Source: Blastococcus sp. CT_GayMR19
Lineage (GTDB): Bacteria > Actinomycetota > Actinomycetes > Mycobacteriales > Geodermatophilaceae
Direction: 5' to 3'
Length of the DNA stretch: 48,572 nucleotides
Assembly (NCBI RefSeq): GCF_004570385.1
Contig: NZ_SPQL01000022.1
Span: 1 to 48,572 of the forward strand
Position numbers and translations under genes: made by a program. Positions 1 to 48,572 of this stretch are shown one piece after another; position 1 is the stretch's first letter, and each line of letters starts with the position of its first letter. The notes beneath the pieces are model-generated. The model saw only the letters and a list, made by a program, of their open reading frames with translations, had not been told where the DNA came from and ran no database searches.

Positions 1-1553
1 ATCCGTGGGATTCGGCGGCGTCGGGGGCGACCGGGGCGGCGGCCACGTCGCTGACGGTGCCGGGGGTGACCACGACCACGGCCGGGGCGATGCTGATCGG
101 CGGGGTGGGCTTCAACAGCACCACCGCGACGGCGTCCCCGCCGAGCGGCTGGACGGAGTTGGGGGAGCCGACCGGCGGGCAGAACCTCGAGGTGGCCGGG
201 CAGGCCCGGCCGGCGGCGGGCGTCACCGGGAACGCGGTGTGGACGTTCAGCGGGTCCTACTCCTCGACCGGCTGGCTGCGCGCCCTGCGACCGGGAGGCG
301 CGGCAGAGCCGCCGCCCCCGCCGCCACCGACAGCGCCGACTGCGAGTTTCACGGCGACGCCACTGAGCGGCGTGTCCCCGCTGACCGTGCAGTTCACCGA
401 CACGTCGACGGGTTCTCCGACGTCGTGGGCGTGGGACTTCGATGACGAGACGAGTTCCACGGAGCGCAACCCGTCGCACACCTTCACCACGGGGACCTAC
501 GTGGTCTCCCTGACGGCGAGCAATGCAAACGGAACGAGTGCGCCGGCGACCAGGACGATCACGGTGACCGCGCCGCCGACGACGACGCCCACGGGTCGGG
601 TGTCAGCCACGGTGGAGACGGTTCCCGTCGCGAACAGTGGAGACGCCGCCGACGATGTCGCGATCTGGGTCAATCAGGCAGACCCCGCTCGCAGCACGGT
701 GATCGGTACGAACAAGCGCGCTGCGCTGCTGGTCTACGACCTGGCGGGTCAGTTGCTCCAGACCCTGCCCGTCGGGGAGGTCAACAACGTCGACGTCCGT
801 CCCGGCTTCGACCTCGCGGGCGTTCCGACTTCCCTGGTCACGGTGAGCAACCGCACCGATGACAGCATCGGCATCTTCGCGGTCGACCCCGTGACCAGGC
901 TGTTGCGGGATGTGGCGGCGCGCAAGATCACGACGAACATGCCCATCCTCGGCGCCTGCATGTATCGGAACGCGGCGGCGGGAACGACCTACGTCCTCGT
1001 GACCAGTGAGCTCGGGGCTGTCCAGCAGTGGCAGCTCACAGGTACGGGCGCGGGCACGGTCGACGCCACCATGGTCCGGACGTTCGCCGTCGGGTCGATC
1101 GCCGAAGGGTGCGTCGCGGACGACGACACGGGGGCCTTGTACGTCGCGGAGGAAAGCGGCGGGATCTGGCGGTACGGGGCCGATCCTGCGGCCGGGAGCA
1201 CCCGAACCCTGGTCGCCGGCGCATCGAATTCCGGCCCGCTGGTGCCCACGATCGAAGGTCTGACGTTGACCTACGGCCCCAACGGCACGGGCTACCTGTT
1301 CGCCTCCAGTCAGGGCGACAGCTCGTTCGCCGTCTACAGGCGGGAGGGGGCCAACGACTACGTGGGGTCCTTCGAGATCGTGGCCGGGGGCAGTATCGAC
1401 GGCGCCGAGGGGACCGACGGTATCGACGTCACGACCGCCAACCTGGGCCCGGCATTCCCGTCAGGTGTCTTCGTCGCGCAGGACGGACAGAACAACGGCA
1501 ACCAGAACTTCAAGCTGGTGCCCTACGAGCGGCTCGACGCACTCCTGAACTGA
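1..1553 (+). CDS. PKD-domain surface protein with C-terminal beta-propeller phytase domain (5' truncated)
   Basis: The reading frame is open from base 3, so the start lies outside the window. Visible parts in order: the end of the ~210-residue module also found four times in the next gene (bases 3-290, with TVPGVTTTTAGAM and GWLRALRP), one PKD domain (about 330-575, FTDTSTGSPTSWAWDF, NPSHTF), and a beta-propeller phytase-like domain (about 598-1550). The phytase signature stretches are present: SGDAADDVAIW, IGTNKRAALLVYDL, NNVDVRPGFDL, EGLTLTYGPNG, SSQGDSSFAVYRREG, VAQDGQNNG and NFKLVPYE. Family enzymes hydrolyse phytate with calcium; here the enzyme would be secreted and carried on an adhesin-like stalk. 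Its own signal peptide is not visible. A paralogous phytase as a lipoprotein lies at 7375-8535. The fold assignment is firm; activity on phytate is inferred. Confidence 0.88.
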   Translation, partial: PWDSAASGATGAAATSLTVPGVTTTTAGAMLIGGVGFNSTTATASPPSGWTELGEPTGGQNLEVAGQARPAAGVTGNAVWTFSGSYSSTGWLRALRPGGAAEPPPPPPPTAPTASFTATPLSGVSPLTVQFTDTSTGSPTSWAWDFDDETSSTERNPSHTFTTGTYVVSLTASNANGTSAPATRTITVTAPPTTTPTGRVSATVETVPVANSGDAADDVAIWVNQADPARSTVIGTNKRAALLVYDLAGQLLQTLPVGEVNNVDVRPGFDLAGVPTSLVTVSNRTDDSIGIFAVDPVTRLLRDVAARKITTNMPILGACMYRNAAAGTTYVLVTSELGAVQQWQLTGTGAGTVDATMVRTFAVGSIAEGCVADDDTGALYVAEESGGIWRYGADPAAGSTRTLVAGASNSGPLVPTIEGLTLTYGPNGTGYLFASSQGDSSFAVYRREGANDYVGSFEIVAGGSIDGAEGTDGIDVTTANLGPAFPSGVFVAQDGQNNGNQNFKLVPYERLDALLN

Positions 1554-1565
1554 CCTCTGCACAGC

Positions 1566-1582
1566 GCCGCAAATGGTGCGGC
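1566..1582 (+). terminator. weak hairpin after phytase gene
   Basis: Six-base stem (1566-1571 with 1577-1582) and a five-base loop, 12 bases after the stop codon. No T run follows. It is a possible terminator, weaker than others in the window. Confidence 0.3.
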
Positions 1583-1633
1583 CGAGCTCGATTGCATCCG
1601 CCGGACAGGGCGCCGGCAGATCATCTGCGTCTT

Positions 1634-1734
1634 TTCACCGATGACACTGGGTGTTCGGTTGATGCCGTTCCGCTGATTCACCTGATCGATGCGGGTGAAC
1701 GCGCCGTCCCAATCACCCGATACTGACCTACTTT
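1634..1734 (+). promoter_or_regulatory. putative promoter/operator region of the giant PKD gene
   Basis: The 275-base gap before the giant gene has noticeably more A+T than its surroundings. TTCACC occurs at 1634-1639 and 1677-1682, and its complement GGTGAA at 1694-1699, so the last two form an inverted repeat with an 11-base spacer. A -10-like TACTTT lies at 1729-1734; the same nine bases CTACTTTCG occur just before the beta-helix gene (15842-15850). No good -35 is seen. Function is inferred from position. Confidence 0.35.
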
Positions 1735-1828
1735 CGTGACGCCGCCGTTCCATTGCGCGGCTGAGTCACGGGGTTGGTTCGCCTTTCCGGTGCTCACGGG
1801 GGTTTCGGGAAAGGTGCAGGTCGTCTTC

Positions 1829-4800
1829 ATGCGCGCGCTTCGTCAACTGGTTCTCTGCGCCCTGGTCACATGCTCGGTCGCGCTGGGCACGCTCGCCGTG
1901 CCGGCCACCGCCTCGGCGGCAGAAGGCGACCTCGGGTATCAGGGCCCCTCCTTCGGGGCTCTGAACAATCCCCCCACCGCGGACAAGCCGCAGAGCAAGC
2001 TGTGGTTCCACGACGGTCGCTGGTGGGCCAACATGTGGGACACCACCACGGCGGACTGGCACATCTTCTGGCTGAACCGGACGAACAACACCTGGGTCGA
2101 CACCGGCGTCCGGGTCGACGAGCGCGCCAGCACGTCCTCCGACGCCCTCTGGGACGGTCAGAAGCTCTACGTGGCCAGCCACGTGGTCAGGACGGGCAGC
2201 GCCGCCTCGGCCGCGGGCCAGGCCGCACGCTTGTACCGCTTCAGCTACTCGCCGACGTCGAAGACCTTCTCGCTCGACGCCGGCTTCCCCACGCTCATCA
2301 ACGACTTCTCCAGTGAGTCCCTGACCATCGACAAGGACTCCACGGGCACCATCTGGGCGACCTGGACACAGGTCACGGGCACCGCCCCGGATGCCACGGG
2401 AACCGTCTACGTCAACTCCACGACGGGCACCAGCGGCGCGTGGAGCACCCCGCTCGTGGTGCCCACGACCGGGGGCGTGAACCCCACCACCGCCGTTGAC
2501 GACATCTCGGCCCTCGTCGCCTTCCAGGGGCGCATCGGCGTGCTCTGGAGCAACCAGTCGGACGGAACGGTGTACTGGTCGGTGCACTCCGACACCGCTC
2601 CACGGACGACGTGGACCGGCGGCATCGCACGGCGGGGCGCCGGCGAGGCGGACGACCACATCAACCTCAAGTCTCTCCAGTCCGATCAGGCCGGCCGCGT
2701 CTACGCGGTGGTCAAGACCGGCCTCGACCTCCTCGGCTCCTCGACGCCGTCCGACGCGCAGATCCGGCTGCTCACCTTCCGGCCGGGCACGGCGAGCTGG
2801 TCGGCCACCACCTTCGGCACCCTCGGCGACTGCCACACCCGCCCGCAGCTCGTGCTCGACGAGACGAACCAGCGCGTGCACGTGATCGCGACCGGCCCCA
2901 CGGCCAGCGGCGAGTGCACCGCCAGCGGCGCCGGCACGGTCTACATGAAGTCCACGCCGATGGAGAACCCGTCGTTCGCGCCCGGCGTCGGCACGCCGAT
3001 CATCCGGGACATCCTCTCGGACAACATGAACAACGTCACCACGACCAAGCAGAGCGTCACGGCTTCCAGCGGTCTGGTCGTGCTGGCGAGCAACATCACC
3101 ACCGATCGCTACTGGCACGCCGACATCTCGCTCGGTTCCGTGCCCGCGGTCCCGACCTCGTCGTTCACCTCCTCGGTGACCTCGGGCCAGGCTCCGTTGG
3201 AGGTGGCGTTCACCGACACCTCGACGGGCAGCCCGACGTCCTGGGCGTGGGACTTCGGTGACGGGGCCACGTCGACCGAGCGGAATCCTGCGCACACGTT
3301 CACGTCGGCCGGGGAGTTCACGGTCCGGCTCGTCGCGTCGAACGCGGCCGGAGCCGGCACCACGGCGACCGGCACGGTGACCGTGACGGCGCCGCCGGCC
3401 GGGAGCGGTTCGGTGACCGCGGCGTCGTCGGCGACCGCGGTGAGCGCCACGGCGGCGTCCGCCGTGACCGTCGGCAAGCCGGCCGGTGTCGCCACCGGCG
3501 ACGTGCTGATCGCCCACATCAACGTCAACAACGCGGCCGACATCGGGACGGCCCCGGCCGGCTGGGCGCCGGTCGTGGACCCGTTGAGCGTCAACGCGCG
3601 GGCCACGCTGTTCGCGTACTACAAGGTGGTCAGCAACGCGGCGAACGAGCCCGCCTCCTACACGTGGCAGCTCTCCGTGGCCGAGACGTGGAACGCCGGC
3701 ATCACGGCCTACCGCGGGGTGGACACGGCGACGCCGTTCGACACGGCCGCCGCGACGGCGTCCAACGACGTGACAGCGGCAGCCAGCTTGACCGTTCCCG
3801 GCGTCTCCACCAGCACGAACGGGGCGATGGTGATCGGCGCGGTCGGCCTCAACAACGCCGTCACCGCGGTGAACCCGCCGACGGGCTGGACGGAGAGCTG
3901 GGAGAGCACCGGCGCACAGGTCGCCGAGCTGGCGCACCGGGCGCGGCCCACGGCCGGCCCGACGGGCGACGCGACCTGGACCTTCGGCACGGCGGTCACG
4001 TCGGCCGGGTGGGTCCGGGGACTGCGCCCGGCAGCCGCCGTCGCGCCTCCGCGAACTCCGGAGTCGTCGTTCACGACGTCGGAGACGGCGGGGACCGCGC
4101 CGTTGACGGTCTCGTTCACCGACACCTCGACGCAGTCGCCGACGTCGTGGGCGTGGGCCTTCGGGGACGGTGGGACGTCGACGGTGCAGAACCCGTCGCA
4201 CACGTTCGCGGCGGGCACGCACACCGTGACGTTGACCGCGTCGAACGCCGCAGGTGCGGGCACGCCCGCGACCCGGACGATCACCGTGAGCCCGGCGCCG
4301 GTGCCGGTGTCGTCGTTCACGGCGTCGCCGGAGTCGGGGACGGCGCCGTTGACGGTGGCCTTCACCGACACTTCGTCGGAGGCGCCGACGTCGTGGGCGT
4401 GGGCCTTCGGTGATGGTGGGACGTCGACGGTGCAGAACCCGTCGCACACGTTCGCGGCGGGCACGCACACGGTCACGTTGACCGCGTCGAACGCGGCGGG
4501 TGCGGGTTCGACCGCGACCCGGACGATCACCGTCACGGCGGCTCCGCCGACCGGCGGGACCGGCACGGTGACGGCGGGGGCGTCGTCGACGGCGGTGAGC
4601 ACCGCGGCGGTGACCTCGGTGAGCATTCCGCGGCCGGCGGGTGTGGTGGCCGGGACGGTGCTGATCGCGCAGTTCACCGCGGATGACGGACCGTCGGTGA
4701 CCACGGTGCCGGCCGGCTGGTCGGCGGTGGTGGCGCCGTTGAGCGTCGACGCCCGGGCCACGGTATTCACCTACTACAAGGTGACGGGGGCCGCGGAGCC

Positions 4801-7270
4801 GGCGTCCTACGCCTGGGGGCTGTCGACGGCGGTGAAGTGGAACGCGGGGATCACCGCGTTCGCCGGGGTGGATCCGGTCACACCGTTCGACACCGCGGCC
4901 TCCACCGCGTCGAACCTGGGCGCGAACTCGGCCAGCTTGACGGTGCCGGGGGTGACCACCACGAGGACCGGGGCGATGCTGGTCGGCGGGGTGGGGATGA
5001 ACTCCTCGGCGGCGACGGTGACGCCGCCGGCGTCCTGGACGGAGACCTGGGAGGGCACGACCGCCCAGGTCTCGGAGTCCGCCCGGCAGGCGCGGCCGAC
5101 GGCCGGGGCGACCGGGAACGCGACCTGGAACTTCAGCACCGGGGTGATCTCCGCGGGCTGGTTGCGGGCGCTGCGCCCGGCCGCCGGGAGCGAGGAGCCG
5201 CCGCCGGGTCCGTCGGTGCCGGTGTCGTCGTTCACGGCGTCGCCGGAGTCGGGGACGGCGCCGCTGACGGTGGCCTTCACCGACACCTCGTCGGAGGCGC
5301 CGACGTCGTGGGCGTGGGCCTTCGGTGATGGTGGGACGTCGACGGTGCAGAACCCGTCGCACACGTTCGCGGCGGGCACGCACACGGTGACGCTGACCGC
5401 GTCCAACGCGGCGGGTGCGGGGTCGACCGCGACCCGGACGATCACCGTCACGGCGGCTCCGCCGACCGGCGGGACCGGCACGGTGACGGCGGGGTCGTTC
5501 ACCTCGGCGTCGGGGGCGACGGCGGGGACGGCGGTGACGGTGCCCAAGCCGGCCGGAGTGGTGACCGGTGATGTGCTGGTGGCGCAGATCAACGCCGACC
5601 TGAACCCGAACGTGGCGGCGGCGCCGGCGGGCTGGTCGACGGCGATCGCGCCGCGGTCCAGCGGGACCGGGAACCGGTTGTTCGCCTACTACAAGGTGAT
5701 CACGAATGCGTCGGCGGAGCCGGCGTCCTACAGCTGGACGCTGTCGGCGGCGGTGAAGTGGAACGCGGGGATCGCCGACTTCCACGGCGTCGATTCCGCG
5801 AACCCGTGGGATTCCGCGGCGTCGGGGGCGACCGGGGCGGCGGCCACGTCGCTGACGGTGCCGGGGGTGACCACGACCACGGCCGGGGCGATGCTGGTCG
5901 GCGGGGTGGGCTTCAACAGCACCGCCGCGACCGCGACCCCGCCGAGTGGCTGGGTGGAGCTGGGGGAGCCGACCGGCGGGCAGAACACCGAGGTCGCCCG
6001 GCAGGCCCGGCCGACGGCAGGGGCCACCGGGAACGCGGTGTGGACGTTCAGCGGGTCCTACACCTCCACCGGCTGGTTGCGGGCGCTGCGCCCGGCCGCC
6101 GGGAGTGAGGAGCCGCCGCCGGGTCCGTCGGTGCCGGTGTCGTCGTTCACGGCGTCGTCGGAGTCGGGGACGGCGCCGTTGACGGTGGCCTTCACCGACA
6201 CCTCGACCGGGTCTCCGACGTCGTGGGCGTGGGCCTTCGGTGATGGTGGGACGTCGACGGTGCAGAACCCGTCGCACACGTTCGCGGCGGGCACGCACAC
6301 GGTCACGTTGACCGCGTCGAACGCGGCGGGTGCGGGGTCGACCGCGACCCGGACGATCACCGTCACGGCGGCTCCGCCGACCGGGTCGGCGCCGGCGTCG
6401 TCATTCTTGGCGTCGCCGGAGTCGGGGACGGCGCCGCTGGTGGTGTCCTTCACGGACACCTCGACGGGCAGTCCGACGTCGTGGGCGTGGGCCTTCGGTG
6501 ACGGTGGGACGTCGACGGTGCAGAACCCGTCGCACACGTTCGCGGCCGGCACGCACACGGTGACGCTCACGGCGTCGAACGCCTCCGGTGCGGGCACGAC
6601 CGCGTCGCGGACGATCACGGTGACCCCGCCGGCCCCCGGCGGTGGTGGTGGCATCGTGGTGGGCGCCTCGAGCCAGGCCTTGAGCACCACGACGGTGAGC
6701 ACCGTGACCATCCCCACGCCCGCGGGCGTGGTGGCGGGCGACGTGCTGATCGCGCAGATCACCGCGGACGACGCGCCGTCGATCACCACGGTCCCGGCCG
6801 GCTGGTCGACCGTGGTGGATCCGCTGGCGATGGGGACCAGCGCCCGGCTCTTCGTCTACTACAAGGTGGCGGGGGCCTCGGAACCGGCCTCGTACGCATG
6901 GGGGCTGTCCACGCCGGAGAAGTGGAACGCCGCGATGACCGGCTTCCACGGCGTGGACGGTGCGAACCCGTTCGACACCGCAGCCAGTACCAGGGTGAAC
7001 ACCAGCACGGCCACCACCCTGACCGTGCCGGGGGTCACGACGGCGACGGCGGGCGCCCTGCTCGTCGGCGGCGTGGGGGCGAACAACGCCTCCCTCGCGG
7101 TGACGGAGCCGACCGGCTGGACGGAACTGGTGGACGGGCGCGGCGCTCAGGTGACCGAGTCGGCCTACCAGACCCGTCCGGCGGCCGGTGCCACGGGTGA
7201 TGCCACCTGGCAGCTCAGTGCGGCGTACACCTCGGCCGGCTGGCTGCGCGCCATCCGTCCGGCGAGCTGA
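1829..7270 (+). CDS. giant secreted multi-PKD repeat protein
   Basis: A protein of 1813 residues. I chose ATG 1829 because it opens directly on a signal peptide (MRALRQLVLCALV, cleavage near TASAAEG); an upstream GTG at 1736 would put 31 non-signal residues before it. Order: an N-terminal region with propeller-like repeats (about residues 30-435, rich in W and D turns, sialidase-like in feel); PKD1 (440-523); module A1 (525-736); PKD2 (741-821); PKD3 (823-905); A2 (911-1120); PKD4 (1129-1211); A3 (1214-1426); PKD5 (1434-1516); PKD6 (1520-1601); A4 (1608-1813). PKDs carry WAFGDGGTS and NPSHTFAAGTHTVTL. The A modules share AGWS, YYKV, EPASY, KWNAGI, GVD..PFD, LTVPGV and SAGWLRA. There is no LPXTG or C-terminal membrane segment, so it is probably released or loosely attached. 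Likely an adhesin or polymer-binding matrix protein; no enzyme motif recognised. Confidence 0.85.
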   Translation: MRALRQLVLCALVTCSVALGTLAVPATASAAEGDLGYQGPSFGALNNPPTADKPQSKLWFHDGRWWANMWDTTTADWHIFWLNRTNNTWVDTGVRVDERASTSSDALWDGQKLYVASHVVRTGSAASAAGQAARLYRFSYSPTSKTFSLDAGFPTLINDFSSESLTIDKDSTGTIWATWTQVTGTAPDATGTVYVNSTTGTSGAWSTPLVVPTTGGVNPTTAVDDISALVAFQGRIGVLWSNQSDGTVYWSVHSDTAPRTTWTGGIARRGAGEADDHINLKSLQSDQAGRVYAVVKTGLDLLGSSTPSDAQIRLLTFRPGTASWSATTFGTLGDCHTRPQLVLDETNQRVHVIATGPTASGECTASGAGTVYMKSTPMENPSFAPGVGTPIIRDILSDNMNNVTTTKQSVTASSGLVVLASNITTDRYWHADISLGSVPAVPTSSFTSSVTSGQAPLEVAFTDTSTGSPTSWAWDFGDGATSTERNPAHTFTSAGEFTVRLVASNAAGAGTTATGTVTVTAPPAGSGSVTAASSATAVSATAASAVTVGKPAGVATGDVLIAHINVNNAADIGTAPAGWAPVVDPLSVNARATLFAYYKVVSNAANEPASYTWQLSVAETWNAGITAYRGVDTATPFDTAAATASNDVTAAASLTVPGVSTSTNGAMVIGAVGLNNAVTAVNPPTGWTESWESTGAQVAELAHRARPTAGPTGDATWTFGTAVTSAGWVRGLRPAAAVAPPRTPESSFTTSETAGTAPLTVSFTDTSTQSPTSWAWAFGDGGTSTVQNPSHTFAAGTHTVTLTASNAAGAGTPATRTITVSPAPVPVSSFTASPESGTAPLTVAFTDTSSEAPTSWAWAFGDGGTSTVQNPSHTFAAGTHTVTLTASNAAGAGSTATRTITVTAAPPTGGTGTVTAGASSTAVSTAAVTSVSIPRPAGVVAGTVLIAQFTADDGPSVTTVPAGWSAVVAPLSVDARATVFTYYKVTGAAEPASYAWGLSTAVKWNAGITAFAGVDPVTPFDTAASTASNLGANSASLTVPGVTTTRTGAMLVGGVGMNSSAATVTPPASWTETWEGTTAQVSESARQARPTAGATGNATWNFSTGVISAGWLRALRPAAGSEEPPPGPSVPVSSFTASPESGTAPLTVAFTDTSSEAPTSWAWAFGDGGTSTVQNPSHTFAAGTHTVTLTASNAAGAGSTATRTITVTAAPPTGGTGTVTAGSFTSASGATAGTAVTVPKPAGVVTGDVLVAQINADLNPNVAAAPAGWSTAIAPRSSGTGNRLFAYYKVITNASAEPASYSWTLSAAVKWNAGIADFHGVDSANPWDSAASGATGAAATSLTVPGVTTTTAGAMLVGGVGFNSTAATATPPSGWVELGEPTGGQNTEVARQARPTAGATGNAVWTFSGSYTSTGWLRALRPAAGSEEPPPGPSVPVSSFTASSESGTAPLTVAFTDTSTGSPTSWAWAFGDGGTSTVQNPSHTFAAGTHTVTLTASNAAGAGSTATRTITVTAAPPTGSAPASSFLASPESGTAPLVVSFTDTSTGSPTSWAWAFGDGGTSTVQNPSHTFAAGTHTVTLTASNASGAGTTASRTITVTPPAPGGGGGIVVGASSQALSTTTVSTVTIPTPAGVVAGDVLIAQITADDAPSITTVPAGWSTVVDPLAMGTSARLFVYYKVAGASEPASYAWGLSTPEKWNAAMTGFHGVDGANPFDTAASTRVNTSTATTLTVPGVTTATAGALLVGGVGANNASLAVTEPTGWTELVDGRGAQVTESAYQTRPAAGATGDATWQLSAAYTSAGWLRAIRPAS
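3148..7267 (+). repeat. internal PKD and module-A repeat array
   Basis: Six PKD units (~250 bases each) and four module-A units (~630 bases each). The PKD units starting near 4297, 5215 and 6130 are almost identical at the DNA level over about 250 bases, not only in protein. Part of A3 (from about 5809) also matches the first bases of the window almost exactly. This implies recent unit duplication or gene conversion. Confidence 0.85.
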
Positions 7271-7279
7271 GGAGGCACC

Positions 7280-7321
7280 GGGCGGCCGTCCACGAGCCGG
7301 AAGAGCTGTGGACGGCCGCCC
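7280..7321 (+). terminator. strong hairpin terminator after giant gene
   Basis: Perfect 14-base stem (7280-7293 with 7308-7321) and a 14-base loop, beginning 9 bases after the stop codon. There is no T tract, as is common in high-G+C actinobacteria. It separates the giant gene from the phytase lipoprotein gene. Confidence 0.75.
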
Positions 7322-7374
7322 CGGGCCGCGGATGCCGCTGAGGAACCCCCCACACCGGAACCGGATGGACCAGA

Positions 7375-8535
7375 ATGCCCGCCATGGGAGTTCGCCAGGC
7401 AGGTGGCCGGTCGGGGCGGTGGGTCGGTCGGCCGTCGGTTCCGCGCGCCGTACTGACTCTCTCTGCCGCGGTGGCGCTGGCCGGCTGTTCGGCCGCCGCC
7501 GATCCGGCGGACGGGACCGCCCCGGCGGCGCCCGAGGCGAGCCTCTCGTCCGCGTCCGAGGTCCTGTCCCCGAACGTCGCCGCGCTGGTGGAGACGGATC
7601 CGGTCCCGCACACCGGCGATGCGGCCGACGACCCGGCCGTGTGGGCCAATCCGGCCGATCCGTCCATGAGCGCGATCGTCGGGACCGACAAGCAGGGCGG
7701 GATGCTTGTCTACGACCTGACCGGCCGGCAGCTGCAGTACCTGCCGGTGGGAGAGATGAACAACGTCGACCTCCGGCCGGCTGCGAACGGCTTCACCCTC
7801 GGTGGCAGCCCGGTCGTGCTCGTCGTCTCCGGGAACCGCAGTGACAACACCATCCGGGCGTTCGTCCTGGACCCGGACACCCGTCAACTGCGGGACGTGG
7901 CGGGCGACGCCATCCGCCCGGACCTGGAGGTCTACGGGTCCTGCCTGTACCGGAGCGCCACGACCCGCACGGTGTACGCCTTCGTGAACAGCAAGGAGGG
8001 CGAGGTCGAGCAGTGGAGGCTGTCCGACGACGGTGCGGGCGGGGTCGTGGGCGAACAGGTCCGTTCGTTCCGGGTCGAGTCGCAGGTCGAGGGATGTGTC
8101 GCTGACGACGAGCTGGGCGCCTTCTACCTCGGCGAGGAGACCACGGGGATCTGGAAGTTCGGGGCGGAGCCGGATGCCGGCGACGCCGGAGAACTCATCG
8201 CCCCGGTGACGGAGTCCGGGCCACTCGTCGGCCAGGTCGAAGGGCTCACGCTCGCGTACGGGGACGGGGGAGCGGGATACCTGATCGCCTCGAGCCAGGG
8301 CGACAGCTCGTTCGCCGTCTTCCGGCGGGAGGGCGACAACGGCTACGTCGGCTCCTTCCGGATCGTCCCCGGCGGAGGGATCGACGGCACGGACCATACG
8401 GACGGGATCGATGTCGTGACGGCCGGCCTGGGGCCGTCGTTCCCCTCGGGGGTGCTCGTGGCGCAGGACGGCGAGAACGACGGCGAAGGGCAGAACTTCA
8501 AGCTCGTCCCGCTCGAGGACGTCCTTCCCCGCTGA
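7375..8535 (+). CDS. beta-propeller phytase, lipoprotein
   Basis: A 386-residue protein (or 383 from ATG 7384). A twin-basic N-terminus leads to a hydrophobic stretch ending in the lipobox LAGC with the lipid-bearing Cys at residue 38, so it should be anchored to the outer face of the membrane. The whole mature part is a phytase-type six-bladed propeller: TGDAADDPAVWANP, GTDKQGGMLVYDL, NNVDLRP, EGLTLAYG, SSQGDSSFAVFRREG, VAQDGEND and NFKLVPLE. It parallels the C-terminal domain of the truncated gene at the window start, including the closing NFKLVP stretch, so the two are paralogs flanking the giant adhesin. Role: calcium-dependent release of phosphate from phytate or related phosphoesters. 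Length fits the family (~350-380). Confidence 0.9.
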   Translation: MPAMGVRQAGGRSGRWVGRPSVPRAVLTLSAAVALAGCSAAADPADGTAPAAPEASLSSASEVLSPNVAALVETDPVPHTGDAADDPAVWANPADPSMSAIVGTDKQGGMLVYDLTGRQLQYLPVGEMNNVDLRPAANGFTLGGSPVVLVVSGNRSDNTIRAFVLDPDTRQLRDVAGDAIRPDLEVYGSCLYRSATTRTVYAFVNSKEGEVEQWRLSDDGAGGVVGEQVRSFRVESQVEGCVADDELGAFYLGEETTGIWKFGAEPDAGDAGELIAPVTESGPLVGQVEGLTLAYGDGGAGYLIASSQGDSSFAVFRREGDNGYVGSFRIVPGGGIDGTDHTDGIDVVTAGLGPSFPSGVLVAQDGENDGEGQNFKLVPLEDVLPR

Positions 8536-8565
8536 GTCTCGACCCGGTGGTGAACGACGTGACCC

Positions 8566-9495
8566 TCAGCGTCTCCGCTCCGGGCCGGCACTGATCACGA
8601 CGTCGTCCATCCACAGGACGTGCGTGGAGTCGGTCGGAGCCCGGTAGATCCCGGCCTTCCAGTAGATGCGTGAACTGGCCATCGTCTGCTGCTCACGCCA
8701 CGGGGCCACCAGCTCCCCGTCGACGTAGGCCGCGGTGCCGCCGTCGTCGCCGTCCTCCGACCAGCGGACGTGCAGGGTGACGTCGAACCATTCCCCCCGC
8801 ATGTCCATGAACTCCTCGGCCGGCACGAGCACGCGGTCTTCCTTGCCGTCCTCCTCGTTGGCCTCGCCTGCGTCGCCACCCGAGGCGAGGACCAGGGCGC
8901 CCTTCCGAGTCACCTGCAAGGACAACGGAGGCGACCCGTCGCCTGCGTGGAACTGCGTGATGATCGTCCAGCGGCCCGGCTCGAAGTCCTCGGCGAGGCG
9001 AAGGCGCTCGTGCACGAACCACTCGTCACCCTCCTCGGCCTGCCACGACGCCGAGTCCTGCGAGACTTCCGAGCGCTCACCCTTGCCCAGGCCACCACCG
9101 GGCGCGTCGCCGGGCCGCACCTCGAACCGGGCCGCCCCGTCGTCCGTGCGGAGGGCATAGGAGTCGTTGTCGTACTTGTTGGCGCGCTTCGCGAAGAAGC
9201 TGTTCTGCACGCGGTGGTACTCGCTCCAGTCGTCGTCGTCGAACGAGTCGGAGAAGAGCACCTTCGAACCGGTGGGCTCCCGCCCGTCCGGCTGCGTGTC
9301 CGGCGTGTCCGGCGTGTCCGGCCCAGATGTGATCACAGCAATGGCCGCGATGGCGGCGACCGCGATCGCGATACCGACGGCTACCACCCGGCGCGTCAGG
9401 GACGGCCGCCCACCCTCTGCCGGCTGTGCCGGTGCAGCGGGGTCGGGATCGACCGCCCGGGTCGTGCCGTCCGGATTGGTGGCTGCTCTCTGCAT
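8566..9495 (-). CDS. membrane-anchored polysaccharide lyase-like protein
   Basis: 309 residues. The N-terminal cytoplasmic part is Pro/Ala rich (1-34), one membrane segment follows (about 35-57, VVAVGIAIAVAAIAAIAVI), then an Asp/Thr/Pro linker and a ~230-residue extracellular domain. That domain has the pattern of jelly-roll lyases of the heparin-lyase-like/PL7-PL20 group: GERSEVSQ, the pair ITQFHAGDG, LSLQVTRKG and YWKAGIYR. By family knowledge the Arg, Gln-x-His and Tyr residues of these motifs line the substrate groove. It would cut an acidic polysaccharide by beta-elimination at the cell surface, possibly the polymer made by the neighbouring genes. Start chosen for the purine-rich AGGCGGAAAG just before ATG 9495. 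It converges on the phytase gene with a 30-base gap. Substrate unknown. Confidence 0.7.
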   Translation of the reverse strand: MQRAATNPDGTTRAVDPDPAAPAQPAEGGRPSLTRRVVAVGIAIAVAAIAAIAVITSGPDTPDTPDTQPDGREPTGSKVLFSDSFDDDDWSEYHRVQNSFFAKRANKYDNDSYALRTDDGAARFEVRPGDAPGGGLGKGERSEVSQDSASWQAEEGDEWFVHERLRLAEDFEPGRWTIITQFHAGDGSPPLSLQVTRKGALVLASGGDAGEANEEDGKEDRVLVPAEEFMDMRGEWFDVTLHVRWSEDGDDGGTAAYVDGELVAPWREQQTMASSRIYWKAGIYRAPTDSTHVLWMDDVVISAGPERRR

Positions 9496-9553
9496 CTTTC
9501 CGCCTCTACGCCCGCGGGTTGTCTCCGCTTCCGGTTCTGTCGTCGATTCGCCG

Positions 9554-10582
9554 TCAGGTCGAGGGCAGGAGCCCCTTGCTCGTGTAGTACTCGATCAGCC
9601 GAGGGTCCTCCAGGAACGGACCATGGAACTGGAAGACGCTCACGTTCGGCAAGTTCCCATTGCCCTCGATGACCTTCACGCCGCGATCCGTGACGGCGAG
9701 GTCCCAGCCGACATGGCTCAGTTCCGGAAAGGCGTCCATCAACTCCAGGGCCAGGCCCCGTACCGCGTCCCAGTCCGGGACGAGTGCGCCGGAGATCTGG
9801 GCGCCGGTGTCCGGATGCCGATCGAACTCCACCCGGCGGCGGGCCCGCGCCCGGCCGACGGCCGTGTCCAGTCGGCCCGTAGCGAGGTCCACCCGGCTGC
9901 ACAGGCCCCCCGAGCTGATGTTGTCGACGGGACCCGTTCCGGCGACGCCCCAGCGGTGGACCGCCGCGGCGAGCACCGGCCCGTGTTTCGGCAGACGGAC
10001 GCCGAGGACCCGCACCGTGTTCAGGGAGCCGGGGTAGATGCGCGCCAGCTCCGGGTGCTGGACGACGCGCTCCTGCACCAGCAGGTCCGTGCCGGCCGAG
10101 GCCACCATGTTCTCCACGTCGACCGGGGATGCCAGGCGCACACCGTCCCCACCCCGGCCTCTCGTGGGCTTCAGCACCACCGTGGTCTGGCGGCGGAGGC
10201 GCTCGGCGGCGTCCGGTGAACGAACCTGCAGTCCCTCGGCGGTCACCGTCCCGTAGACCTCGGGAGCGCAGGAACCCAGGCCCCGGGCTGCGAGCAGGTC
10301 TGCGAAGAGGCTCTTCTGCTCGACGAGGGCGCGAGCCGATGGTGCGTTCAGCTCACCGCTCCGGAACTGGATGCGCACATCGTTGATGAAGACGGCGGAG
10401 CGGTCCGTGATCCCCGGGTAGGTGTAGATCCGGTTGGACAGGAAGCCGCGGCGCCACATCGAGGGGTGCAGCGCCCCGGGGTAGTACTGGCGCTCCAGGC
10501 GGACGAGACCGGCGGCCGTTCGGACGTTCCGCCTCAGTTGCTTGGCGACGGCGATGGGACGCAGATTGCTGTGGATCAGCAT
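9554..10582 (-). CDS. sugar-transfer-associated ATP-grasp protein (copy 1, last of three)
   Basis: 342 residues, matching the sugar-transfer-associated ATP-grasp family in size and motifs. N-terminal stretch HPSMWRRGFLSNRIYTYP, then an ATP-grasp core: VVLKPTRGRGGDGV (nucleotide-binding glycine-rich loop with Lys), LLVQERV, LNTVRVLGVRL, HRWG, VDNISSGGL, HVGWDLAVTDRG, VIEGNGNLP (metal-binding Glu/Asn). The family joins a carboxylate to an amine with ATP and is found in polysaccharide operons; its exact substrate is unknown. It starts inside the end of the gene upstream through a 7-base overlap (ATGCTGA), implying translational coupling. The three copies are clearly diverged paralogs, so they probably have different substrates. 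Confidence 0.85.
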   Translation of the reverse strand: MLIHSNLRPIAVAKQLRRNVRTAAGLVRLERQYYPGALHPSMWRRGFLSNRIYTYPGITDRSAVFINDVRIQFRSGELNAPSARALVEQKSLFADLLAARGLGSCAPEVYGTVTAEGLQVRSPDAAERLRRQTTVVLKPTRGRGGDGVRLASPVDVENMVASAGTDLLVQERVVQHPELARIYPGSLNTVRVLGVRLPKHGPVLAAAVHRWGVAGTGPVDNISSGGLCSRVDLATGRLDTAVGRARARRRVEFDRHPDTGAQISGALVPDWDAVRGLALELMDAFPELSHVGWDLAVTDRGVKVIEGNGNLPNVSVFQFHGPFLEDPRLIEYYTSKGLLPST

Positions 10583-11640
10583 CGCGGTCCGGTCGAGACT
10601 CCGCCGACGCGTGGTCGGGCTGACGGCAGCAGACCCTTGTTCGTGTAGTAGTCACGCAGCGCGGGGTCGTCCAGGAACGAGCCGTGCACCTGCATGGCGG
10701 GTACGGCCGGTCTGGTTCCGTTCCCTTCGATCACCCGTGGCCCTTGGTCGCTCACGGCCAGGTCCCACCCGACGTGCTCGAGCTCCGGGAAGGATTCCAT
10801 CAAGTTCAGGGTCAGATCCCGGACAGCCGACCAGTGCGGAACGAGAACACCCGTGATCTGCGCGTCGGTGTCGGGGTGGCGGTCGAACTCCACCCGGCGG
10901 CCGTCCTGGGTCAACCGGATCGCCGGGCCCAGCCGGCCGGTCGCGAGATCCACGACGCTTTCGAGGCCGCCGGCGCTGACATTGTCGACAGCACCGCTCC
11001 GGGTCGTGCCCCATTTGTGCGTAGCCACGGCAAGCACCGGGCCGGTGGGCGGGCGAACGGCGAGCACGCGGAGGGTGTTCAGGGCCAGGGGGTTGATCCG
11101 GAGGAGTGCCGGGTGCTGGGTCACCCGCTCCTGCACCAGCAGTGCCGTGCCGAAACGGGGGACCATGGCCTCGACCTCGGCCGGAGAGACGATGCGCACG
11201 CCTGTTCCGCCCCGGCCGGTAGTCGGCTTCAGGACCACCGCCGTCTGTTTCATGAGGCGCTCGTGCGCGGCGGCGGAACGAACCAGGAGTCCCTCGGCCG
11301 AGACGATCCCGTACACCTCCGGGGCGTACGTCCCGAGTCCGCGGGCCGTGAGCGCGTCCGCGAACACGTTCTTGTCATCGAGCAGGACCCGAGCCCATGG
11401 CGGGTTCAGCGACGAGAAGTGCATCAGGAACCGCAGGTCGCTGACGAGGGGGACGGACGGGTTCTCGATGTCAGGGAACGAGTAGAGGCGGCTGGACACG
11501 AAGCCGCGGCGCCACATCGAGGGGTGGGGTCTCCCAGGCCAGCTCTCGCGCTCCATGCGTATCAGACGGGTCGCCGTCCGGACGTTCCGCCTCACTTGCT
11601 TGGCGACGGCGACGGGACGCAGATTGGCGGGGATCAGCAT
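10576..11640 (-). CDS. sugar-transfer-associated ATP-grasp protein (copy 2)
   Basis: 354 residues from ATG 11640. The frame stays open to 11892, but the extension would overlap the previous gene by 250 bases and has no family resemblance, so I rejected it. The ATG sits in the same ATGCTGA overlap with the upstream stop that joins copies 2 and 1. Motifs: HPSMWRRGFVSSRLYSFP, VVLKPTTGRGGTGV, LLVQERVTQHP, LNTLRVLAVRP, HKWGTTRSG, VDNVSAGGLE, HVGWDLAVSDQG, VIEGNGTRP. It is more similar to copy 3 than to copy 1 (shared EVYGI, DGRRVEFDRHPDTDAQITGV). Same inferred reaction type, an ATP-dependent ligation during surface polymer assembly. Confidence 0.85.
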   Translation of the reverse strand: MLIPANLRPVAVAKQVRRNVRTATRLIRMERESWPGRPHPSMWRRGFVSSRLYSFPDIENPSVPLVSDLRFLMHFSSLNPPWARVLLDDKNVFADALTARGLGTYAPEVYGIVSAEGLLVRSAAAHERLMKQTAVVLKPTTGRGGTGVRIVSPAEVEAMVPRFGTALLVQERVTQHPALLRINPLALNTLRVLAVRPPTGPVLAVATHKWGTTRSGAVDNVSAGGLESVVDLATGRLGPAIRLTQDGRRVEFDRHPDTDAQITGVLVPHWSAVRDLTLNLMESFPELEHVGWDLAVSDQGPRVIEGNGTRPAVPAMQVHGSFLDDPALRDYYTNKGLLPSARPRVGGVSTGPRC

Positions 11641-12698
11641 CGCGGTCCGGTCGGGACTCCGCCGAGGGGTTGCCGGGACGGGGGCAGCAGCCCCTTGCTC
11701 TCGTAGTAGTCGCGTAGCCCCGGATCGTGCAGGAACGAGCCGAACACCTGCATGAAGACAAGGGCCGGCTTGCCTGCATTCCCCTCGATCACGAGTGGTC
11801 CCCGCTCGGTCACAGCCACGTCCCACCCGATGTGGTCCAGCTCCGGGAAGGAGGACATCAGCCGCTCGGTCAGCTCCCGGACAGCCGACCACTGCGGCAC
11901 GAGAACACCGGTGATCTGCGCGTCGGTGTCCGGGTGACGGTCGAACTCCACCCGGCGGCCGTCCCGAGTCAGCGTGAGCGCCGGCCCCAGCCGGCCGGTC
12001 GCGAGATCGACGCCGCTGGCGAGGCCGCCGGAGTCGATGTTGTCGACCACACCGCTCTCGGCGGTGCCCCAGCGGTGCATCCCCACGGCGAGCACCGGGC
12101 CGGCGGGCAGGCGAACAGCGAGCAGGCGGAGGGTGTTCAGCGACCGGGGGTTTATCTGGCTGATAGCCGGGTGCTGGGTCACCCGCTCCTGCACCAGCAG
12201 TGCCGTTTCGAATCCGGCCGTCATCGCCTCGACCTCTGACGGTGCGGCGAGGCGTACACCCTTGCCGCGCGTGCCCCGAATCGGTTTGAGCATCACGCCG
12301 TCCTGGTTCCGAAGGCGCTCGAGGGCGTCGGAGGAACGAGCGTGGAAGCCCTTGGCGGTGACGATCCCGTACACCTCAGGGGCGTACGGGCCGAGGCCGC
12401 GGGCCGTGAGCGCGTCCGCAAACACGTTCTTGTCCTGGAGCAGGGGCCGCGTCCAGTCCGGGTTCAGCTTCGACACGTGGAACTGGAAACGCAAGTCGCT
12501 GACGTAGGGGACGGACGGATCCTCGATGTCGGGGAAGGAGTTGATCCGGCTGGACAGAAAACCCCGCCGCCACATCGAGGGGTGCCGGCACTCGGGCCAG
12601 CTTGCCCGTTCGTCACGCACCAGAAGGGCCAGCGTCCGGGCGTTCCGCCTGACGCGCTTGGCGATGGCGATCGGACGCAGGTTTCCGGGAACCGGCAT
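11634..12698 (-). CDS. sugar-transfer-associated ATP-grasp protein (copy 3, first of three)
   Basis: 354 residues. Motifs as in its two neighbours: HPSMWRRGFLSSRINSFP, VMLKPIRGTRGKGV, LLVQERVTQHP, LNTLRLLAVRLP, HRWGTAESG, VDNIDSGGLAS, HIGWDVAVTERG, VIEGNAGKP. Copies 1 and 2 have EGNG in the last motif where this copy has EGNA, a change next to the metal-binding Glu/Asn pair. Its start lies 5 bases after the stop of the ABC exporter, so the four genes form one transcript in the order exporter, copy 3, copy 2, copy 1. The C-terminal tail (GGVPTGPRC) resembles that of copy 2 (GGVSTGPRC), as expected from tandem duplication. Confidence 0.85.
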   Translation of the reverse strand: MPVPGNLRPIAIAKRVRRNARTLALLVRDERASWPECRHPSMWRRGFLSSRINSFPDIEDPSVPYVSDLRFQFHVSKLNPDWTRPLLQDKNVFADALTARGLGPYAPEVYGIVTAKGFHARSSDALERLRNQDGVMLKPIRGTRGKGVRLAAPSEVEAMTAGFETALLVQERVTQHPAISQINPRSLNTLRLLAVRLPAGPVLAVGMHRWGTAESGVVDNIDSGGLASGVDLATGRLGPALTLTRDGRRVEFDRHPDTDAQITGVLVPQWSAVRELTERLMSSFPELDHIGWDVAVTERGPLVIEGNAGKPALVFMQVFGSFLHDPGLRDYYESKGLLPPSRQPLGGVPTGPRC

Positions 12699-12703
12699 CG
12701 CGG

Positions 12704-14587
12704 CTATCTCGCAGCCTGACGGAGCGTGATGTCGCTGACCTCGCGGAAGAAGTCGTTGCCCTCGAGCAGGGCCCCGGGCTCGTCGATGGCCTGCAGGCGG
12801 CCGTCGACGATGACCATCACGCGGTCACAGATGGACAGGGTGGACAGCCGGTGGGCCACCAGGAAGAGCAGCACGTCCTCCTTGACCTCGGCGAGCGACT
12901 CCTGCACGGCCTGCTCGGACCGCACGTCCAGCGCGCTCGTGGGTTCGTCGAGAATGAGGACGTCGGGGTTCCCGGCGAGGGCCCGGGCCAGACACAGCCG
13001 CTGGCGCTGGCCGCCGGACACTGCGGAGGCGCGGGGCCCGACCACGGTCCGGTAGCCCTCCGGCCAGGACAGGATCTCGTCGTGGATGTGCGCCCGGCGG
13101 GCGGCCTGCTCCACCTCGGCGTCGCTGATCTCCGGGCGGTAGAAGCGGATGTTCTCCGCGACGGTGCCCCAGATGAGCTGCGGCGACTGGGGCACATAGG
13201 AGATGCGCCGCTGCCAGTCCGCGCGCACGAACGCCGTCGCATCCTGGCCGTTGACCTCCAGCGCCCCGCGCGTGGGCTCGCGCAACCGGAGCATGAGCTG
13301 GACGAGGGAAGACTTGCCGGCTCCCGACGGTCCGACGATGCCGATGGCCTCGCCCCTGCGCGCCTCGAACGACACGCCCCGCAGCACCGTTCTGTCGGCC
13401 TCGTAGGCGAAGTGCACGTCCGACATCCCCAGACGCTCGACGCGGCCCAGTGGCTGGGCTCCGTCGACCTGGGGATGAGCGGCGTACTCCTCCAGCGCCT
13501 CGCTGAGCCTTGTCATGTAGGGGATGAGCTCGTTCAGGCCGGTCGTGGCCGTCTGGATCTGCTGGCCGTAGGTCAGGGAGCGGATGAGGATCAGCACGAC
13601 CGCCGCCAGCGATGCGATGGCCGTGGCGCCCGAGAAGTACACGACCGCCAGCGCGAGGATGAGGAGCAGGAACGCCATGCTCTGGTACAGGCCCGGTACG
13701 GCCCGGGTGAGGAACCGGGTCTGCTGGAGGGGACGGCGCACGTGCTGGATGAGCTGGTCCACCTGGCTCCGGTAGGCCTCCGAAGCTCCGAAGACCTGGA
13801 TCTCCTCCGCCATCTGGACGATCTCGTGCACTCCCTTGGAGAACTCCTCGTTCTCTGCGACGAGTTCCCGGACGTGCTTCCTCAGGCGGCGCGACAGGGG
13901 CGCAAGGAGCAGGAAGAGCCCCACGGACGCGGAGATGAGCACCAGTGCCGTCGTCACGCTGAGGAAGAAGGCGGACGCGAGCAGGGTGAGGAACATCAGG
14001 ACGGCGGTGATCCCCGCAGACAGACGGGTGATCGCCAGTGACGCGTGGCTCACATGCGTGGCCATCAGCGACTGGAAGTAGCCGTCCCGCTCCGCGGCCT
14101 GGACCGACCACGACGTGCGGGTGAACCGCTCGAAGAGAACCCGACGCAGATGGGCCATGACCTGGGCGCTCATCACGGCGGGCAGGTGGGCGAGCCAGAC
14201 CTGCAGCGCCGCGCGCACCAGCGCGAGCGCGCTGCCGACCAGGAACAGGGTCCGGAGGGAGGCGGTGGCCTCGACCGGGCCCGGGACGGCGTCGACGACC
14301 GACACACCCTGGGAGAGGGCGCTGGCGAGCGTGGCCACGAGTGCCAGCAGCGCGGCCTCCAGGAGCCCGGCGAGCACGGAGCCGCCGGCGAGGAGCAGGA
14401 GCCGCCGGGGCGATGCGCCGAGGAATGGCCAGAACTGCTTCCACCTGATGCCGGTTTCCCGGAGGGCGCGCAGGCGAGACGCCGGGACCGGCCCAGGGGA
14501 CAACGACTCTCTCCTCGCAGACGTCGGGAGCGGCGTGCGCCGGCACCCGAGATGGCCACCGTACCTGGGCCTGAGCGGGATACTCAT
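12704..14587 (-). CDS. ABC exporter, fused membrane and ATPase domains
   Basis: 627 residues, the usual length of a half-transporter that works as a dimer. The membrane domain (about 45-395) has six hydrophobic segments. The nucleotide-binding domain (about 400-627) has Walker A GPSGAGKSS near residue 420, Q-loop YVPQSPQLIWG, signature VSGGQRQRLCLARAL near 524, Walker B VLILDEPTSALD near 545 and switch His in VAHRLST near 578; all key residues are present. Type: exporter of the MsbA/HlyB-like class without a peptidase domain. First gene of the operon with three ATP-grasp proteins, so its cargo is probably the product or intermediate they modify. The first ~40 residues are Arg/Pro rich and of unclear role; ATG 14587 is only 42 bases from the divergent TupA-like frame. 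Confidence 0.88.
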   Translation of the reverse strand: MSIPLRPRYGGHLGCRRTPLPTSARRESLSPGPVPASRLRALRETGIRWKQFWPFLGASPRRLLLLAGGSVLAGLLEAALLALVATLASALSQGVSVVDAVPGPVEATASLRTLFLVGSALALVRAALQVWLAHLPAVMSAQVMAHLRRVLFERFTRTSWSVQAAERDGYFQSLMATHVSHASLAITRLSAGITAVLMFLTLLASAFFLSVTTALVLISASVGLFLLLAPLSRRLRKHVRELVAENEEFSKGVHEIVQMAEEIQVFGASEAYRSQVDQLIQHVRRPLQQTRFLTRAVPGLYQSMAFLLLILALAVVYFSGATAIASLAAVVLILIRSLTYGQQIQTATTGLNELIPYMTRLSEALEEYAAHPQVDGAQPLGRVERLGMSDVHFAYEADRTVLRGVSFEARRGEAIGIVGPSGAGKSSLVQLMLRLREPTRGALEVNGQDATAFVRADWQRRISYVPQSPQLIWGTVAENIRFYRPEISDAEVEQAARRAHIHDEILSWPEGYRTVVGPRASAVSGGQRQRLCLARALAGNPDVLILDEPTSALDVRSEQAVQESLAEVKEDVLLFLVAHRLSTLSICDRVMVIVDGRLQAIDEPGALLEGNDFFREVSDITLRQAAR

Positions 14588-14628
14588 GGGAATGTCACCC
14601 GTTAGAAGAGCCCGCCCGCGGCTATCTC

Positions 14629-15591
14629 TTGCTGTGGCGCGCCCGTGATGATGTGGTGGCGCCCGTGGTTGTCCCCTCCCGGTACCGGCCGTTGATGCGC
14701 GCCATTCCGGTGCCGGCGCGCCAGTTCCTGCGGTTCCGCCGGGCGCACGGCCGGATGCCGCCGATGCGTCGACCCCTGACGTTCAACGAGAAGATCCACT
14801 GGCGGCTGCGGTACGACCGTCGGCCCCTGCTGGCCGACACCTGCGACAAGCTGGCCATGAAGGAGCACGCCCGGCTGATCGCCCCCGGTCTCGTACGGAT
14901 CCCGGAGACCCTGTGGTCCGGTGTGGACGTCGCGGAACTCGCCTCCGTGGACCTGCCCGCGCACTGGGTGCTGAAGCCCAACGACGCGAGCGGACTCGTG
15001 CTGTTCGGCAACGGTGCGGCCGAACCCGAGGACCTGGCCGCCCGGACGCAGAGCTGGCTGCACCGGAAGGACCGGCGTCAGCACGAGGAGTGGGCCTACC
15101 GGCACGCGCGCCCGGGGCTCCTCGTGGAGGAGTTCATCGGGACCCCGGGGGAGGTCCCGGCCGATCTCAAGGTCCTCGTCTTCGACGGCATCCCACGCAT
15201 CGTCGGCGTGCACACGAGCCGCGACACCGTCCACCGCAATCGGCTGTACACGCCCGACTGGGAGCCTCTGCCGTGGACGGGGGGCTACGCCCGCGGGCCG
15301 GACGCGCCACGCCCTGAGCGTCTCGAGGACATGCTCAAGGCGGCATCGGCTCTGGCCGCCGGTTTCGACATGCTGCGCGTGGACTTCTACGAGCACGAAG
15401 GAGTGCTCTGGTTCGGTGAGCTGACGCCGTACCCCGGGGGCGGCATGACCCGGATCGAACCGGAACTCGACGCCCTCCAGGGTCACTGGTGGAAGCTGCC
15501 CCCGGTGGGACCTCGCTGGCCGCGCCTGCCGGTGGCCCTCCGCGCGGCGCTCGCTCGCCCCCGGACCGACGAGGCCGATCCCGCCGTCTGA
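14629..15591 (+). CDS. TupA-like ATP-grasp protein
   Basis: Up to 320 residues. Possible starts are TTG 14629, GTG 14653 or ATG 14695 (298 residues); none has a clear ribosome site, and the conserved part begins after ATG 14695, so the start is open. Recognised by PLTFNEKIHWRLRYDRRP, CDKLAMKEH, HWVLKPNDASG (nucleotide-binding Lys), LLVEEFIG, DLKVLVFDG, MLRVDFYEHEG and FGELTPYPGGG (metal-binding acids). This is the TupA-like ATP-grasp family named after a Bacillus teichuronopeptide gene, thought to link amino acids to a cell-wall polymer. It diverges from the ABC exporter/ATP-grasp operon with a gap of about 40-110 bases, so the promoters are shared or overlapping. Confidence 0.82.
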   Translation: MLWRARDDVVAPVVVPSRYRPLMRAIPVPARQFLRFRRAHGRMPPMRRPLTFNEKIHWRLRYDRRPLLADTCDKLAMKEHARLIAPGLVRIPETLWSGVDVAELASVDLPAHWVLKPNDASGLVLFGNGAAEPEDLAARTQSWLHRKDRRQHEEWAYRHARPGLLVEEFIGTPGEVPADLKVLVFDGIPRIVGVHTSRDTVHRNRLYTPDWEPLPWTGGYARGPDAPRPERLEDMLKAASALAAGFDMLRVDFYEHEGVLWFGELTPYPGGGMTRIEPELDALQGHWWKLPPVGPRWPRLPVALRAALARPRTDEADPAV

Positions 15592-15798
15592 CGCCCACCG
15601 CGGGCTGAAGCAGCACGACGTTCGGGTACGGGAACCGCGGTCCTGGCGCGGCGGGCAACAGGTCGTCCGCTGCGGCCGGGCTTCTGCAGGCCGTCCACCG
15701 GCCAGGGCGCCGGCTTCCTCGGGGCCGGCCGACGGGAGGTCGGTGGGCGAGGCCATGAGTTATCGGCGCGCCGGAGCGCCGTCCTGACCGAACTCGGA

Positions 15799-15850
15799 GA
15801 GTAATTACTCGCACATACTATGGCGTTACGTAATCGTGATGCTACTTTCG
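15799..15850 (+). promoter_or_regulatory. palindrome-rich promoter of the beta-helix gene
   Basis: A+T-rich island in a high-G+C region. It contains a perfect 12-base palindrome GAGTAATTACTC (15799-15810), an 8-base palindrome TTACGTAA (15826-15833) and a -10-like TACTTT (15843-15848) ending 6 bases before the GTG start at 15855. That spacing suggests a leaderless message. The palindromes are candidate operator sites; the regulator is unknown. Confidence 0.45.
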
Positions 15851-15854
15851 GTGC

Positions 15855-17153
15855 GTGCCTCGTCATCGCCCTGAGACCGCCCCGACCGCCGCCCGGTCCC
15901 GCGCTCATCTCTCTCTGTTCAGCCGGTCCGTCAGCCGGCTCCTGGCCGCCCTGCTCGTCCTCGTGGGGCTGTATTCAGCCCTGCAGGAGCCGGGTGTGGC
16001 GGGCTTCCAGCCGTCCAGCTCGGCGGGGGCCGTCGGCCCCTCCGAGGTGCCCACGGACGACGAGGACGAAGAGGACGCCGACGACGGCGACGAGGGCCGG
16101 GCGCAGAGTGTGGGCGCAGCGGCACGCGCCGGCGCCCGGTCCGACGGCATCGCCGCGGCGGAGCAGGCAGCCGCGGAGGCCACCGAGGCCACCGAGGCTG
16201 CGGCGGTCGCGGCGGAGGCCAGCGCCTCAACGGCTGAGGCGGCCCCCGCCACCGGCCCGTCGCCGACGCCCCCGAGTGCGGCACTGCCGGCCACCAGGAG
16301 GTCGGGTGCCTCCGGTGCCCTCAGCTGGGCGCCGCCCGCGGGCCACGCCAGTTTCCCCGTCAAGAAGGTCAGCGGAGCGGGCGGCCTCAACACCGTGGAC
16401 GCCGGCGGCGGCGACGTGACCATCCAGCTGTCCTCCACGGGAGCGGTCGGGCCGATCGTCATCAAGAACTGCCGGAACGCCGTCCTCATCGGTGGCCAGA
16501 TCGACGTCGCGGCGACAGCCCAGCTCGGCGGCTCGGACCAGCGGGCCATCTACATCAACAGCTGCACCGGCGTCGTCCACATCGAGGGCGTGCTGATCAA
16601 CGGGGCCGTGAACGGCTCCGAGGCCGACGGGATCGCCGTCAACGCGCCGAAGGCGGTCGTCCAGATCCAGAACGTCCGGGTCGAGGGCATGCAGGGCGGG
16701 AAGAGCGGTAACCACGCCGACGTCTTCCAGCCCTGGGGCGGGGTGCGCGAGTACCGCATCGACCGGCTGACCGGCTCGACGAACTACCAGGGGCTGCACG
16801 TGGGGGTCGACCTCGGTCCCATCGGACGCGGAACGGTCTTCAACGCGAACATCGCCAGCTCCGAGTCCGGGACCGTGGACAAGGGGGGCCAGTTCATCTG
16901 GCTGGACTGCAACGCCTACCCGCTGACGCTGGACAACGTCTACATCGCCGGCCGGTCGGGTCGTTCGTTCGGCACGAGCGTCTGGCCGCAGCCGGACACC
17001 TCTGGTTGCCCGGCGACGATCAGCGCCGGGGTGGCCTCCTGGCCCGGTTACACCTCGCTGACCGGCAGCGTCCGCGACGGGCGCCCCCCGTCCGGCGACT
17101 TCGTCCCGGCCGGTTCCGTGGGGCTCGGCTACGCGTCGCCCGGCTACCTCTGA
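15855..17153 (+). CDS. secreted right-handed beta-helix protein
   Basis: 432 residues from GTG 15855. A basic N-terminus precedes a membrane/signal segment (about 27-45, LLAALLVLVGLY), then an acidic patch (DDEDEEDADDGDEG), an Ala/Glu-rich helix-forming stretch (about 88-130) and a Pro/Ser linker. The C-terminal ~260 residues have short repeated beta-strand units (IVIKNCRNAVLIGGQ, IYINSCTGVVHIEGV, VQIQNVRVEGM, TLDNVYIAG) typical of parallel beta-helix proteins of the pectate-lyase superfamily, with HADVFQPWGG as in carbohydrate-active members. It may bind or cleave a polysaccharide; no certain catalytic residues. No ribosome site is seen and a -10-like hexamer ends 6 bases upstream, so it may be leaderless. 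Confidence 0.75.
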   Translation: MPRHRPETAPTAARSRAHLSLFSRSVSRLLAALLVLVGLYSALQEPGVAGFQPSSSAGAVGPSEVPTDDEDEEDADDGDEGRAQSVGAAARAGARSDGIAAAEQAAAEATEATEAAAVAAEASASTAEAAPATGPSPTPPSAALPATRRSGASGALSWAPPAGHASFPVKKVSGAGGLNTVDAGGGDVTIQLSSTGAVGPIVIKNCRNAVLIGGQIDVAATAQLGGSDQRAIYINSCTGVVHIEGVLINGAVNGSEADGIAVNAPKAVVQIQNVRVEGMQGGKSGNHADVFQPWGGVREYRIDRLTGSTNYQGLHVGVDLGPIGRGTVFNANIASSESGTVDKGGQFIWLDCNAYPLTLDNVYIAGRSGRSFGTSVWPQPDTSGCPATISAGVASWPGYTSLTGSVRDGRPPSGDFVPAGSVGLGYASPGYL

Positions 17154-17177
17154 GCCTGGCCCCGTCCTCCTCGGCCG

Positions 17178-17212
17178 GCGGGGGTCCGGCTCAGTACGCG
17201 CCGGACCCCCGC
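17178..17212. terminator. bidirectional terminator hairpin overlapping a stop codon
   Basis: Perfect 12-base stem (17178-17189 with 17201-17212) and an 11-base loop. The loop holds the stop codon of the minus-strand transferase gene (17191-17193), and the right arm is the last codons of that gene. It sits in the 37-base gap between convergent genes and can serve both. Confidence 0.7.
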
Positions 17213-18702
17213 ATGACCGCGCCCAGAGTCCTCCACAGGATCAGCAGGTCGAAGGTGAGCGACCAGTTCTCCACGTACCTGATGTCGATCCGGACCGACT
17301 CGTCCCAGGACAGGTCCGAGCGCCCACTGATCTGCCACAGGCCGGTGAGACCGGGCTTCACCAGGAAGCGGCGGTGCATGTCCACGCCGTAGCGGTCCAC
17401 CTCCGACGGCAGAGGCGGCCGCGGGCCGACCAGCGACATCGTCCCCGCCAGGACGTTGAGCAGTTGGGGCAGCTCGTCGAGTGAGCTGCGGCGAAGGACA
17501 GCGCCGACGCGGGTGATGCGCGGATCGGCCTTCTTCTTGAACAGGACACCGTTGCCGTCGTTCTCCCCGGCGAGCATGTCCAGCATCTGATCGGCACCGG
17601 CGACCATGGTGCGGAACTTGAACATCCGGAAGGTCCGGCCCCGGTGGCCGACCCGCTCCTGCCGGAAGAGGACGGAGCCCGGCGTCGTGACCTTCACCAG
17701 CACCGCGATGCCCAGGAGCAGCGGCGCGAGCAGGAGGATGCCGAACGCTGCGGCACTGCGGTCGAACAGGCCCTTGATGACCCTCCGCACGCCGCGCAGT
17801 TCCGGTCGCTCCACGTGCAACACGGAGAGACCGCAGACGGGCCGGATCTGGACCCGAGGTCCGACGATCTCGGTCACCGCAGGCACCAGGAGCAGCGCGG
17901 CCGAGGTCTTCTCAAGCTCCCACGCCAGCCGGCGCAGCGCCGTCCCGTCGAGCTGCGGTGAGGGCAGGACGGCGACGGTGTCCACGTCGTGGCGACGCAC
18001 CGCGCCGAGCACCCCGTCGAGGTCCCCGAGCACCGGGAGTCCGCCCAGCGACGAGGCGGCGGCGCCCCCGGAGGTTGGCAGGCAGCAGCCGATCACGTCG
18101 TAGCCTTGCTGCGGCTGGCGTTGGATCTGCCGGTTGAGCGCTTCCACACCGCTGCGATGGCCGACCAGCAACGTCCGGCGCAGGCACTTGCCCTGCTGGC
18201 GCTGGCGGGTCAGGCGCTGTCGCCAGGCGTACCGCTGCGCCAGGGTCAGGAGGGTGGCCAGTGGCAGCGCGACGACGACGAATCCCCGGGCCACCTCCAA
18301 CTGGACGGCCCAGGACACCGTCCCCACCGTGGCGAGCAGGAACCCGGAGGCGAGGAAGACGCGGCGGAACTCCTCAGGGCCGTCCCAGAGAAAGCGTTCC
18401 TCGTAGGTCCGTGCGACGACCATGGCGAATGCCCAGACCACCGGAAGGGCGATCGCCATGGACAACGAGGCAGGAGTCGCCGCGGACCTCTCCGGACCGA
18501 AGCGGACGGCGGCGCCGGCCATGGCGGCGAGCACCGCACAGCTGACGTCCGAGACGAAGATCCGGCGGATGTAGGTGCGCCGCCATTGGCGACGCCGGAG
18601 CGAACCGACCTCGCGCAGAGCGTGGTCTACGAGCAGCGGACCTTCCGGTCGTCTGCGCGCGGGAAATTCGAGTGCGACATCGGAGTACTTGACTTGGGTC
18701 AT
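17191..18702 (-). CDS. polyprenyl-phosphate glycosyl-1-phosphate transferase
   Basis: 503 residues from ATG 18702, which has AAGGAC 7 bases upstream; the open frame reaches 18744. Four N-terminal membrane segments (about 45-160), a Rossmann-like cytoplasmic domain ([12 protein letters not shown]), a fifth membrane segment ([17 protein letters not shown]) and the bacterial sugar-transferase domain: [68 protein letters not shown]. These are the conserved catalytic stretches of the WcaJ/CpsE/WbaP class. It moves a sugar-1-phosphate from an NDP-sugar to undecaprenyl phosphate, the first step of a capsule or exopolysaccharide repeat unit. A shortened second copy lies at 24931-25902. The repeat protein upstream is on the same strand, 138 bases away. 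The sugar donor is unknown. Confidence 0.9.
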
Positions 18703-18840
18703 CTGACTGTCCTTGACGATCATGCGGCGAATGCGCGCGCACAAGACGGGACGAGCGACTGGGAGGCCAGGTGCAGGGCGGGGCGGTCGGGCGTGCGGCG
18801 GGGCGCCGGGGACAGACGTCCGGACGCGCGCCCGCGCCGC

Positions 18841-20391
18841 TCACGTGGGACGGGAGCCTGGGTCTGCAGCTCGAGCCGTGACGTCCGGGGTCAAGGAGGC
18901 GATGAAGCCGTTCGACACCGTGGGCAGCAATGCCGCGCCACCGGGATCGACGATCGCGAGCGGCGACCAGGCATCCTGCTGGGCGCCCGCCGAGACGGTG
19001 TTGACGCATCCGCCGGCACTGGTTCCGGCCCCGGGCAGGGTGGGCGGCGCCATCGGTGCGCGCGGCAGATGAAGCGGCTGCGCGGGTGGATCCGGCTCCG
19101 GGAGAAGGGGTGGCTCCGGGAGGAGAGGCGGCGGGGCCTCGGCGGTCGTCTCGCGGGACTTCTCGGCCAGTGTGGTCGGGTCAGTGGAGTGCGCGGCAGC
19201 CCACTGCTCGGCTCCTGAGGGCTGGGTGCGCTGCGATCCGGCCTTCCAGCAGGGATCGGCCCCGTCTCCGTCGGCCACCTCGTGCCGGGCCTCGCACGGA
19301 CCGGCTCCGGCGGCCGGGGCACCGGTCGGGCGCGCCGTGGCACCGGCTGCGCCGCACTGATCCGGTGACGAACCCGATACGGCTTCGGTGATCACCGTCG
19401 TCTGGTCCGTTGCCGCAGCGGCGGCAGCGGGAGCGGTTCCAAGGCCGGCACCGGTCAGTCCGGGCGCGGGTCCGGAGGAGTCCACGGGGAGCTGCCCGGT
19501 CGCCGGGTCGACGGTCGTCGGGCCGACAGTCGTCGGGCCGACAGTCGTCGGGTCGACGGTGGTGGGCTCGTCGGTCGTCGGGTCGACGGTGGTCGGGTCG
19601 ACGGTGGTGGGGTCGCCCGTCGTCGGGTCGACAGTCGTCGGGTCGACGGTGGTGGGCTCGTCGGTCGTCGGGTCGACGGTGACGGGGTCGCCCGTGGTGG
19701 GGTCGACGGTGACGGGGTCGCCCGTGGTGGGGTCGTCCGTAGCGGCGTCGTCGATGGTGCCGTCGTCCGTCGTCGGGTCGACGGTGTACGGGTCGACGGT
19801 GGTGGGGTCGTCCGTGGCGGGATCGACGGTCGGCGGGTCGTCGGTCGGGTCGTCCGTGGCGGGATCGACGGTCGGCGGGTCGTCGGTCGCGTCGTCGGTC
19901 GTCGGGTCGACGGTGGTGGAGTCGTCGGTCGTGGGGGCGTCCGTCGCGGTGTCCTCGGTGGGGACGGGCGCAGCCTGCGGGCCCGCGGGCGCCTCGGCTG
20001 CCGGAGGCGAGGAGCTTCCGGCAGCGTCGGGGGTCGCGTCGGTGGTGGTCGGCGGCTCGGCAGCGGGCACGCCGGGGTTCGTCCCCAGGTCCGCAGCGCC
20101 GGCCGGGAGAACCTCCGCGCCGTCCTCCGGCGGGACGGCCGGGTTCCACGGCGCCCCCGTGGTCCAATCAGGAACTCCGGGCGACCGCCCGTCGTCCGCG
20201 GCCGCGGCGCCCGCGAAGGCGCCCAGGAACGCCCACGCCCCGATGGACAGCGCGAGGCCGACGAGTGCGCGGCGGCGCCGGAGCTGCCGGTCCGACAACG
20301 GAGCGGTCGGGCCGGCGGTCTCGTCGCCGGGAGTCAGCGGCGCGGGGCCCGGATCCGGCGCCCGGCGACACGCGCCACCGAGGGGCGCCAT
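18841..20391 (-). CDS. secreted Asp/Thr/Pro-repeat surface protein
   Basis: 516 residues from ATG 20391; the frame is open to ATG 20526 (561 residues) and no start has a strong ribosome site. I prefer 20391 because it leaves about 40 residues before the membrane segment, as in the paralog at 26048-27133. Order: basic QLRRRRALVGLALSIGAWAFLG signal/anchor, Ala/Pro region, about 150 residues of TTVDP/TTDDP-type repeats, then a Pro-rich C-terminal part with a few Cys (CGAAG, GPCEAR, DPCWK, GGCVN) that could form disulfides. No known domain. Likely an elongated surface or wall-spanning protein working with the glycosyl-1-phosphate transferase downstream. Confidence 0.65.
   Translation of the reverse strand: MAPLGGACRRAPDPGPAPLTPGDETAGPTAPLSDRQLRRRRALVGLALSIGAWAFLGAFAGAAAADDGRSPGVPDWTTGAPWNPAVPPEDGAEVLPAGAADLGTNPGVPAAEPPTTTDATPDAAGSSSPPAAEAPAGPQAAPVPTEDTATDAPTTDDSTTVDPTTDDATDDPPTVDPATDDPTDDPPTVDPATDDPTTVDPYTVDPTTDDGTIDDAATDDPTTGDPVTVDPTTGDPVTVDPTTDEPTTVDPTTVDPTTGDPTTVDPTTVDPTTDEPTTVDPTTVGPTTVGPTTVDPATGQLPVDSSGPAPGLTGAGLGTAPAAAAAATDQTTVITEAVSGSSPDQCGAAGATARPTGAPAAGAGPCEARHEVADGDGADPCWKAGSQRTQPSGAEQWAAAHSTDPTTLAEKSRETTAEAPPPLLPEPPLLPEPDPPAQPLHLPRAPMAPPTLPGAGTSAGGCVNTVSAGAQQDAWSPLAIVDPGGAALLPTVSNGFIASLTPDVTARAADPGSRPT
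19498..19940 (-). repeat. tandem TTVDP/TTDDP-coding repeat
   Basis: About 440 bases of degenerate tandem units; on the plus strand the unit reads GTCGTCGGGTCGACGGT and variants. Units are mostly multiples of 15 bases, so length changes would keep the frame. Several blocks of 30-60 bases are identical (for example around 19560 and 19650), a sign of slippage or recombination. Confidence 0.85.
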
Positions 20392-23119
<2,728 letters not shown>

Positions 23120-23132
23120 GCGCCCCCTCTAC

Positions 23133-24176
23133 CTACCCCCGTGCGAGGAGGTCGTCGGCGGTCTTCGTGTTGATGACCCGGTCCACCGGCACACCGCATT
23201 CGACGGCGCGCTCGCAGCCGTTGCTCTGCCAGTCGAGCTGTCCGGGTGCGTGGGCGTCGGTGTCGACGGCGAAGTCGCAGCCCAGTTCCACGGCCAGGCT
23301 CAGCAGCCGCTTCGGCGGGTCGAGCCGCTCGGGCCGGGAGTTGATCTCCACCGCCGTCCCGAACTCGGTGCAGGCGCTGAACACGGCCTCGGCGTCGAAC
23401 TGGCTCTCCGGTCGCGGCTTCTGGGTGCCGTTGCGCTGCCGGCGGCCGATGACCAGCCGCCCGGTGCAGTGCCCGAGGACGTCGGTGTGCGGATTGGCGA
23501 CGGCCGTGAGCATGCGGGCGGTCATGGCCTTCGAGTCGGCCCGCAGCTCGGAGTGCACGCTGGCGACGACGACGTCCAGCCGGCCGAGTAGCTCGTCGGT
23601 CTGATCCAGGCTGCCGTCGACGTTGATGTCGCACTCGATCCCGGTGAGGATCCGGAAGGGCGCCAGCTCCGCGTTGAGCCCGGCGACGACGTCGAGCTGC
23701 TGCTCCAGCCGCGCTGCGCTCAGCCCGTTCGCGACGGTCAGCCGGGGGGAGTGGTCGGTGAGCGCCATGTACTCGTGGCCGATCGCCATCGCGGCCTCGG
23801 CCATCTCACGGATCGGGCTGCCGCCGTCGGACCAGTCGGAGTGCACGTGCAGGTCGCCGCGCAGCGCGGCCCGGAACTCGGCGACGTCGTCGGCCAAGGG
23901 GATCAGCTCGGCGTAGGTCTCCTCGAGCTTGGTCAGGTATTCCGGCACCTGCCCCTCGTGCGCCTCGACGACCACCGCCGCCGTCTTGGGTCCGACGCCC
24001 TTGAGGTCCTTCAGGGTGTTGGTGCGGATCTTCAGGTCGAGCTGGTCCGCGTCGAGCCCGTCGACGACGGCCGCCGCGGTGCGGAAGGCCTGCACCCGGT
24101 AGCTGGGCTCGCGGGCGCGCTCCAGGAGGAAGGCGATCCTCCGGAGCGCGGCCGCGGGCGGGAGCGGTGCGGTCAG
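23133..24176 (-). CDS. helix-hairpin-helix + PHP domain protein (PolX C-terminal type)
   Basis: About 347 residues. The N-terminal ~100 residues resemble the DNA-binding part of PolX proteins (IAFLLERAREPSYRVQAFR; hairpin-helix DLKGVGPKTAAVVVEA). The rest is a PHP phosphoesterase: DLHVHSDWSDGG, ALTDHSPRL, ILTGIECDIN, VVASVHSE, DVLGHCTGR, AVEINSRPERLD, FAVDTDAHAP; the metal-binding His/Asp/Glu set is complete. It lacks the nucleotidyltransferase domain, so it may be a stand-alone 3'-5' exonuclease or phosphoesterase. No ATG, GTG or TTG fits near the conserved N-terminus. CTG 24176, preceded by GAAGAGGG and overlapping the upstream TGA as CTGA, is the best start I can offer. Confidence 0.8.
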   Translation of the reverse strand: MTAPLPPAAALRRIAFLLERAREPSYRVQAFRTAAAVVDGLDADQLDLKIRTNTLKDLKGVGPKTAAVVVEAHEGQVPEYLTKLEETYAELIPLADDVAEFRAALRGDLHVHSDWSDGGSPIREMAEAAMAIGHEYMALTDHSPRLTVANGLSAARLEQQLDVVAGLNAELAPFRILTGIECDINVDGSLDQTDELLGRLDVVVASVHSELRADSKAMTARMLTAVANPHTDVLGHCTGRLVIGRRQRNGTQKPRPESQFDAEAVFSACTEFGTAVEINSRPERLDPPKRLLSLAVELGCDFAVDTDAHAPGQLDWQSNGCERAVECGVPVDRVINTKTADDLLARG

Positions 24177-24712
24177 CGGCCGACCCTCTTCGCGGCCTTC
24201 TTCTGCGCCTTGGCGGCCCGCTTCTGGGCCCGCTCGAAGCTCTTCTCGGTCGAGTCTGCGGCCTTCCTGGCGGCACGGCGGGCGCGGTAGCCGACCGACG
24301 GCTTGCCCTCGGTGTCGACGGCGGCCAGCAGCAGCCCGCCGAGCAGGCCGGTGTTCTTGAGGAAGTTGGAGATCTGACCGAACCGCTCGGTCGGGTCGGT
24401 GTGCTCCCAGAAGCGGTGCCCCGCCAGCGTGGTGGGGACGATCGAGGTGGCGAGGACCAGCGCGGTCAGCCGGGGGAAGCGGCCGAGCCCGAACAGGGCG
24501 CCGGCGACCACCTTCACGGCGGCGTCGGCCTTGACCCACTGCTCGACGTCCTTGGGGAGCTGCACCGGCAGCTGCTTGTCGGCGGCGTCGGCGATCTTCT
24601 CGACGACCGGTCGGGCACCCGGCACGCGGTCCTGCGGCTTGCGGAGGGTGCTGATCCCCCCGTAGACGAAGGGGGCGGCGAGCAGGGGCCGGGCGATGCG
24701 GCGGACCAACAT
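24173..24712 (-). CDS. DoxX family membrane protein
   Basis: 179 residues from ATG 24712, with AAAGAGG 7 bases upstream. N-terminal RRIARPLLAAPFVYGGISTL, then three more hydrophobic segments (VVAGALFGLGRFPRLTALVLATSIVPTT, TGLLGGLLLAAVD) and the family's HRFWEHTDP before a last helix; this is the DoxX pattern. The tail (about 140-179) is strongly basic, with Lys/Ala/Arg repeats (RAQKRAAKAQKKAAKRVGR). Role in the family is linked to thiol/redox stress in mycobacteria; the role here is unknown. The stop TGA overlaps the proposed CTG start of the PHP gene. Confidence 0.82.
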   Translation of the reverse strand: MLVRRIARPLLAAPFVYGGISTLRKPQDRVPGARPVVEKIADAADKQLPVQLPKDVEQWVKADAAVKVVAGALFGLGRFPRLTALVLATSIVPTTLAGHRFWEHTDPTERFGQISNFLKNTGLLGGLLLAAVDTEGKPSVGYRARRAARKAADSTEKSFERAQKRAAKAQKKAAKRVGR

Positions 24713-24930
24713 GGAGACCTCTTTCCCTCGGCGGCGCTGGACGCGGTGCCGCTGTGGACGTCGGGACGTGCACTGCCCGGGAGAACCCCGGGGCAATCCC
24801 TGGCTGCGACCGTAGCGACCTGCACCGATGGCCGCCCGGTCGGGCCTCGTCGATCCGTCACCCGTGAGCAGCGACGCCGGTGGCCGCACCACCCCGTGAA
24901 GGGCGGACACCGGTGCGCTGCCGCCGCGGC

Positions 24931-25902
24931 CTACGGCGCCGCCTCCCCCCGCAGGACCGCCGCGAAGGTCCTGCCGAGGACCATCAGGTCCAGGCGGAGG
25001 GACCAGTTCTCCGCGTAGTCGACGTCGACGCGTTCCCGGTGGGCCCGGGACCGGCCCCGACCACCGCCGACCTGCCCCAGGCCGATCACGCCCGGCTTGA
25101 CGGACAGACGACGGTGCACGTCGACCCCGTTGCGGATGAGCTCGGACGGCAGGCCGGGCGGGGGCCCGACGAGCGACATGTCCCCCACCAGGACGTTGAA
25201 GAGCTGCGGCAACTCGTCGATCGAGTAGCGCCGCAGGGTCCCCGCGCTGCGGAACCTCAGCAGCCGGAAGACGCGCCCGTCGCGGCCGACGCGCTCCTGC
25301 CGGAAGAACACCGGCCCGCCGCTCGTGGCCTTGACGCAGACGGCCACCCCGAGGAGGACGGGCGCCAGCAGGAGGAGCGCGAACGCCGCGGCCACGCGGT
25401 CGAACGAGGCCTTCACCAGCCGGTGCACGCCGTGCAGCCCGGGGCGTGCCCTCTGCCGTGGCGCCGCCGAGTGCCACGTGCGGGTCCCGCGGGCATCGCT
25501 GCCCGCAGGGGCGAGCAGCAGGTCCGCTCGGGCCAGCTGCAGGTCGCTCTGCAGCCGACGGAGCGCCGCGCGGTCCATTCCCGACGAGGGGAGGACGGCG
25601 ACCGCGGCCACGTCGTACCGGTAGACGACGTCGATCACGTCGTCCGGACTCCCGAGCACGGCGAGGCCGTCCACCGTCTCCCCGGTCCGACCGGGGGTGG
25701 GCAGGCAGCAGCCGATCACCCGGTAGCGCTGCCGGGGCTCCCGGAGGAGCTTCTGGTGCAGCGCTGCGACCCCGTGCGCGTCCCCGACCAGCAGCGTCGG
25801 CTGCAGGGGGCGGCCCTGTGACCGATGCCGGCGCAGTCGCGGCGGGTGCTGGGGCGCCTGTCCCGTGGGCAGCGCCGAATCCGCGTGCTTGTGCTGACAC
25901 AT
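24931..25902 (-). CDS. shortened, probably inactive sugar-phosphate transferase paralog
   Basis: 323 residues from ATG 25902, preceded by AAGGAACATCAG as in the intact copy at 17191-18702. Compared with that copy it lacks the four N-terminal membrane segments (it starts just before LLVGDAHGVAAL). It also lacks about 37 residues between FRQERVGRDGRVFRLLRFRS and SIDELPQLFNVL. Conserved stretches are altered: MSLVGPPPGLP instead of GPRP, and KPGVIGLGQVGGGRG instead of [15 protein letters not shown]. The frame itself is intact with normal codon use. It looks like a decaying duplicate that has lost catalysis, or one kept for another purpose such as binding. The gene upstream is also a counterpart of the intact copy's neighbour. 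Confidence 0.7.
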   Translation of the reverse strand: MCQHKHADSALPTGQAPQHPPRLRRHRSQGRPLQPTLLVGDAHGVAALHQKLLREPRQRYRVIGCCLPTPGRTGETVDGLAVLGSPDDVIDVVYRYDVAAVAVLPSSGMDRAALRRLQSDLQLARADLLLAPAGSDARGTRTWHSAAPRQRARPGLHGVHRLVKASFDRVAAAFALLLLAPVLLGVAVCVKATSGGPVFFRQERVGRDGRVFRLLRFRSAGTLRRYSIDELPQLFNVLVGDMSLVGPPPGLPSELIRNGVDVHRRLSVKPGVIGLGQVGGGRGRSRAHRERVDVDYAENWSLRLDLMVLGRTFAAVLRGEAAP

Positions 25903-26047
25903 CTGATGTTCCTTGACGTCCGTGCGTGGCCCCGCGACTGGCGCGGGTGCGAGGAGGGCGGGGAAGGGCCCTGGCGAGAGACGGCGTGGCCGTGCTCGAT
26001 CGGAGAGGCGAGAGCCCGACGGCAGACGGGTGCCGTCGGAGGCAGGC

Positions 26048-27133
26048 TCAGCCTGGCCGGACTCCCGGGTCGTCGGCGCCACCGACGACGGCTCCGGCGA
26101 AGCCGGAGGAGGGCCGCAGCGCGGCCTGGGCGAGCGAGGCGGCGACCCGGGCATCGAGGACCGCGGTGATGCTGTCGGCCTGGTCGTGCTGTCCCGCACC
26201 GGCGGAGGACGTGCAGGAGGACGCCGCGGCCGAGGTCCCGGCCGGACCGGCCGGACCGGCCGGCGCGGGCATCGGGATCGGTGCGGGCAGGACGGGAGCA
26301 GGGGCAGGGGCAGGCGCGGGCGGGCTCGCCGGGACGGCCGGTGGACCGCTCTCCTCGACCCAGGCGAGGGCCGGCGCCGTACCGGTCGTGGTCGATCCGG
26401 TCCGGGTGGTGAGCTGCCCGTCGTTCCCGGAGTCACCGTGCGGCGAGCCACGGATGTCCGTCGCGACGACATCGCCAGAAGCCGGTTCGCTGCAGGGGAC
26501 GGGCGGGACGGTCCCTGCCGCGAGCGGTGGGCTCACGACCGCGGGCTCGACGGGTGCGGGCTCCACGAGCGCGGCGTCCGGCTCCACGGGCGGGGTGCCG
26601 GGGAGCACGGCCGGGACGTCGGCGGATGGGACGTCAGCGGTCGGGGCCTCCGGCGCCGGCCCGGCGTCCTCGGGGGCCACCGGCAGAACGGCACCGTCGG
26701 GAGGCGGCACGAGGGCGTCCCCGGCCGGGATCACGACAGGAGCGTCGGCGACCGGGACGTCCGGGGGGCCCGGAGGCGGCGGGACGACGGCGTCCGGCTC
26801 CGCGGGAACGACCGGCGGAGGGGCGGAGTCACACGTCGCCGGCTCGAGCGGGACGCCCTCGGGCGATGTCTCCGCAGCCACCGGTTCGACGGGAGGGGAG
26901 GGCGGGGGCGGCTCGATCTGGACGGCGGCGCACGGCTCCGGCTCCAGCGGATCGGCCTGTGCGGCACCGGACCAGACGGCGAGGAGGGTCCAGGCGCCGA
27001 GGAGGAGGGCGACCGTCAGGAGCGTCCGGCGCCACCACGCCACGGGGCTCTGTGCCGGGCATGCGGCAGCGCCGGACGTCTCTGACCGATCGTGTCGGTC
27101 AGCCGTCCGGGTCGTGCTGCTGCCGTCGGACAC
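26048..27133 (-). CDS. secreted Pro/Val-rich surface protein, paralog of 18841-20391
   Basis: 361 residues from GTG 27133, with GGGGAG 4 bases upstream. About 38 residues, then a signal/anchor (WWRRTLLTVALLLGAWTLLAVW), then a long low-complexity part rich in Pro, Val, Ala and Glu (VPPPPGPP, VVIPAGDALVPP) and a C-terminal Pro/Ala repeat (PAPAPAPVLPAPIPMPAPAG). Scattered Cys (EPCAAV, ATCDSA, VPCSEP, SSCTSS) occur in a pattern like the Asp/Thr/Pro-repeat protein, but the DPTT repeats are absent. It stands 145 bases upstream of the degenerate transferase, matching the 138-base spacing in the other pair. No known domain. Confidence 0.6.
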   Translation of the reverse strand: MSDGSSTTRTADRHDRSETSGAAACPAQSPVAWWRRTLLTVALLLGAWTLLAVWSGAAQADPLEPEPCAAVQIEPPPPSPPVEPVAAETSPEGVPLEPATCDSAPPPVVPAEPDAVVPPPPGPPDVPVADAPVVIPAGDALVPPPDGAVLPVAPEDAGPAPEAPTADVPSADVPAVLPGTPPVEPDAALVEPAPVEPAVVSPPLAAGTVPPVPCSEPASGDVVATDIRGSPHGDSGNDGQLTTRTGSTTTGTAPALAWVEESGPPAVPASPPAPAPAPAPVLPAPIPMPAPAGPAGPAGTSAAASSCTSSAGAGQHDQADSITAVLDARVAASLAQAALRPSSGFAGAVVGGADDPGVRPG

Positions 27134-27303
27134 GCTGCTCCCCGGGGCCCTGGTACGGGAACTGTGTCGTCACATCACCACGACCGACAACCTCGAGGCT
27201 GTGGCGGGCGCCACGAACAGACAAAAATCCGGCCAGGCTTCACGCTCCGTGATCGGAACCGCCGCCCCGGTGCGCGAAACGCGGGGTCAGGGACGACGCG
27301 TCG

Positions 27304-27534
27304 TCAGGTCGAGCGGACCCGGTCGGGGCCCCTCGCAAGCAGCACCAGGGCCGCCATGGCAACCGCCCATCCGGTGATCACGAACAGGTCCCCCGCGTGC
27401 AGACCGTGCGACCTGGTCAGTGTGATCACGACGGGCCCGTCGTTGATGTACCGGCCGGTGATGAGCAGGAGCGTGAACCCGGAGACGATCCCTCCGACGA
27501 CCAGGACGTACAGCCAGCGCACCACGGTTCCCAC
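27304..27534 (-). CDS. small two-helix membrane protein
   Basis: 76 residues from GTG 27534, nine bases after the stop of the PAP2/kinase gene and probably co-transcribed with it. Two membrane segments (about 7-25, LYVLVVGGIVSGFTLLLITG, and 49-66, FVITGWAVAMAALVLLA) with a short external loop containing GPVVITLTRSHGLHAGD. No family recognised; later in-frame GTG codons at 27525 and 27522 are possible starts. The pattern of a tiny membrane protein after a lipid-phosphate enzyme suggests a role at the membrane, but this is a guess. Confidence 0.6.
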   Translation of the reverse strand: MGTVVRWLYVLVVGGIVSGFTLLLITGRYINDGPVVITLTRSHGLHAGDLFVITGWAVAMAALVLLARGPDRVRST

Positions 27535-27543
27535 GGTAGAGCG

Positions 27544-28980
27544 TCACTCGGTGCGGCAGCAGTAGACGGTCAGGGCCTCGCGCTTGGAGAAGACGAACTG
27601 CTCCGCCTTCTCGCCCATCTCGCCGTCGTAGGCCACCTGCTTGAGCCCGGAGCGCGAGACCACGCGAACCTCCTCGGCCTGGAACGACGCGTACGCCGAG
27701 CCGCGGTCACTGACCCCGAGCAGGGCGCCCAGGACGGCTCGCGTCCGGCTGAACCGCACATCGGCCCTCAGGTACTGGACGTCGAGCAGGCCGTCCTCGA
27801 GTCGGGGGCGCCAGGCGGGCGCGAGACCCCGGGGCGTGTAGCAGCCGTTGCCGATGAAGAGGATCCAGACCCGCAGCGGCTGCCCGTTGACCACCAGCGA
27901 CACCGGCGTGCCCGTCCGCAGCACCTGCGCGGCCGCCACGGTCAGGGCCATCCACTTGCCCATCCGCCCCGACAGCCGGTCGCGCCGGCGCACCATCTCC
28001 GGGTAACCGCCGATGCTCGCCGTGTTGAGGAACGGCGTCCCGTTGACGTCGGCGACGTCCACGTGCACCGCCGAACCGGAGAGGACGGCGTCGGCGGTGT
28101 CCTGCGGTGTCTCCAGCCCGACGTCCCGGGCGAAGTGGTTGAGCGTGCCGGCGGCGATGACCGCCAGCGGCAGGCCGTGCTCGAGGGCGACGGCGGCCGC
28201 CGCGGCGACGCTGCCGTCCCCGCCCGCGACGCCCAGCGCCTTGACCCGTCCCGAGCGGGCGGCCTCGCCGAGCAGTTCGGCGACGCCGGCGTCCTGGCCG
28301 ATCTCCAGCACCTCGGCGCGGGGGAGCAGGCGGGAGATGTCGGCGACCGGGTCGTAGTCGTCCGGGCCCGAGCTCGGGTTGACGGCGACGACGAGCCCCT
28401 CGCCTTCGGGCAGCGCGGGCGCCTCGTACGTCGTCCGCACGCGGGCCGGCTCCTGCGGGCGGATCCGCCACCAGTGCTGGGTGGCGACGGCGACGGCACT
28501 GCCCACCGCCAGCCCGGCGACGACGTCCCCCGGGTAGTGCACGCCGACGTGCACCCGCGAGTAGCCGACGCCCAGCGCCACCGGCGCCAGGGCGGCACCG
28601 GCCAGCGGGCTCTCCATCGCCAGGCCGGTGACGAAGGCCGCCGCCGACGACGAGTGCCCACTGGGGAAGGACAGGCTGCCCGGTTCACGGCGGAGCCGGC
28701 GGTGGGACTGCAGGTTCTCCAGGTCGGGCCGCACCCGGCCGAAGTACCGCTTGAGGACGACGTTGACCAGCAGGCTGGAGACCGCCTGCGAGCCCACCCC
28801 GCGGATCGCGCCGCGGCGCAGCGGGCCCTTGCGCAGCCCGAGGAGGAGGCCGAGGAGCAACCACAGCTTCCCGTGGTTGGCGAACGTGGAGAGCCGGCGC
28901 AGCCAGCGGTCGGCCGGCGTGGTGGGCAGGCGGCCGATGAACGCGTGGAGGCGCGCGTCCCAGATCCGGGGGTTGGACAC
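27544..28980 (-). CDS. PAP2 phosphatase-diacylglycerol kinase fusion
   Basis: 478 residues from GTG 28980. N-terminal PAP2 domain (about 1-175): the three active-site stretches are KRYFGRVRP, PSGHSS and SRVHVGVHYPGD, with membrane helices between. C-terminal diacylglycerol/sphingosine-kinase-like domain (about 195-478): VAVNPSSG, GVAGGDGSVAAAA (nucleotide loop), LAVIAAGTLNHFARDVG, FLNTASIGGYPEMVRRRD and IGNGCYTPRGLAP. One chain can thus remove phosphate from, and add phosphate to, lipids such as diacylglycerol or undecaprenol. A -10-like TAGCGT (28987-28992) ends 6 bases before the GTG and there is no ribosome site, so the message may be leaderless. Confidence 0.9.
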   Translation of the reverse strand: MSNPRIWDARLHAFIGRLPTTPADRWLRRLSTFANHGKLWLLLGLLLGLRKGPLRRGAIRGVGSQAVSSLLVNVVLKRYFGRVRPDLENLQSHRRLRREPGSLSFPSGHSSSAAAFVTGLAMESPLAGAALAPVALGVGYSRVHVGVHYPGDVVAGLAVGSAVAVATQHWWRIRPQEPARVRTTYEAPALPEGEGLVVAVNPSSGPDDYDPVADISRLLPRAEVLEIGQDAGVAELLGEAARSGRVKALGVAGGDGSVAAAAAVALEHGLPLAVIAAGTLNHFARDVGLETPQDTADAVLSGSAVHVDVADVNGTPFLNTASIGGYPEMVRRRDRLSGRMGKWMALTVAAAQVLRTGTPVSLVVNGQPLRVWILFIGNGCYTPRGLAPAWRPRLEDGLLDVQYLRADVRFSRTRAVLGALLGVSDRGSAYASFQAEEVRVVSRSGLKQVAYDGEMGEKAEQFVFSKREALTVYCCRTE

Positions 28981-29047
28981 GTCCGGACGCTAGTGGAGCG
29001 AGCCGTGTCCGGCCGAGCCGCGCGCCCACCCCGACCCGGCCGGGTGA

Positions 29048-29101
29048 GCTTTCGGTACCGCAAGCGGCGGTGCCGTCCTCCGCTTTCGGTACCGGAAGCG
29101 G
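29048..29101 (-). repeat. two tandem near-palindromes with a CGGTACCG core
   Basis: 29048-29065 and 29080-29101 share GCTTTCGGTACCG. Read on the minus strand each forms a hairpin with one mismatch at the same stem position (C-A in one, G-A in the other). They lie just after the CGNR gene stop and 67 bases before the PAP2/kinase start. A tandem terminator or a paired operator are both possible. Confidence 0.65.
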
Positions 29102-29111
29102 GGGAGTGGGG

Positions 29112-29633
29112 TCAGGACTTCTGGCGGGCCCGGTAGGCGGCGACGGTCGAGCGGCTGGCGCAGGTGTTCGAGCAGTACCGCCGGCTCGCGTTGCGCGACG
29201 TGTCGACGTAGACGTCGTCGCACCCCTCGGCCGAGCAGACGCCGAGCCGCCGCCACCCGTGCTGGACGACCACCTGCGACAGGCCCATCGCGACCGTCGT
29301 CGTCAATTGCTCCAGCGCCGGGGCCTCGGGACGTGCGTAGTGCAGGTGCAGCTCGCCGTCGTGATGCGTGGCGTAGGGGCGCGGGCGGGCCAGGGCCAGC
29401 AGCTCGTTGAGCCGGGCGAGGACGTCGTCCTCGGTCTCCGCCACCGCGACCGCCCGGACCAGCTGAGCGGTGGCGGCGGCGCGGCCGGCCTCACCCGGCG
29501 AGAGCGTCAACGCCGTCCCTGGGCTGAACCACTCCTCGTGCGCGGTGAGGAAGCTCACCAACTCGTCGAGGTCGGCGTTGGCCAGCTCGATGGCCAGTTC
29601 GACGGCACCTGACCCGTAGGTGTCGTAATCCAT
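29112..29633 (-). CDS. CGNR zinc-finger regulator (ABATE + CGNR type)
   Basis: 173 residues from ATG 29633, with AGGGAG 5 bases upstream. The N-terminal ~130 residues match the ABATE-type domain (AIELANADLDELVSFL, AVAETEDDVLARLNELLALARP). The C-terminus is the treble-clef finger: CSAEGC, then RRYCSNTCASRSTVAAYRAR, with four Cys as metal ligands. The usual CGNR tetrad reads CASR here, a common variant. The family is thought to be DNA-binding regulators, often next to exporters. It diverges from an MFS exporter, and the 30-base dyad between them (29671-29700) is a likely binding site. Confidence 0.87.
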   Translation of the reverse strand: MDYDTYGSGAVELAIELANADLDELVSFLTAHEEWFSPGTALTLSPGEAGRAAATAQLVRAVAVAETEDDVLARLNELLALARPRPYATHHDGELHLHYARPEAPALEQLTTTVAMGLSQVVVQHGWRRLGVCSAEGCDDVYVDTSRNASRRYCSNTCASRSTVAAYRARQKS

Positions 29634-29670
29634 GTGGCTCCCTACCGATCGGTGCTAGCCTCGGACCTGC

Positions 29671-29700
29671 GTAGGTGGTCAACGCTGTTTGACTCCCTAC
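29671..29700. promoter_or_regulatory. 30-base dyad operator between CGNR regulator and MFS exporter
   Basis: The layout is GTAGG-N2-GTCAA-N6-TTGAC-N2-CCTAC, with both arm pairs perfectly complementary and symmetric. A further CCCTAC lies at 29640-29645 next to the regulator start. Symmetry, spacing and position between divergent genes fit an autoregulatory operator. Confidence 0.65.
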
Positions 29701-29735
29701 AGTTCCTTTCCCCGCAGTGAAACGAGTGCAGAACC

Positions 29736-30941
29736 ATGCGTGCCTACCTCACCGTGTGGCGGCTCCCCTCCGCCCCGGTGCTCCTGCTGTCCGGCTTCGC
29801 CGGTCGGCTCCCGTCGGCGATGGTGCCGCTGGCGCTGCTGCTCATGGTGCAGCAGCAGACCGGTTCCTACGCCGTCGCCGGGCTTGCGGCCGCAACGCAT
29901 GGCGTCGCGATGGCGATCATGGCCCCGGTGCTGGGCCGGCTGGCGGACCGCCGCAGTCCGCGTCCGGTCCTGCTCGGCCAGGTGGCCGTCTACCCCGTGC
30001 TCCTCGGCGTGCTGCTGGCCGCCGTCCTCGGGGACGCGTCGGCCCCGCTGGTGATCGCCGCCGCCGCTGCCGCGGGCGCCGGTACGCCGCTGGTCTCCGG
30101 CACCGTGCGGGCGCTGTGGTCGCGGGTCGATCCCGCCGTCCGCCCCACCGCATACGCCCTGGACGCGACCACGACCGAGCTCGTGTTCGTGGCCGGACCG
30201 ACGGCCGTCGCCACGCTGACCGTCCTCGCCGGCCCCGCCTGGGCCGTCGTCGCCGCGGGCGTGCTCGCCGTCAGCGGGGCGCTCGGCATCGCGACGTCCG
30301 CCGCGATGCGCGCCTGGGTCCCGGCCGGCGGTCCCCGGACCGGTCTGCTCACGACGGTGCTCGCGCCCGGCATGCCGCGGGTGCTGCTCAGCGGCTCCGC
30401 GCTGATGCTCGGCTTCGGGGCGCTCGAGGTCGCCGTCCCCGCGTTCGCGGACGCGGCCGGCTCGCCGGGCCTGTCCGGCGTGCTGCTGGCCGTCTGGTCG
30501 CTGGGGTCGGTCGCCGGCGGGCTCTGGTTCGGCGCCCGCGTCGTCAGCGTCTCGCTGCCGCGGCAGTACCGCTGGGGGCTGCTCGGGGTGACCATCGGCC
30601 TGGTTCCGCTGGCCGCGGTGGACAACCCCTGGGTGCTCGGCGCGCTGCTGTTCCTGGGCGGGACGGCGATCGCCCCCACGCTGACCGTGCAGAGCTCGCT
30701 GGTCGGCTCGATCGCACCGGCCCGCGCCACCACGGAGGCCTTCACCTGGCTGTCCACGATCGCCTTCGGGGCCTCCGCCGTCGGGGCGGCGGTGGGCGGT
30801 GCCCTCATCGAGGGGGCGGCCGGGGTGAGCGGCAGTCTCACGCTCGCGGCGGTGGGGGCGGCGCTCGCCGTCGCGGTCACGCTGGTGCCCGGGCGCCGTC
30901 CGGTGCGCGGGGTGGTCCTGCGCGACACGGTCGCCGCCTGA
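29736..30941 (+). CDS. MFS transporter
   Basis: 401 residues with twelve predicted membrane segments. N-terminal FAGRLPSAMVPLALLLMVQQQTG; the loop between helices 2 and 3 reads LGRLADRRSPRPVL, the MFS A-motif in modified form. The second half has GVLLAVWSLGSVAGGLWFGAR and ATTEAFTWLSTIAFGASAVGAAVGG. It looks like a drug/metabolite exporter of the 12-helix class; the substrate cannot be told. It diverges from the CGNR regulator, which probably controls it. Upstream bases show no strong ribosome site (CGAGTGCAGAACC). A nested hairpin follows. Confidence 0.88.
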   Translation: MRAYLTVWRLPSAPVLLLSGFAGRLPSAMVPLALLLMVQQQTGSYAVAGLAAATHGVAMAIMAPVLGRLADRRSPRPVLLGQVAVYPVLLGVLLAAVLGDASAPLVIAAAAAAGAGTPLVSGTVRALWSRVDPAVRPTAYALDATTTELVFVAGPTAVATLTVLAGPAWAVVAAGVLAVSGALGIATSAAMRAWVPAGGPRTGLLTTVLAPGMPRVLLSGSALMLGFGALEVAVPAFADAAGSPGLSGVLLAVWSLGSVAGGLWFGARVVSVSLPRQYRWGLLGVTIGLVPLAAVDNPWVLGALLFLGGTAIAPTLTVQSSLVGSIAPARATTEAFTWLSTIAFGASAVGAAVGGALIEGAAGVSGSLTLAAVGAALAVAVTLVPGRRPVRGVVLRDTVAA

Positions 30942-30959
30942 CGGGGCGTCGGCCCCGCG

Positions 30960-31003
30960 GGAGCCGCTGTGCAACCGCGGCAGCCGCGCTGCACGGCGGC
31001 TCC
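30960..31003 (+). terminator. nested hairpin after MFS gene
   Basis: Outer 8-base stem GGAGCCGC/GCGGCTCC (30960-30967 with 30996-31003), then inner stems GTGCA/TGCAC (30969-30973 with 30990-30994) and CCGCGG/CCGCG. It starts 18 bases after the stop. No T run. Confidence 0.6.
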
Positions 31004-31124
31004 GGCGGTTGCGGGCCGGCTCCGGCGACCACGGGCGGCGCCGGCCGCCGTCCGGGCCCCATCGAAGGCGCTCGGCCGCGCTGGTAGTCTTCCTCCTCGG
31101 TGGTTCCGAGCGACTCGGACCCCG

Positions 31125-31213
31125 GGAGGCTTCGCCTAGTCCGGTCTATGGCGCCGCACTGCTAATGCGGTTTGGGTTAATCCCCATCCCGGGTTCAAAT
31201 CCCGGAGCCTCCG
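31125..31213 (+). tRNA. tRNA-Ser (anticodon GCT)
   Basis: 89 bases. The acceptor stem GGAGGCT pairs with AGCCTCC; the anticodon loop is CTGCTAA with GCT at 31161-31163. A long variable arm (GGGTTAATCCCC region) marks it as class II. The T-loop is GGTTCAAAT, and the discriminator base G fits serine. CCA is not encoded. It reads AGC/AGT codons. Confidence 0.95.
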
Positions 31214-31233
31214 CGCACCACAACTGAACATCG

Positions 31234-31306
31234 GCACCCGTAGCTCAACGGATAGAGCATCTGACTACGGATCAGAAGGTTAGGGGTTCGAATCCCTTCG
31301 GGTGCA
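31234..31306 (+). tRNA. tRNA-Arg (anticodon ACG)
   Basis: 73 bases. The acceptor GCACCCG pairs with CGGGTGC, discriminator A; the anticodon loop is CTACGGA with ACG at 31267-31269; T-loop GGTTCGAAT. CCA is not encoded. A34 must be deaminated to inosine to read CGU/CGC/CGA, the job of TadA encoded at 43372-43842. It is only 20 bases after tRNA-Ser, so probably one transcript. Confidence 0.95.
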
Positions 31307-31324
31307 CGTCTGGTTGAGACACCG

Positions 31325-31362
31325 ATCTGCCGCGCAGCCCCGACGGGGGAGGCGCGGCAGAT
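31325..31362 (+). terminator. terminator after the tRNA pair
   Basis: Perfect 11-base stem ATCTGCCGCGC/GCGCGGCAGAT (31325-31335 with 31352-31362), 18 bases after tRNA-Arg, followed by TCGTCTTCC. Confidence 0.75.
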
Positions 31363-31421
31363 TCGTCTTCCCGCTCGGGCATGCTGTCGGCCTTGCTGGC
31401 CACGTCGGGTGGGCCGCCGAC

Positions 31422-31449
31422 TTGACATTCAGAACACGTTCTGAATAAT
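31422..31449 (+). promoter_or_regulatory. toxin-antitoxin promoter with operator between -35 and -10
   Basis: -35 TTGACA (31422-31427), 16-base spacer, -10 AATAAT (31444-31449). A perfect palindrome, ATTCAGAA-CACG-TTCTGAAT (31427-31446), fills the spacer and touches both elements. Transcription should begin at or next to the ATG at 31456, giving a leaderless message. Binding here would block the polymerase directly. Confidence 0.8.
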
Positions 31450-31455
31450 GGGTGC

Positions 31456-31923
31456 ATGACCGCCGCCGTGCGCCGCACCGTCCAGTCGTCAGAGTTGTCC
31501 CGCAACTCTGCGGCCGTGTTCGCCGCCGCCGACGAGGGTCCGGTCAACATCACCCGCCGGGATGGGGACGACCTGGTTCTGGCGAAGTCGGAGGACGTGG
31601 AGCGGGAACGTCGGGCATTCGCCGTGGCTGCGAACCTCGTGGCTGCATCGTTGAGTCAGACCGGCCAGTCACTCGGTGAGCGGCTGCGGCAGCAGTTCCC
31701 CTGGGTGGAGTTCCTCAGGGCCGGCGATCGCGAGAAGTTTGGTACCGAGATCGTCGACGTGGCCCGTGCCTGTGCCGCTGTCGGCCAGTTCGGACCACTC
31801 CTCGTCGTCTTCGAGGCATGGCACTCCACGGCGGTGGCGCTGGCTGCTGGCTACACCCCGGACGAAGAGCTCGACTGGCTCGACGAGCCGTCGCCGGTGA
31901 GCGACCCGCGTCAGGGTGACTAA
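31456..31923 (+). CDS. Phd/YefM-like antitoxin with C-terminal extension
   Basis: 155 residues from ATG 31456, six bases after the -10. The N-terminal ~55 residues fit the prevent-host-death fold (VQSSELSRNSAAVFAAADEG, VNITRRDGDDLVLAKSED), the DNA-binding part. The C-terminal ~90 residues (helical, with FPWVEFLRAGDREKFG, VVFEAWHSTAVALAAG and an acidic end) are longer than the usual short toxin-binding tail of Phd. It overlaps the downstream toxin gene by 8 bases. By analogy it binds the palindrome in its promoter and neutralises the downstream protein. Confidence 0.8.
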   Translation: MTAAVRRTVQSSELSRNSAAVFAAADEGPVNITRRDGDDLVLAKSEDVERERRAFAVAANLVAASLSQTGQSLGERLRQQFPWVEFLRAGDREKFGTEIVDVARACAAVGQFGPLLVVFEAWHSTAVALAAGYTPDEELDWLDEPSPVSDPRQGD

Positions 31924-32257
31924 GCGGAAGTCGGATGTACCGCGCCCTCTGAAGAAGGCCGAGTACACGATCCAGTTCGCCACCAGGCAGGCCGAGAAGG
32001 GCTGGACGGATCTCCTCAGCACGACTCGCAACTCCGTCGTGGATGCCTGGGACTTCCTGACTCGCACACCTCGCGCCTCGAGTGAACGGAACCATCAGCT
32101 CAAGGGGCAGCTTGCGACGGTTGAACGGGACGGGAAGACCCACGGGCGGTGGCAGTACGAGCTGCCCGGCGGAGCTCGCCTGTGGTTCTACGTCGAGGGT
32201 CGTGACGTCTGGCTGGTCGACGTCCACACCCGTCACCCGAACCAGACGAAGAGCTGA
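31916..32257 (+). CDS. RelE/ParE-like toxin
   Basis: 113 residues from GTG 31916, overlapping the antitoxin end by 8 bases. Basic protein with the order helix, helix, beta-sheet of RelE-fold toxins: EYTIQFATRQAEKGWTDL, AWDFLTRTP, HQLKGQL, GRWQYELPGGARLWFYV, VWLVDVHTRHPNQTK. The end motif HTRHPNQT with conserved His and Arg is typical of one actinobacterial RelE-like group and may be catalytic. Likely an mRNA-cleaving translation inhibitor; subfamily not certain. Confidence 0.75.
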   Translation: MTKRKSDVPRPLKKAEYTIQFATRQAEKGWTDLLSTTRNSVVDAWDFLTRTPRASSERNHQLKGQLATVERDGKTHGRWQYELPGGARLWFYVEGRDVWLVDVHTRHPNQTKS

Positions 32258-32338
32258 CGCCCGGCGCTTGGGCGAGGGGCGGCCCGCCGGAACCGCTGCT
32301 GTCACACTGACGCGGACGCCTGACCACGGGAGCGCACG

Positions 32339-33571
32339 ATGCGGTTCCTCTTCCGCCCGCCCGCCGATGAGGCCGCCGGTCTGCTGACGCTGCCATGGCA
32401 CCAGCCCCTGGAGGAGTGGGACGACGAGCACCTGCTGGAGGTGCCGCAGCGGGGCATCTCGCGGCACGTCGTCCGCTTCGCGACCTCCGACGGCACCGTC
32501 TACGCCCTCAAGGAGATCGACGAGCGCCTGGCGCGCCACGAGTACAGCCTGCTGACCGAGTTCGAGGCCGAGGGGCTGCCGACCGTCTCGGTGCTGGGCA
32601 TCTGCGTCGACCGCCCGAACGACCTGCCTGCCGTCCTGGTGACGCGCTACCTCGAGTACTCGATGTCCTACCGGTACCTGTTCTCCAGCCCCCGCGCCGA
32701 CCACTCCGCCGAGCAGCTGATCGACACCCTCGTCGAGCTCCTGGTCCGGCTGCACCTCGCCGGCATCTTCTGGGGCGACTGCTCGCTGTCGAACACGCTG
32801 TTCCGTCCCGACGCCGGATCGATCTCGGCGTACATGGTCGACGCCGAGACGGTGGAACGGCATCCGCGGCTGTCGCCCGGTCAGCGCGCCTACGACGTCG
32901 AACTGGCCACCGAGCGGGTCGCGGCCGAGCTCATGGACCTGGAGGAGGGCGGGCTGCTCCCCGCCGACATCGACCCGATCGAGATGGCCTCCGCCCTGCC
33001 CGCGCGGTACGAGGCCCTCTGGGACGAGGTGACCCGCGAGGAGGTCTTCTCGCCCGAGGACCAGCGCTACCGCATCGCCGACCGCCTGCAGCGGCTCAAC
33101 GAGCTCGGTTTCGCGGTGGACGAGGTGGAGCTGATCTCCACCGAGGAGGGCGGCGTCAAGCTGCGGATCAAGACCCGGGTCGCGGAGTCCGGGCAGCACC
33201 GTCGCGAGTTCTTCCGGCTCACCGGCCTGGAGGTGGGGGAGCAGCAGGCCCGCCGCCTGCTGAACGACCTGCGCAGCTTCCGCGCCTGGCTCGAGCAGCG
33301 CGACGGCCGGACGGTGCCCGAGACCGTGGCCGGGCACCGGTGGGTCAGCGAGGTGTACCAGCCGATCATCGACGCGATCCCGGCCGACCTCGCCGGCCGG
33401 CTGGCGCCGCCCGAGGTCTTCCACGAGATCCTCGAGCACCGGTGGTTCCTGTCCGAGGCGGCCGGCCGCGACGTGGGGACGACGGCGGCCGCCCGCTCCT
33501 ACTTCGAGACGGTGCTGCCGCAGACGCCCAAGGAAGTGACCACTCCCTCAGCGACGGTGGGTTTGCTGTAG
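32339..33571 (+). CDS. DUF4032 protein with kinase-like N-domain (copy 1)
   Basis: 410 residues from ATG 32339, with GGGAG 7 bases upstream. The N-terminal half looks like a lipopolysaccharide-kinase-type fold: VYALKEID (Lys), a helix with LLTEFEAEGLPTV, GIFWGDCSLSNTLF (catalytic Asp and Asn) and AYMVDAETVE (a DFG-like Asp). The C-terminal half is DUF4032: RREFFRLTGLEVGEQQARRLLNDLRSFRAWLE, VAGHRWVSEVYQP, FHEILEHRWFLSEAAGRDVG. Its target is unknown. The next gene is a tandem duplicate, 116 bases away. Confidence 0.85.
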   Translation: MRFLFRPPADEAAGLLTLPWHQPLEEWDDEHLLEVPQRGISRHVVRFATSDGTVYALKEIDERLARHEYSLLTEFEAEGLPTVSVLGICVDRPNDLPAVLVTRYLEYSMSYRYLFSSPRADHSAEQLIDTLVELLVRLHLAGIFWGDCSLSNTLFRPDAGSISAYMVDAETVERHPRLSPGQRAYDVELATERVAAELMDLEEGGLLPADIDPIEMASALPARYEALWDEVTREEVFSPEDQRYRIADRLQRLNELGFAVDEVELISTEEGGVKLRIKTRVAESGQHRREFFRLTGLEVGEQQARRLLNDLRSFRAWLEQRDGRTVPETVAGHRWVSEVYQPIIDAIPADLAGRLAPPEVFHEILEHRWFLSEAAGRDVGTTAAARSYFETVLPQTPKEVTTPSATVGLL

Positions 33572-33687
33572 CGGAGGCGGTCAAACGAGACAGACGTCAT
33601 GACGACTCGCCGGGTCGGACGGGGCTCCAGGAAACACGGCGCAGGGACGATTGAGTCGGTCCCGCCCCCGTTCCGCCGGAGTCCCGC

Positions 33688-34914
33688 ATGCGCTTCCTCT
33701 TCCGTCCGCCCGCCACCGAGGCGGCCGGTCTGCTGGCGCTGCCCTGGGACCTTCCGCTGGAGGAGTGGCCCGAGGACGTCGTCACGCACGTCCCCTCACG
33801 CGGCATCTCGCGCCACGTCGTCCGCTTCGTCGCCAGCGAGGGCACCCTCTACGCGCTGAAGCAGATCGTCGAGCCCCTGGCGCGCAAGGAGTACGCGTTG
33901 CTGACGGCGTTCGCCACCGAGGGTCTGCCGACCGTCCAGGCCGTGGGCATCTGCGTCGACCGCCCGGACGACCTGCCGGCGATCCTCGTCACCCGCTACC
34001 TGGACTACTCGGTCTCCTACCGCCACCTGTTCTCGACGCCGCGCGGCGAGCACTCGGCCGAGCAGCTCGTCGACACGATGCTCGGGCTGCTCGTGCGGCT
34101 GCACCTCGACGGCGTCTTCTGGGGTGATCCCTCGCTGTCGAACACGCTCTTCCGCCCGGACGCCGGCGCCATGGCGGCGTACCTCGTCGACGCGGAGACC
34201 GTCGAGCGACACCCGGCCCTCTCCGACGGGCAGCGGGCGCACGACGTCGACCTGGCCGTCGACCGCGTCGGCGCGGAACTGCTGGACCTCGAGGCCGCGG
34301 GCCTCCTGCCGGACGGCGTGGACGCGGTCGAGCTGGCCGTGGGCCTCCGCACCAAGTACGAGCACCTCTGGGACGAGCTCACCCGGGAGGAGCTCGTCGC
34401 GCCGAAGGAGGAGACGCTCCGGGTGATCGAGCGGCTCCAGCGCCTCGACGACCTCGGCTTCGGCGCCGGCGAGATCGAGCTGGTCACCTCCGACGACGCG
34501 TCGCGGCTGCGCGTGCGCACCCAGGTCGCCGAGCCCGACCACCACCGGCGCGAGCTGTTCCGCCTGTCCGGCCTCGAGGTGCAGGAGAACCAGGCCCGCC
34601 GGCTGCTCACCGACCTCCACGGGTACCGGGCCTGGCTGGAGCAGCGGGACGGCACGGCACTGCCCGAGACCGTCGCGGGTCACCGCTGGGTCGACGAGGT
34701 GTACTGGCCCGTCGTCGCGGCGATCCCGGGCGAACTGCTGGGCCGGCTGGCTCCGGCGGAGCTGTTCCACGAGGTCCTCGAGCACCGCTGGTTCCTCTCG
34801 GAGGCGGCCGGCCACGACGTGGGGACGACGCTCGCGGCGCGCTCCTACTTCGAGACGATCCTGCCGGCGGCGCCCGAGGAGATCACCGCGTCACTGGTGG
34901 TCGGGCTGCCCTAG
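33688..34914 (+). CDS. DUF4032 protein with kinase-like N-domain (copy 2)
   Basis: 408 residues, similar along its full length to the gene before it: LYALKQIVE, GVFWGDPSLSNTLF, AYLVDAETVERHP, RRELFRLSGLEVQENQARRLLTDL, VAGHRWVDEVYWP, EHRWFLSEAAGHDVG. The residue after the catalytic-loop Asp is Pro here and Cys in copy 1. Start codon ATG 33688 with GGAG 9 bases upstream. Its TAG stop and the TAG stop of the convergent TetR gene share the four bases CTAG (34911-34914). Function unknown; two kept copies suggest distinct substrates or a heteromer. Confidence 0.85.
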   Translation: MRFLFRPPATEAAGLLALPWDLPLEEWPEDVVTHVPSRGISRHVVRFVASEGTLYALKQIVEPLARKEYALLTAFATEGLPTVQAVGICVDRPDDLPAILVTRYLDYSVSYRHLFSTPRGEHSAEQLVDTMLGLLVRLHLDGVFWGDPSLSNTLFRPDAGAMAAYLVDAETVERHPALSDGQRAHDVDLAVDRVGAELLDLEAAGLLPDGVDAVELAVGLRTKYEHLWDELTREELVAPKEETLRVIERLQRLDDLGFGAGEIELVTSDDASRLRVRTQVAEPDHHRRELFRLSGLEVQENQARRLLTDLHGYRAWLEQRDGTALPETVAGHRWVDEVYWPVVAAIPGELLGRLAPAELFHEVLEHRWFLSEAAGHDVGTTLAARSYFETILPAAPEEITASLVVGLP

Positions 34915-35540
34915 CAACGGGGGGACGGCGGCGTTCCCGTGTCCCGGACCGGCACGGGGGAGAGACCGGCCAGGAGCTGGTTGGCCGTCGCGGTGAAGCG
35001 CGCGACGTCGCCGTCCAGTCGCGTGATGAGCATCGCTCCCTCGAGCGCGCCGAGCACCATCGAGGCGGTGTCCTCGGGTGTGCCGGGGCACCGGAGGCTG
35101 CCGTCGGCGCAGCCCTCCTCCAGGACCCTTCGCAGCCACGCGGTGTTCGACGCGAAGAAGGCGCAGACCGCCTGCTGGAGCGGGTCCGGGAGGGTGCGGT
35201 GCTCGGCGGCGAGCATTCCGCAGAGGCACATCCGGTCGGCGCTGAGCACGTCGGTGTAGAGGTCGGCGTAGCCGCGGAGCTTGGCGGCCGCGTCGGGGGC
35301 GGTGGCGTCGAGGTGGGCGAGCGCGTCGGCAAAGCGCGCGGCGTACCGCTCGATCAGTGCCTGGCCCAGCTCGGCCTTGCCCTTGAAGTGGTAGTGCAGG
35401 GCCGCCCTCGTGATGTCGAGCTCGGCGGCCACGTCGCCGTAGCTGAAGCCGTTGTAGCCGCGGACCTGCAGCATCCGTTCGGCCACGTCGAGTATCCGAC
35501 TCGTCGTCCCGGCGCCGTTCGCGCCGCTCGTCGCGGACAT
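34911..35540 (-). CDS. TetR family regulator
   Basis: 209 residues from ATG 35540; the frame is open to 35576 and GTG 35549 is another possible start. N-terminal helix-turn-helix: ILDVAERMLQVRGYNGFSYGDVAAELDITRAALHYHFKGKAELGQALI, here shown only by its ends, matching TetR recognition-helix form (YHFKGKAEL). The C-terminal ligand domain (about 60-200) carries MCLCGMLAAEHRTLP, as in the AcrR/TetR_C subgroup with a Cys-rich turn. It diverges from a cupin gene, and the CTTAC-N6-GTAAG dyad between them (35566-35581) is the likely operator. Confidence 0.88.
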   Translation of the reverse strand: MSATSGANGAGTTSRILDVAERMLQVRGYNGFSYGDVAAELDITRAALHYHFKGKAELGQALIERYAARFADALAHLDATAPDAAAKLRGYADLYTDVLSADRMCLCGMLAAEHRTLPDPLQQAVCAFFASNTAWLRRVLEEGCADGSLRCPGTPEDTASMVLGALEGAMLITRLDGDVARFTATANQLLAGLSPVPVRDTGTPPSPRC

Positions 35541-35554
35541 CGCGGTCACACCCC

Positions 35555-35583
35555 TTGACGTCTGACTTACGTGCAAGTAAGCC
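35555..35583 (+). promoter_or_regulatory. TetR operator within a putative cupin promoter
   Basis: The inverted repeat CTTAC-GTGCAA-GTAAG (35566-35581) lies 17-26 bases from the TetR start. On the plus strand TTGACG (35555-35560) stands 17 bases before a weak TAAGCC, so the dyad would cover the spacer of the cupin promoter. Inferred from symmetry and position. Confidence 0.55.
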
Positions 35584-35637
35584 TACGCCTGCGGCCGCAC
35601 CTCAACGGGGGAATCCCACCTTCCGAGGAGGCAGTTG

Positions 35638-35997
35638 ATGACCACCCAGAACACCGAGCACCGCAGGTTCGCCGAGCCGGACGAGGTCCGGCCGTTCCCG
35701 CACGGGCGGGCGGAGATCGTGAAGGTCGGCGGTGCCGAGATCGGGCGGCTGGTCCTCGAGCCGGGCTGGCGCTGGTCGAACGACGTCAAACCGATCGCCG
35801 GCACCGAGCTCTGCGAGGCGCCGCACATGCAGTACCACGTCAGTGGACGGGTGCACGTCCTCATGGCCGACGGCACCGAGTTCGAGGCCGGCCCCGGCGA
35901 CGTCACCTCGCTCCCCCAGGGTCATGACGCCTGGGTCGTCGGCGACGAGCCCGTGGTGGTCGTCGACTGGTACGGCGCCAGCAACTACGCCCGCTGA
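35638..35997 (+). CDS. small cupin-domain protein
   Basis: 119 residues from ATG 35638; GAGGAG stands 8 bases upstream and decides against TTG 35635. A single cupin barrel: LVLEPGWRWSNDVKP, HMQYHVSGRVHVLMADGTEFEAGPGDVTSLPQG is its two-motif core (His residues in MQYHVSG and QGHDAW as metal ligands). Such one-domain cupins bind a metal and a small ligand; the reaction is unknown. It is probably controlled by the divergent TetR regulator. Confidence 0.82.
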   Translation: MTTQNTEHRRFAEPDEVRPFPHGRAEIVKVGGAEIGRLVLEPGWRWSNDVKPIAGTELCEAPHMQYHVSGRVHVLMADGTEFEAGPGDVTSLPQGHDAWVVGDEPVVVVDWYGASNYAR

Positions 35998-36106
35998 GGG
36001 CTGTTCCCACGAGCCCGTCGAGGGTCGTTACCCAGCCGCCAGATGGTGGCAGCATCCCGGCCGGACGCCCGTAGCGGGCGCCCGGCCCGCACGGAGAGGC
36101 ACGTAC

Positions 36107-36301
36107 ATGACGCGCAAGATGGTCGACTGCCGGACGATGCCGAGCGAGATCGGCTGCACGCTCACGATCGCCGGCGAGGAGGAGGAGCTCCTCGACGCCG
36201 CCGTGGCCCACGCCGTCGACAAGCACGGCCACGAGAACACCGCGGAGCTGCGGGAGCAGATCCGCTCTGGTCTGGTCGACGCCGAACCCGCCCTGGCCTG
36301 A
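36107..36301 (+). CDS. DUF1059 small protein
   Basis: 64 residues from ATG 36107, with GGAGAGG 8 bases upstream. Pattern fits DUF1059: KMVDCRTMPSEIGCTLTIAG (two Cys), EEEELLDAAVAHAVDKHGHE (His-rich helix) and ELREQIRSGLVDAEP. Soluble, probably metal-binding; function unknown. A strong hairpin follows 10 bases after the stop. It may be co-transcribed with the cupin gene, 109 bases upstream. Confidence 0.8.
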   Translation: MTRKMVDCRTMPSEIGCTLTIAGEEEELLDAAVAHAVDKHGHENTAELREQIRSGLVDAEPALA

Positions 36302-36311
36302 CCCGTACGAC

Positions 36312-36344
36312 CGCGACCCCGGCCTCGTGGAGACCGGGGTCGCG
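36312..36344 (+). terminator. terminator after DUF1059 gene
   Basis: Perfect 11-base stem CGCGACCCCGG/CCGGGGTCGCG (36312-36322 with 36334-36344) and an 11-base loop. No T run. Confidence 0.72.
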
Positions 36345-36707
36345 TCAAGCGGTGTCCGCATCGCAGGCATCGTTCCCGCCACGCGCACGCCCTGTCGGCA
36401 CAGTGAAGGGATATGGGGGCGGGGGGCCGGTCCTGACGGTCTGGCCGCGTTGGTCGGTCCACCCAGCGATGGGTGGCCAGTTGTACCGGCTGCCCCCGCC
36501 CCTCTCCACTGTGCGCCAGGTCACATCCGGCGTCAAGACGGGCCCGGTGTGTCGCTCCGGACCCCCGTCCCCGGGCGTGGCGAGGCGCCGCTCACCAGCG
36601 GTGTGGGCCTTCCTCGTCCGGACCGGTGCTGGTGGAGCGTTTCCTCGTCCTCCTGGGTGCGGCAGAACTCCCGAGGGCGCGGACGACGCTCCAGGAGCGA
36701 CCGCATG
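36345..36707. other. intergenic stretch without a supported gene
   Basis: Lies between a terminator and the end of a minus-strand gene, so no promoter for that gene is expected here. A 63-codon minus frame (36345-36536) has no ribosome site or family features. I see neither a tRNA nor a clear regulatory RNA. Confidence 0.5.
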
Positions 36708-38009
36708 TCAGCCGACGCGACGGAGGATGTCGGGGGAGAGCTGGTCGACGGCGGTGTGCCCGGTCAGGCCCAGCGTCAGGTCGAACTCCCCGAGCACGTC
36801 CGAGATCACCTGCCTGACGCCGTCCTCGCCGGCCAGTGCCAGACCCCAGGCGAACGGCCGGCCGAGCAGCACCGCCCTGGCGCCCAGGGCGACGGCGACG
36901 AACACGTCCGCGCCGCTGCGGACACCGCTGTCCAGCAGGACCGGGGCCCGGCCGGCGACCGCCCCCACCACCTCCGGCAGCGCATCGAGCGCCGCGATCG
37001 AGCGGTCCACCTGCCGCCCGCCGTGCGTGCTGACGACGACGCCGTCCGCGCCCTCGTCCAGCGCGCGCCGGGCGTCGTCCGGGTGCAGGACGCCCTTGAG
37101 CAGGATCGGCAGGCGTGTCCTCGACCGCAGACACGCCAGATCCGTCCAGGTGATCGACGGCCGGGAGTAGATGCCGAGGAACGTCTCGACGGCGGCGCGG
37201 GGGAGCGGTGAGCGCAGGTTGTCGCGGATCGAACCGGGCCAGGCCCTGGCCATGCCGACGAGCGCACGCAGGGCCGCCGGGGTGGGGCGGGGCTGGGGCT
37301 CGCGGGGCCCGGCGTTCGCCACCCGCTCCGCCACGAGCCGGCGGAACACCGGGTCGGACGTGTACTGCGCGATGCCCTTGCCCAGCGCGAACGGCAGGTG
37401 CCCGAGGTCGAGGTCGCGCGGGCGCCAGCCGAGCATCGTGGTGTCGAGCGTGACGACGATCGCGTCGCAGCCCGCCGCCTCGGCCCGCCCGACCAGGCTC
37501 TCGACGAGCTCGTCCGAGGTCGACCAGTAGAGCTGGAACCACCGCGGTGCGTCGCCCATCGCCGCGGCGCACTCCTCCATCGACACCGAGGCCTGATTGG
37601 AGAAGACCATCGGGACGCCGACCGACGCCGCCGCGCGGGCCACGGCCAGGTCGGCCTCGTCGTGCACGAGCTCGAGCGCGCCCACCGGACCGAGCAGCAG
37701 GGGGCCGGGGAGCCGGCGGCCGAACAGCTCGATCGAGGGGTCCCGGCTGCTCACGTCCCGCAGCACCCGCGGCACCACCGCCCACCGGTCGAAGGCAGCG
37801 CGGTTGGCCCGCTGGGTGGCCTCGTCGCCGGCGCCGCCCGCGACATAGGCGTAGGCGCGCGCGTTCAGCGCCCGCTTCGCCCGCGCCTGGAGCTTCCGGG
37901 CCGCGATCGGGACCAGCGGACGGTGCCCGAACACACCCGCCCGGTAGACCTCGTTCTGCCGACGGCGCCCGGCACCTGGTTCGTCCACCCGGTCACCGTA
38001 GTGAGCCAC
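36708..38009 (-). CDS. FMN-dependent alpha-hydroxy-acid oxidase
   Basis: 433 residues from GTG 38009. TIM-barrel flavoenzyme of the lactate/glycolate oxidase family: LLLGPVGALELVHDEADLAVARAA, MVFSNQASVSMEE, WFQLYWSTSD (active-site Tyr), VVTLDTTMLGWRPRDLDLG, LPILLKGVLHPDDA (Lys), VVVSTHGGRQVDRS (catalytic His and Arg), VLLDSGVRSGADVFVAVALGA and GRPFAWGLA. All FMN and catalytic residues I know of are present; the usual SNHGGRQLD reads STHGGRQVD. It oxidises an L-2-hydroxy acid, probably L-lactate or similar, giving H2O2 or feeding an acceptor. It stands alone on its strand. Confidence 0.9.
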   Translation of the reverse strand: MAHYGDRVDEPGAGRRRQNEVYRAGVFGHRPLVPIAARKLQARAKRALNARAYAYVAGGAGDEATQRANRAAFDRWAVVPRVLRDVSSRDPSIELFGRRLPGPLLLGPVGALELVHDEADLAVARAAASVGVPMVFSNQASVSMEECAAAMGDAPRWFQLYWSTSDELVESLVGRAEAAGCDAIVVTLDTTMLGWRPRDLDLGHLPFALGKGIAQYTSDPVFRRLVAERVANAGPREPQPRPTPAALRALVGMARAWPGSIRDNLRSPLPRAAVETFLGIYSRPSITWTDLACLRSRTRLPILLKGVLHPDDARRALDEGADGVVVSTHGGRQVDRSIAALDALPEVVGAVAGRAPVLLDSGVRSGADVFVAVALGARAVLLGRPFAWGLALAGEDGVRQVISDVLGEFDLTLGLTGHTAVDQLSPDILRRVG

Positions 38010-38194
38010 GTCTCGCCGTCCTCAGGCCTCGGAGCGGCCTGCCGGGCCGGATCCGGCCGGAATCTCGGGACACGCCGCGACGACACGCGAGAAACGTGCG
38101 TAACGGGGCGACAACGAAGCGTCACATCGTGCATCATCTGAACCCAACGGCATCGGAAGCATCACGGGCCGACAGCAGTACCAGGGGGAATGCC

Positions 38195-39208
38195 GTGGGG
38201 GCACGGACGGCGTCGCGCAGCGCGCCTCGGACGGCAGCATCCGGGGGCCTCGTCACGGGTTTCGTCCTCGTGCTCCTGGCGCTCAGCGCCGCCCCGGCGG
38301 CAGCGGTCGAGGACCCGTCCCGCCCCGACGGCCAGGTCACCTTCGGCCCCAGCTGCCGGCCGGGCGGGCTGGTCGTGGAGGTCGTCGCCGGCACGTCGGC
38401 GTACTTCGTCCGGCTCGCGACGACTCGGCAGCCGGCGGGTGAGGACGAGGCGACGATCCAGCCGGGTGCCACCGTCACGCTCCGGACCGACGACGTGGCC
38501 TGGGGCGAGACCATCGACGGCCGGCTCGAGTACGCCGCCCGGGACGGCTCCGGCGTCACCTTCGTCGACGAGCTGGACACCTACAGCTTCACCCGGCCGA
38601 CCCAGGAGGACTGCGAGGCCGTCCTGGCGCCCCCCGGGGCCGAGGCGGCGCCCACGGCCCCGCCGTCGGCGGGCGTGGCGAGCTCCGCCCCACCGTCGCA
38701 GGAGCCGGCTCCCTCGGCTGCGGGCTCGTCGTCCGCGCCGGCCGCCGGCGGCGTCGAGTCGGGTCCCTCGGTCTCCGCCGTTCCCGCGGGCGCGGACCGC
38801 ACGATCGCGTCCTCGGCGCGACCCGTTGCCGCCGGTGGGACGGTGACGCTGGTCGGAGCGGGCTTCCTCCCGGGCGAGCGGGTCACCATCGCGCTGCACG
38901 GCAGTGACACCGTGCTCGGGTCCGGCACCGCCGGTGCCGACGGCACCGTGCAGATCGCCGTCCACATCCCGGACCGCACCACCGCCGGGCCCGTAACGGT
39001 GGACATGTTCGGCCACCGGTCGGAGCTCGTCGCCGACGTCGAACTGCAGGTCGCCGGGTTCGACTCGGCGGTCGGCGACAGTGGGCTGGCGGACCTGATC
39101 CCGCTCGTCACCGCGGCCACCGCGCTCGTGGCCACCGTCGGCGGGCTGGTCTCGGTCGCCGGCCGGCAGCGCGCCCTCGGCCGGGGGCTCCCGCTCCGGC
39201 GTGCGTGA
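38195..39208 (+). CDS. secreted surface protein with Ig-like domain and C-terminal membrane anchor
   Basis: 337 residues from GTG 38195, preceded by AGGGGGA at a 6-base distance; frames starting upstream are not coding in character. Signal peptide (LVTGFVLVLLALSAAPAAAVE), an N-terminal beta-rich domain (about 45-150, with CRPGG and EDCEAVL as a likely disulfide pair), a Pro/Ser/Ala linker, an Ig-like domain (about 210-295, SARPVAAGGTVTLVGAGFLPGERVTIALHG), and a membrane segment near the end (LIPLVTAATALVATVGGLVSVAG) before a basic tail. This is the layout of actinobacterial wall-spanning proteins without sortase. Exact role unknown. It overlaps the MarR-like gene by 8 bases. Confidence 0.75.
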   Translation: MGARTASRSAPRTAASGGLVTGFVLVLLALSAAPAAAVEDPSRPDGQVTFGPSCRPGGLVVEVVAGTSAYFVRLATTRQPAGEDEATIQPGATVTLRTDDVAWGETIDGRLEYAARDGSGVTFVDELDTYSFTRPTQEDCEAVLAPPGAEAAPTAPPSAGVASSAPPSQEPAPSAAGSSSAPAAGGVESGPSVSAVPAGADRTIASSARPVAAGGTVTLVGAGFLPGERVTIALHGSDTVLGSGTAGADGTVQIAVHIPDRTTAGPVTVDMFGHRSELVADVELQVAGFDSAVGDSGLADLIPLVTAATALVATVGGLVSVAGRQRALGRGLPLRRA

Positions 39209-39710
39209 GGCCGAGCAGCCGGGCCAGAACCGCCGGCACCGGCGGGACGACGCGCTCGCCCGCGGCGTCCCGCGGAACCCGGCCGCCCTTCCCGGTGCGG
39301 TGCCGCGGCCCGCGGAGACGTGGCTGCGGATCATGCAGGCGCACGACCGCATCCTGCGGCGGCTCGACGCGGCCCTGCGCCGTCATCACGGCCTCTCGCT
39401 GACCGCCTTCGACGCGCTGCGGCGGATCGCCGGGGGCGGGCCGGCCGCCGGGTCGGCGGCCGAGGCCGCGGGCCTCACCCGCCCGGTCCAGCCCGCGACG
39501 GTGAACCGGCTCGTGAGCGACGGTCTGCTGTCCCGTGAAACGGAGGACGACGCCGCCTCCCTCACGTCGGCGGGCCGGAAGCGCCTGGCCGCGGCGACGG
39601 CGACCCACGACGAACTCCTCGGTCACCTGCTCACGCTGCTCGGGGACGACGCAGCCGTGGTCACCGACGCCCTTGCCCGCGTCTCCCGGGCCGCCCGCCC
39701 CCGCACCTGA
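39201..39710 (+). CDS. MarR-like regulator
   Basis: 169 residues from GTG 39201, overlapping the end of the surface-protein gene by 8 bases. After a charged ~35-residue lead it has a winged-helix region: RLDAALRRHHGLSLTAFDALRRIAG, AAEAAGLTRPVQPATVNRLVSDGLLSRETEDD (recognition helix and wing) and SLTSAGRKRLAAA. This is the MarR order, though the wing Asp-x-Arg motif reads TEDDAAS. Possible target: the surface protein gene coupled to it. Subfamily uncertain. Confidence 0.72.
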   Translation: MREAEQPGQNRRHRRDDALARGVPRNPAALPGAVPRPAETWLRIMQAHDRILRRLDAALRRHHGLSLTAFDALRRIAGGGPAAGSAAEAAGLTRPVQPATVNRLVSDGLLSRETEDDAASLTSAGRKRLAAATATHDELLGHLLTLLGDDAAVVTDALARVSRAARPRT

Positions 39711-39725
39711 GGCAGCCCCCACGGC

Positions 39726-39959
39726 CTACTGCAGGTAGCCCTCGACCTGCGGTTCGGGGCGCAGCTCGGCCTCGTCGGGGTCCTCCCCGTACTGCCGCTT
39801 GGCGCGGCGCTGGCGGAGGAGATCCCAGCACTGGTCGAGAGAGGCGTCGATCTCGTTCATCCGCGCTCGCTGCTCGTCGGTGTGCTCGGTGCCCTCGCGG
39901 AGCTTGTGCTCCTCGTCCACCAGCGCGGAGATGCGGCTCAGGATGTCCTTCTCTTCCAT
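39726..39959 (-). CDS. DUF2630 small protein
   Basis: 77 residues from ATG 39959. Matches DUF2630: ILSRISALVDEEHKLRE, RARMNEIDASLDQCWDLLRQRRAKRQYGEDPDEAELRP. Mostly helical with a probable coiled coil (about 5-55). Common in actinobacteria; function unknown. It converges with the MarR-like gene across a 15-base gap. Confidence 0.85.
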   Translation of the reverse strand: MEEKDILSRISALVDEEHKLREGTEHTDEQRARMNEIDASLDQCWDLLRQRRAKRQYGEDPDEAELRPEPQVEGYLQ

Positions 39960-40016
39960 GCCGGACCCGGTGCCCGGCGTCGACGCCGCGAAACCGACCG
40001 GGGGCGAGCCGTGCGG

Positions 40017-40934
40017 TCAGGCGCCCTCGGGTACCCAGCCCTCGAGGAACGCGGCCAGCCGCCCGGTGACCGCCCCGCCCTGCCGGCCGAGCGCGAGCAG
40101 GGCGGTCCGGTCCAGCGGCACGCGGACCGGACGTCGCCCCGTCGTCCGACTGCGGACCGCGTGCCCGTCGGCGACCAGGTCCGGCCACGGGCGGGCGAGC
40201 TGCTGCTGGACCCGGGCGAGGGCGGCCGCCGTCGGGCCGGCGTTGCCCTCGACCATGGACGTGACGAACGCCGGGTCGCTGCCCGCGACCCGCGTGCCGT
40301 CCCGGAAGCTGCCCGCGGCGAGGCCCAGGGCGAGCGGTCCGGCCTGGCCCGCCACGGTCGCCAGCGCGGCGGCCAGCAGATGCGGGACATGGCTGATGGC
40401 GGCGACGGCGTCGTCGTGGTCGGCCGAGGTCACCGGGACGACCTCCGCGCCCACGGCGATCGCGACCTCGGCGACCCGCAGCCAGCGGTGCAGATCGGTG
40501 CCGGGGTCGAGGCAGACCGCCCAGCGGGCGCCGGCGAACAGGCCGGGATCGGTGGCGGCGTGCCCGGAGCGCTCGGTGCCGGCCATCGGGTGGCCGCCGA
40601 CGAAGCGGCTGCCGTACGCGTCGCCGAGGACCTCCAGCACCGGGACCTTGACCGAGCCGACATCGGTGACCGTGGCGTCGGGATCGATCGTCAGCTCGTC
40701 CAGCGCGGTGGCGACGGCGGGCAGCGGCACCGCGAGGACGACGACGCCGGCCAGCTCCCGGCTGATCCGGACGCCCCGGGCGGCGGCCGCCTCGCGTGCG
40801 CCGGCGTCGACGTCCCACCCCGCGACCGGGCGGCCGGCGGCCGCGAGCGCCGCGGCGAGCGAGCCGCCCAGCTGGCCGAGGCCCACGACGCCGACGGGTG
40901 GCGCCGGCATGGTCGCGACGGGGAAGGAGCTCAT
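40017..40934 (-). CDS. tyrA: prephenate dehydrogenase
   Basis: 305 residues from ATG 40934 (or 297 from ATG 40910). NAD(P)-binding GVVGLGQLGGSLAAAL at the N-terminus, then VVLAVPLPAVATAL, VTDVGSVKVPVLEVL, FVGGHPMAGTERSGHA (substrate-binding His region), DHDDAVAAISHVPHLLAAAL (catalytic His) and LAAGSFRDGTRVAGSDPAF. It makes 4-hydroxyphenylpyruvate for tyrosine synthesis. No ACT or chorismate mutase domain. The start overlaps the stop of the thioesterase gene by 4 bases (ATGA), so the two are coupled. Confidence 0.9.
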   Translation of the reverse strand: MSSFPVATMPAPPVGVVGLGQLGGSLAAALAAAGRPVAGWDVDAGAREAAAARGVRISRELAGVVVLAVPLPAVATALDELTIDPDATVTDVGSVKVPVLEVLGDAYGSRFVGGHPMAGTERSGHAATDPGLFAGARWAVCLDPGTDLHRWLRVAEVAIAVGAEVVPVTSADHDDAVAAISHVPHLLAAALATVAGQAGPLALGLAAGSFRDGTRVAGSDPAFVTSMVEGNAGPTAAALARVQQQLARPWPDLVADGHAVRSRTTGRRPVRVPLDRTALLALGRQGGAVTGRLAAFLEGWVPEGA

Positions 40935-41401
40935 GCCTCGTCCCACGGCCGGCCGGTGCGGAACACCCGGGCCAGCGCGGTCGCGACCAGCCGGCCGTCC
41001 TGCGCCGTGGCCTCGATCCGGTAGACCGCGGTGCGGTTGCTCCGGTGCACCTCGACCCCCTCCGCCACGAGCCGGTCGCCGGGCCTCCCCGCGGCGAGGA
41101 ACTCGGTGTGCACGTCCTGCGCGATCGCCAGCGTGCCGTGGCTGTTGCTCACCGCCGCGTGGACGACGTCGAGCAGCGCCATCGTCGCCCCGCCGTGTGC
41201 CATCCCGAAGGCGTTCAGCAGGCCCGGGGCGACGGTCATGGCCGCGCGTGCGTAACCGGGCCGGACCGATTCGAGCGTGATCCCGAGATGGGTGGCCAGC
41301 GGGTCGCGGGCCAGCCGGGCGAACAGCGCCGGGTCGACGTCGCCGGGCACGGAGGTCTCGTCGGTCGCGGGGGCTGCACCGTCGGCGGGGGCATCGGCCA
41401 T
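40931..41401 (-). CDS. hotdog-fold thioesterase (PaaI-like)
   Basis: 156 residues from ATG 41401. After a low-complexity lead (about 1-25) the hotdog core follows: HLGITLESVRPGYARAAMTV, NAFGMAHGGATMALLDVVHAAVSNSHG (hotdog helix with HGG and Asp), EFLAAGRPGDRLVAEGVE, RSNRTAVYRIEA. By family it hydrolyses aryl- or hydroxyaryl-CoA esters. No ribosome site is seen; a -10-like CATAGT (41409-41414) ends 7 bases before the ATG, so it may be leaderless. First gene of the pair with tyrA. Confidence 0.88.
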   Translation of the reverse strand: MADAPADGAAPATDETSVPGDVDPALFARLARDPLATHLGITLESVRPGYARAAMTVAPGLLNAFGMAHGGATMALLDVVHAAVSNSHGTLAIAQDVHTEFLAAGRPGDRLVAEGVEVHRSNRTAVYRIEATAQDGRLVATALARVFRTGRPWDEA

Positions 41402-41458
41402 GATCAGAACTATGACTCACGCGCCCGCTCCCTCCGCGCTCGTCCGTCAGCACGCGGC

Positions 41459-42121
41459 ATGACGCCCCGGTCGTTCCTCCTCACGCCGGAGCTGGCCGAG
41501 TACGTCCTCGCCTCGTCGGAGGCGCCCGACGACGTCGCCACCGCCCTGCTCGCCGAGACTGCCGCGATGGCGGAACGCGGCGAGGCCCCGGCCACGTTCC
41601 AGATCGCTCCCGAGCAGGGCGCCTTCATGCAGCTGCTCACCCGTGCGCTCGGCGCCCGGCAGGCGATCGAGATCGGCACGTTCACCGGGTTCTCTGCCCT
41701 CTGCATCGCCCGGGGCCTGCCCGAGGACGGTTCGCTCATGTGCCTGGACCGCAGCCAGGAATGGACGGCGGTGGCCCGGCGGTACTGGGCCCGCGCCGGG
41801 GTGGACGACCGGATCGACCTCCGGCTGGGGGACGCGCTGCCCACCCTGCGCTCGCTGCCGTCGGCCGAGACGTTCGATCTGGCCTTCGTCGACGCCGACA
41901 AGACGGGCTACCCGGACTACATCGAGGAGCTCTACCCGCGGATGACGCCGAACGGCGTGGTGCTGCTGGACAACACGCTGCGGCAGGGACGGGCGCTGAC
42001 TCCGACGACCGAGGACGACCACGCCGTCGTCGCCCTGAACGCCGCGCTCGCCCTGGACCCGCGCTGGGAGACCGTCCTCCTGCCCCTGGCCGACGGCCTG
42101 ACCATGCTGCGCAAGCGATGA
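41459..42121 (+). CDS. O-methyltransferase (class I, SAM-dependent, CCoAOMT-like)
   Basis: 220 residues from ATG 41459. SAM-binding IEIGTFTGFSALCIARGL, LMCLDRSQEW, metal-linked FDLAFVDADKTGYPDYIEEL, GVVLLDNTLRQGR. This is the caffeoyl-CoA O-methyltransferase-like family, which methylates catechol-type hydroxyls with Mg2+. Length fits. The bases before the start show no good ribosome site. It overlaps the next gene by 4 bases (ATGA). Confidence 0.9.
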   Translation: MTPRSFLLTPELAEYVLASSEAPDDVATALLAETAAMAERGEAPATFQIAPEQGAFMQLLTRALGARQAIEIGTFTGFSALCIARGLPEDGSLMCLDRSQEWTAVARRYWARAGVDDRIDLRLGDALPTLRSLPSAETFDLAFVDADKTGYPDYIEELYPRMTPNGVVLLDNTLRQGRALTPTTEDDHAVVALNAALALDPRWETVLLPLADGLTMLRKR

Positions 42122-42618
42122 CCGGCCCGGACGCGCCGCGGACGAGCTTCGCCGTCCGGGTGAGCCGGCCGGGGGGCCGGTGGCGGGTGGAGCTGCTCGC
42201 CGAGGACGCGGGAGACGAGCTGCCGGTGCTGGAACGGGCGCTGGGCGAGCCGGGTGCTGACGGATGGCCGCCGCCGTTCGTGCTCGTCGTCGACTCGCGG
42301 CTGTACTTCGTCGCCCTGCGGCACGGGCCGGGCGGGATGGTCCGGGCGCTGATCTCCGACGCGGCGATGCTGGAGTGGGTGCTGGCCGCGGAGGTGGTCG
42401 AGCGCTACGGCATCGGCGTGGACACCGAGGGCTCCTTCGACGACGACGAGTCGGGCTGGCCGGGCGGAGACCTCGACGTCTTCGCCGACGACGGGCTGAA
42501 GGCCGACGAGCTGCGGCCGATCGTGACGGCGGACGACCTCTGGGCCGACGAGATGGTCGAGCGGATCGCCGCCCGGCTGGGGTTCGCCGAGGAACTGGCC
42601 GCGGCGGTGGCTCCGTGA
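42118..42618 (+). CDS. tRNA adenosine deaminase-associated protein
   Basis: 166 residues from ATG 42118 in an ATGA overlap. Acidic protein: SFAVRVSRPGGRWRVELL, GPGGMVRALISDAAMLEWVLAAEV, DDDESGWPGGDLDVFADDGL, ADEMVERIAARLGF. This fits the actinobacterial family regularly found next to tadA. Its role is unknown; association with the deaminase is by gene neighbourhood. tadA lies two positions downstream. Confidence 0.85.
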   Translation: MTGPDAPRTSFAVRVSRPGGRWRVELLAEDAGDELPVLERALGEPGADGWPPPFVLVVDSRLYFVALRHGPGGMVRALISDAAMLEWVLAAEVVERYGIGVDTEGSFDDDESGWPGGDLDVFADDGLKADELRPIVTADDLWADEMVERIAARLGFAEELAAAVAP

Positions 42619-43289
42619 GCGGGGTCGCGGGAACACCGGCAGCACGGGTCTCCGCGGTGGTGTTCGACCTCGGCGGCGTGCTCACGGAGAGCCCGATGAC
42701 GGCGTTCGCGGCGTACGAGGCGGAGGTGGGCCTGCCCGACGGGCTGATCCGGCGGTTGAACTCGACCGATCCCGACACGAATGCGTGGGCGCGGTTCGAG
42801 CGCAACGAGCTCGACGCGGCCGGGTTCTCGGCGGCCTTCGAGGCCAAGGCGCTGGCGGCGGGTCACCGGTTGGAGGCCGCCCGCGTGCTCGAGGCGCTGC
42901 GCGGCGAGCTCCGGCCGTCGATGGTGGCGGCCGTACGCCGGCTGCGGGCGGAGGGGCTGCCCCTGGCGCTGCTGTCGAACAACGTGGCGCCGATGGAGCG
43001 GACGGGGGAGCTCGGCGAGCTGCTCGAGCTGTTCGACGCGGTGGTGGAGTCCTCGACCGAGGGCGTGCGCAAGCCCGAGCCGCAGATCTACCGGCGCGCG
43101 CTGGCCCGGCTCTCGGAGGCCGTTGGCCGGCCGATCGAGGCGGGGGACTGCGCCTACCTCGACGACCTCGGGATCAACCTGAAGCCGGCCCGCGCGCTCG
43201 GCTTCTCGACGATCAAGGTCGTCGATCCCGCGGCTGCGCTCACCGAGCTCTCGGAGCTCGTCGGTTTCCCGCTGGACGGGCCGACGTGA
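42615..43289 (+). CDS. HAD family hydrolase
   Basis: 224 residues from GTG 42615, overlapping the previous stop by 4 bases (GTGA). Motif I VVFDLGGVLTESP (Asp nucleophile; the +2 position is Gly rather than Asp), motif II LLSNN, motif III Lys in RKPEPQIY, motif IV YLDDLGINLKPARALG. The +2 Asp of phosphatase members is replaced, as in dehalogenase and epoxide-hydrolase N-domain-like members, so the reaction is open. The order O-methyltransferase, deaminase-associated, HAD, tadA suggests a single unit up to the hairpin at 43315. Confidence 0.85.
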   Translation: MSGVAGTPAARVSAVVFDLGGVLTESPMTAFAAYEAEVGLPDGLIRRLNSTDPDTNAWARFERNELDAAGFSAAFEAKALAAGHRLEAARVLEALRGELRPSMVAAVRRLRAEGLPLALLSNNVAPMERTGELGELLELFDAVVESSTEGVRKPEPQIYRRALARLSEAVGRPIEAGDCAYLDDLGINLKPARALGFSTIKVVDPAAALTELSELVGFPLDGPT

Positions 43290-43314
43290 GTCGGCCATGC
43301 ACCACCTTCCCCGG

Positions 43315-43356
43315 ACGCTCCGTCTCTGAGTTCAGGTGCACTCAGAGACGGAGCGT
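43315..43356 (+). repeat. perfect 16-base inverted repeat before tadA
   Basis: ACGCTCCGTCTCTGAG (43315-43330) pairs exactly with 43341-43356; the loop is 10 bases (TTCAGGTGCA). It lies 25 bases after the HAD stop and 15 bases before the tadA start. It may be a terminator for the upstream unit or a dispersed intergenic palindrome. Confidence 0.8.
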
Positions 43357-43371
43357 GCTGAGGAGCACCCG

Positions 43372-43842
43372 GTGACCCTCGACGTCGACGTCGACGCCGC
43401 GATGGGCCGGGCCCTGGAGCTGGCGGCCGCGGCGCAGGCGTGGGGGGACACCCCGATCGGCGCCGTCGTCCTGGGCCCGGACGGCACCGTCCTCGCGGAG
43501 GCGGCCAACGAGCGGGAGAAGCGCGGCGACCCGACCGCGCATGCCGAGGTGCTCGCCCTGCGGGCGGCGGCGCTTGTGCACGGCGACGGCTGGCGGCTGA
43601 CCGGCGCCACGCTCGTGGTGACCCTCGAGCCGTGCACGATGTGCGCCGGCGCCAGCGTGCTGGCCCGGGTCGCGCGGGTGGTCTACGGCGCCGACGACCC
43701 GAAGGCCGGCGCGGCCGGATCGCTCTGGGACGTCGTCCGCGACCGCCGGCTCAACCACCGCCCCGAGGTCGTCGCCGGGGTGCGGGCCGAGGAGTCCGCC
43801 ACGCTGCTACGTGCTTTCTTCCGGGCGCAGCGCGGCCTGTAG
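43372..43842 (+). CDS. tadA: tRNA-specific adenosine deaminase
   Basis: 156 residues from GTG 43372, chosen for GAGGAG 8 bases upstream; GTG 43336 lies in the loop of a strong hairpin and is unlikely. Cytidine/deoxycytidylate-deaminase fold: AWGDTPIGAVVLGPDG, PTAHAEVLAL (zinc His and proton-shuttle Glu), TLEPCTMCAGASV (zinc Cys pair), VVYGADDPKAGAAGSLWDVV, RLNHRPEVVAGVRAEE. It changes A34 to inosine in tRNA-Arg(ACG), which is encoded at 31234 in this window. tRNA-Ser(CGA) follows 10 bases after the stop. Confidence 0.94.
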   Translation: MTLDVDVDAAMGRALELAAAAQAWGDTPIGAVVLGPDGTVLAEAANEREKRGDPTAHAEVLALRAAALVHGDGWRLTGATLVVTLEPCTMCAGASVLARVARVVYGADDPKAGAAGSLWDVVRDRRLNHRPEVVAGVRAEESATLLRAFFRAQRGL

Positions 43843-43852
43843 TCTCTTCGGC

Positions 43853-43938
43853 GGTGGCGTGTCCGAGCGGCCGAAGGAGCACGCCTCGAAAGCGTGTGAG
43901 GGCAACCCCCTCCGTGGGTTCAAATCCCACCGCCACCG
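43853..43938 (+). tRNA. tRNA-Ser (anticodon CGA)
   Basis: 86 bases. The acceptor GGTGGCG pairs with CGCCACC, discriminator G; the anticodon loop is CTCGAAA with CGA at 43887-43889. Long variable arm, T-loop GGTTCAAAT. CCA is not encoded. It reads TCG. Confidence 0.95.
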
Positions 43939-43951
43939 CCAGCGCACATGC

Positions 43952-43988
43952 AAGGCCCCGCCGGTCCTCCCAGGACATACGGGGCCTT
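43952..43988. terminator. bidirectional terminator after tRNA-Ser
   Basis: 9-base stem AAGGCCCCG/CGGGGCCTT (43952-43960 with 43980-43988), with an inner GTCCT/AGGAC stem. The T pair and short A/T ends suit both the tRNA and the convergent gene ending at 44016. Confidence 0.75.
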
Positions 43989-44015
43989 CGTGCGTGCGGC
44001 CCGGGGGAACCGGGG

Positions 44016-44309
44016 CTACCCCTCACCGCGGATCAGCCGCAGGTGCGGACCGGTCGCGATGTCGGCGCGGGGATCGTCGACCTCGGGCAGCCCGGCCGCC
44101 CGGCGGATCCGGTTCTCCGGAACCTCGAGTGCGCGCGCCAGGAACTCGGCCAGCCCCTCGCTGATGAAGCTCTTCCCCCCGGCGCGGGCCATCCGCTCGA
44201 TCGTCTCCGGCGGGACGACCCACCGGGACACCCGCGAGGCCTCCTCCGGAGCCCGGGCGAGCTCCCACAGGCGGCGTCGCACCAGCTCCTGCAGGTCCTT
44301 GTCTGCCAT
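44016..44309 (-). CDS. small conserved protein, HTH-like
   Basis: 97 residues from ATG 44309. KDLQELVRRRLWELARAPEEASRVS, VPPETIERMARAGGKSFISEGLAEFLARALEVPENRIRRAAGLPE reads as a helix-turn-helix of the Xre type (short helices around SEGLAEFLARALEVPENRI). No second domain. It may be a DNA-binding regulator or a phage-repressor-like protein. A -10-like TAGCCT (44316-44321) ends 6 bases before ATG and there is no ribosome site, so it may be leaderless. Confidence 0.62.
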   Translation of the reverse strand: MADKDLQELVRRRLWELARAPEEASRVSRWVVPPETIERMARAGGKSFISEGLAEFLARALEVPENRIRRAAGLPEVDDPRADIATGPHLRLIRGEG

Positions 44310-44390
44310 TCGAGAAGGCTAGGCCGGGCACAGCCTTCCGGCATCTGCGCCGGTCGCGGCCCCGGTGGCGCCGCGTGGCCGCCCGGAGGG

Positions 44391-46079
44391 TCAGGCCGGG
44401 AAGTCGCTGTCGAGGAGCAGCTGGCCGTCCTGGACGAGGAACGTGAACTGGTGCAGCCCCGACTCGCGCGTGCCGTTCGTGAAGACCAGCTCCAGTGACG
44501 CCGTCGCGGTGGTCTGCCCGTCCACGGCCTGGATGTCGCTGACGCGGACGTCGGAGAACTGGCTCCAGTAGTCGACATAGGCGGCCTCGCCGATGTTGGC
44601 GCGCAGGGTCGGCCCGGTCCGGGCGTACGCGGCCCGGGGGTCGGACAGGACCTGCTGGTGGTAGTCCCCGAGGAAGGTCGTGATGCTGGCCGCCGAGAGG
44701 GGATCGGCCGGGGCCTCGGGCGTGGGCTCGGCGGACGTCTCCTGTGCCGTCGGCTGGGCGGACGGCGCCGGCTCCTCCGCCGTCGGCTCCGCGCTCGTCG
44801 ACGGGGCCGACGTCGAGGTCTGCGCGTCCGACGAGTCGACGGGGTCGTCCAGCGAGACGACCCAGAAGGCGATCAGCCCGGCGAACACGACCGCGACCAG
44901 CGCGACGAGCAGCCAGAGCGCGCGCCCGCGCCGTCGTCCCGGCGTCCGGGGGGCGGGCGGCGGGGGAGCCCGGTCCGGTACCGGTGCTGCCGCGCCCGCG
45001 ACGGGCGCCACGGCGGCCGGACCCGAGCCGTCGGACGACGACGGTGCGGGGCCGGTGAGCGTCGGTGCCGGACGGGAGAGTGGCGGGGGCGGAGTGGGCG
45101 CCGCGGGCTCGACGGGCGGCGGGGTCGCGTCGTCCGCCGTGCCGCCGGCCGGGAACGCGGTGGTCCGGTTCCGGCCCTGCTCCGACGAGCCCAGGTCGGT
45201 GCGCGCCAGCAGCACGGTCGTGGTGTCCCCGAAGCGGCCGGCCGCGAGCTTCGCGAGCTCGTCACGGATCTCGGGCATGGCGGGGCGGTCGGCGGGCTCG
45301 GCGGCGAGCATCCGCAGCAACGGCTTCGTCAGCGACCCGGCCCGCCGGGGTGGCGTGATCTGCCCGCCGGCCACCCGGTGCAGCATGCCGAGCGCGTTGT
45401 CCTCCATGCCGAACGGCGGCTGCCCCTCGATGCAGGTGTAGAGCGTCGCCCCCAGGGAGAAGACGTCGCTCGCCTCGGTCATCTCGCGTCCCTGGGCGAC
45501 CTCGGGGGCCAGGAAGGCCGGCGTCCCGGTGATCTGCCCGGTCTGGGTCAGCGTGATGTCGCCGGCTGCGTGCGAGATGCCGAAGTCGGTGATCTTGACC
45601 AGGCCCTCGATCCGGCCCCCCTGGCCGATGAGGATGTTGGCCGGCTTCACGTCCCGGTGCACGATCCCCGCGGCGTGCGTCGCGGCCAGGGCGTCGGCCA
45701 CCTGGGCCCCGATCTGGGCCACCTGGTCGACCCGCAGGACGCCGTCCTCGGTGAGCACGGTCGCCAGGCTGCGCGACGGCAGGTACTCCATGACCAGCCA
45801 CGGCTGCCCCGACTCCAGGGCGACGTCGTAGACCGAGATCGCGTGCGGATGGCTCAGCCGGGCTGCGATCCGGCCCTCCCGCAGCGCTCGCTGCCGCTGC
45901 TGGTCGGCCTCGGCGGCCGCCACTCCCTGCGGCGAGAGCACCTGCTTGATCGCGACCTCGCGGCCGAGCAGCTCGTCGCGCGCCAGCCACACCGTGCCCA
46001 TCCCGCCGCCGCCGAGCTGCGACTTCAACCGGTACCGCCCCGCGACGAGGCGGCCGGGGGTCGTGACGGGTCGGGTCAT
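44391..46079 (-). CDS. transmembrane serine/threonine protein kinase
   Basis: 562 residues. Kinase domain (about 12-275): glycine loop LGGGGMGTVWLA, VAIKQV (ATP Lys), GIVHRDVKPANIL (catalytic loop), KITDFGIS (metal Asp), GTPAFLAPEVAQGREMTEASDVFSLG. Then a long Pro/Ala linker, one membrane segment (about 390-410, LWLLVALVAVVFAGLIAFWVV), a Thr/Ser/Pro stalk and a ~100-residue external domain (ITTFLGDYHQQVLSDPRAAYARTG, VRVSDIQAVDGQTTATASLEL) of NTF2/DUF4878-like look instead of PASTA repeats. It is a Hanks-type membrane sensor kinase of the PknB class. It follows the small gene at 46101 on the same strand with a 21-base gap. Confidence 0.92.
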   Translation of the reverse strand: MTRPVTTPGRLVAGRYRLKSQLGGGGMGTVWLARDELLGREVAIKQVLSPQGVAAAEADQQRQRALREGRIAARLSHPHAISVYDVALESGQPWLVMEYLPSRSLATVLTEDGVLRVDQVAQIGAQVADALAATHAAGIVHRDVKPANILIGQGGRIEGLVKITDFGISHAAGDITLTQTGQITGTPAFLAPEVAQGREMTEASDVFSLGATLYTCIEGQPPFGMEDNALGMLHRVAGGQITPPRRAGSLTKPLLRMLAAEPADRPAMPEIRDELAKLAAGRFGDTTTVLLARTDLGSSEQGRNRTTAFPAGGTADDATPPPVEPAAPTPPPPLSRPAPTLTGPAPSSSDGSGPAAVAPVAGAAAPVPDRAPPPPAPRTPGRRRGRALWLLVALVAVVFAGLIAFWVVSLDDPVDSSDAQTSTSAPSTSAEPTAEEPAPSAQPTAQETSAEPTPEAPADPLSAASITTFLGDYHQQVLSDPRAAYARTGPTLRANIGEAAYVDYWSQFSDVRVSDIQAVDGQTTATASLELVFTNGTRESGLHQFTFLVQDGQLLLDSDFPA

Positions 46080-46100
46080 GGGGAAACGGTGGGCGGCGGC

Positions 46101-46448
46101 TCAGACGCCGGAGGGGACCCCGAAGCGGCGCACGTACTCCTCCTGGGCGCCGGCCGGCAGGGCGTCGTAGAGGCTCGTGAGCTCGGAGTGCACGTCGGGG
46201 TCGAGGTCGTCGAAGATCTGCTTCCAGCTCGGCGCCTCGTCGTAGCTCCGGGTCAGCAGCAGCTCCCACGCCTGCGACTGGCGGTCCCGCTTGCCGCGCT
46301 CGGCCACGAAGTCGGAGAGGTAGGTGTCCTTGGCGGCCGCCTTCTCCGCTGCGGTCGCACCCGGAGGCAGCTCCGCGGGGTCCCCGCCCTTGAGGACGCC
46401 GACGATGGCCTCGACCACTTCCGGCCGCACCTCGCTCGGTTCGCTCAT
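46101..46448 (-). CDS. conserved hypothetical protein
   Basis: 115 residues from ATG 46448, with GGAGG 7 bases upstream; the frame stays open to 46637 but that part is not coding in character. Mostly helical and acidic: RPEVVEAIVGVLKGGDPAELPPG, KDTYLSDFVAERGKRDRQSQAWELLLTRSYDEAPSWKQIFDDLDPDVHSELTSLYDAL is its core pattern. No family recognised. It sits 21 bases upstream of the kinase gene and is probably co-transcribed, so it could be a substrate or partner; that is inferred from position. Confidence 0.7.
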   Translation of the reverse strand: MSEPSEVRPEVVEAIVGVLKGGDPAELPPGATAAEKAAAKDTYLSDFVAERGKRDRQSQAWELLLTRSYDEAPSWKQIFDDLDPDVHSELTSLYDALPAGAQEEYVRRFGVPSGV

Positions 46449-46638
46449 GTCCTGCCTCCTCTCGGTCCCCCGTGTTCGGGGCGTTCCCCGGCGGCCGGAA
46501 GACCAACCGCCTGCGGTGCAGGATGCCGCACGAGCGTCTCCGGTGCGCCCCCGGGAGACATGCCGTTGCCGATGCGACGCATTCGCCGACCGTGGCGCCG
46601 GGTCTCCGCCGGCCGCCCGGTAGCATCGCCGGTGCACT

Positions 46639-46723
46639 GGAGGATTCGCCTAGTGGCCTATGGCGCTCGCTTGGAAAGCGGGTTGGGGGCAACCCCTCGG
46701 GAGTTCGAATCTCCCATCCTCCG
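46639..46723 (+). tRNA. tRNA-Ser (anticodon GGA)
   Basis: 85 bases. The acceptor GGAGGAT pairs with ATCCTCC, discriminator G; the anticodon loop is TTGGAAA with GGA at 46673-46675. Long variable arm (GGGGGCAACCCC region), T-loop AGTTCGAAT. CCA is not encoded. It reads TCC/TCT. Confidence 0.95.
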
Positions 46724-46762
46724 CACACAGAGCTCCGCCCACGGCGGTCGGCACGAGCAGGC

Positions 46763-46800
46763 CCTCGGCCGGCGCGCCGTGCGCCGGCCCATCGCCGAGG
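46763..46800 (+). terminator. hairpin after tRNA-Ser (GGA)
   Basis: The core CCGGCGC/GCGCCGG (46769-46775 with 46781-46787) is extended by an outer CCTCGG/CCGAGG pair (46763-46768 with 46795-46800), 40 bases after the tRNA. The rest of the gap up to 46979 shows no gene. Confidence 0.55.
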
Positions 46801-46979
46801 ATCGGCGTAACGGCCCGCGCCCGTGATCGTGGGCCGGCGGCGGGGCGATCAGCCCGCGGCGCTCCGGGTCAGGAGCGCGGCGGGAGAGGCGCGGGCGCGG
46901 CGCGGGCCGGGCCTCAGGACTCGGAGCGGAACGGGCGTCGTCGTCGGAGCGCTGGTGGATTCCTCTACAGTGGACGCCA

Positions 46980-47066
46980 GACCCCTCGTGTGGCGTCATC
47001 CTGTGAACCTCCCCAGGGCCGGAAGGCAGCAAGGATAAGCGGGCTCTGGCGGGTGCGCGGGGGGTC
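46980..47066 (+). ncRNA. ffs: small signal recognition particle RNA (4.5S type)
   Basis: Ends GACCCCTCGTG / CGCGGGGGGTC pair to close a single long hairpin. The universally conserved tip is present: CCAGGGCCGGAAGGCAGCAAGG (shown across 47014-47035; the GGAA tetraloop and the AGCA/AAGG bulges bind Ffh). About 87 bases, the short bacterial form without Alu domain. It targets membrane and secreted proteins co-translationally. A CTTT run and a second hairpin follow. The exact ends are my estimate. Confidence 0.92.
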
Positions 47067-47081
47067 CTTTCTATGCCCATC

Positions 47082-47099
47082 GCGGCCCTACCGGGCCGC
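47082..47099 (+). terminator. hairpin after SRP RNA
   Basis: Perfect 7-base stem GCGGCCC/GGGCCGC (47082-47088 with 47093-47099) and a 4-base loop, 15 bases after the RNA end and its short T run. Confidence 0.55.
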
Positions 47100-47158
47100 A
47101 CCGCGGCCAGGTGCCGTCCCCTGCCCTGCGGAGCCGCTGCCCGTGTCCCGGTCGGGAA

Positions 47159-47241
47159 CCCTCCGGGCTCCGCGACCGGTCCACACCTGCCGGTTGGTCA
47201 CCTCGCCCTCCGGGCTCCGCGACCGCTCCACACCTGCCGGT
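47159..47241 (+). repeat. 36-base direct repeat upstream of dnaX
   Basis: The units at 47159-47194 and 47206-47241 differ at one base (GGTCC/GCTCC) and are 11 bases apart. Each ends with CCACACCTGCCGGT. They lie 45-127 bases before the dnaX start, where regulatory sites would be expected. Only two copies, so not a CRISPR. Confidence 0.8.
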
Positions 47242-47285
47242 CGTGTGCGCGCCGCGGTGTCGGTGCAGGCACGTAACCTGCCCAC

Positions 47286-48572
47286 GTGGCTCTGGCGCTC
47301 TACCGCAAGTACCGCCCAGCGACCTTCGCCGAGGTGGTCGGTCAGGAGCACGTCACCGGCCCGCTGGTGAACGCCGTGGACGGCGGCCGGATCAACCACG
47401 CCTACCTCTTCAGTGGCCCGCGCGGCTGCGGCAAGACGTCCTCGGCACGGATCCTGGCCCGGTCGCTGAACTGCGAGCAGGGGCCGACGTCGCAGCCGTG
47501 CGGCGACTGCAACTCCTGCGTGGCGCTCGCGCCCGACGGCCCCGGCTCGCTCGACGTCATCGAGATCGACGCCGCCAGCCACGGCGGCGTCGACGACGCC
47601 CGTGACCTGCGCGAACGCGCGTTCTTCGCCCCGGTGAACAGCCGTTACAAGGTCTACATCGTCGACGAGGCCCACATGGTCACCACGCAGGGCTTCAACG
47701 CCCTGCTCAAGGTGGTCGAGGAGCCGCCGGAGTTCCTGGTCTTCATCTTCGCCACCACCGAGCCGGAGAAGGTGCTGCCCACCATCCGGTCGCGCACCCA
47801 CCACTACCCGTTCCGGCTCGTGCCGCCGACGACGCTGCGCGGCCTGCTCGAGAAGACCTGCGAGGCCGAGGGCGTCACCGTCGAGCCCACCGTCTTCCCG
47901 CTCGTGGTGCGGGCCGGCGGGGGCTCGGTGCGCGACTCGCTGTCGATCCTCGACCAGCTCCTCGCCGGGGCCGGGCCGGAAGGGGTCACGTACAAGGGCG
48001 CGGTCGGCCTGCTCGGCGTCACCGACGACGCGCTGCTCGACGAGACCATCGACGCGCTGGCCGCGCACGACGCCCCCGCCGTGTTCCGCGCGGTCGACCG
48101 GGTGGTCGAGGCGGGGCACGACCCGCGCCGGTTCGCCACCGACCTGCTGGACCGGCTGCGCGACCTGATCGTCCTCGACGCCGTTCCGCACGCCGGCGGG
48201 AACGGCCTGCTCGACTGCCCGCCCGACCGGCTCGACCTGATGAGCCAGCAGGCGAAGGCCCTCGGGTCGGCCACGCTGAGCCGGATGGCCGACACCGTGC
48301 ACGACGGCCTCACCGAGATGCGGGGGACGACGGCGCCGCGGCTGCTCCTGGAACTCGTCTGCGCCCGCATGCTGCTGCCCGCCACCGACGGGTCGGCGGT
48401 CGCGACCCTGCAGCGCCTCGAGCGCCTCGAGCGGCGGATGTCGATCGCGGGCGAGCACCCCGGCCGCCCGGCCGAGGCGCCCTCGTCGCCGGCCCCCCGG
48501 GAGGCGCCCTCCGCTCCGGCAGCTCCGGCCCCGGCGGCTCCCGTCGCGGCTGCTCCCGCCCCGGCGCCCGCC
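47286..48572 (+). CDS. dnaX: DNA polymerase III subunit gamma/tau (3' truncated by window end)
   Basis: 429 residues are visible from GTG 47286; the frame is open at the last base. AAA+ clamp-loader ATPase: ALYRKYRPATFAEVVGQEHV (N-terminal hallmark), Walker A SGPRGCGKTSSARIL, zinc-binding Cys in LNCEQG and CGDCNSC, Walker B KVYIVDEAHM, sensor I FIFATTEPEKVL, SVRDSLSILDQLL (sensor II region). After the collar domain it enters the Pro/Ala-rich linker of tau (from about residue 395) as the window ends. It loads the sliding clamp at replication forks. No frameshift signal can be judged because the end is missing. Confidence 0.95.
   Translation, partial: MALALYRKYRPATFAEVVGQEHVTGPLVNAVDGGRINHAYLFSGPRGCGKTSSARILARSLNCEQGPTSQPCGDCNSCVALAPDGPGSLDVIEIDAASHGGVDDARDLRERAFFAPVNSRYKVYIVDEAHMVTTQGFNALLKVVEEPPEFLVFIFATTEPEKVLPTIRSRTHHYPFRLVPPTTLRGLLEKTCEAEGVTVEPTVFPLVVRAGGGSVRDSLSILDQLLAGAGPEGVTYKGAVGLLGVTDDALLDETIDALAAHDAPAVFRAVDRVVEAGHDPRRFATDLLDRLRDLIVLDAVPHAGGNGLLDCPPDRLDLMSQQAKALGSATLSRMADTVHDGLTEMRGTTAPRLLLELVCARMLLPATDGSAVATLQRLERLERRMSIAGEHPGRPAEAPSSPAPREAPSAPAAPAPAAPVAAAPAPAPA

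Follow-up and report, generated by a model that had tools for sequence, protein, structure and literature searches.

The window analysed here comprises positions 1–48,572 of contig NZ_SPQL01000022.1 of Blastococcus sp. CT_GayMR19, and its 9554–15591 region carries five genes. Four of them lie on the minus strand: an ABC exporter gene with membrane and ATPase parts in a single chain (12704–14587; PF00005 7.5e-33, PF00664 1.8e-8) and three tandem genes for predicted PF14397 ATP-grasp ligases, namely ST1, the first in the triplet (11634–12698; 1.8e-43, 149.2 bits), ST2 (10576–11640; 4.3e-38, 131.5 bits) and ST3 (9554–10582; 3.1e-39, 135.3 bits). The fifth gene, located on the plus strand, diverges from the ABC gene and encodes a predicted TupA-like ATP-grasp amidoligase (14629–15591; PF14305 3.4e-26, 92.7 bits). 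The Pfam matches of all five genes exceeded the curated cut-offs, which are 31.4 bits for PF14397 and 25 bits for PF14305. The mechanically called ORF of ST2 extends to 11892, and an ATG agreeing with the paralogs was found at 11640; the start codon of the TupA-like gene is a TTG at 14629, with an ATG available at 14695. ST1 and ST2 overlap by 7 bp, as do ST2 and ST3, the gap between ST1 and the ABC gene is 5 bp, and the divergent starts of the ABC and TupA-like genes are 41 bp apart. Both the five-gene layout and the near-zero spacing along the minus strand, described in an earlier note made from the sequence alone, were borne out by the Pfam matches and coordinates.

A probable secreted or anchored polysaccharide lyase is encoded on the minus strand at 8566–9495 (PF14099 1.9e-30, PF08787 6.7e-7; hydrophobic segment at residues 37–55), its gene beginning 58 bp downstream of ST3. 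The position of this PF14099 lyase beside ST3 hints at a uronic acid polymer; no match of the lyase was found among the PDB sequences. The earlier note had overlooked this gene directly downstream of the cluster, as well as the QueC-like partner gene of the relatives described below. On the other side, the plus-strand gene at 15855–17153 encodes a protein with a hydrophobic segment near its N end (working label BHelix, unproved), which had no match in Pfam, NCBIfam or PDB sequences, and homologues of which adjoin the Modestobacter clusters L012–L015. It is followed by a minus-strand gene for a polyprenyl-phosphate sugar phosphotransferase, an initiating enzyme of EPS synthesis (17191–18744; TIGR03025 413.6 bits, cut-off 295.55; PF02397 6.2e-65), and by two plus-strand genes, an rmlB-like nucleotide-sugar dehydratase gene starting with ATG (21279–22274; PF16363 9.5e-69 inside ORF 20481–22274) and an rmlD-like gene starting with GTG (22271–23119; PF04321 4.3e-68 inside ORF 22217–23119). 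The rmlB-like gene is a possible candidate for sugar supply to the cluster. A Pfam scan of 27 ORFs of the window recognised no Wzx, Wzy or glycosyltransferase. Several ATP-grasp genes with an exporter are also the outline of graspetide-type RiPP clusters, where ATP-grasp ligases cross-link a ribosomal precursor and an ABC transporter exports it. We consider such a system very improbable here, as the minus-strand genes are separated by 58 bp, 5 bp or overlap, so that no space is left between them for a separate precursor gene, and the relatives show a polysaccharide context. The RiPP reading was consequently set aside, the absence of an intergenic gap longer than 58 bp referring to the gaps between those minus-strand genes.

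Five residues (K138, R191, D293, E305, and N307 in ST1 numbering), which we take from general ATP-grasp knowledge to be the ATP and metal residues, were invariant across ST1–ST3 and in all 11 rows of alignment A2, and the ATP-grasp motifs appear intact across the ligases of the cluster, as the earlier note had read them. The structure prediction that it had proposed was run for ST1. Apart from residues 36–59, which were poorly modelled, the model has the fold of ATP-grasp carboxylate–amine ligases and was closest to ArgX/LysX, RimK, and Ddl (10–24% identity among the matches listed). The known members of these families carry out carboxylate–amine ligation and share the overall fold with ST1, but they act on other substrates. 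No solved relative of ST1 was matched among the PDB sequences, and the accession PF14397 was mentioned nowhere in the open-access literature searched.

The three paralogs are 70% (ST1/ST2), 60% (ST1/ST3), and 63% (ST2/ST3) identical, and ST1 and ST2 are sisters in the tree. Since dN/dS was below 1 in every pair (NG86: 0.54 for ST1/ST2, 0.44 for ST1/ST3, 0.42 for ST2/ST3; YN00: 0.26 for ST1/ST2), the sequences suggest that selection keeps the three copies. They may nevertheless be redundant or dosage copies that share one reaction and one polymer and add a single residue, a real possibility to which we give somewhat less than an even chance. The sister relationship and identity of ST1 and ST2 and the low dN/dS ratios agree with redundancy, as do the relatives, which get by with one close PF14397 copy, and the C. 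jejuni HS:2 locus, for which the part of PMC11800379 drawn on here describes two 87% identical glycosyltransferases of the same activity. However, the 60–63% identity of ST3 to the other two exceeds the divergence expected of recent dosage copies. In the loop after EGN, which was picked for comparison once the alignment had been inspected, ST1 and ST3 were the least alike of 307 windows (1/307 that low), whereas the loop was ordinary in most comparisons, with 39 windows as low for ST1–ST2, 47 for ST2–ST3, 55 for ST2–L009 and 169 for ST1–L009. The loop thus gives a weak and mixed hint of differing residue specificity among ST1–ST3.

The exporter carries the Walker A, signature, Walker B, and H-loop motifs. 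It is HepA/MsbA/CydD-like, with all NCBIfam family scores below cut-off (the best being HepA_fam, 261 bits vs. a cut-off of 725). TupA is associated with the teichuronopeptide of alkaliphilic Bacillus, its suggested product being amino acids or a peptide on an acidic polysaccharide. The cluster has the TupA family in common with that system, but neither a PF14397 triplet nor such an exporter nor a QueC-like partner, as in the relatives, is known to us to belong to teichuronopeptide. The TupA-like protein of the window gave chance-level matches only among the PDB sequences. According to the portion of PMC11800379 used here, the C-terminal TupA-like domain of C. jejuni Cj1438 was shown to amidate glucuronic acid in the HS:2 capsule. 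The window protein shares with it the TupA-like ATP-grasp domain, the setting in a polysaccharide cluster and an expected carboxylate–amine ligation; however, the Cj1438 domain is fused C-terminally to a GT2 glycosyltransferase and works with phosphorylated amines and a separate phosphatase, whereas the window protein is a standalone 320-aa polypeptide with PF14305 as sole domain, no GT2 fusion, and the ABC exporter and PF14397 ligases adjoining.

The linkage of these genes was followed in relatives. In the whole-genome searches the best first-look candidates were scored (for the exporter, the best 11 of 81–153 in the searches shown), and a narrow scan of genome contigs yielded 4 loci out of 55 pattern matches. 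The exporter was found in 7 of the 112 genomes of the same family; the TupA orthologue diverged from the ABC gene in all seven, and PF14397 genes lay alongside in six. TupA-like genes were present in 44 of the 112 genomes, only seven of these having the exporter. The co-occurrence proposed in the earlier note therefore holds within the family for the exporter, TupA, and PF14397, but most TupA genes occur without the exporter. At five such exporter-less TupA loci (L017–L021), PF14397 and QueC-like homologues were not found and ABC ATPase matches were weak only. In the 15 other genomes of the genus, neither the ST profile nor TupA nor the exporter was matched, and nothing exceeded the PF14397 cut-off. 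Three close PF14397 copies in a row, which the earlier note had called unusual, were present in one of the 112 family genomes, and the other five genomes with the close type had a single close copy each, to which four added one divergent copy. In the rest of the class, TupA occurred in three of the 17 genomes with PF14397, within 11 kb of it in two.

In Modestobacter, the module sits amid Wzx, Wzz, and glycosyltransferase genes; in the distant actinobacterium G319, TupA, a QueC-like gene, and PF14397 lie within a Wzy-type cluster; and a Bacteroidales contig carries a capsule-type cluster with two PF14397 genes and TupA. The scanned module flanks in G022 encoded a TPP enzyme, rhodanese and lactamase-fold proteins, an AraC regulator, a GPP34 protein, and a phosphatase-like protein, and no polysaccharide genes. 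Since its relatives are mostly surrounded by sugar-polymer genes, the probable role of the cluster is to attach amines or amino acids to a surface polysaccharide. The polysaccharide amidation or peptidylation put forward in the earlier note is partly supported, by the context in Modestobacter, G319, and Bacteroidales, the ligase fold, and the glucuronate amidation by Cj1438, while the G022 flanks do not fit it. Alternatively, the product of the ligases could be a small molecule (a peptide, amide metabolite or osmolyte) that the ABC protein exports, the polysaccharide genes being mere neighbours. The presence of the exporter within the operon, the peptide exporters among its listed family scores, the G022 neighbours, and a Haloplanus plasmid on which a PF14397 gene lies ~6 kb from a YcaO/TOMM set of RiPP type would agree with this. 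We regard it as unlikely, as the ligases of G319 and L010 lie inside polysaccharide clusters, in which stretches no exporter homologue was found, and those of Modestobacter accompany Wzx and Wzz.

A QueC-related gene, absent from the window cluster, adjoined TupA or PF14397 at all 13 of its places in the family, and appears to encode a predicted amide-forming enzyme of a third type, which accompanies the cluster in relatives. The numbers of PF14397 and QueC-like copies per cluster were 3/0 in the window and 1/3, 2/1, and 0/1 in other genomes. This association of QueC-like genes with TupA and PF14397 and the swapping ligase copy numbers are new here. The section of PMC13329287 on these enzymes gives SGGxDS (P-loop) and C(x)8CxxCxxC (zinc) as QueC family motifs and names WbpG-type sugar amidotransferases. 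The P-loop of the partner reads TGGWDS in nine of ten rows and TSGWDS in one, where the family form is SGGxDS, and the cysteine spacing was exact in nine of ten, L023 having C(x)9. PF06508 (cut-off 22 bits) was mostly missed narrowly (21.7–21.8 bits in L016, 20.5 bits in L023) and was passed, with 31.1 bits, only by the over-long L011 ORF spanning two QueC-like copies; seven of the ten members matched it at E ≤ 0.01. Among the PDB sequences, the QueC-like profile matched QueC (3bl5, E 4.3e-4; 2pg3, E 0.001). Compared with the QueC family, Cap9, and QatC as treated in the relevant parts of PMC13329287 and PMC13279940, the partner has a variant P-loop and, in most rows, the QueC cysteine spacing; its neighbours are TupA, PF14397, and EPS genes, a context not described in that section of PMC13329287, the main text of which does not mention ATP-grasp, polysaccharide, capsule, glycosyltransferase, Actinobacter or cell wall. 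Likewise, the parts of PMC11888242 and PMC12419801 consulted describe no such QueC/ATP-grasp/polysaccharide cluster. No 7-deazaguanine genes were found among the scanned neighbours. A role as a defence gene was also considered and rejected: of two QueC-like proteins submitted to PADLOC, one matched QueC weakly (E 0.0096) and the other not at all. Because the QueC-like profile was found in only two genomes (G000 and G319) among 388 of the class and, in the genus of G319, in 1 of 237 (G319 itself), the combination is rare and perhaps laterally moved; the QueC-like protein had no match among plasmids. For a second PF14397/QueC-like pair in G000 (C26), no homologue of the window or Modestobacter query proteins was found within ~29 kb on each side (L030, L022, L031), and no polysaccharide family was recognised among five proteins scanned around it.

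Considering these results, we find it probable that the enzymes of the cluster form amide linkages on a polysaccharide of the cell surface, the best reading being amide decoration of a uronic-acid polysaccharide. For the chemistry, substrates, and step order, we infer the following scheme. The TupA-like and the three PF14397 enzymes would each activate a carboxylate with ATP, and the resulting acyl phosphate would then be joined to an amine. The first acceptor, that of TupA by analogy with the Cj1438 domain, would most likely be a uronic acid, at its C6 carboxylate, within a lipid-linked repeat unit or growing chain. Subsequently or in parallel, the PF14397 enzymes may add amino acids or amines, since their predicted fold is nearest to that of ArgX/LysX, RimK, and Ddl, ligases in which an amino acid is coupled to a carboxyl group. 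The decorated glycan or lipid-linked unit would leave the cytoplasm either via the ABC exporter or via a flippase of the Wzx type, and the flanking lyase probably trims the polymer. As regards the exporter cargo, no exporter homologue was found in the G319 stretch, and Modestobacter also has a Wzx flippase.

More tentatively, and with considerable doubt, the genes could be seen as a modular glycan-amidation kit with a TupA core, in the family often joined by the exporter, and a variable set of two unrelated ligase types, PF14397 ATP-grasp and QueC-derived PP-loop enzymes, that differ in copy number from genome to genome. Every copy would contribute an amine or amino acid of its own, so that the amide side chains on one kind of exopolysaccharide would be strain-specific. 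If this held, the QueC fold would, to our knowledge, be newly used on glycans, beside the WbpG-type enzymes. Amine and amino acid decorations affect how bacterial polysaccharides are charged, bind water, and are recognised, and few of the enzymes have been characterised. The cluster offers a small testable set, with three adjacent paralogs, relatives that have one or two copies, and an enzyme related to QueC that trades places with them. Should the copies act on different substrates, they would show how ligase duplication varies polymer chemistry in bacteria.

Pfam and ORF searches confirmed the five genes placed at 9554-15591 by the earlier note, namely an ABC exporter on the minus strand, then, co-oriented with it and transcribed in this order, the three tandem PF14397 ATP-grasp genes ST1, ST2 and ST3, as well as a TupA-like PF14305 ATP-grasp gene diverging from the exporter. 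The spacing is tight (5 bp from the end of the exporter to the start of ST1, with neighbouring ST genes overlapping by 7 bp), and the ATP/metal and exporter motifs checked in the cluster proteins are intact. The cargo of the exporter was not readable from sequence, as the HepA, MsbA-related and CydD models score similarly, all well under their cut-offs. A polysaccharide lyase gene (PF14099), whose product has one hydrophobic segment, lies 58 bp after ST3, and an exopolysaccharide initiating transferase is encoded at 17191-18744. Lyases of this kind cleave uronic acid chains, thus the downstream gene fits a uronic acid polymer. Elsewhere in the window, which is the entire 48,572-base contig C17 of the source genome (G000), a pair of phytase-family PF02333 genes (57-1553 and 7375-8535) flanks an ORF of 1844 aa that contains six PKD stretches (1736-7270), whose place is overlain by a 1510-aa ORF on the opposite strand; a phytase homologue was also detected near the cluster of G131. 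A 561-aa putative minus-strand ORF without Pfam family runs across short-repeat DNA at 18841-20526, and two DUF4032 proteins with weak Kdo-kinase-like matches are encoded in tandem at 32339-34914.

Among 112 genomes of the family, taken to be that of Modestobacter (Geodermatophilaceae), the ST profile (E 1e-15) was found in six (G000, G022, G031, G116, G120, and G132) and the exporter (E 1e-140) in the same six and G131. TupA diverges from the exporter in all seven exporter-bearing genomes, so the conserved linkage expected of such a system was indeed observed, and the TupA proteins of the six relatives are 60-64% identical to that of the window. TupA itself is not tied to the exporter, since TupA-like genes are commoner (44/112 vs. 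7/112). Five TupA loci (L017-L021) from the other 37 genomes yielded neither a PF14397 nor a QueC-like homologue, and ABC ATPase matches there were weak only and confined to three loci. The 15 other sampled genomes of the genus gave no ST-profile, TupA or exporter match, and no PF14397 above its cut-off. In a class sample of 394 genomes, PF14397 (E 1e-12) occurred in 18 and PF14305 in 15; after removal of G000 the figures were 17/393 and 14/393, with both families in 3/393 (approximately 0.6 expected if independent). The two genes lie 1.0 kb apart in G319, approximately 10 kb apart in G341 and on separate contigs in G483. As only these three of the 17 PF14397 genomes have both, PF14397 genes in the class mostly lie away from TupA.

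The clusters of relatives contain a further gene, a QueC-related PP-loop gene located between the ATP-grasp genes in Modestobacter and after the single ST gene in G022, where three tandem copies directly follow it (L011, 12338-14712). The family search detected it at 13 places in 10/112 genomes, each no more than approximately 1.6 kb from PF14397 or TupA and 10 of them within 100 bp. The copy of G000 lies outside the window, on contig C26, where it adjoins another, divergent PF14397 gene (L022 9157-11082, C26 89156-91081), and no EPS gene was recognised near this pair. Ten aligned members carry the P-loop TGGWDS (nine) or TSGWDS (one) and the cysteines C(x)8CxxCxxC (nine; C(x)9 in one), while the canonical QueC motifs are SGGxDS and C(x)8CxxCxxC (PMC13329287). 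As PF06508 scores are mostly just below the cut-off and a profile run against PDB sequences reached QueC at E 4e-4, the partner is termed QueC-related here and is not classed as QueC. The QueC homologue Cap9 is described as coupling a carboxylate to the N-terminal glycine of a protein (PMC13279940), which makes an amide ligase role plausible for the partner, a third ligase candidate.

The best evidence for a role in polysaccharide making comes from two clusters far from the window's family. In G319, which belongs to a different family of the same class, a single run comprises a Wzz protein with kinase-like domain, an unassigned ORF, an initiating transferase, two GT2 genes, TupA, a QueC-like gene and PF14397; next to it lie a Wzy_C protein and a flippase-like gene (26.7 bits, under the cut-off of 28.2). 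On a Bacteroidales contig, PF14397 (a 210-aa ORF), PGA_cap, PF14397, and TupA share one cluster with three glycosyltransferases, a hexapeptide transferase and an initiating transferase. Similar genes surround the Modestobacter locus L013, with a glycosyltransferase, Wzx-type flippase, pyruvyltransferase, hexapeptide transferase, acyltransferase 3 and GT28-C on one flank, and Wzz, an esterase and a 496-aa protein without family, which we infer to be a Wzy candidate, on the other; most were recognised by homology in L012, L014, L015, and L016. Proteins without Pfam family also recur beside such clusters (L012 17058-19729 and window 15855-17153). Seven flanking proteins scanned in G022 besides the QueC-like ORF included no polysaccharide genes; among them were a TPP enzyme, an AraC regulator, a GPP34 protein, an exo/endonuclease-phosphatase protein and two rhodanese-domain proteins, one lactamase-like as well. 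Seven plasmid records matched ST1, and four regions were inspected: PF14397 adjoins a flippase, with an O-antigen ligase near, in Natrononativus, lies approximately 6 kb from a flippase in Rhizobium, and is represented in Haloplanus by a PF14397-type gene approximately 6 kb from YcaO, SagB-type dehydrogenase and TOMM leader-binding genes (L037 8932-18361); the Ensifer region carries no annotation.

The in-cluster PF14397/QueC-like counts are 3/0 in G000, 1/3 in G022, 0/1 in G131 and 2/1 in each of G031, G116, G120, and G132. Such a swap would be expected for a kit of ligases adding different groups, although duplication without new function would produce the same pattern. The paralogs share 70% (ST1/ST2), 63% (ST2/ST3) and 60% (ST1/ST3) identity, with NG86 dN/dS values of 0.54, 0.42 and 0.44, respectively (YN00 gave 0.26 for ST1/ST2). 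A tree of 22 rows pairs ST1 with ST2 as sisters (100/99), and ST3 joins them weakly (84/89), adjoining the single G022 copy (86/89), so the gene was probably triplicated within the lineage. Likeness was compared in 307 sliding 14-residue windows over residues 21-340, with the segment picked post hoc from the alignment. At residues 308-321, just past the catalytic EGN, ST1 and ST3 are 21% identical vs. 60% overall, the lowest likeness (1/307 windows as low). The segment is ordinary against Modestobacter L009 for ST1 (50%; 169/307 as low or lower), ST3 (57%; 183/307) and ST2 (55/307), and for ST1-ST2 (39/307) and ST2-ST3 (47/307). In D-Ala ligases the corresponding stretch touches the acceptor, and the divergence weakly hints that acceptor choice has changed.

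The earlier note had proposed that the cluster amidates or peptidylates a polysaccharide before export, each paralog adding a different residue. The TupA-like domain of Cj1438 is reported to use serinol phosphate or ethanolamine phosphate to amidate glucuronic acid at its C6 carboxylate, a step that precedes addition of the next sugar (PMC11800379). By analogy, TupA would amidate a uronic acid in the cytoplasm prior to export, and additional amines or amino acids would be attached by the PF14397 enzymes. The general idea is already known, because an older proposal assigned successive ligations to multi-ATP-grasp operons and named teichuronopeptides and O-antigen (PMC4431377). Within the open-licence literature searched, the PF14397 triplet, its pairing with the exporter and the QueC-related partner appear to be new.
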